Positions 1 to 27,777 of a stretch of 27,777 nt of DNA are shown piece by piece (the stretch's first letter is position 1; the number at the start of each line of letters is the position of its first letter). The translations under genes and the position numbers were made by a program. The DNA comes from a virus: positions 1 to 27,777 of IMG/VR virus record IMGVR_UViG_3300035698_002488; one strand, given 5' to 3'. The notes below the pieces were generated by a model, which saw only the letters and a program-made list of their open reading frames with translations, searched no databases and was not told where the DNA came from.

Positions 1-68
1 CGGTGTCGAGATTTCATTTTTCCCTTTCATTGTGGATTATAGGTAAAAGTTCTAAAGGAAATTGATAA

Positions 69-503
69 ATGATCGTAAATAAGACAAAGTTAGCTGATAT
101 ACTTGGCAAAGCTCAAAAGACATTGACGGAGTGGCAGAAGGACGGTTTACCTGTTGAGGAGACCAATACAACCAGCCAAGGCAACAAATACGACACCGCC
201 AAGGTAATCCAGTGGATGATTGACAAGAAGAATAAAAAACTGGATTACAACGAAGAGCGCACAAGATTAACCAAAGCACAGGCAGACCGGCAAGAAATTG
301 AATTGCAGATACTCAACGGTGATTTGTTGAATAATGACGACGTTCTCAGGCAGTGGACGACTGCACTATTGGAGATCAAGACAAAGATGCTGTCAATGCC
401 AACCAGGGCGTCGGTATTGTTGGACGGTGTTGATGATACCAAAGTTCGCAAGAAGATATTGACGGATTTAGTACGGGAGGCACTTGGAAAGCTCACAGAT
501 TGA
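69..503 (+). CDS. Terminase small subunit (Nu1-like DNA-packaging protein)
   Basis: Predicted 144 aa DNA-recognition subunit of the packaging motor. It would bind the packaging start site and hand DNA to the large subunit. The N-terminal 25 residues or so read as a winged helix-turn-helix of the Nu1 type (KLADILGKAQKTLTEWQKDG), as found in lambda gpNu1. A long charged helical middle follows (residues about 55-80, rich in K, E, R and Q), then a C-terminal segment that would contact the large subunit. The start has an AAAGGA ribosome site at a good distance. The end overlaps the large terminase gene by 20 bases, which implies translational coupling. In lambda the cos site lies just upstream of this gene. 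Only 68 bases precede it here, and I see no cos site I could defend. The family call rests on the HTH and on position. Confidence 0.85.
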   Translation: MIVNKTKLADILGKAQKTLTEWQKDGLPVEETNTTSQGNKYDTAKVIQWMIDKKNKKLDYNEERTRLTKAQADRQEIELQILNGDLLNNDDVLRQWTTALLEIKTKMLSMPTRASVLLDGVDDTKVRKKILTDLVREALGKLTD

Positions 504-2361
504 ACAACTACAAAAAAACGCCTTCGAGATTCTAAAGCCGCCGCCAGATTATTCTGTATCTGAGTGGGCTGACAATAATAGGCGACTGTCACCGGAGGCA
601 TCTGCCGAGTCTGGCCAGTGGAGAACAGACCGCGCAGAATATCAGCGTGGAATGATGGATGCGATCAGCGATGAGTTCATTGAGACAGTCGTGGTTATGA
701 CATCCTCGCAGGTTGGCAAGTCCGAAGTTGAATTAAATACAATAGGCTATTATATAGACCTTGATCCATGTCCGATGCTCATGGTGTATCCTACCGAGAC
801 ACTTGCGAAAGCTTTCTCCGAAGATAGACTCTCTCCGATGCTACGTGACACCGTATGTCTTCAAGGTAAAGTCAAAGACCCACGCAAACGCGACAGCAAG
901 AATACCAAGCTCCACAAGATGTTCCCCGGCGGTCATATATCTATGGTAGGCGCAAACTCACCGGCCTCTTTGTCGGCACGTCCAATCCGGATGGTTCTAT
1001 TTGATGAGGTTGACAGGTTTCCTATATCGTCAGGCGGTAGCGATGGCGAAGGTGATGTAATAGCACTTGCAACAGCACGAGCCAAGACGTTCTTTAATCG
1101 TAAAGTGATAATGGTATCGACTCCTACAATAAAAGACATCTCAAGGATTGAAGCCGCCTATAATGAATCAGATATGAGGCGGTTCTTTGTGCCGTGTCAT
1201 GGTTGTGGTGAGATGCAATATTTGAAGTGGTCGCAGGTACAGTGGGACAAGGACGACAAAGGCAATCACCTCACGGACACAGCCGCTTACTGTTGCGAGA
1301 AGTGCGGGCTGCTGTGGACAGAGAAGAACCGACAGCACGCAGTGAGAAACGGGGAGTGGAGAGCCGAGAAAGAGACAAGCAGTGTGGCTGGATTCCATAT
1401 CAACGAGCTGTATTCACCGTGGAGCAGATTGTCAGAGATTGCAAAGACCTTTGTTGATGCCAAGAAATCAAAGAGCCGTGAGAGATTACAGACGTTTGTG
1501 AATACTGTTCTTGGTGAGACATGGGAAGAAGAAGGCGAAGAAATCGACGATAATCAGCTTTACAATAGACGTGAGAACTACACCGGCGTTCCTTCAGAAG
1601 TTGGCGTATTGGTTGCGGGTGTTGATGTACAGGATGACAGGATTGAGGCACATATATTGGGGTTCGGACTCGACGAAGAGACGTGGAGTATAGATTATAA
1701 GATTCTACACGGTGATCCTGCCAAGTCTAATACGTGGGATATGCTGGACCAATACCTACAACAGAGGTTTGAGCATCCAAGCGGCAGTATATTGACCGTA
1801 GCGTGTGCATGTATCGACTCAGGTTATCACACTAAATCGGTGTATGACTTCTGTAGAACCAGAGAATCAAGGCGAGTATATGCGATAAAGGGAAGCTCAC
1901 AGGCGGGACGGCCTTTAGTGAATCGGCCTAACCGTTCAAACATCGGCAAAGTCAAGTTATTTGGCATTGGTACGGACACCGCGAAGGATTTAATCTTTTC
2001 CAGACTTGGACTTGAAGAGTTTGGGCCTGGATATATGCACTTTAGGAACTACGATCGCGAGTGGTTTGAGCAAGTTGCAAGTGAAAAGAAAGTTACCAAG
2101 TATATCAAAGGTATACCGTCCAGAGCATGGAAACAGAAGAGAGCACGCAACGAGGTGCTTGATACATACGTCTATGCGTTCGCAGCTTACGCAATATTGA
2201 ATCCGAATATCGCAATCATACTTGACAAGATGCAAGGTAGTGGTAAAGATAAACCGATTATTGAAGAGAAGCCAAAAGATCCAATTTTAGAAGCTCGTAA
2301 ACGACAGCGACCAGTGCGAAGGACTAATTGGGTAGGCAGAGGGGATAAATGGACAATATAA
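484..2361 (+). CDS. Terminase large subunit, lambda gpA family (ATPase-nuclease)
   Basis: 625 aa motor that cuts the concatemer and pumps DNA into the prohead. The N-terminal ATPase has a Walker A variant SSQVGKSE (about 74-81), a Walker B VLFDEVD (171-177) and a coupling motif VSTPT (211-215). A zinc ribbon follows, with C238/C241 and C271/C274. The C-terminal RNase H-like nuclease shows the expected acidic residues: D381 in AGVDVQ, D445 in CIDSGYHT and D560 in EVLDTYVYA. Domain order and length match the GpA family (lambda gpA is 641 aa), so the protein looks complete and active. It overlaps the small subunit upstream and the gpW-like gene downstream. GpA-type terminases usually serve cos or related packaging. 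Confidence 0.97.
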   Translation: MESSQIEQLQKNAFEILKPPPDYSVSEWADNNRRLSPEASAESGQWRTDRAEYQRGMMDAISDEFIETVVVMTSSQVGKSEVELNTIGYYIDLDPCPMLMVYPTETLAKAFSEDRLSPMLRDTVCLQGKVKDPRKRDSKNTKLHKMFPGGHISMVGANSPASLSARPIRMVLFDEVDRFPISSGGSDGEGDVIALATARAKTFFNRKVIMVSTPTIKDISRIEAAYNESDMRRFFVPCHGCGEMQYLKWSQVQWDKDDKGNHLTDTAAYCCEKCGLLWTEKNRQHAVRNGEWRAEKETSSVAGFHINELYSPWSRLSEIAKTFVDAKKSKSRERLQTFVNTVLGETWEEEGEEIDDNQLYNRRENYTGVPSEVGVLVAGVDVQDDRIEAHILGFGLDEETWSIDYKILHGDPAKSNTWDMLDQYLQQRFEHPSGSILTVACACIDSGYHTKSVYDFCRTRESRRVYAIKGSSQAGRPLVNRPNRSNIGKVKLFGIGTDTAKDLIFSRLGLEEFGPGYMHFRNYDREWFEQVASEKKVTKYIKGIPSRAWKQKRARNEVLDTYVYAFAAYAILNPNIAIILDKMQGSGKDKPIIEEKPKDPILEARKRQRPVRRTNWVGRGDKWTI

Positions 2362-2900
2362 TCAAAGGTGATACCATATCATGGACATATACCTATTCTG
2401 ATTACTCGGCTGTTGATTACGAAATATGGGTTGCACTCCGTGGCACAACACAGGTAGATATTAAAGATGGCGAATCAGGTGTGACAATAACGGTTGATGG
2501 GACATCGTGGAAGATCGCAATCACCGCAGTAACTACGGCAGCATGGACGACAGGTGATTATACATATGCGGTTTATGTCGGTAAAAGTTCTTTCTCTGAG
2601 CGTTATCAAGTAGAAAGTGGGCCGGTTACGATATTAGCAGACCTTGCAACGACTTCAACTACGTACGATGGCCGGTCACATGTCAAAATAACACTCGACG
2701 CGATAGAGGCAGTGATTCAGGGACGCGCTACAGTGGATCAGATGGCCTATTCCATACAAGGTCGTTCACTTTCCAAGACACCGCTTGAGGACTTAATAAA
2801 GTTTCGGGACGTATATAAAAAGGAGTACTCGGCCGAGCAACAGGCTGATAGGATCGCGTTGGGGTTGGATACTGGAAATCTCATCAAGGTTAAATTATGA
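2349..2900 (+). CDS. Head-tail joining protein: beta domain fused to a gpW-like domain
   Basis: 183 aa. Residues about 1-100 are predicted beta-rich, with alternating hydrophobic strands such as TISWTYTY and YTYAVYVG, and resemble an Ig-like or jelly-roll fold. Residues about 112-165 match the pattern of lambda gpW: a first helix ending in a turn (LDAIEAVIQGRATVDQM), a short basic hairpin (YSIQGRSLSKT), then a second helix (PLEDLIKFRDVYKKEY). gpW binds the portal after packaging and forms the site for the tail connector. The position between large terminase and portal is exactly that of W in lambda, which supports the call. Lambda gpW is only 68 aa, so the N-terminal beta domain is an addition of unknown role, perhaps an exposed decoration at the neck. 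The start has a good site (AGAGGGGA). It ends in an ATGA overlap with the portal gene. Confidence 0.75.
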   Translation: MDNIIKGDTISWTYTYSDYSAVDYEIWVALRGTTQVDIKDGESGVTITVDGTSWKIAITAVTTAAWTTGDYTYAVYVGKSSFSERYQVESGPVTILADLATTSTTYDGRSHVKITLDAIEAVIQGRATVDQMAYSIQGRSLSKTPLEDLIKFRDVYKKEYSAEQQADRIALGLDTGNLIKVKL

Positions 2901-4342
2901 TTAAGAAAATGAAATCACTGTTTAAGCGACCTCAACGCAAGAAGCGAAGCTTTGACGCAGCCGGAACAGGTAGGCTGTTGTCTTCATGGGTGACATCCAA
3001 TACAAGTGCGGACTCAAATATCAAATCTTCGCTTAATACGCTGAGAGCGAGAGCGCGGGAATTGGCGAACAATAACGACTATGCGCGCAAGTATCTGAAC
3101 CTAGTTGTAACCAATATTGTCGGGCCTACAGGTATTAAACTCCAGAGCAAGATTAAAACAGGCAAGGGCAAGGACGATAAGGGCGCAAATGATAAGGTCG
3201 AAGCCGCATGGAAGGAGTGGGGCAAGCGGGAGAATTGCACGAATGACAGGTCTATGTCATGGCTCGATGTTCAACGTGTCGTCGCGGAGTCAGTCGCAAG
3301 GGATGGAGAAGTGCTTATTTATAGGCGTCGCCATGCTGATAATCCGTTTGGCTACTCGATACAGGTGATAGAATCAGACTACATTGATGTTGATTACAAC
3401 GATACAAGGCGTAAAATCAATATGTCGATTGAGTATGATAGTAACGGAAGGCCGGTTTATTACTATGTCTACAAGTCTCATCCTGGAGACTCTACACAAT
3501 ACACATCACAACAAGTGCCACGATTGAGGATCCCAGCAGACGATATTATCCATATCTATTACAAAGATAGACCTTCTCAGTCACGTGGATATCCGTGGTT
3601 GGTGTCTGCCATGACGAGGCTTAATCATCTTGGCAAATATGAAGAGGCCGAGATTGTAGCGGCGCGTGTCAGTGCTGCAAAGATGGGATTTATTCAATCA
3701 CCTGCCGGAGATGAGTACAAAGGCGAAGAAGATTCTGACGGGAATATCCAGATAGAAGCTGAACCGGGTACTTTTGAGCAATTGCCGAACGGTTACGAAT
3801 TAGCGGAATGGAATCCTACTCATCCAAGTGGCAACTTTGATCCATTCATGAAAGCGACACTGAGAGGCGTGGCGTCAGGCCTTAACGTGAGCTATAGTTC
3901 ATTGACATCGGATTTAGAGGGCGCAAACTATAGCTCGATGAGGGCCGGAAGTATTGACGAGCGTGATTCATGGAAGGTTAAGCAACAGTGGTTTATTGAG
4001 CAACTATGTAGGCCTATCTTTGAGGATTGGTTGGCCATGTCTCTTCTGTCTGGCAAGGTTGATCTTGCTATGGATAGATTCGACAAATATAACTCTCCTG
4101 TTTGGTATGCGCGGTCATGGCAATGGGTTGATCCACTCAAAGACTCAAGGGCAGCCATAGAAGAGATCGACGCCGGTATACGCTCAAGGACTGACGTATT
4201 AGCTGAACAGGGCAAGGACTTCAATGATCTTGTCGAGGTTCTGCAAACTGAAAATGAACAAATGAAGGAAGCTGGCATTAAACAAGAGCCGGTAAAGCAA
4301 GAACCTCAAAAGGATGAAGAGGAGGAAAAGGAAGATGAGTAA
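2897..4342 (+). CDS. Portal protein, lambda gpB family
   Basis: 481 aa subunit of the ring at the unique capsid vertex through which DNA passes, and to which terminase and connector bind. Family features by eye include the N-terminal ARELANNNDYARKYLNLVVTN helix region, the VIESDYIDVDYND strand, the IIHIYYKDRPSQSRGYPWL segment typical of lambda-type portals, and the GSIDERDSWKVKQQWFIEQL clip/stem region. The last 30 residues or so are very acidic and Q/E/K-rich and look disordered. No C-terminal scaffold or protease domain is fused on; the protease is the next gene. The start is an ATGA overlap with the gpW-like gene. The 3' end overlaps the protease start by 8 bases. Confidence 0.95.
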   Translation: MIKKMKSLFKRPQRKKRSFDAAGTGRLLSSWVTSNTSADSNIKSSLNTLRARARELANNNDYARKYLNLVVTNIVGPTGIKLQSKIKTGKGKDDKGANDKVEAAWKEWGKRENCTNDRSMSWLDVQRVVAESVARDGEVLIYRRRHADNPFGYSIQVIESDYIDVDYNDTRRKINMSIEYDSNGRPVYYYVYKSHPGDSTQYTSQQVPRLRIPADDIIHIYYKDRPSQSRGYPWLVSAMTRLNHLGKYEEAEIVAARVSAAKMGFIQSPAGDEYKGEEDSDGNIQIEAEPGTFEQLPNGYELAEWNPTHPSGNFDPFMKATLRGVASGLNVSYSSLTSDLEGANYSSMRAGSIDERDSWKVKQQWFIEQLCRPIFEDWLAMSLLSGKVDLAMDRFDKYNSPVWYARSWQWVDPLKDSRAAIEEIDAGIRSRTDVLAEQGKDFNDLVEVLQTENEQMKEAGIKQEPVKQEPQKDEEEEKEDE

Positions 4343-4868
4343 AGAGATTTTTTATAGAAGCATAGAAATCAAATCTGGAGACGTTGACGAGGATAGCAGA
4401 ACGGTGTCTTTATCGTTCTCAAGCGAAGATCCCTATCAAAGACACTTCGGATATGAGATATTGGACCACAGTGAGAAGTCAGTCAATCTGTCCCGCCTGA
4501 ATAACAGCGGGCCGTTATTGATGGACCATGATATGACTCAACAAGTTGGAGTAGTTGAACGTGCCGAGATAGGCAACGATAAGAAGGGGCGGGCCGTGGT
4601 TCGTTTCTCTCGTAGCCAGAAGGGACAAGAGATATTCCAGGATGTCATTGACGGGATTCGCAAGAACGTGTCTGTAGGGTATCAAGTTAATCGGATGGAC
4701 GAGGTCGAGGACGACGAAGAAATCAAATCCTATCGCGTGACTGATTGGTCACCGATGGAGGTCAGTTTGGTATCAATACCAGCAGATACAACGGTTGGTG
4801 TTGGTAGATCAGAAGAAAATATTGAAGAGGTAGAAATATGTCAAACGACAATAAACATGAAGTTATAG
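4335..4868 (+). CDS. Prohead maturation protease, HK97/S78 family
   Basis: 177 aa serine protease predicted to cleave the capsid delta domain and itself inside the prohead. The family motifs are present: a histidine in LLMDHD (H65), a serine in NVSVGY (S113) and the conserved MEVSLVSIPAD block near residue 141. Length fits the family. I chose the ATG at 4335 over the upstream in-frame ATG at 4314 because GGAGG sits at 4321-4325 with ideal spacing, and because this gives the short overlap seen between other genes. The gene overlaps the portal end and runs 31 bases into the capsid gene. Lambda itself uses an unrelated protease (gpC), so the head module is a mosaic: lambda-type terminase and portal with HK97-type protease and shell. 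Confidence 0.93.
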   Translation: MSKEIFYRSIEIKSGDVDEDSRTVSLSFSSEDPYQRHFGYEILDHSEKSVNLSRLNNSGPLLMDHDMTQQVGVVERAEIGNDKKGRAVVRFSRSQKGQEIFQDVIDGIRKNVSVGYQVNRMDEVEDDEEIKSYRVTDWSPMEVSLVSIPADTTVGVGRSEENIEEVEICQTTINMKL

Positions 4869-6205
4869 TAAATGTCGATGCAACCGAAGCGGTCAAGGCC
4901 GCACAGGAGCAGGCACGTCCGTCTGTTGATGTTGACAAAGAAGTTGAGAAGATACGCAACGCAGAGCTTGACCGATGTAGTGAGATTCGTGCAATCGGCG
5001 AGAAGATGAAGGTTGAAGAGCTTGCACAGAAGCACCTCAAGGCCGGAACGTCCAAGGACATGTTCAGAGAGGTAGTACTTGCAGAACTCGCCGAACGTGG
5101 ACAAGTCGAGATGGTTGATAGCAAATCTAATCATATCGGGATGACTCACCGCGAAGCTGGGAACTTTTCTATCGTCAGGGCAGTCAATGCCATGTGTGAG
5201 AAGAACTGGGACAACGCAGGACTTGAGAAAGAAGCATCTGACGCGATGGCAAAGAAACTTGGCAAAGAGCCACAGGGGTTTTTCATTCCTGACGACGTAT
5301 TGCATCGTGATCTTACGGTCGGTACTCCTACTGCAGCCGGTACGGGCGGCGGGAACCTTGTCGAGACTGAACTCATGAGTCAATCGTTTATTGAGCTTCT
5401 GAGAAACAAGATGATCACCAAGCAGATGGGTATTCGTATGCTTGACGGTCTTCAGGGCGACATTCTTCTTCCCAAGATGACCGGCGGTGGAACTGCGTAC
5501 TGGATCACTGAGAACTCAGCTATCACATCGGAGAGTGATCAGACCTTTACTCAGATTGCCATGAGGCCGAAGACTTTGGGGGCGTATACTGATATGAGTA
5601 GAAAATTACTCATCCAATCTTCAATTGGCATTGAGCAACTTGTCAGACAAGACCTTGCGACGATCTTGGCTCTTGAAATTGACAAAGCGGTTATCGATGG
5701 AAGCGATCAGTCAAGTGCGAACGAGCCTACAGGTATCCTTCAGACCTCCGGTATCGGTGATGTATCAATCAACGGCGGGACTCCTACTTATGCCAACATG
5801 ATTGACATGTGGACCGACGTAGCGACTGAGAACGCCGACTTTGGTAATCTCGGTTATCTTACGACTCCAGCGATGGCCGCTGTGATTATGCAGAAGTTCA
5901 CCAATGCAACCTATGGTGAAATTCCTGTATGGCAGGGTGGACCTGGTGACGGATCAGTCATAGGCTACAAAGCTATGGTTTCAAACCAAGTACCTACGGA
6001 TCTAAGTTCAAATAATTATACTGCAATATTATTTGGCAACTGGAGTGACGCGATTTTGGGTAGCTGGAGCGGGGTGGATATTCTGGTGGACCCATATACG
6101 GGTGGTACTGCGGGTACGGTTCGCATAATTGTGATGCAGGACGTTGATGTTGCAATTAGGCATGCCGAATCTTTCTCCGCAATAAAGGACGCTGCACTAG
6201 CATAA
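4838..6205 (+). CDS. Major capsid protein, HK97 fold, with N-terminal delta domain
   Basis: 455 aa shell subunit. Residues about 1-155 are charged and helical, and match the scaffold-like delta domain removed by the S78 protease. From about residue 160 (LTVGTPTAAGTGGGNLV) the mature HK97 fold begins. It shows the usual ILLPKMTGGGTAYWITE strand of the E-loop region and the P- and A-domain segments LALEIDKAVIDGSD and AAVIMQKFT. The C-terminal RIIVMQDVDVAIRHAESFSAI is the typical family ending. GAAGAGG lies upstream of the start. The gene is followed at once by a strong hairpin and T-rich tract (6224-6251), so downstream expression is probably reduced relative to the capsid. A cleavage site near 155-165 is likely but cannot be fixed from sequence. 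Confidence 0.96.
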   Translation: MSNDNKHEVIVNVDATEAVKAAQEQARPSVDVDKEVEKIRNAELDRCSEIRAIGEKMKVEELAQKHLKAGTSKDMFREVVLAELAERGQVEMVDSKSNHIGMTHREAGNFSIVRAVNAMCEKNWDNAGLEKEASDAMAKKLGKEPQGFFIPDDVLHRDLTVGTPTAAGTGGGNLVETELMSQSFIELLRNKMITKQMGIRMLDGLQGDILLPKMTGGGTAYWITENSAITSESDQTFTQIAMRPKTLGAYTDMSRKLLIQSSIGIEQLVRQDLATILALEIDKAVIDGSDQSSANEPTGILQTSGIGDVSINGGTPTYANMIDMWTDVATENADFGNLGYLTTPAMAAVIMQKFTNATYGEIPVWQGGPGDGSVIGYKAMVSNQVPTDLSSNNYTAILFGNWSDAILGSWSGVDILVDPYTGGTAGTVRIIVMQDVDVAIRHAESFSAIKDAALA

Positions 6206-6223
6206 AATTATAAGGAGAATAAC

Positions 6224-6251
6224 GGCGGGGGTAACTCCCCGCCTTTGTTTT
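6224..6251 (+). terminator. Rho-independent terminator-like hairpin after the capsid gene
   Basis: GGCGGGG (6224-6230) pairs perfectly with CCCCGCC (6237-6243) across the six-base loop GTAACT, and is followed by TTTGTTTT. This is a textbook terminator form. It lies inside the late operon, so it probably acts as a partial terminator that gives capsid message in excess of the cargo genes. A strong ribosome site, AAGGAG (6212-6217), lies just before it with no start codon within reach unless the hairpin folds. Confidence 0.85.
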
Positions 6252-6254
6252 ATT

Positions 6255-7064
6255 ATGACAGGAACTTTAATATATACAGGACGTAGAAACATAAGACTCA
6301 ATCGGAACGGTAAATCAACCGTTATCCATTCTAATGAAGTTATTGAATTACCACTATATGAGTGTGTTACACTGTTAGCACATGACAACAGATATAAACC
6401 AGCCAACAACGAGACGCAACAAAAACTCGCAGATATGAGACTTGGTGACAACAAGAACGAAGAGATTAACGGTATACTGACGGGGCGCAGATGCTTTATA
6501 ATAGGTCGTGGGGCGAGTGCCAAGAACGTAGACCTTGACAGCCTTAACGAGTACGGTTATGTAATAGCCGTCAACGGTGCTTTCAGAAGTTGCAAGCCTG
6601 ACGCTATAGTATTCACCGATAAAGAGACGGTCAAGCGGTTCGGATCAAGCCTGAAACGGTTCAGGGGAAAGATAATTTGTTCTGGAGCATCCGGGTATGA
6701 TGATACCGACCTCAGAGAGAATGTCTTCGTATTCCACAAGAACAGGAACTTCCCTACAACAGATATACGTAGTGGGATATATGGAAAAATGTCCGGTCAG
6801 GCAGCCTTGAATATTGCGCTTGTGATGAACGCCATGGCGATATATCTAATAGGGTACGACATGGACCCTGGTAGCCAACAGACCTATTTCGACCCTGACG
6901 AGTTCTGTGATGTAAATAAAAACTATCACGATAAAAAGTGGTTGGGTTTAAGGTTGAACGAGTTCCGCAAGTTTGAGGAGTGGAGACACAAGATCTTTAA
7001 CGTCAATCCAGATACGTATATTGATATATTCGATTACAAGTCAATAAAGGACGCTATCAAATGA
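6255..7064 (+). CDS. MptE/Maf-like (DUF115-type) putative glycosyltransferase with a small N-terminal phage domain
   Basis: 269 aa. Residues about 1-50 (TGTLIYTGRRNIRLNRNGKS and on to VIELPLYECVTLLAHDNRYK) resemble small SH3-like phage proteins of the head region, which have a surface strand, a gate for polar groups and a VIELP turn. From about residue 75 a Rossmann-like domain starts with RRCFIIGRGASAKNVDLDSL, then YVIAVNGAFRSCKPDAIVFT and later GKMSGQAALNIALVM followed by AIYLIGYDMD. This is the layout of the MptE-like/DUF115 superfamily. That group includes Maf proteins, which transfer pseudaminic or legionaminic acid to flagellin Ser/Thr, and it is distantly like GT42/GT29 sialyltransferases. 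With neuA next door (ATGA overlap at 7061), a nonulosonate transferase is a reasonable guess. The acceptor is unknown. No ordinary ribosome site lies just before the ATG. Confidence 0.7.
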   Translation: MTGTLIYTGRRNIRLNRNGKSTVIHSNEVIELPLYECVTLLAHDNRYKPANNETQQKLADMRLGDNKNEEINGILTGRRCFIIGRGASAKNVDLDSLNEYGYVIAVNGAFRSCKPDAIVFTDKETVKRFGSSLKRFRGKIICSGASGYDDTDLRENVFVFHKNRNFPTTDIRSGIYGKMSGQAALNIALVMNAMAIYLIGYDMDPGSQQTYFDPDEFCDVNKNYHDKKWLGLRLNEFRKFEEWRHKIFNVNPDTYIDIFDYKSIKDAIK

Positions 7065-7684
7065 TATACTATGTTATCCCTGCAAGGTCAGGGAGTAAAG
7101 GACTTCCTGGCAAGAACAGACTCCTGTTCCGATACACTGCTGACGCCATCAGAAAAGACAACCATATTAAAACCATAGTTACGACTGATGACGATGTAGT
7201 CTACAGGATGGCGGTTGAGCGTGGCTTTATAGCGGTTGCCAGGGAAGACGAATTGTCAAATGACACCGCTAATACGAGAGACGTGCTGATTGACGTGGTC
7301 AACCGGTTGGGCCTAAAGTCTGATGATATCATAGTCATGCTTTACTTGACTTATCCTACAAGAAATTATAATAAATTAGCCTTTTATATTAGTATGTTTG
7401 TAGACCAGAAATGTAAATCAATGCTTGGACGTATGCCAGCGGAGACTCATCCTTATCAATGTATAACTCGGGACGGCAAGCAGGTAGTCGAGCATGATCT
7501 TTGTCGGCGTCAGGATTATCCTGAAGTTTATGAGATAAGCCACTCCATTATCATAACTAAAGTAAGTGAGATACCGAAACTAAACAGCAATCTTTATAAT
7601 AACGAGACAACCTTTATCGACGTTGATAAATATATTGATGTTGATACCGTGGAGGACTTATGTCAGGCACTAGCAGAGTTGTAG
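7061..7684 (+). CDS. CMP-sialic/nonulosonic acid synthetase (acylneuraminate cytidylyltransferase family)
   Basis: 207 aa. Predicted to transfer CMP from CTP onto a nonulosonic acid, giving the activated sugar used by sialyltransferases. The signature loop IPARSGSKGLPGKNR (6-20) is intact, with both lysines and the arginine that bind the CTP phosphates. IVTTDDDVVYRMA (39-51), RRQDYPEVYE (149-158) and YIDVDTVEDL (191-200) follow in family order; the last carries the acidic residues that bind Mg. The usual NG after the RRQ segment is replaced here (ISHSIII), so the sugar pocket may differ. It is at the short end of the family (bacterial NeuA enzymes are often about 220-230 aa). It could serve Neu5Ac, legionaminic or pseudaminic acid; motifs do not tell these apart. 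It is coupled to its neighbours by overlaps on both sides. Confidence 0.88.
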   Translation: MIYYVIPARSGSKGLPGKNRLLFRYTADAIRKDNHIKTIVTTDDDVVYRMAVERGFIAVAREDELSNDTANTRDVLIDVVNRLGLKSDDIIVMLYLTYPTRNYNKLAFYISMFVDQKCKSMLGRMPAETHPYQCITRDGKQVVEHDLCRRQDYPEVYEISHSIIITKVSEIPKLNSNLYNNETTFIDVDKYIDVDTVEDLCQALAEL

Positions 7685-8025
7685 ACCGTAAGCTGATTCG
7701 TAAGGTAACGTATGCGAGCGGAGCGCAAGAGTTAATACCAGATATAGATAGCCTAATTGAAGTTACAACACAGGTTAAAATCACCACAGTTGACTACACT
7801 CTACTGTCGAGTGATAACGTGGTCATATTTAACGGTAGTAATTTAACAGCAACAATACCGGCGGGTGTATCCGGTAAAGAATATACTATAAAGAATATAA
7901 ATAGTACTTCGCTTACCATTGATGCCGATGCATCGGAGACTATAGATGGTGAGTTAACTGTCGAGATAAACGTAAACGACTCACTCCAAATACTATTTGA
8001 CGGGAGCAATTGGATAATAACATGA
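7660..8025 (+). CDS. Small beta-structured phage fibre/spike-like protein
   Basis: 121 aa, nearly all predicted beta strand and rich in Ser, Thr, Asn and Asp. The segment from DYTLLSSDNVVIFNGSNLTA through TIPAGVSGKEYTIKNINSTS to LQILFDGSNWIIT follows a module common in phage tail spikes and fibres, in which a strand pair is followed by GK.YTIKN and a final .DGSNW motif. Its N-terminal 40 residues or so are not recognisable. It has a strong GGAGG site and overlaps the synthetase gene by 25 bases. Lying among sugar genes and far from the tail-tip genes, it may be a head fibre or decoration protein and a candidate acceptor for the glycan. That role is inference. Confidence 0.6.
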   Translation: MSGTSRVVDRKLIRKVTYASGAQELIPDIDSLIEVTTQVKITTVDYTLLSSDNVVIFNGSNLTATIPAGVSGKEYTIKNINSTSLTIDADASETIDGELTVEINVNDSLQILFDGSNWIIT

Positions 8026-9197
8026 GCTATATAAACGACACTTACAGTATACCGAAGTTCGGCGGAACAATTTATTATGTATCTGATGCTGGTTTAGATA
8101 CTAATAGCGGAGCAACTCCAGACGGCCCTTTGAAAACTATCGGTGCTGCCATTGGTAAACTTATAGCCGGTGATGCGATAAGCATTAAGGCAGGGACATA
8201 CACAGAGGTAGGGTTAGACCTTGATGTTAATTCCTGCGAGCTATGGTTTGAGATTGGTGTAATAATTGCACCGGCAACAGGGACAGCACTAACGATCAGC
8301 GGGAACTATTGTTTAACGAAAGGGATGCACCAGATAAACGCAGTGGCGGGCGAGATTGGGAAACTGGTCAGCGGGAATGGGTGTCATGTTGAGCATGGTA
8401 AGATTTTAGGCGGTGCCATTGGCCTCAAAATTACAGGCACCGGTGTTATGGTCAACAACTACGCTTCTGGGAGTCAGACTTCTATTGCATACGACATTCA
8501 GGGTATTCAATCACGATTGCAGTCATGTAAAACCGTAGGAATCGGGGCAAGTTATGGATACAAGATAAGTGGTGGTGTCGATACTGGAGTATTAAGTGAT
8601 TGCACATGTGTAGGACATGAAACATCGGGATATTATATAGATACTGGTTCATCGAACTGGACTATAGTTGATTGCTCAAGTGGCGGTGGTGATGGGAAGT
8701 GGAGGGACATAGACGATACCAATGTGTGGTCCGGATTCACCTTTCCAGAGACAAAATATAAGGAGATCACGCTTGATAATAGTCACCTGTACAACTTATT
8801 TCAGATAACCGGAGCAGTCGAAATCCTTGAAATATACGGACATGTCACGACTCAGTTAGCTGGAGCAAATACTAATTGTTATTGGCAGTTATTCAGTGCA
8901 ACGTCAAACGATAACATGACAAAAATCACTGATACCGACATGGGTGCTGCTGTAGTCGGTAGTGTGGTCATGAAGACGGAAAACCCTGGTAAGGCGGCGT
9001 TATTTTATGATGGTGCCGGTGTCGCCGTTGATAAGGGTGTTGATCCAAAGAAAAAGGCCGTTACTCTCAATGCACACAATGATGAAGATACTTTTATTAG
9101 ATGGATGTGTGCTGGTGATAATGATACAAGCGGGGTTATGCACTTTCATGTAGTATGGCGACCCCTTACAGATGATGGATTTCTGGAAGCAGTATGA
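8022..9197 (+). CDS. Right-handed beta-helix spike-like protein
   Basis: 391 aa from ATG 8022; I prefer this to TTG 8010 because it forms the ATGA overlap used throughout the block. The N-terminus has the DUF1565-like entry motif GTIYYVSDAGLDTNSG, then PLKTIGAAIGKL and AISIKAGTYTEV, which starts many parallel beta-helix proteins. Repeating short rungs (GTGVMVNNYASGSQT, IQSRLQSCKTVGIG) run to about residue 225. The last 150 residues or so (from about EITLDNSHLYNLFQITGAVE) look like a separate beta domain, as in trimeric spikes with a C-terminal cap. No catalytic triad is evident. It could be a decoration spike, a receptor-binding protein or a polysaccharide lyase. The same entry motif occurs in the tail gene at 19815. 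Confidence 0.65.
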   Translation: MSYINDTYSIPKFGGTIYYVSDAGLDTNSGATPDGPLKTIGAAIGKLIAGDAISIKAGTYTEVGLDLDVNSCELWFEIGVIIAPATGTALTISGNYCLTKGMHQINAVAGEIGKLVSGNGCHVEHGKILGGAIGLKITGTGVMVNNYASGSQTSIAYDIQGIQSRLQSCKTVGIGASYGYKISGGVDTGVLSDCTCVGHETSGYYIDTGSSNWTIVDCSSGGGDGKWRDIDDTNVWSGFTFPETKYKEITLDNSHLYNLFQITGAVEILEIYGHVTTQLAGANTNCYWQLFSATSNDNMTKITDTDMGAAVVGSVVMKTENPGKAALFYDGAGVAVDKGVDPKKKAVTLNAHNDEDTFIRWMCAGDNDTSGVMHFHVVWRPLTDDGFLEAV

Positions 9198-9937
9198 AGC
9201 GTTGTTTGTTTACTCTCATGTCTAATAACTTCTTCATCGCCTTCAAGGTTTATATGAAATCGTTCTTGGATAACAATCCGTGGTTCAGCGATGAGATGGT
9301 GGTACTTGCAGAGAACCTTCCGCCAAGCACTCAGCGGAGGATGCTTGAGATATACGACAGGATAACCTTTATCCCTCCGAAATACGGGGCTTATTCAGGA
9401 ACTAATTTTAATCAGACTATACCATCATTGAAATCAACGTATTATAAACTGGATGCGTTCTCTCTTCTTGAGTATGACAGAGTAATCCAATTAGACATGG
9501 ACATGATATGTCAGGGAGACATGAAGGAAGTATTCGACTGTGATGAGCCTATTGGAGCGTGTAGGACATATCGGAATAGTCATGATGCACTTGGTAAAGA
9601 TATAAACTCAGGTGTGTTTGTCCTGAATAAACCGGTATTGAATCTTGAAACATATGTAGAACTGATTAACAGAACTCAAAAGGGTCAGTCTATGCCCGAC
9701 CAGAAGATAATCAATCAGCAATTCAGGCACATAATGTTCCACCTTCCGAAGAAATACAACGTGGAAAAGAGGGCTTTACATTCTAGGACTTTCGATTTAC
9801 CTATTAAAGAGTGGATCAATATTCATTACGTGGGGAAAAAGCCCTGGCACGATCGAGATGATATACCTGAATCAGAGAAGCGATACGTTGAACTTGAAGA
9901 CATATGGTGGGAGTGGCACGATAAATATTATGGATAA
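9194..9937 (+). CDS. GT8-family glycosyltransferase
   Basis: 247 aa retaining transferase of the LgtC/glycogenin type, using UDP-hexose and a metal ion. The family marks are all present: RVIQLDMDMIC with the DxD motif at 101-103, INSGVFVLNK at 137-146, the PDQKIIN block at 168-174 and the C-terminal HYVGKKPW (211-218), which in GT8 enzymes binds the UDP phosphates. Length is near that of a minimal catalytic domain. I see no membrane anchor or signal peptide, so it would be cytoplasmic. Donor (Glc, Gal or other) and acceptor cannot be read from the motifs. It begins in an ATGA overlap with the spike gene, which fits a job in glycosylating virion proteins made at the same time. Confidence 0.9.
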   Translation: MKRCLFTLMSNNFFIAFKVYMKSFLDNNPWFSDEMVVLAENLPPSTQRRMLEIYDRITFIPPKYGAYSGTNFNQTIPSLKSTYYKLDAFSLLEYDRVIQLDMDMICQGDMKEVFDCDEPIGACRTYRNSHDALGKDINSGVFVLNKPVLNLETYVELINRTQKGQSMPDQKIINQQFRHIMFHLPKKYNVEKRALHSRTFDLPIKEWINIHYVGKKPWHDRDDIPESEKRYVELEDIWWEWHDKYYG

Positions 9938-10046
9938 AAGATGGAAAGCAAGAGTAGAAAATATGTCCGTGGGTGACGCATGGCACGAACTGTATCACGA
10001 TAAAAATAATTACATGGGAGTGTGGAGGTTGGATGATATAACATGA
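9930..10046 (+). CDS. Small unknown protein, 38 aa
   Basis: A 38-residue frame starting MDKRWKARVENMSVGDAWHE and ending MGVWRLDDIT. It overlaps the GT8 gene by 8 bases (ATG inside its last codons) and ends in an ATGA overlap with the next small gene. Overlap at both ends, as elsewhere in the block, is the main reason to believe it is translated. It is charged, rich in Trp (three) and has no membrane segment. No family recognised. It could be a small partner of the glycosyltransferase. Confidence 0.5.
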   Translation: MDKRWKARVENMSVGDAWHELYHDKNNYMGVWRLDDIT

Positions 10047-10210
10047 ATATAAAAATAATAGATATAGACAAACTGCACTACACAACAGCTAAATATCTTG
10101 AATCGCAATATGATTTAGAAGCATCATTTTGGTCATTCCCACCGAGCGAGGATGAGCACAAAGAATATCTTAGAAGTATATTATTAAAGGTTGGGTGTGA
10201 TATAGAATGA
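10043..10210 (+). CDS. Small unknown acidic protein, 55 aa
   Basis: Begins MNIKIIDIDKLHYTTAKYLE and continues with an acidic, aromatic middle (ASFWSFPPSEDEHKEYL) and the ending LLKVGCDIE. It fills the gap between the 38 aa gene and the methyltransferase gene exactly, with ATGA overlaps at both ends (10043-10046 and 10207-10210). That is strong positional evidence for a real gene. Predicted mixed alpha/beta and soluble. No family recognised. Confidence 0.6.
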   Translation: MNIKIIDIDKLHYTTAKYLESQYDLEASFWSFPPSEDEHKEYLRSILLKVGCDIE

Positions 10211-10731
10211 TATCAATTAGGAACGCAAGAAACGCCAAGAAGGGACTCCGCGACATGATAGGGTATATCGGCGAGACTTCAGAGATGACAGTCGTGGAAA
10301 TAGGTTCATACGTGGGAGACTCCACAAGGATATTCGCGGAGAACTTCGGAAAGGTTATTTGTATTGATCCGTGGGTAAACGGATACGATGACAGCGACGC
10401 GGCAAGTTATCAATACGATATGGAAATTATCGAGACACAATTCGATTTACTACTTGAGGAGTTCGACAACATAGCCAAGTTCAAGGGGCGTTCTCTTGAT
10501 ATAGTGCATGGGATAGCGGACGGTGTGATTGATGTAGTTTACATCGACGGTCTGCATACATACGAGGGCGTCAAGGCTGACATTCCTGCATGGCTTCCAA
10601 AGCTAAAGCAGGGTGGTTTCTTGTGTGGACATGATTATCAAAGTAAATTTCAAGGAGTGATTGACGCAGTGAACGAGTTCAAGACTCCTGACATGACATT
10701 TGGTGATACTTCATGGGTGATAAAGATATGA
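10207..10731 (+). CDS. SAM-dependent methyltransferase (Methyltransf_24 type)
   Basis: 174 aa class I methyltransferase. Motif I is VVEIGSYVGDST (29-40), followed by the acidic end of strand 2 in VICIDPWV (50-57). The characteristic VVYIDGLHTYEGVKADI with LKQGGFLCGHDY matches the Methyltransf_24 family, often found beside glycosyltransferases in surface-polysaccharide loci and likely acting on sugars. It lacks an N- or C-terminal extension, so it is a bare catalytic domain. In this block it could O-methylate a glycan; the substrate is not readable. ATGA overlaps couple it on both sides. Confidence 0.85.
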   Translation: MISIRNARNAKKGLRDMIGYIGETSEMTVVEIGSYVGDSTRIFAENFGKVICIDPWVNGYDDSDAASYQYDMEIIETQFDLLLEEFDNIAKFKGRSLDIVHGIADGVIDVVYIDGLHTYEGVKADIPAWLPKLKQGGFLCGHDYQSKFQGVIDAVNEFKTPDMTFGDTSWVIKI

Positions 10732-11765
10732 TGCGCATGGAGAGGATGGCGTTCGCATATAAACACAGCAACAGAGAGGCTCTGTATCATACTGTGCTAC
10801 GTGGGTACGACGGAACTATTCAGATGTATTGCAACCTGTGGAGCCGTGATTATACTACGATACTGCTTGAGGACCACGGAAGCGGATTTATAAAGACCGG
10901 CTATCCTGTAAAAAAGTCAGGCATATCACATAACTTTTATCCGTTCCAGCATGACGGGAAATACTATGGGATCGGGGGGGTTGATTCGTGGAAGTTGGAA
11001 AAGTTCTGGATTGAGGTTGAATCATTCGCAGAGTTTAAAGAAAAGTTCCTGATTAAGTTCAAGACTCCATACACTAAAAACGAGGCGCACTTTGAGAAGT
11101 TCCAAACGAAGATGCGTAAAAAGCCACACGTTGATCATGTTGACGGGCTGTACTTGCTGGAGTCAGACAACGGAGTGAACTGGAATGTCAAACAGCGTAT
11201 AATTACAGCCAAGCATCCAGGATTTCACTCTGCATTGGATTGGGGCAAGTCTTCAGAGTTCGATGGGCATATTAGCTGTGTATATAACAACGGACTATTC
11301 TATTTATATCTTAGAAACAATATACGCAAGAAGTACCGATTTATTCAATATGCTACCTCTACCGATTTACTGAACTGGTCAGAGTTTAAATCAATACATG
11401 TAGAGGGGCGGGATGATAATGTTGACAACTATTACTCTCCTGTAATCATGAAGCATCCAAAGGAGGATTTATTTATCGGTACAATTCCATACTACCATGA
11501 CCATTCGTGGGGATGTATTCAGTTGATAAAGTCCGAAGATGGTGTTAACTTTGAGAAGACAGGCGTGGCGTTCCAGGAATCTGTGTCTATGCTTCAGGGA
11601 GCCATGAAGAACCAAAAGCACTTTGTCAACGGTGTCATACCTCAAGAGACTCATGTAGATGTGTATGTCCATGAGAACTATCTCGGACTCGTAAGGAATA
11701 CGCCGGTTAATATCGTTAAATATAACGTATCATGGAAAGAGTTCAACAGGTGTTTCAAATGTTAA
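10728..11765 (+). CDS. Five-bladed beta-propeller protein, GH43/GH32-like
   Basis: 345 aa from ATG 10728, the start that gives the ATGA overlap (an in-frame ATG at 10713 is less likely). Blade-like repeats are visible: FYPFQHDGKYYGIGGVDSW, LYLLESDNGVNW, FDGHISCVYNNGLFYLYLR (178-196), YATSTDLLNWSEF (208-220), YYSPVIMKHPKEDLFIGTIP and IKSEDGVNF. The form 'sample strand, then D/S-DG-NW' is typical of GH32/43/62/130-like propellers that act on glycans. The three acids of a GH43 active site cannot be fixed by eye, so catalysis is uncertain. It may trim, bind or phosphorylyse the glycan made by the block, or be a sugar-binding protein. No signal peptide was seen. Confidence 0.6.
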   Translation: MMRMERMAFAYKHSNREALYHTVLRGYDGTIQMYCNLWSRDYTTILLEDHGSGFIKTGYPVKKSGISHNFYPFQHDGKYYGIGGVDSWKLEKFWIEVESFAEFKEKFLIKFKTPYTKNEAHFEKFQTKMRKKPHVDHVDGLYLLESDNGVNWNVKQRIITAKHPGFHSALDWGKSSEFDGHISCVYNNGLFYLYLRNNIRKKYRFIQYATSTDLLNWSEFKSIHVEGRDDNVDNYYSPVIMKHPKEDLFIGTIPYYHDHSWGCIQLIKSEDGVNFEKTGVAFQESVSMLQGAMKNQKHFVNGVIPQETHVDVYVHENYLGLVRNTPVNIVKYNVSWKEFNRCFKC

Positions 11766-13195
11766 TTATATTTGAGATGGCAAACAATCACAACGGAAGT
11801 ATCGACAGGGCCAAGCGTATCATTGATGGCGTTGCAAAGATAGCGTTCGACCATTCGATTGATGCTATGATTAAGTTCCAATATCGCAGCTATGACTTTA
11901 TTCATTCGGGGTTCACGAACAGCGAATACAAGCACGTTCGACGGTTCGTAGAGACACGGATATCATACAAGGGATATGAAGAACTTGAAGAGTACGCACT
12001 ATCAAAAGACATAGGCGTCCTGGTTACTCCATTCGATGAGTCGGCAGTGGACAGGATTACAGGTGATATCATAAAGATAGCATCCTGTAGTGTTCAAGAT
12101 TGGCCACTCCTTGAGAAGATAGCGGACACCGGCAAGGCTGTAATCATATCAACCGGAGGAGCAACCGAGAAGGACATCGACAACGTGGTATCGTACTTCA
12201 GGCACAAGGGGAACAATATTAGCCTGATGCACTGCGTATCTGAGTATCCTACAAGGGACAATTTCAATCTAAACTACATAGAGACTTTAAGGAATAGGTA
12301 CGGCGTGACTGTGGGTTATTCGGGCCATGAGAATCCATACCAGACAGATGTATGTAAGATAGCTGTCGCAAATGGCGCAGAGATCATGGAACGTCATATC
12401 GGGATTGACGAGTTGAATGCATACTCGATGGATATGCAGAGAGCCGAAGTGTGGGTTATGGCAATAAGGGAATCTATGGAATTATGTGGGAGCTATGAGA
12501 AAACAGTATCAGAAGACGAGAAAGAGAATATCAAATCACTACAGCGTGGAGCGTACGCATCAGAACCTATGTCAATCGGTGATAGTATCAATAGTGATAA
12601 CGTATATTACGCCTTTCCATGTACAGGCATTGACTCAGGTAGTGTTGGCAAATACAGGAATACCATGACTGCCACGAAGGACTATACCGAAGGGCAAGCA
12701 ATCAAAGAGACTAATAATATTGACACTCACATAGCCACTCTCAGGGGATACGTTCACAAGGCCAGAGGGCTTATTATGGAGGCCGGTATCAAGTTGGGTG
12801 ATGTGTACACCGTTGAACTATCGCACCATTACGGACTTGGTAACTTTGACTCATGGGGTGCGGTGATTATCAATCTAATCAATAGAGAGTATTGCAAGAA
12901 GTTGATTATTATGTTTCCAGGTCAATCACATCCTGAACACTATCACGCCAAGAAGGAAGAGACATTTCATGTGCTAAGTGGATCGATGAGAGTAGAGGGT
13001 GCTTTCGATTGTGAGGTAAACGCCGGTGATCTTCTGTTGGTAGAGCGACACAGGCCACACTCCTTCCACACAATAGACGGCTGTATCTTTGAAGAGATAT
13101 CAACAACGCATATTCGTGGTGATTCCTTTTATTCAGATGACAGAATCTATCTGTCAGACCCTATGGAACGCAAGACCATAATCGAGAAGCTATGA
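11759..13195 (+). CDS. Nonulosonic acid synthase (NeuB) with SAF domain, fused to a C-terminal cupin
   Basis: 478 aa from ATG 11759, overlapping the previous gene by 7 bases. Residues about 1-245 form the NeuB TIM barrel, which condenses phosphoenolpyruvate with an N-acyl hexosamine: FEMANNHNGSIDRAKRII, MIKFQYRSYDF, IIKIASC, VIISTGGATEKDI, GYSGHE (H190) and IMERHIGID (H213). The two histidines match the metal ligands of Neisseria NeuB. Residues about 260-325 form the SAF (antifreeze-like) domain. Residues about 385-460 form a cupin, HPEHYHAKKEETFHVLSG then AGDLLLVERHRPHSFHTIDG, with the HxH and later His ligands. It resembles the cupin fold of D-lyxose isomerase-like proteins. The fusion suggests that substrate isomerisation or modification is tied to synthesis. 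Product identity (sialic, legionaminic, pseudaminic) is open. Confidence 0.88.
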   Translation: MLIIFEMANNHNGSIDRAKRIIDGVAKIAFDHSIDAMIKFQYRSYDFIHSGFTNSEYKHVRRFVETRISYKGYEELEEYALSKDIGVLVTPFDESAVDRITGDIIKIASCSVQDWPLLEKIADTGKAVIISTGGATEKDIDNVVSYFRHKGNNISLMHCVSEYPTRDNFNLNYIETLRNRYGVTVGYSGHENPYQTDVCKIAVANGAEIMERHIGIDELNAYSMDMQRAEVWVMAIRESMELCGSYEKTVSEDEKENIKSLQRGAYASEPMSIGDSINSDNVYYAFPCTGIDSGSVGKYRNTMTATKDYTEGQAIKETNNIDTHIATLRGYVHKARGLIMEAGIKLGDVYTVELSHHYGLGNFDSWGAVIINLINREYCKKLIIMFPGQSHPEHYHAKKEETFHVLSGSMRVEGAFDCEVNAGDLLLVERHRPHSFHTIDGCIFEEISTTHIRGDSFYSDDRIYLSDPMERKTIIEKL

Positions 13196-13824
13196 ATATA
13201 ATTGAACGAGAGCAGACCAAGTATAATCTATTACACAAGAAACCGAAGTACGGCGGGCGCACTGGACGCACCAAGATGTTCAGGAAGGCTGACGACAAAT
13301 TCCATAAGGTTGTCAAAATTGCACTATCAGAGAGCGATACACTTCTTGATATAGGATGTGGGAAGGGTGCGTTTATTGACCTGTTCCACTCGATGTATCC
13401 AAAGATAAAGATTAAAGGCTGTGACATAGCGGAAGAAGTCAAGAGGACAAGGAAGGATTTAGACATCGATATATGTAGTGCGCACGACCTTCCATACGAT
13501 GACAACACTTTTGATATAGTGTGCCACATGGACGGCATGGAGCACATACCATCAGAGATTGAGGACCAGGTACTCAGGGAAGGCGTGAGGGTATCCAAGG
13601 AGTGGATATATCACACCACGGCAATACACGAAGTCAAACACCACGACGATGAATATGAAGCTCTTGGATTGGGTGCGGTACATATAAACATGAAGACCGT
13701 CAAGGAGTGGAAGCGCAAGTTTATTGAATTGAGTGAGGCAGAGGACTTGGACTTTGTATCATTCCTGGGTGACGAATACTGGATACATGCGCTATTAAGG
13801 AAGAGGCCAAATGGATTATCTTGA
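13192..13824 (+). CDS. SAM-dependent methyltransferase (Methyltransf_11 type)
   Basis: 210 aa class I methyltransferase. Motif I LLDIGCGKGAF (51-61) is complete, the acidic residue of strand 2 is in KGCDIAEEV (D78), and the strand 4 block is FDIVCHMDGMEHIP (107-120). The basic N-terminal 45 residues (KPKYGGRTGRTKMFRK) may bind an acidic partner such as a nucleotide sugar or lipid phosphate. ATGA overlap with the NeuB-cupin gene and a 14-base overlap with the next gene place it firmly in the block. It differs from the methyltransferase at 10207, so two separate methylations are likely. Sugar O-methylation is inferred from context only. Confidence 0.82.
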   Translation: MNIIEREQTKYNLLHKKPKYGGRTGRTKMFRKADDKFHKVVKIALSESDTLLDIGCGKGAFIDLFHSMYPKIKIKGCDIAEEVKRTRKDLDIDICSAHDLPYDDNTFDIVCHMDGMEHIPSEIEDQVLREGVRVSKEWIYHTTAIHEVKHHDDEYEALGLGAVHINMKTVKEWKRKFIELSEAEDLDFVSFLGDEYWIHALLRKRPNGLS

Positions 13825-14500
13825 TTTCATAAAGGGCAAGCGGGTTATCTTTGTCGGTGCGTGTCCTAACATTAAGGGACTCGGTAAAGGTCCAGAAATA
13901 GATGATTATGATGTTGTCATAAAGACGAACGGCTCTATACTGCTACAGGATGACGAATACCACGCAGACTATGGGCGACGGTGTGACGTGCTTTACACCA
14001 ACAATCAATTCCAGAGAGAGACAAGGCCTCTGCCTGTTGAAGCATGGAAGGCTAGAGGGTTAAAGCATCTGTGCATGAAGACAGTCAGCGAAGATGATAA
14101 GCGTAAGTATGACAGACATGTAGACGTGAGGACGTTCCGAAGGCTGATACACAACGTCAATATGACCATAGGCACTCCGTACATGGGGGTATATATCTAT
14201 TCTGACATACTGAGGTTTGAACCTGCGGAGTTCTTTATTACAGGTGTTGACTTCTTCGCATCTAAAAAGCAAGTCTTTGAGCATGACAACTATGGTGAGT
14301 ATATAAAAGGATACCTGCCTGACAACATACGACACCAGGGGAACAAGATAAACAAGGGCAAGACGAAAGACGGGCATCACTTCATGGATAACGCTAGGTT
14401 CATATATGGGCTATTCAATACGCATAAGAACTTTAAAACAGACCCGTTTATATATGAGCTACTTGATGACATCGTAAAGGGCAAGGTTCACCAATCATGA
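13811..14500 (+). CDS. GT29-like putative sialyltransferase
   Basis: 229 aa. The N-terminal stretch has the layout of the GT29 sialylmotif L: GKRVIFVGACPNIKGLGKG (9-27), then EIDDYDVVIKTNGS (29-42) and YHADYGRRCDVLYTN (50-64). Animal sialyltransferases read VGNSGNL..G..G..ID..D.V.R.N at the same places. A second block, TIGTPYMGVYIYSDI (119-133) followed by AEFFITGVDFF (139-149), resembles motif S, and a late HH pair (189-190) could supply the catalytic histidine. No membrane anchor, unlike the eukaryotic enzymes. With two NeuB and one NeuA homologue in the same operon, transfer of a CMP-activated nonulosonic acid is the natural reading. It could instead belong to a related uncharacterised Rossmann family, so the call is moderate. 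Confidence 0.6.
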   Translation: MDYLDFIKGKRVIFVGACPNIKGLGKGPEIDDYDVVIKTNGSILLQDDEYHADYGRRCDVLYTNNQFQRETRPLPVEAWKARGLKHLCMKTVSEDDKRKYDRHVDVRTFRRLIHNVNMTIGTPYMGVYIYSDILRFEPAEFFITGVDFFASKKQVFEHDNYGEYIKGYLPDNIRHQGNKINKGKTKDGHHFMDNARFIYGLFNTHKNFKTDPFIYELLDDIVKGKVHQS

Positions 14501-15309
14501 TTGAACTGATCGGCGAGATAGGAATAAACCATAACGGCCATATCAGCACGGCTAAGAAGCTGATTGATATTGCATCTGTTGCCGGACTAGATTACGTCAA
14601 ATTTCAAAAGAGATCACCAGATATATGCGTACCTGAATCACAGAAGTTCAAGCAGAAGTCCACGCCGTGGGGCGAGATGTCCTATATAGAGTACAAGCAC
14701 AGGATTGAGTTCAACAACGGAGAGTATACAGAGATAGACATATACTGCAAGAGGCGCGGGATAAAGTGGTTTGCTAGTGTGTGGGATATGCCGTCTGCGG
14801 AGTTCATGACTCTTTATACGGACACCGTCAAGATACCATCTGCCAAGATAACAGATATCGAGCTGCTAAAGTTCTGTCGTGATCACTTTGAGATTCGTCA
14901 CATGTCGACAGGTATGAGCGACCAGGCAGACATTGACAAAGCTATTGAGATATTAGAACCTCAATACATCTATCATACCAATTCAACGTATCCATCCCCT
15001 ATAAACGAATTGAACCTCAATTATATCAGCTATCTCAGGGAGCACAATCCTGGAATAGCGATAGGATACAGCGGGCATGAGTTCGGGCTTACAACTACGT
15101 TTGCAGCAGCGGCGATGGGCGTTGATGCAATTGAGCGACATATCACGCTATCACATGATATGTGGGGTAGTGACCAGGCATCGAGTGTTGATCCTGTTGG
15201 GGTGTTCAAGCTGGCGCGTGGCGTGAGGGATATCGAGGCGGCCATGGGTTCCATGGAAGAACGCGCAATCTATGAATCAGAGAGGGCAAAGCTTGAGGCT
15301 CTACGATAA
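14497..15309 (+). CDS. Second NeuB-family synthase, barrel only (no SAF domain)
   Basis: 270 aa. The N-terminus is a near-consensus NeuB: LIGEIGINHNGHISTAKKLI (4-23), DYVKFQKRSPD, FASVWD, VKIPSAKITD, HMSTGMS, HTNSTYPSP, IAIGYSGHEFG (H194) and AIERHITLS (H215), then WGSDQASSVDP. All metal and phosphoenolpyruvate contacts I can place are present. The protein stops just after the barrel, whereas NeuB enzymes usually run to about 340-350 aa with a C-terminal SAF domain that reaches into the partner's active site. It may therefore be a trimmed form that pairs with the SAF domain of the NeuB-cupin protein, or use a different aldehyde acceptor. ATGA overlap joins it to the GT29-like gene. Confidence 0.88.
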   Translation: MIELIGEIGINHNGHISTAKKLIDIASVAGLDYVKFQKRSPDICVPESQKFKQKSTPWGEMSYIEYKHRIEFNNGEYTEIDIYCKRRGIKWFASVWDMPSAEFMTLYTDTVKIPSAKITDIELLKFCRDHFEIRHMSTGMSDQADIDKAIEILEPQYIYHTNSTYPSPINELNLNYISYLREHNPGIAIGYSGHEFGLTTTFAAAAMGVDAIERHITLSHDMWGSDQASSVDPVGVFKLARGVRDIEAAMGSMEERAIYESERAKLEALR

Positions 15310-15595
15310 ATTAGTAGTTGATATCGACGACACGATATTATTTACGACTCTGACAGATGGCGTCTACGCTGTTGACTCTGTCAATACCGAACTGATAAAG
15401 AACATAAACTATCAGTATGTGAACGGTGCGACAGTAATTATCCACACCGCACGGCACTGGGATAAATATAAATTAACACAAGAACAACTTGACAGATGTG
15501 GAGTACTATATAATAGTTTAGTTATGGGGAAACCTACAGCAGATTTATACATTGATGACAAGGGAGTGACGCCGGATGAGTTTTTGGAAAGATGA
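15272..15595 (+). CDS. Small HAD phosphatase, capsule-type (BcbF/EcbF-like)
   Basis: 107 aa minimal HAD domain. Motif I is VVDIDDTI with DxDxT at 17-21, motif II is VIIHTAR (55-61), the lysine lies in VMGKPTADLY, and the IDDKG acids follow. This arrangement matches the small phosphatases of capsule loci (BcbF/EcbF group) that remove phosphate from a sugar intermediate. Beside NeuB genes it could act on a 9-phosphate nonulosonate, as the separate phosphatase does in the animal pathway. That role is inference. The start is uncertain: ATG 15272 overlaps the NeuB gene by 38 bases, while TTG 15293 has a better AGAGG site. It overlaps the gpFII-like gene, showing that the cargo is read through into the tail-joining genes. 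Confidence 0.72.
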   Translation: MNQRGQSLRLYDKLVVDIDDTILFTTLTDGVYAVDSVNTELIKNINYQYVNGATVIIHTARHWDKYKLTQEQLDRCGVLYNSLVMGKPTADLYIDDKGVTPDEFLER

Positions 15596-15875
15596 CGTTG
15601 ATGAGTTCTTTCATGACTTCGCGTCCACGGTTACACTGTATCCTGACCAGAGCGGAGAGACTGATATACAAGCCATATTCGACGAGGCACAGGAAGTAAT
15701 TGACATGGATACTGGACAGGTGATAAACGCACGTCCTCGAATCGGCTGTAAGTCTACCGACATTGTTGGTGTTATCGAAGGTAACGAGGTCAAGATTGAT
15801 GCGCATACTTATAAGGTCAGACAGATACTCGACGATGGAACAGGTATTACTATGCTTGTATTGAGTGAGAACTAA
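15576..15875 (+). CDS. Head-tail joining protein, lambda gpFII-like
   Basis: 99 aa. The strand pattern matches lambda gpFII: TDIQAIFDEAQEV (like IRGVFDDPEN), then RPRIGCKSTDIVGVIEGNEV and KIDAHTYKVRQILDDGTGIT, ending in a hydrophobic strand MLVLSE. gpFII closes the head after packaging and provides the surface for tail attachment. The first 25 residues (SFWKDDVDEFFHDFAS) fit the helix that contacts the tail or gpW. The cargo block sits directly upstream. Lambda would have gpE and gpFI immediately before, so this is where the lambda-type order resumes. Confidence 0.75.
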   Translation: MSFWKDDVDEFFHDFASTVTLYPDQSGETDIQAIFDEAQEVIDMDTGQVINARPRIGCKSTDIVGVIEGNEVKIDAHTYKVRQILDDGTGITMLVLSEN

Positions 15876-15876
15876 C

Positions 15877-16329
15877 ATGGCAGATACTAAACGACAAATT
15901 ATAATGGACTCGCTGTTAACTACTCTTGGTAATATCACGATTGACAACGGGTATGTAACGAACGCCGGAAAGACTGTATTTGACTATAAAGAGACTCCTA
16001 TAGAAGTATCAGACATGCCTTGTCTAAACGTGCGTGATGTATCTGATGAGGTTGATCCTACAGAGCTTTATATGTGGGACAGGTCGCTTGAGGTCACTAT
16101 CACTGGTTACGCTCTTGGGCTTGTCAGAGATGCAAGGAAGATAGCCGGAGATGTGTATAAGGTATTATCGATTGATCCTAATTTCAACAAGTGCGTCTAT
16201 GATGTTAACGTAGTAGGCGACACGATGAGCGTAGAACACAACGAGAACATAATCGCAGAAGTTACAATCACAATCAACTTGCTTTATAGAACGGGCGCAT
16301 ACGACCCGTACACCACAATAAATGATTAG
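15877..16329 (+). CDS. Tail terminator / minor tail protein (gpU-like position)
   Basis: 150 aa from ATG 15877; I prefer this to GTG 15865, which lies inside the previous gene. Alternating strands and helices, such as LEVTITGYALG, DARKIAGDVYKVLS and NIIAEVTITINLLYRTG, resemble the fold of phage tail-terminator proteins (lambda gpU, HK97 gp10 and relatives), which cap the tail tube at its head end. Its place, after the FII-like joiner and before the tube gene, supports this. No separate gpZ-like gene is visible, so this protein may serve as both completion and terminator. The family call rests mainly on position. Confidence 0.6.
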   Translation: MADTKRQIIMDSLLTTLGNITIDNGYVTNAGKTVFDYKETPIEVSDMPCLNVRDVSDEVDPTELYMWDRSLEVTITGYALGLVRDARKIAGDVYKVLSIDPNFNKCVYDVNVVGDTMSVEHNENIIAEVTITINLLYRTGAYDPYTTIND

Positions 16330-16340
16330 GAGGTGTCATA

Positions 16341-17216
16341 ATGGCACTTAGCGACCCAAAAGGACAATTTGGAATCCATAGTCTGTGTATGTACAACAGA
16401 ACTACAGGTGTTCCGATGGCGTACCTTCGGGTGATCGGGGAATCGTCCGTCAACTTTGAAGCTGAATTTACAGACTTAGAGGGCGGGAGTCAGATGTATC
16501 CCTGGGACACTGAAGTCTCAAAAATAGGAAGTGAGATATCACTCACGGCAAGAGAGTATGACGCAGACCTCATGGATATACTTCTTGGCGGTGAGCTTAC
16601 CGAGAACGCAGCAGAGACAACCGGAGCAACCGAAGGACTGGCGAACGTTAAGGGAACTTCTGTATATGATTCTGATACGGGCCTTGACAGTGTTGATGTT
16701 ACTACCGGAGACTCCGGCGATCTTAAAGAAGGGAAGTATGTAATCAAGGCCACGGCGGCACAGGCGGCGACTGTATACTGTATGTCCGATGTTGACTTTA
16801 AGCATGGCACAGACGCGGTCTACACAGACAGTTCACTTGCAATTGGAACTATCGACCTGTCAGGCGGTGACGCCGTATTGGCTGACTTCGGGCTGACGTT
16901 TGATACTGGATCGGGTACGGTTGCGTTTGTAATTAACGATACGGCTGAGTTCTTTGTCCGCAAGCCTAACGATTCAAGCGTTGAGCTTCTATTCGGCCAG
17001 AGTGGCGCGGAGTTCTCAGAGGTCGGGATTATACTTGCAGGACAAAAACAGTCCGACGGTACAATCACATACCTTGAGCTTTACAAGTGCAAGGCTGCCG
17101 GTTTTCCTATGTCATTTCAGGAGAAGGCATGGGCAGAGTATCAAGTCACTATCAAGGCTCTCTATGATAGTGCAAAAGATGCAATAGGGAAGTGGAGACG
17201 AACAATAGCAGCGTAA
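16341..17216 (+). CDS. Major tail tube protein
   Basis: 291 aa subunit expected to stack in rings around the tape measure. It has the strongest ribosome site of the window (AGGAGGTG, 9 bases or so before ATG), as expected for an abundant protein. The N-terminal part contains GESSVNFEAEFTDLEGG and SEISLTAREYDADLMDIL, the usual tube-protein strand-helix pattern. The middle (residues about 90-200, TTGATEGLANVKGTSV to FVINDTAEFFVR) is Ser/Thr/Asp-rich and looks like an inserted surface domain. The C-terminal part (VELLFGQSGAEFSEVGIILA, FQEKAWAEYQVTIKALYD) returns to the core. The position before the G/GT frameshift pair is diagnostic in long-tailed phages. A 10-bp hairpin follows. Confidence 0.85.
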   Translation: MALSDPKGQFGIHSLCMYNRTTGVPMAYLRVIGESSVNFEAEFTDLEGGSQMYPWDTEVSKIGSEISLTAREYDADLMDILLGGELTENAAETTGATEGLANVKGTSVYDSDTGLDSVDVTTGDSGDLKEGKYVIKATAAQAATVYCMSDVDFKHGTDAVYTDSSLAIGTIDLSGGDAVLADFGLTFDTGSGTVAFVINDTAEFFVRKPNDSSVELLFGQSGAEFSEVGIILAGQKQSDGTITYLELYKCKAAGFPMSFQEKAWAEYQVTIKALYDSAKDAIGKWRRTIAA

Positions 17217-17225
17217 AAAATAGAG

Positions 17226-17248
17226 TCGGGGAGGTAACACCTCCCCGA
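17226..17248 (+). promoter_or_regulatory. Strong hairpin after the major tail gene
   Basis: TCGGGGAGGT (17226-17235) pairs perfectly with ACCTCCCCGA (17239-17248) across a three-base loop AAC. No T-tract follows, so it is a weak or non-intrinsic terminator. It may instead protect or process the 3' end of the tube message. Next comes CGGAGG, which serves the G chaperone gene. Confidence 0.75.
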
Positions 17249-17266
17249 TACTCACACGGAGGCCAC

Positions 17267-17596
17267 ATGACTTACATAAACATAGCAGGCAAGAAGCGTA
17301 AGGTTGTAGCGACAGTCGGAGCAGTACGGGCAATATTAAAGAAGTATGATACAACGAATATAGAGGATTGGGACTCGGACAAGTCTCTTGATTTTGCAGT
17401 CGATATTATGTGGAAGTTCCTGGCATCAAGGTGGTTCGGGCTTAAGTTGTATTTATGGCGCGGTCGGTTCGCGCGTAAACTTGACGTGGTCGAGATGAGG
17501 AATGCACAGGCAATACTCATGAATCTGCTTTATGGATTAGACGACGATGGAGAGGATAAGGAATCGGAAAACTCGGAGGAGAGTCAAGCGGTGTAA
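17267..17596 (+). CDS. Tail assembly chaperone G-like (unshifted product)
   Basis: 109 aa from ATG 17267, which has CGGAGG at ideal spacing. The longer in-frame extension upstream would run back through the hairpin into the tube gene and is rejected. The helical core (VGAVRAILKKYDTTNIEDWD, FAVDIMWKFLASRWFGLKLY, MRNAQAILMNLLYGLDD) ends in an acidic tail. Lambda gpG has the same role: it coats the tape measure during tail assembly and is absent from the virion. It is the major product; a minority of ribosomes slip near the end to make the longer protein. It shows little sequence likeness to lambda gpG; position and frameshift carry the call. Confidence 0.82.
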   Translation: MTYINIAGKKRKVVATVGAVRAILKKYDTTNIEDWDSDKSLDFAVDIMWKFLASRWFGLKLYLWRGRFARKLDVVEMRNAQAILMNLLYGLDDDGEDKESENSEESQAV

Positions 17597-17904
17597 GCCT
17601 AGAGGAATATTTCAACGGGATATTTTATGTCCTTATTCGTCACATGAGCATGAGCGTACAAGAGGCAAACGCAGTTGACATGATAGACGCGAAGATGCTG
17701 CTGAAGAAGTTTAACGATGAGCGAATAGGCGACGACATATGGCAAGTTCAGACGCAAGGTATTGATCCGATGAAGATTCCAAAGTTTGCGGCACACATAC
17801 GCAAGAATGAGAAGAAGAATAAGCCGGCGAGGATTCCAACAGAGGATGCAGAGATTTACCACAATGTTTTCGATACAGCACTTAAAGGTATAAAGCATGG
17901 GTAA
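17267..17904 (+). CDS. Tail assembly chaperone GT-like fusion via -1 frameshift
   Basis: Made by a -1 shift near 17566-17572. The first 102 residues are those of the G protein; reading then moves into the -1 frame, which is open without a stop to 17904, adding about 110 residues (total about 212, hand count). The T part starts at LGGESSGVSLEEYFNGIFYV and ends VFDTALKGIKHG. A conserved G then -1 GT pair before the tape measure is a hallmark of long-tailed phages. The GT form binds tape measure and tube protein. An internal ATG at 17644 could also start the T part alone but has no good ribosome site. The T part overlaps the tape measure start by 8 bases. Confidence 0.8.
17549..17572 (+). promoter_or_regulatory. 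Programmed -1 frameshift site with upstream Shine-Dalgarno-like stimulator
   Basis: Slippery run G GAA AAC at 17566-17572. In the zero frame the codons are GAA AAC; after slipping they read GGA AAA. The P-site step needs one G-U pair at the middle base, so it is non-standard. The -1 frame has a stop at 17557-17559 and the zero frame stops at 17594-17596, so slipping must fall between them. This is the only good heptamer there. GGAGAGG (17549-17555) lies 10 bases upstream of it, like the dnaX stimulator. Confidence 0.75.
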
Positions 17905-19822
17905 GACAGTAATACAAGTAATACTTGATATGTCTAACGCTGCCTACTTAAAGGCGGTAAAGGCTGCACAGCGAGCCAATGAGAGATTTGGGAAAAAGAG
18001 CAAGATGACCTTCAGTCAGATGAAGTCAAGGATGCTTGGTGTTGCCGCGGCTGTTGGTGGTATCGCTCTTGCCTTTAAGAAGTTGATGGACATTACTCAC
18101 AAGCAAATGAAGGCCGAAGTCCAACTCAATGCAGCACTGAAATCAACTCAACATGTAGCTGGACTTACATTCGACGAACTAAAGAATATGGCCATAGGTT
18201 TGCAACGCGTCACAGCGTTTGGCGATGAAGTCACGATGCAGGGACAAGCACTTCTTCTTACATTTACAAAGATAGGCCGAGACGTATTCCCACAAGCAAC
18301 AGAGACCATGTTGAATATGGCTACGGCTATGGGTACGGACTTGAGAACACAGGCAATAATGCTTGGCAAAGCTCTCAATGATCCCATACAGGGGCTGTCT
18401 GCATTACGTCGTGTCGGTGTTCAACTATCACAACAACAGGAAGAGCAAGTGCGTAGGTTCATGGCACTTGGGCAAATAGCAAAAGCACAGAAAGTAATAT
18501 TGGGAGAGCTTGAAACGCAGTTCGGTGGATTAGCGCGGGCCATGGGTGATACCGCGTGGGGTTCGATGCAGAGGCTTGGTAATGCCACAGGCGATTTAGT
18601 AGAGACATTCGGGAACGAACTACAGCCAATACTAAAAGAGATAGCCGATAGCGCGATAGAGAGCGCGCATGGAATGGATGAGATGGCGCGGAGTGCTGGA
18701 CGTGCAACGGCGGGATGGTTGGAGTTGTTTAATGCCGATGTTGCTAGCGCCATAGTTGATACGACTCTAAAGTTCGGTTCATTCGTATCGTTAATAGGTC
18801 CGGCGTATAAGCTATTTGAGAAGCTCGGCAATATATTTCATGACAACGCAGAGGAAACAAGGGCGGTAAATAGGGAGTGGCAAGCTGCACAGGCTTCAGG
18901 TGAGGGGATCGCCGGATCACTTTTTGATGTAGCTGCTAATGCTGAAGCTGGTATTGAGGTGCTAATAAGGTACAGGGCAGAGCTTGAAGCGATTGGTAAT
19001 TCCTACCGTAACTTATCAGAGGTCGGCACTACTTTCAATAATATGTTGATAGATACCTTGACGACTACAGGAACTCCACGTGGCGGAGGGCGTAGGCGTA
19101 GACCGCCGCCCCCTATAGTCAGAGGCGGTGGCGGTGGTGATAGGCCTGTAATTGATCCTAATGCCGCGTTCATGCAAGAGTACCAGGAGAAAAAAAAGAT
19201 ACTATTGGGATTCCATGAGTACAAGTTATCGCTAGAAGAGTTCTCAAGAATGAAGAGGCGTGAACAGGAAGGGCAAGACCGGCAGTCATATGAGCAACTA
19301 ATCAGATTTAAGATGGGCATGGACACACAGGCTTTTGAGGCTGCTAAGATGTTCGCCAATATGGGCGCGGCTCTCATGGCATCAAAGAACAAGAAGATAT
19401 TCCGAGTAGGTCAGGCACTCGCTATAGCAAACGCTACAATATCAGCGAGTGAGGCCGTCATGAAGGGCTTCTCATACGGGCCTTTTATCGGTGTACCATA
19501 CGCGGCTCTAGTTGGAACTGCCTTAGCGATGAACCTTGCCAGGATCACAAGTCAGAAACCGCCAGAGATGGCTACGGGAACATGGCAAGTGCCGAGAGAT
19601 ATGAACGCCAACATACACAAGGGCGAGCAAATTATACCGAAACCAATAGCGGACTCTATACGATCCGGTCAAGCCACTCTTGGCGGTGGCGGTGCAAGTC
19701 AACAGCCTATCATAGTTCAGGTAGATGGACAAACGCTGTTCGAGATAAACGAGAAGCGCAGAACCGACCAGGCCAATATGATGGGCGCAAGTAATTACTC
19801 ACAGAGGTCAATATATGCTTGA
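17897..19822 (+). CDS. Tape measure protein
   Basis: 641 aa. Sets tail length and is ejected with the DNA. The N-terminal helix carries IQVILDMSNAAYLKAVKAAQ, a segment seen at the start of many tape measures, followed by a hydrophobic stretch GVAAAVGGIALAFKKLM (about 48-64). Long helical parts with few prolines run to about 390 (LNAALKSTQHVAGLTFDELK, LNDPIQGLSALRRVGVQLSQ). A low-complexity Gly/Arg/Pro linker follows at about 395-417, then a helix and a second hydrophobic region at about 506-549 (ALAIANATISASEAVMKGFS onward). By the usual ruler of about 0.15 nm per residue the tail would be near 95 nm. No lytic domain is visible. It overlaps the GT frame by 8 bases. Confidence 0.92.
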   Translation: MGKTVIQVILDMSNAAYLKAVKAAQRANERFGKKSKMTFSQMKSRMLGVAAAVGGIALAFKKLMDITHKQMKAEVQLNAALKSTQHVAGLTFDELKNMAIGLQRVTAFGDEVTMQGQALLLTFTKIGRDVFPQATETMLNMATAMGTDLRTQAIMLGKALNDPIQGLSALRRVGVQLSQQQEEQVRRFMALGQIAKAQKVILGELETQFGGLARAMGDTAWGSMQRLGNATGDLVETFGNELQPILKEIADSAIESAHGMDEMARSAGRATAGWLELFNADVASAIVDTTLKFGSFVSLIGPAYKLFEKLGNIFHDNAEETRAVNREWQAAQASGEGIAGSLFDVAANAEAGIEVLIRYRAELEAIGNSYRNLSEVGTTFNNMLIDTLTTTGTPRGGGRRRRPPPPIVRGGGGGDRPVIDPNAAFMQEYQEKKKILLGFHEYKLSLEEFSRMKRREQEGQDRQSYEQLIRFKMGMDTQAFEAAKMFANMGAALMASKNKKIFRVGQALAIANATISASEAVMKGFSYGPFIGVPYAALVGTALAMNLARITSQKPPEMATGTWQVPRDMNANIHKGEQIIPKPIADSIRSGQATLGGGGASQQPIIVQVDGQTLFEINEKRRTDQANMMGASNYSQRSIYA

Positions 19823-22373
19823 ATACTCCAATGATCATACAATTAAATTTGAACATACTCCGGTAATAAATAAAATAGCGTTCGCTGTTAATTCAGTCGG
19901 ACCAGACGCCGGTACTTTAATAGCCGAGTTCGACTACACCGACACGGACGCTAATACTATTTACGTGTCAGATACTACCGGCGCAGACGTGAACGCGGGG
20001 ACAGAGGCTTTACCAAAGAAAACCATAGCAGCAGCTATAACAGCCACGACAAGCACGAAGACGAGAGTGATAGTATTGGATAGTGTGAACTATGCCGAAG
20101 ATATAAGCGGTAGCACATACACCAACTTTCAAGGACTGTATGCTGATGTCGGCGAGACTCCGAAGTTACAACACAGAGTGTTAGACTTTACGCCAGCCGA
20201 TGCAAACAGTATCTTCGTAGATAAAACCGGTAACGATACAACGGGGGACGGCAGTAGTGCAAGTCCGTTCTTGACGGTTAAACACGCAGGTAGTCAGACA
20301 GACGGCACACACCAAGCGGTGGTGATACAGGACAGTGGCACATATACTGAGGATGGATATGAATTTGATGGCAACTTTAAAGGAATATATGCAGCCGACG
20401 GATACGCTCCGACGTTGTCATTTGATATAAATTATGATTACTTTTCGACCAGCACACTATCGGCAGATTCATCGATTAGAACATTTATACCAGATATAGC
20501 CTGTTGTGCGGTTGGTGCGTATGCTATGACATTATTCCTTGACCAGGATGATAGTAATAAGCTGAAATATTACATATATAACGAGAGCCTAGTACAAGTA
20601 GCAGCAGCAAGGGAAATATCTGCAAGTACGTGTAGCCATATATCATGCTGCACTCTATCAAGTGGTGCTGTTTTTATAGCATACTTCAATGGGACAAATG
20701 GTACATACAAGGTAATCGAGGCAATTGGGAATACTGTAATAGTTGCGGAGACTACATTTAATTCAGGTGCAACTGCGGTTACATCATGTTGTGATATTGG
20801 GGATGATGTTTTTATATCATATTCTGCGGGGAGTACATCAGTTTTATATACTACATTAAGCAAAACATCATGGGGCGTAGTCAAGGCAGAGACTACACTG
20901 GATACTATATCTGATAATGTAACATCTAACACATGTACTATATTGCAGAATGGTAACGCATGGACTTATTATGCCGGAATTGCAACGAATGGATATTGGC
21001 TAGAATTAAATTTGTCTACGTGGGCGACTGTTGACTCTGGCAATGATAGCACTGAATATTATGCAGCGGACTGTTGTACTCTACCGGATGGAAGAATACT
21101 ATTTGTGTCAACAGCATTGGCCCAATTCTTCTGGGTGATAGCAGAAACTAATGATATTTATGGAACAACTCACTCAGTATCGTCTATAGCAGCTACAACC
21201 ACAGGTACGCCAGGCGCGGGAACGTGTGTTTTTGCATCTGGGAATATATATGGTGCATATACTCCGTATATAAGTGGGGTTCAAAATAATGGAAGACATA
21301 TAGCATGGAAGCCGTCGTTATATCACATAGCAAATACCGGCGGGGCAAAGATGAACGGGGTGCATATTACTTCATCATATAACTATTGGATTGAGTATTT
21401 ATTCCAAGGGGCTGGCGCAATTGATGTTAAGTGGTGCGGGTTACATGATTTAAAATCTGATACAACAAATGTAGAATGTGAGGCTATATCAACTACTGGG
21501 GACTTGGTTGTTCAATATACTGAAATATATGACAACGATGCAGGTATTGACGTTACTACCACTACAGCGGTTATATCAGACTCATCACTATATAGAAATA
21601 GTTCAGGATATGCTATCGACATAACCGGCGCGGCGTCATCTTCCGGTGATATAACGATTGAGCACTGCACAATATTCGATAACTATGGCGGTGTTTTACT
21701 CACTGGCAACAACGGAACGAACGAGATAATAAAGAATTGCATCTTCCATGACTCTGACAACTACGCGATAGACGCGGCTACCACTATCACTCTCACATAC
21801 TCCGTGTATACGGATGCACTTGACGGTGTGACGGTTGGCTCGTTTGTCGTTCAGGCTAATCCGCTATTTCTAAACGAGGGTTACACCGCACCGGCAAGCA
21901 CCGACCTGAATGTCAAGGTCGCTCTACTTGGCTATCCTGCTGACTCGCCTGCTAAAGACCTTGCAGACGACACAAGGAACGCGGGCGCACTGAACGTAAA
22001 GTACATAGGAACGTCCACAGACTGGACAGCAATAACAGTATCAAAGCCGAATCAGATAACAGCCGACAAGTCCTACTCAGGCGCGGCCAACACACAGAGG
22101 CGGGACGGTTCATACTCATCTTACAAAGACGGACAGAGTGAAATAGTTGTATTGACGTGGGGTGGTATAACTAACGCAGACTACACACTGATTGAGACTA
22201 TGTGGAAGTCTGACGAGATGGACGTTCGTATCTATCCCGATCCGGTAACGAGTCCAGACAGTTACTCGACATATACGTTATTGCGTGAGGGATTGAGTGA
22301 CGGGACTCCATACTGGCAACTATCGAGAACAGGACGTAGCAACGTGACAATGAAGTTTGCGCGGAGTGTATAG
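19815..22373 (+). CDS. Large tail protein: beta-helix with an inserted six-repeat propeller-like domain
   Basis: 852 aa, probably tail tip or spike. Two copies of the DUF1565-like entry motif lie in tandem: NTIYVSDTTGADVNAG (about 47-62) and NSIFVDKTGNDTTGDG (about 131-146). Beta-helix rungs resume from about 510 (HITSSYNYWIEYLF) to about 690. Between them (about 205-500) sit six repeats spaced about 48 residues, each starting with a CC or C pair (C230/231, 278/279, 325/326, 374, 420/421, 471) followed by LxxG and aromatic strands, as in a six-bladed propeller. The last 115 residues or so (ITADKSYSGAANTQRRDGSY and on) look like a structural tail-tip domain. The insert is more AT-rich by eye than its flanks. 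Position after the tape measure fits a distal-tail or receptor-binding protein. Confidence 0.75.
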   Translation: MLEYSNDHTIKFEHTPVINKIAFAVNSVGPDAGTLIAEFDYTDTDANTIYVSDTTGADVNAGTEALPKKTIAAAITATTSTKTRVIVLDSVNYAEDISGSTYTNFQGLYADVGETPKLQHRVLDFTPADANSIFVDKTGNDTTGDGSSASPFLTVKHAGSQTDGTHQAVVIQDSGTYTEDGYEFDGNFKGIYAADGYAPTLSFDINYDYFSTSTLSADSSIRTFIPDIACCAVGAYAMTLFLDQDDSNKLKYYIYNESLVQVAAAREISASTCSHISCCTLSSGAVFIAYFNGTNGTYKVIEAIGNTVIVAETTFNSGATAVTSCCDIGDDVFISYSAGSTSVLYTTLSKTSWGVVKAETTLDTISDNVTSNTCTILQNGNAWTYYAGIATNGYWLELNLSTWATVDSGNDSTEYYAADCCTLPDGRILFVSTALAQFFWVIAETNDIYGTTHSVSSIAATTTGTPGAGTCVFASGNIYGAYTPYISGVQNNGRHIAWKPSLYHIANTGGAKMNGVHITSSYNYWIEYLFQGAGAIDVKWCGLHDLKSDTTNVECEAISTTGDLVVQYTEIYDNDAGIDVTTTTAVISDSSLYRNSSGYAIDITGAASSSGDITIEHCTIFDNYGGVLLTGNNGTNEIIKNCIFHDSDNYAIDAATTITLTYSVYTDALDGVTVGSFVVQANPLFLNEGYTAPASTDLNVKVALLGYPADSPAKDLADDTRNAGALNVKYIGTSTDWTAITVSKPNQITADKSYSGAANTQRRDGSYSSYKDGQSEIVVLTWGGITNADYTLIETMWKSDEMDVRIYPDPVTSPDSYSTYTLLREGLSDGTPYWQLSRTGRSNVTMKFARSV

Positions 22374-24185
22374 ATGTCAATCGTACTGACAATAGACAGC
22401 AACACGATTGAGGACTCTGACATAAAGAACTATCCTACCTCAAAAAGCAGGGTGGTGTCAGGGCGTAACTTAATTGGTTCAGAGGCCAACATAGTACTAG
22501 ATAATACCGATGGTACTTATTCAGACACAAGTACGTCTTCGATATTCTACGCGTCAAACTGGTTGGATAAGGCTGTCACAATATACGACGATGTACAAGA
22601 AATATACACATGGACAGGCAGGATCAAGAACATCACGGTCAAGGACAGCAACCGGACTGTAGTAGTTAAGACAGTCAACTATATCAGAGAGCTGTCAGAC
22701 GTGACGTGTGTATACACAACGACCGGAGTGACACCATCAGCGGCGGTGTACTACATATTGAATACTGTTGTTGGAATATCAACGGCCTTCCTTAATCTTC
22801 CATCGTTCACTGACGCCGCGAACACACAGACCGGCGCAAGCGCAACACTCAATATAACCTTTGCATCTAAAGATAATAAGAAGTGCATGTCTGTTGTCAA
22901 CGAATTGCTACGGCTTTCACAGTGCCACATATACACGGTTGACAATATCATCTACATAGAACAGTGGGCAGAGTGGGACGGGCAACTCGGATACGTAGTT
23001 GACGGTGACAAATACTTGTCAGCTACTCTTGAGACTGAATACGAAGAGCAAGTATACAACGCCTATTCGATAGCCTATAACAACGCTGGAACGGCTGCAT
23101 ACGCCACAGGAACAGTGGGCGGGACTGATGGTGATAAGGTATTCGGAGTGCCTGACGAATCACCAGGAACAACATCGGCATCGTTTAGAATTATATACGC
23201 CAATTCAACGGGCGCGGCATGGGCCGGAGCACTCGCCAACACAAGATATGCCAATCCCGTCAAGCTGTTTAAGTGCCAACTTGATTATAACATGTCCTAT
23301 CTACTCCCGATGGATCAGATTGATTTATATTTCTCGGACTACATACGTGAGCCTGTACGAATAACAGACCTAACGAACGATCCAAACCGTAGAAAAATCA
23401 GCGTGTCAGGATATTTTCTCAATCTTCCGGTCAACGTACAGACCAGGGATATAGAACCGCCCGCGAAGGTTGATTTAGTCCAAGCACTACCAATGACGAA
23501 TGGCGTGTTTTTGAAGTGGTCGAAGAGCGTTGAGACCGATCATCTTGGTTACAGTATATACTTTACCGCGGGAGAGCCTGGGAACTGGCGTCAAGAGTTA
23601 TCGAACTATGGACAGTCGCCTGTCGAGATAAAGAATCCTTCAACAACACCAGACGGTTATGCATATGTCACAATCTATGGATTGAATCCTGGGACAAGAT
23701 ATTACTTCAAAGTCACATCGTTCGATACCTCATACAACGAGAGCGCAGATTCAGGCGAGTTATCTGCAATACCGTTCAGCGGTGCGGATAATCTTTACAT
23801 GCTTGCCGGTACTGTATACGGTGGGCTTACTCTTGATAATAATAACGCATTAGGCGGGACGATTATATCAGGGTACACAACGTATGGAGACGGTGTATAT
23901 GGTACGGTTACATACCAACCGTGTGCGTTCTATCAGTCGCCTACTCTAGCGAGTCCTACAACCTTCGGCGAGTGGTCGTTTAGAGGTACAGGCGATACTA
24001 ACGATATACAATACCAATACAGAACCAGCACAGACAACGTAACGTGGACAGCGTGGTCAACCGCTGCGGATGCAATAGGAACAACAAAAATTACACTTAC
24101 TAAAAAATATATAGAGTATCGATATATATTTAACTCCACAGGTTGGAATGACACCGATACAATCTACACAATAGGGTTAACATAA
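22374..24185 (+). CDS. Tail-tip protein with fibronectin type III domain
   Basis: 603 aa. The N-terminal half, SIVLTIDSNTIEDSDIKNYP, GRIKNITVKDSNRTVVVKTV and on to VVNELLRLSQCHIYTVDNII, has the beta-rich pattern of tail hub or baseplate-like proteins of long-tailed phages. An FN3 domain covers about 359-465 (PPAKVDLVQALPMTNGVFLK, then GLNPGTRYYFKVTSFDTSYN), a common surface module that binds sugar or spaces domains. The C-terminal 130 residues or so (TYQPCAFYQSPTLASP, TFGEWSFRGTGDTNDI) look like a carbohydrate-binding beta-sandwich. It follows the beta-helix protein with no gap (stop then ATG), so the two are likely made in step and sit together at the tip. Confidence 0.7.
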   Translation: MSIVLTIDSNTIEDSDIKNYPTSKSRVVSGRNLIGSEANIVLDNTDGTYSDTSTSSIFYASNWLDKAVTIYDDVQEIYTWTGRIKNITVKDSNRTVVVKTVNYIRELSDVTCVYTTTGVTPSAAVYYILNTVVGISTAFLNLPSFTDAANTQTGASATLNITFASKDNKKCMSVVNELLRLSQCHIYTVDNIIYIEQWAEWDGQLGYVVDGDKYLSATLETEYEEQVYNAYSIAYNNAGTAAYATGTVGGTDGDKVFGVPDESPGTTSASFRIIYANSTGAAWAGALANTRYANPVKLFKCQLDYNMSYLLPMDQIDLYFSDYIREPVRITDLTNDPNRRKISVSGYFLNLPVNVQTRDIEPPAKVDLVQALPMTNGVFLKWSKSVETDHLGYSIYFTAGEPGNWRQELSNYGQSPVEIKNPSTTPDGYAYVTIYGLNPGTRYYFKVTSFDTSYNESADSGELSAIPFSGADNLYMLAGTVYGGLTLDNNNALGGTIISGYTTYGDGVYGTVTYQPCAFYQSPTLASPTTFGEWSFRGTGDTNDIQYQYRTSTDNVTWTAWSTAADAIGTTKITLTKKYIEYRYIFNSTGWNDTDTIYTIGLT

Positions 24186-25276
24186 TGGCTGACGCGTGGG
24201 TAAACTTAGCAACTAAATCAACGAGTGATACGGTGGCGGCTGCCGATCCTAATACTTTAATGGAGAACATCAGAGTAGTGGGTGGAAACGGAACTTCAGC
24301 GCCATCGTCAGATATTGAGACTCTATCTACCGCGAACAACTACATCATCAACGGAGCAATGCAGGTTGCACAGGAGCAGACGACTGTCAATTTGACGGGG
24401 ACACAAGATGATTATGTTTGTGATAATTTCAAATTTTCTCAATTATTATCTGCTGGTGAATGTACTGTATCACAATCCACAGAAGCGCCTGACGGGTTTT
24501 ATTATTCATCTAAAGTCGATATTACACAGATAGACGCATCTATCGCTATCGGAGAGTTTGCACATTTCACGGCCTTCGTGGAGGGTTTTAATTATGCTTC
24601 CATTAAGGACAAAGAGGTCACGCGAGGATTCTGGGTACGATCAGCAAAGACTGGTACTTTTTGCGTCTCGGTCATGAACAACGGATCAGACAGGAGTTAT
24701 GTCAGTGATATAACAATATCTGTAGCGGATACATGGGAATATAAAACCGTAACAATAACCTTAGATCAAACAGTCGGGACAGAGGATTACACAACAGGAA
24801 TAGGCATACAATTATTATTTACTCTTGCGTGTGGTTCTACATTCCAGACAACAGCGGATGCATGGCAGACTGGTGAATTTTACGCTTCAGCCAATCAGGA
24901 CAACTGGTTTGACCATGTTGACAATGATTTCTACATCACCGGAGCACAGTTGAACCTCGGCAGTACAGCACTACCGTTTCAGCATGAGGATATCGCAACT
25001 GTTCTGGCGAAGTGTCAGAGGTATTATGAAATAACAACTTTTGACATTTTATCACCAGTTAACGCTTTGAATGATGTTATTGGTGGCTGGTGTTTTTACG
25101 TTGTTACTAAGAGAACGGATGTTGCGCCAGCATTTTCTGCTCATAGCGGTACTGCCGTTGGGGTTGCGCAAAATGTTATTCATAATATTTACGGTTGCCA
25201 AGTATACTATTTTGCGACTGGAGCTAACGTAGCAGCAGAGGGAAGGGACACTGTAACCACAGACGCCAGATTCTAA
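24185..25276 (+). CDS. Tail fibre protein with jelly-roll binding module
   Basis: 363 aa. NNYIINGAMQVAQEQ (about 52-66) is the usual opening of a jelly-roll module found in phage fibres (N.LINGdfqvwQ). The closing element FYITGAQLNLGSTALPFQHE followed by LAKCQRYYE (about 248-282) is the matching end, as in many fibre and carbohydrate-binding proteins. The last 80 residues or so (GGWCFYVVTKRTDVAPAFSA to TVTTDARF) form a beta-rich receptor-binding tip. It starts in a TAATG overlap with the FN3 protein. Gly- and Ser-poor, without a long coiled coil. Likely the main host-binding fibre. Confidence 0.78.
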   Translation: MADAWVNLATKSTSDTVAAADPNTLMENIRVVGGNGTSAPSSDIETLSTANNYIINGAMQVAQEQTTVNLTGTQDDYVCDNFKFSQLLSAGECTVSQSTEAPDGFYYSSKVDITQIDASIAIGEFAHFTAFVEGFNYASIKDKEVTRGFWVRSAKTGTFCVSVMNNGSDRSYVSDITISVADTWEYKTVTITLDQTVGTEDYTTGIGIQLLFTLACGSTFQTTADAWQTGEFYASANQDNWFDHVDNDFYITGAQLNLGSTALPFQHEDIATVLAKCQRYYEITTFDILSPVNALNDVIGGWCFYVVTKRTDVAPAFSAHSGTAVGVAQNVIHNIYGCQVYYFATGANVAAEGRDTVTTDARF

Positions 25277-25289
25277 AAGGAGAAATAAA

Positions 25290-25712
25290 ATGAAATACGA
25301 TTATTACATAACAATAGACACAGACAACAATGTCACTGACTCTTTCACCACAGGGTTTCACCCTCCAGAAGTTGGGGACATTTGTGTGAAAGAAAACCAG
25401 TCAGAGAGATGTTGGTCATTAAATTTGATAGATCAAGCAACGCGACAGTATCGGTTAGTCAGGGACGAATCAGATCAAAGAGGGTACAGAGAGAAAACAG
25501 AAGAAGAAATAATGATACCTGGAGTTGTCGCAGAGATTGAACAGAATCAGAAGTTAAGTAATATCAGAGGCTATCAAATATTTCTATTCAAGGCACTATC
25601 ACAGCTTATAACGAAATTATTAGCTGACGGTGTAGTTTCAGCAAACGACTTTGACGCAGACACAAGGGCGGAGTATATTGCAATCAAAGCACTTATAGAT
25701 TCACTCGATTAA
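25290..25712 (+). CDS. Tail-fibre associated protein (possible assembly chaperone)
   Basis: 140 aa with a strong AAAAGGAG site. The N-terminal 75 residues are beta-rich and charged (YDYYITIDTDNNVTDSFTTG, CVKENQSERCWSLNLIDQAT). The C-terminal 65 residues are helical (YQIFLFKALSQLITKLLADG, DTRAEYIAIKALIDSLD). Fibre genes in many phages are followed by an assembly chaperone of this size, and the first part has the look of one, but no firm motif is seen. It could equally be a structural cap. Confidence 0.45.
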   Translation: MKYDYYITIDTDNNVTDSFTTGFHPPEVGDICVKENQSERCWSLNLIDQATRQYRLVRDESDQRGYREKTEEEIMIPGVVAEIEQNQKLSNIRGYQIFLFKALSQLITKLLADGVVSANDFDADTRAEYIAIKALIDSLD

Positions 25713-25741
25713 ATTTAACGTACAGGACAAAGGCACATGAC

Positions 25742-25948
25742 ATGCAAGACCTTAGCACGAACCAGATCATTACTATTGTTAGCGGAGCTTTTACTGTACT
25801 CGTCGGGATTATTGTTGCTAATATCAGGGCTAATATGACTGGAGTCAAGACAAGCATTGACTTGCTATTCAGGGAGCACAACAAGACACAATCACAATTA
25901 GATAAACTTCAGGGTGAGCACAATGCAACCTGTCGACGAGTGGATTGA
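25742..25948 (+). CDS. Small membrane protein of the lysis cassette (holin-like or i-spanin-like)
   Basis: 68 aa. One membrane segment near the N-terminus (IITIVSGAFTVLVGIIVANI, residues 9-28) is followed by a charged helix with coiled-coil spacing (IDLLFREHNKTQSQLDKLQG). An N-terminal anchor with a soluble C-terminal coil is the plan of an inner-membrane spanin (Rz-like). A single-span holin of the N-out class is also possible. The lysis-like genes that follow support a lysis role. ATG 25742 has AAAGG eight bases upstream; ATG 25737 is in another frame and too close. It overlaps the next gene by 26 bases. Confidence 0.55.
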   Translation: MQDLSTNQIITIVSGAFTVLVGIIVANIRANMTGVKTSIDLLFREHNKTQSQLDKLQGEHNATCRRVD

Positions 25949-26081
25949 TGTCTATATCGATGTCCGTGATAAGTTCTGTGGGCGATGCGATGCGAAGTGT
26001 ACGCCAGAACGTAGATTGTATTGTGTCGAGCAGTTCCTGTATATTACTGAGATGTGGGAGTTGAGCAATGATAATAACTGA
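25923..26081 (+). CDS. Small Cys-rich protein, 52 aa
   Basis: Begins MQPVDEWIDVYIDVRDKFCG and carries four cysteines, C19-x2-C22-x3-C26-x7-C34 (FCGRCDAKCTPERRLYCV), which could bind a metal ion or a cluster. It overlaps the membrane protein before it (26 bases) and the endolysin gene after it (14 bases), so it is probably translated as part of the lysis cassette. No family recognised. Soluble, no signal peptide. Confidence 0.6.
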   Translation: MQPVDEWIDVYIDVRDKFCGRCDAKCTPERRLYCVEQFLYITEMWELSNDNN

Positions 26082-26664
26082 CGCTGATACTATAGTCAAG
26101 ATAAAAGAATTGTACAATATGAACGGTGGCGAGTGGGAACATGTCAACCTGTTCGGAATTGGCAACGATGAAGGCGACAATAACTGGAATGACGTTCTTG
26201 GCATGGTAACAGATGACTGTCTGATTCTATCGCAAGGCACAACGAAGCCGGGGACTCCGGCAACACTCAAGCATAAGGTTGGTGCTGATCACCTTGCACC
26301 AGGATTCTACAAGCACAAGTGGGCGTTGGGATGGCATGGGGCGAAAGGTAAGTATTACCGACACAAAGCCTTTATCCAGGGACACCGCAAGATTGACACG
26401 GTGAGAGACACCAACCGCAACGGGCAGATTGATCCAAGTGATTTAATTGTGAACGATGCAGAGTGGTGGGGAATCAACATACATACGGTGGTTGGCAATC
26501 CTGACCACGTTGGGAATTGGTCGTGGGGATGCCAGGTGATAGCACATAGCCCGACGTTCAAAGAGATGGTCAAGCAAGCAGAGAAGGCCGACCAGTCACT
26601 TTTTAGTTATCTGCTCATGCCGTTGAAATCAGAGAATAAATTTCTATACAAGATGGGGATATAA
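26068..26664 (+). CDS. Putative endolysin with L,D-transpeptidase-like (YkuD-type) cysteine motif
   Basis: 198 aa. The N-terminal 60 residues contain HVNLFGIGNDEGDNNWNDVL and later PGFYKHKWALGWHGAKGKYY, a layout I associate with phage and bacterial cell-wall proteins of unknown chemistry. WWGINIHTVVGNPDHVGNWS (133-152) followed by WGCQVI (153-158) has the H...SxGC order of YkuD catalytic sites (H139, C155), which form or cut peptide bonds in peptidoglycan. A calcium-loop-like DTNRNGQID (114-122) lies just before. Position in a lysis cassette makes cell-wall cleavage the likely role. No signal peptide, so export would need the holin-like partner. GGGAG precedes the ATG. Confidence 0.6.
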   Translation: MIITDADTIVKIKELYNMNGGEWEHVNLFGIGNDEGDNNWNDVLGMVTDDCLILSQGTTKPGTPATLKHKVGADHLAPGFYKHKWALGWHGAKGKYYRHKAFIQGHRKIDTVRDTNRNGQIDPSDLIVNDAEWWGINIHTVVGNPDHVGNWSWGCQVIAHSPTFKEMVKQAEKADQSLFSYLLMPLKSENKFLYKMGI

Positions 26665-26666
26665 TC

Positions 26667-26822
26667 ATGGCATCAAAATTTAAACTCGCAATCGAGAGCA
26701 TCATGGCAATACTGTCAAGCTCTAAGAAATTCTGGAGAGCAGTCATTCTGATATTTGTATTGGGCCTGACATCGGCATCAATCTTCGGACTGTATCTATT
26801 AGTCAAGGAGTTGATGAAGTGA
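26667..26822 (+). CDS. Single-span membrane protein, 51 aa (holin-like)
   Basis: Begins MASKFKLAIESIMAILSSSK, an amphipathic helix, then one hydrophobic span (AVILIFVLGLTSASIFGLYL, about 25-44) and a short basic-acidic tail KELMK. This is a minimal lysis-protein layout. It starts two bases after the endolysin stop and ends in a GTGA overlap with the lipoprotein gene. It may be the holin or an antiholin; the membrane protein at 25742 is the rival candidate. Confidence 0.6.
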   Translation: MASKFKLAIESIMAILSSSKKFWRAVILIFVLGLTSASIFGLYLLVKELMK

Positions 26823-27094
26823 GATATATAATAATAGTTCTATCACTCTTTATAATTTCATGCCAGACATCTCCCAACCGAGAGGACTATCCATGTCCTG
26901 AGTGCTACATGGCAGCCGACCTTGTTTTCCGTATGCAGGAAGCACCGGACAAGAGTTCAATTGTGTCAGCCATAACAGCTTGCACGGATGCGATGAAAGA
27001 GAAACGTTATCTTGACAGAATGAAATATTGCACAAAGTCAACACCTGATGGAATGACCAACCGCGAGTGTATGGCGATATTGAATCAAAAGTAA
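26819..27094 (+). CDS. Small lipoprotein (possible outer-membrane spanin-like lysis protein)
   Basis: 91 aa from GTG 26819, with AAGGAG nine bases or so upstream. MRYIIIVLSLFIISCQTS is a signal peptide with a lipobox, IISC, giving a lipid-modified cysteine at 15. The rest is Cys-rich (C26, C29, C55, C71, C84) and could form disulphide bonds outside the cytoplasm. Outer spanins (Rz1) are short lipoproteins in this place of lysis cassettes, but they are usually Pro-rich, which this is not. It may instead be an entry-blocking or lysis-timing lipoprotein. It is the last gene before the terminator. Confidence 0.6.
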   Translation: MRYIIIVLSLFIISCQTSPNREDYPCPECYMAADLVFRMQEAPDKSSIVSAITACTDAMKEKRYLDRMKYCTKSTPDGMTNRECMAILNQK

Positions 27095-27129
27095 GCCATC
27101 TTAATATGCAACCTCCAGAAAGTTTATTA

Positions 27130-27160
27130 AATCCTGCTGCCCGGTGGGGTTCTTTTTTTT
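27130..27160 (+). terminator. Terminator at the end of the late operon
   Basis: AATCC (27130-27134) can pair with GGGTT (27147-27151), or CCC with GGG inside it (27140-27148), and an eight-base T run follows at 27153-27160. The hairpin is imperfect but the T run is strong. It closes the late structural and lysis operon, before the tRNA-like gene. Confidence 0.6.
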
Positions 27161-27201
27161 GCTTGCAATTATTCAGGAAGTTTGTAAATTATAGATAGTA
27201 T

Positions 27202-27299
27202 CGGAGAGTGGCGGAATTGGTAGACGCAATCTTATGATATGCTGCACTATGGCCTGTGCCGTAGGAACTCAGTTACAGGTTTGAGTCCTGTCTCTCCGA
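27202..27299 (+). tRNA. Leucine-type (class II) tRNA-like gene with abnormal anticodon region
   Basis: The outer parts are those of a class II tRNA. The acceptor stem is a perfect seven pairs, CGGAGAG (27202-27208) with CTCTCCG (27292-27298), then A. TG GCGGAATTGGTAGACGC forms a leucine-like D arm (GCG with CGC). ACAGG TTTGAGT CCTGT (27275-27291) forms the T arm, with T in place of the usual C56. A long variable hairpin CTATGGC/GCCGTAG (27247-27264) is clear. Between D and T arms there are 47 bases, about 16 more than in E. coli tRNA-Leu(CAA), and I cannot fold a normal five-pair anticodon stem, so the anticodon is undecided. No CCA is encoded. It may be a decayed, inserted or non-standard tRNA. 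Confidence 0.6.
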
Positions 27300-27318
27300 T
27301 GCATTTACTCCGTAGTCA

Positions 27319-27351
27319 GAAAATCCCGTGATCATTCGCGGGGTTTTCTTT
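27319..27351 (+). terminator. Rho-independent terminator after the tRNA-like gene
   Basis: GAAAATCCCG (27319-27328) pairs with CGGGGTTTTC (27339-27348) over ten positions (one G-T pair) with a ten-base loop, followed by TTT. A-rich on the 5' arm and T-rich on the 3' arm, so it may work in both directions. It separates the tRNA-like gene from the next transcription unit. Confidence 0.85.
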
Positions 27352-27436
27352 ATGCACTACACATCCAAGTAGTTATTAACGTCCCACCAGATCGTCACAG
27401 GAGCACACAGTGGGCGTCTGTGAGATATCCTGCACA

Positions 27437-27452
27437 TTGACAGCACCGTCAA
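27437..27452. promoter_or_regulatory. Short inverted repeat, possible operator
   Basis: TTGAC (27437-27441) and GTCAA (27448-27452) face each other across AGCACC. It lies about 40 bases upstream of the promoter -35 box at 27493, itself TTGAC. A repressor or activator could bind here. Five-base arms also occur by chance, so this is tentative. The stretch 27352-27551 holds no gene that I can support. Confidence 0.3.
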
Positions 27453-27492
27453 CAAAAAACGTAACTTTTTCTATAAATATGTAAAAAAGTAG

Positions 27493-27521
27493 TTGACGTT
27501 ATCTATATATATAGTTATATT
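27493..27521 (+). promoter_or_regulatory. Sigma70-type promoter for the downstream unit
   Basis: TTGACG (27493-27498), exactly 17 bases, then TATATT (27516-27521): near-consensus boxes at optimal spacing. The spacer contains a 12-base palindrome CTATATATATAG (27503-27514), where a repressor could sit. It drives the small gene at 27552 and likely an early operon beyond the window. Confidence 0.8.
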
Positions 27522-27551
27522 ATATATAGAAATTAAGAAAGGGGAAACAAA

Positions 27552-27755
27552 ATGAAAAATGACAAAATAGAATCGCTGGAATTGATCTTGAAAAATAAAA
27601 ACTGTGACGGTATCCAATGCGCGTTCTGTCCATTTGATCCTACTGACTGTGGAATGGGAATGATGGATCACGCTAACATATCCAGAGCAGACGGAGCAAA
27701 AAAACTATACGAGAACGCGGTGAATCTGAAAAAACACATGGATAGATATAAATAA
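27552..27755 (+). CDS. Small Cys-rich phage protein (possible zinc-binding)
   Basis: 67 aa with an AAAGGGGA site. Residues 18-33 hold CDGIQCAFCPFDPTDC (C18, C23, C26, C33), the form C-x4-C-x2-C-P-F seen in small phage proteins of unknown role that probably bind zinc. The rest is a charged helix (ADGAKKLYENAVNLKKHMDR). It is the first gene after a strong promoter, so it is probably expressed early or by host RNA polymerase. It may regulate host or phage transcription, but nothing in the sequence shows that. Confidence 0.7.
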   Translation: MKNDKIESLELILKNKNCDGIQCAFCPFDPTDCGMGMMDHANISRADGAKKLYENAVNLKKHMDRYK

Positions 27756-27777
27756 AATAGCATAGTCACTCTGAAGA

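Follow-up and report, generated by a model that had tools for sequence, protein, structure and literature searches.

Adsorption to certain hosts has been traced to an insertion in the distal tail (Dit) protein (PMC10688798), and in phi11 the receptor-binding protein has a five-bladed propeller as its likely site for GlcNAc (PMC4901313). Amplification of blades is a known route to new propellers (PMC9218822). A passage in PMC11144348 calls the phage information for the order of the Spirochaetia considered below extremely limited. In this study, a stretch of viral DNA of 27,777 nucleotides (IMG/VR record IMGVR_UViG_3300035698_002488, positions 1 to 27,777; hereafter the window) was analysed with respect to a predicted propeller in the beta-helix of its tail-tip protein.

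Tail-tip protein and neighbouring genes

The tail-tip protein is encoded between the tape measure and hub genes in the window as well as in its relatives (Table 1). The order tape measure, tail-tip protein, hub and fibre is common to the relatives L097, L111, L112, L113, L117 and L118 described below; as for a Dit gene, the position in the window and these six relatives is between tape measure and hub/Tal. On the basis of gene order, the protein is probably located at the distal-tail position; its N- and C-terminal regions gave no sequence match to classical Dit proteins in PDB, Pfam or PHROGs. The hub-like protein shares 30-40% identity with the hubs of the syntenic relatives.

The initial annotation had placed the insert between two beta-helix parts, and the domain searches agree. 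Two DUF1565-like head modules, matched below cut-off, precede it; the first is also matched by NCBIfam NF047854 at 2.8e-6, far below the family cut-off. The body that follows passed the curated Pfam Beta_helix cut-off of 25.9 bits with 36.6 bits. No database family was matched by the C-terminal domain in Pfam, PHROGs or PDB sequences. The window, L117 and L097 seem to have two beta-helix head copies in tandem (202-207 residues), against one in L111, L113 and L118 (117-128 residues).

Upstream of the tail genes, and following the capsid gene (4838-6205), a glycan cassette occupies 6255-15309. Besides the genes listed in Table 1, it holds two methyltransferases and a weakly matched MptE-like protein, and from its sequence it may represent a sialic-acid-like sugar pathway within the phage structural operon. 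A NeuB gene also lies just upstream of the tail genes on the L117 viral contig (G440 2955-3647); none is present on the L118 contig.

Table 1. Features of the tail-tip region and the glycan cassette (positions in the window; residues of the tail-tip protein)
Feature	Position	Strand	Basis or remark
Tape measure protein	17897..19822	+	Pfam TMP_2 3.2e-7; phrog_27166 1.1e-39
Tail-tip protein	19815..22373	+	852 aa; open frame
Beta-helix head module 1, residues 48-128	19956..20198	+	DUF1565 E 0.0015, below cut-off
Beta-helix head module 2, residues 133-204	20211..20426	+	phrog_4577 tail protein 5e-9
Propeller insert (predicted), residues 205-502	20427..21320	+	47-residue period; blade models; GC3 0.282
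Blade 1	20478..20621	+	CC 230/231 (20502-20507); weak blade match at 242-256
Blade 2	20622..20762	+	CC 278/279 (20646-20651); 23.5 bits, model without window blades
Blade 3	20763..20909	+	CC 325/326 (20787-20792); blade model 13.9 bits
Blade 4	20910..21047	+	single Cys 374 (20934-20936); blade model 6.4 bits
Blade 5	21048..21200	+	CC 420/421 (21072-21077); spacing and motif CCTLPDG only
Blade 6	21201..21320	+	single Cys 471 (21225-21227); weak blade match at 470-501
Beta-helix body, residues 503-690	21321..21884	+	Pfam Beta_helix 4.4e-9, residues 515-689
Conserved C-terminal domain, residues 691-852	21885..22370	+	32-51% identity with relatives over residues 585-852
Hub-like protein, probable fibronectin III domain	22374..24185	+	fn3 1.1e-4, just under cut-off
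Tail fibre protein	24185..25276	+	phrog_4492 4.3e-34
Cytidylyltransferase	7061-7684		
GT8 glycosyltransferase	9194-9937		
NeuB-type nonulosonic acid synthase with cupin domain	11732-13195		
GT29 sialyltransferase-like protein	13811-14500		weak match
NeuB-type nonulosonic acid synthase, second	14497-15309		

Repeats and predicted fold of the insert

Aligned with itself without gaps, the insert scores best at an offset of 47 residues; next come 95 and 96, about double that length, and the self-match score at offsets 46-50 was reached in none of 500 shuffles. Six units with a spacing of 46-51 residues were delimited, which lies within the range applied for beta-propeller repeats (four to twelve repeats of about 40-60 residues each). 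The six propeller-like units originally proposed from cysteines recurring about every 48 residues are supported by this spacing, the cysteine-independent period and the blade profiles. The regularity of the cysteines was likewise confirmed, as none of 3,000 random placements matched their phase coherence near period 48.

A blade model built from 15 blades of relatives, none from the window, scored 24.8 bits on the window insert (shuffles at most 5.4), and a profile of the six L117 blades scored 33.7 bits (best of 200 shuffles 7.0). Because such relatives-only profiles detect the insert far above shuffles, the repeats of the window and L117 are homologous. Within the window, blades 2 and 3 resemble each other with a z of 5.2, and blades 1, 5 and 6 match the blade profile weakly. 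The median identity between the window's blades is 25%, under the 60% limit for highly repetitive propellers; these blades are old and fully diverged. No known propeller family was matched by the insert in Pfam, NCBIfam, PHROG or PDB sequences, which is a weak test; propeller families diverge widely in sequence. Nothing useful came from searching PDB sequences with the protein, with L117 or with the blade and C-terminal profiles.

Two single-sequence structure models were obtained with a pLDDT of about 40 overall and 50-65 over residues 237-351. In this latter region of the low-confidence model the strands alternate regularly. Foldseek matches of the model in the PDB were mostly propellers from many families, and a second Foldseek look again returned propellers (best Z 10.3, rmsd 2.9 over 122 residues); because of the low model confidence, these matches serve as supporting evidence only. 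Propellers are usually closed by an N-terminal strand. In L117, the segment preceding blade 1 (NVSETTFHDAG) looks like a blade's final strand, which blade 6 itself lacks; together this suggests closure by the N-terminal strand. By comparison with L117, the outer strand of blade 6 in the window is probably supplied by the segment preceding blade 1. The insert is predicted to fold and close as a beta-propeller.

Relatives of the tail-tip protein

Queried with the whole protein, insert, hub or C-terminal domain, viral contigs and GenBank phages returned no homologue in close-relative scans. A one-genome-per-species scan with the whole protein gave one match, in the Spirochaetia metagenome-assembled genome VFJS01000012.1 (L097), with 38-40% identity over the flanks. 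A profile of the window and L097 proteins applied to 46 Spirochaetia genomes then retrieved the syntenic L111, L112 (interrupted by runs of N) and L113 together with the truncated L114. The viral contigs L117, 51% identical to the window protein in both head and C-terminal part, and L118, 34% identical in the C-terminal part, were found with a C-terminal profile. A search of 393 genomes of the phylum yielded matches only in class members already known, and plasmids yielded none. The homologues are mostly prophages in spirochaete genomes, and the phage is siphovirus-like with its nearest kin in Spirochaetia genomes and viral contigs.

Other routes to relatives were rejected or negative. All 12 matches in a scan with the degenerate motif FNSG..T...SCC were chance matches, and the tape-measure relatives L002 and L003 carry different genes downstream. 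The tail protein was not matched in 46 records of terminase and tape-measure relatives, many of them fragments, and in 24 of the longer terminase relatives neither tape measure, hub nor C-terminal profile was matched. Many environmental phages have a terminase with 49-56% identity to that of the window (484-2361). As the longer of these records did not match the tail-tip genes (17897-25276), the histories of the packaging module and the tail module seem to differ. Pfam matches of Dyp_perox_C in L117 and Peptidase_M23 in L111 look spurious, because no single stretch passed the limit.

The relatives share a layout of beta-helix head, propeller-like segment, beta-helix body and C-terminal domain. 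Relatives lacking the insert, as an acquired module would predict, were sought, and none was present among the homologues found (six syntenic proteins and a truncated copy, a small sample); every homologue has a propeller-like segment at the same site, weak in L112. The L117 blade profile alone scored 9.0 bits on L113, with L111 and L097 within the shuffle range; besides the window and L113 it detects no other relative. Beyond the window, L113 and L117, blades were recognised by eye via the motif L.NGN.F..Y; the propeller case is weaker for these members because it depends on this motif and on a profile containing some of their own blades. L112 matches the 15-blade profile at 11 bits, although it was not used in building it. 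Six blades were counted in the window, L117 and L113 and, by eye, seven in L097, L111 and L118, so that blade number appears to vary between phages.

Single relatives carry further peculiarities. L114 (5253-6110) starts with a lipoprotein-like signal (LIVLACSAC) joined to the phage's beta-helix head plus two blades and ends early, and a C-terminal fragment with an internal stop follows; this is a decayed or domesticated tail gene. The L097 tail protein has an extra segment of about 110 residues (approximately 560-670) between propeller and beta-helix body that is missing from the other members and by eye resembles small domains common in tail fibres. Downstream of the L097 tail genes (11766-14160) a radical SAM protein is encoded (Pfam Radical_SAM 5.4e-7), and immediately after it comes a Cys-rich repeat-like ORF (13255-14160) with no Pfam match; the two are possibly a phage-borne maturase and its substrate.

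Divergence, composition and origin of the insert

In the 15 pairs of six proteins, identity is 38-51% in the head and 27-51% in the C-terminal part, compared with 19-32% in the propeller, where in several pairs it is little above shuffles in global alignment. The short beta-helix stretch past the propeller has also diverged, with 19-40% identity. L117 carries six blades of 46-50 residues each, of the type SISVSVLSNGNVFIAY..TGKYIVLSSSDWSTVKSETTFHGG, at the same site as those of the window. They are near-copies with a median identity of 65%, above the limit for highly repetitive propellers, and blades 2-3 and 5-6 have 93% DNA identity, which shows re-amplification of the L117 propeller following the split of the lineages. 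With a propeller-like segment at the same place in every homologue, the insertion is ancestral to the family as sampled. Judged from these sequences, the propeller is an old, resident, fast-diverging module, and differences between phages lie in its sequence and apparently in its blade number.

The insert had initially been described as more AT-rich than its flanks, and this was borne out. Its GC is 0.397, against 0.459 in the head and 0.485 in the C-terminal part, and its GC3 of 0.282 (0.441 and 0.511 in the same flanks) is below the lowest value (0.356) of 236 equal-length stretches from the other genes of the window. At fourfold-degenerate sites, the GC of the insert is 0.268, level with the minimum of 0.265 in 236 equal-length stretches, versus 0.433 for these two flanks taken together (Fisher P 0.001). 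Because it is present at these sites, the shift is not due to amino-acid choice. Low GC runs on into the beta-helix stretch past the propeller (residues 503-584, GC 0.390), and the AT-rich block accordingly extends beyond the propeller. In the window, L117 and L113 the propeller significantly exceeds its flanks in AT content; in L111, L097 and L118 it does not. Propeller and flank fourfold composition are related with a slope of 0.40 and r of 0.94 over six proteins, that is, six points only. The weak tie between module and gene composition is compatible with module exchange; a difference in codon selection fits too.

The initial annotation had gone on to suggest a module acquired from elsewhere. 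A recent gain by the window's phage from an AT-rich source would account for the lowest GC3 of the window falling in the insert, for the fourfold-site shift and for the break in a BLASTP comparison with L097, in which homology stops at residue 204, at the end of head module 2, and resumes at 573. Such a gain is nevertheless improbable, as the relatives carry a propeller at the same site and the window's blades are homologous to those of L117; an acquisition peculiar to the window's phage is unsupported. Module exchange between phages is possible, and one propeller could have been replaced by another at this site. Only tentatively do we propose the wider scheme, in which an undescribed Spirochaetia-linked lineage changes the propeller at one beta-helix site by re-amplification of one or two blade units combined with module exchange, so that blade number and surface vary in an otherwise unchanged tail tip.

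Cysteines and proposed function of the predicted propeller

The insert is probably (about 0.68) a propeller that loops out of the tail-tip protein's beta-helix and serves in receptor recognition. Such a role suits the position between tape measure and hub, the conserved C-terminal domain, the rod and the fast evolution of the looped-out propeller, and the faster change of the ring relative to the rest is as expected for a part that recognises the host. In the proposed mechanism, the conserved terminal domains would anchor the protein in the tail tip and the beta-helix rod would grow from them. The propeller, with six four-stranded blades, would be looped out between two rod coils and displayed outside the tail tip, where it could bind a host surface glycan or protein. 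Divergence, blade duplication and perhaps exchange would then retune host binding.

Tailspikes commonly pair a propeller with an adjoining beta-helix, which would suit an enzyme such as a glycan-degrading depolymerase in place of a pure binding domain. A passage in PMC4901313 states that trimeric propellers occur in phage endosialidases. No enzyme family was matched, however, and by eye no conserved polar motif is evident across the blades of the relatives, which makes an enzyme unlikely. The equally fast divergence of the beta-helix stretch past the propeller would also suit a structural spacer or a trimer or hexamer contact, with fast change reflecting weak constraint and not selection for host recognition; divergence between the members is beyond the reach of a selection test. 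We consider this quite improbable, given that the propeller is kept in all homologues found and that blade number and fold seem to have been maintained through re-amplification in L117.

Much weight had first been placed on cysteine pairs at six sites. The six positions were correct, but only four hold pairs and residues 374 and 471 are single; Cys-273 is an additional cysteine in the insert. Four CC pairs are rare by chance (P = 0.0003, 20,000 shuffles), and cysteine makes up 3.7% of the insert versus 1.2% over the genes of the window. The pairs lie on the strand preceding the L.NGN.FIAY hairpin, predicted by analogy with other propellers to be the innermost strand of each blade. A functional ring around the propeller axis, binding metal or forming disulfides in the virion, would explain both the enrichment and the register of four CC and two C, which is far beyond chance. 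It is nonetheless very improbable: the pairs are not conserved and do not define the module, the corresponding residues being V-S, S-A and V-G in L117, the closest relative, and A-T and A-A in L114, and L113 having one CC. As L117 has other small residues at these positions, the cysteine pairs are most simply small buried core residues, neither metal site nor disulfides.

Comparison with known systems

The homologous set described here represents a tail protein that probably helps to choose the host and opens an entry to phages of environmental Spirochaetia. It allows one propeller site to be compared at different ages, from near-copies in L117 to the fully diverged blades of the window. The near-copies resemble the highly repetitive propellers derived from single blades (PMC9218822, a paper in whose main text the word phage does not occur), and the window's blades differ from those systems.

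By analogy, the evolved Dit (evoDit) of lactococcal skunaviruses, for which adsorption was tested, may be regarded as the nearest functional precedent (PMC10688798). As proposed here, a variable binding module lies between conserved N- and C-terminal regions of a tail-tip protein. The skunavirus inserts are carbohydrate-binding modules related to BppA, whereas here a propeller is placed within a beta-helix; insert-free forms exist in the former and were not found among the present relatives, whose terminal domains are placed with Dit by gene order and gave no sequence match to it. The nearest structural precedent, again by analogy, would be Gp45 of Staphylococcus phage phi11 (PMC4901313), in which a propeller is the probable receptor-binding part of a siphophage baseplate and is closed by an N-terminal strand, as suggested here. 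Gp45 differs in its five blades, triple-helical stem, tower domains, separate receptor-binding protein gene and lack of a beta-helix, and no sequence relation to the window protein was found in the PDB sequence search. According to a passage in PMC4901313, propellers also occur in the putative receptor-binding proteins gp131C of PhiKZ (seven blades) and P2 of PRD1; these belong to other phage types and protein contexts, and no sequence relation to them was found. The type of an evolved Dit or receptor-binding propeller is known, and the predicted propeller looped out of a tail-tip beta-helix would be a new variant of it.
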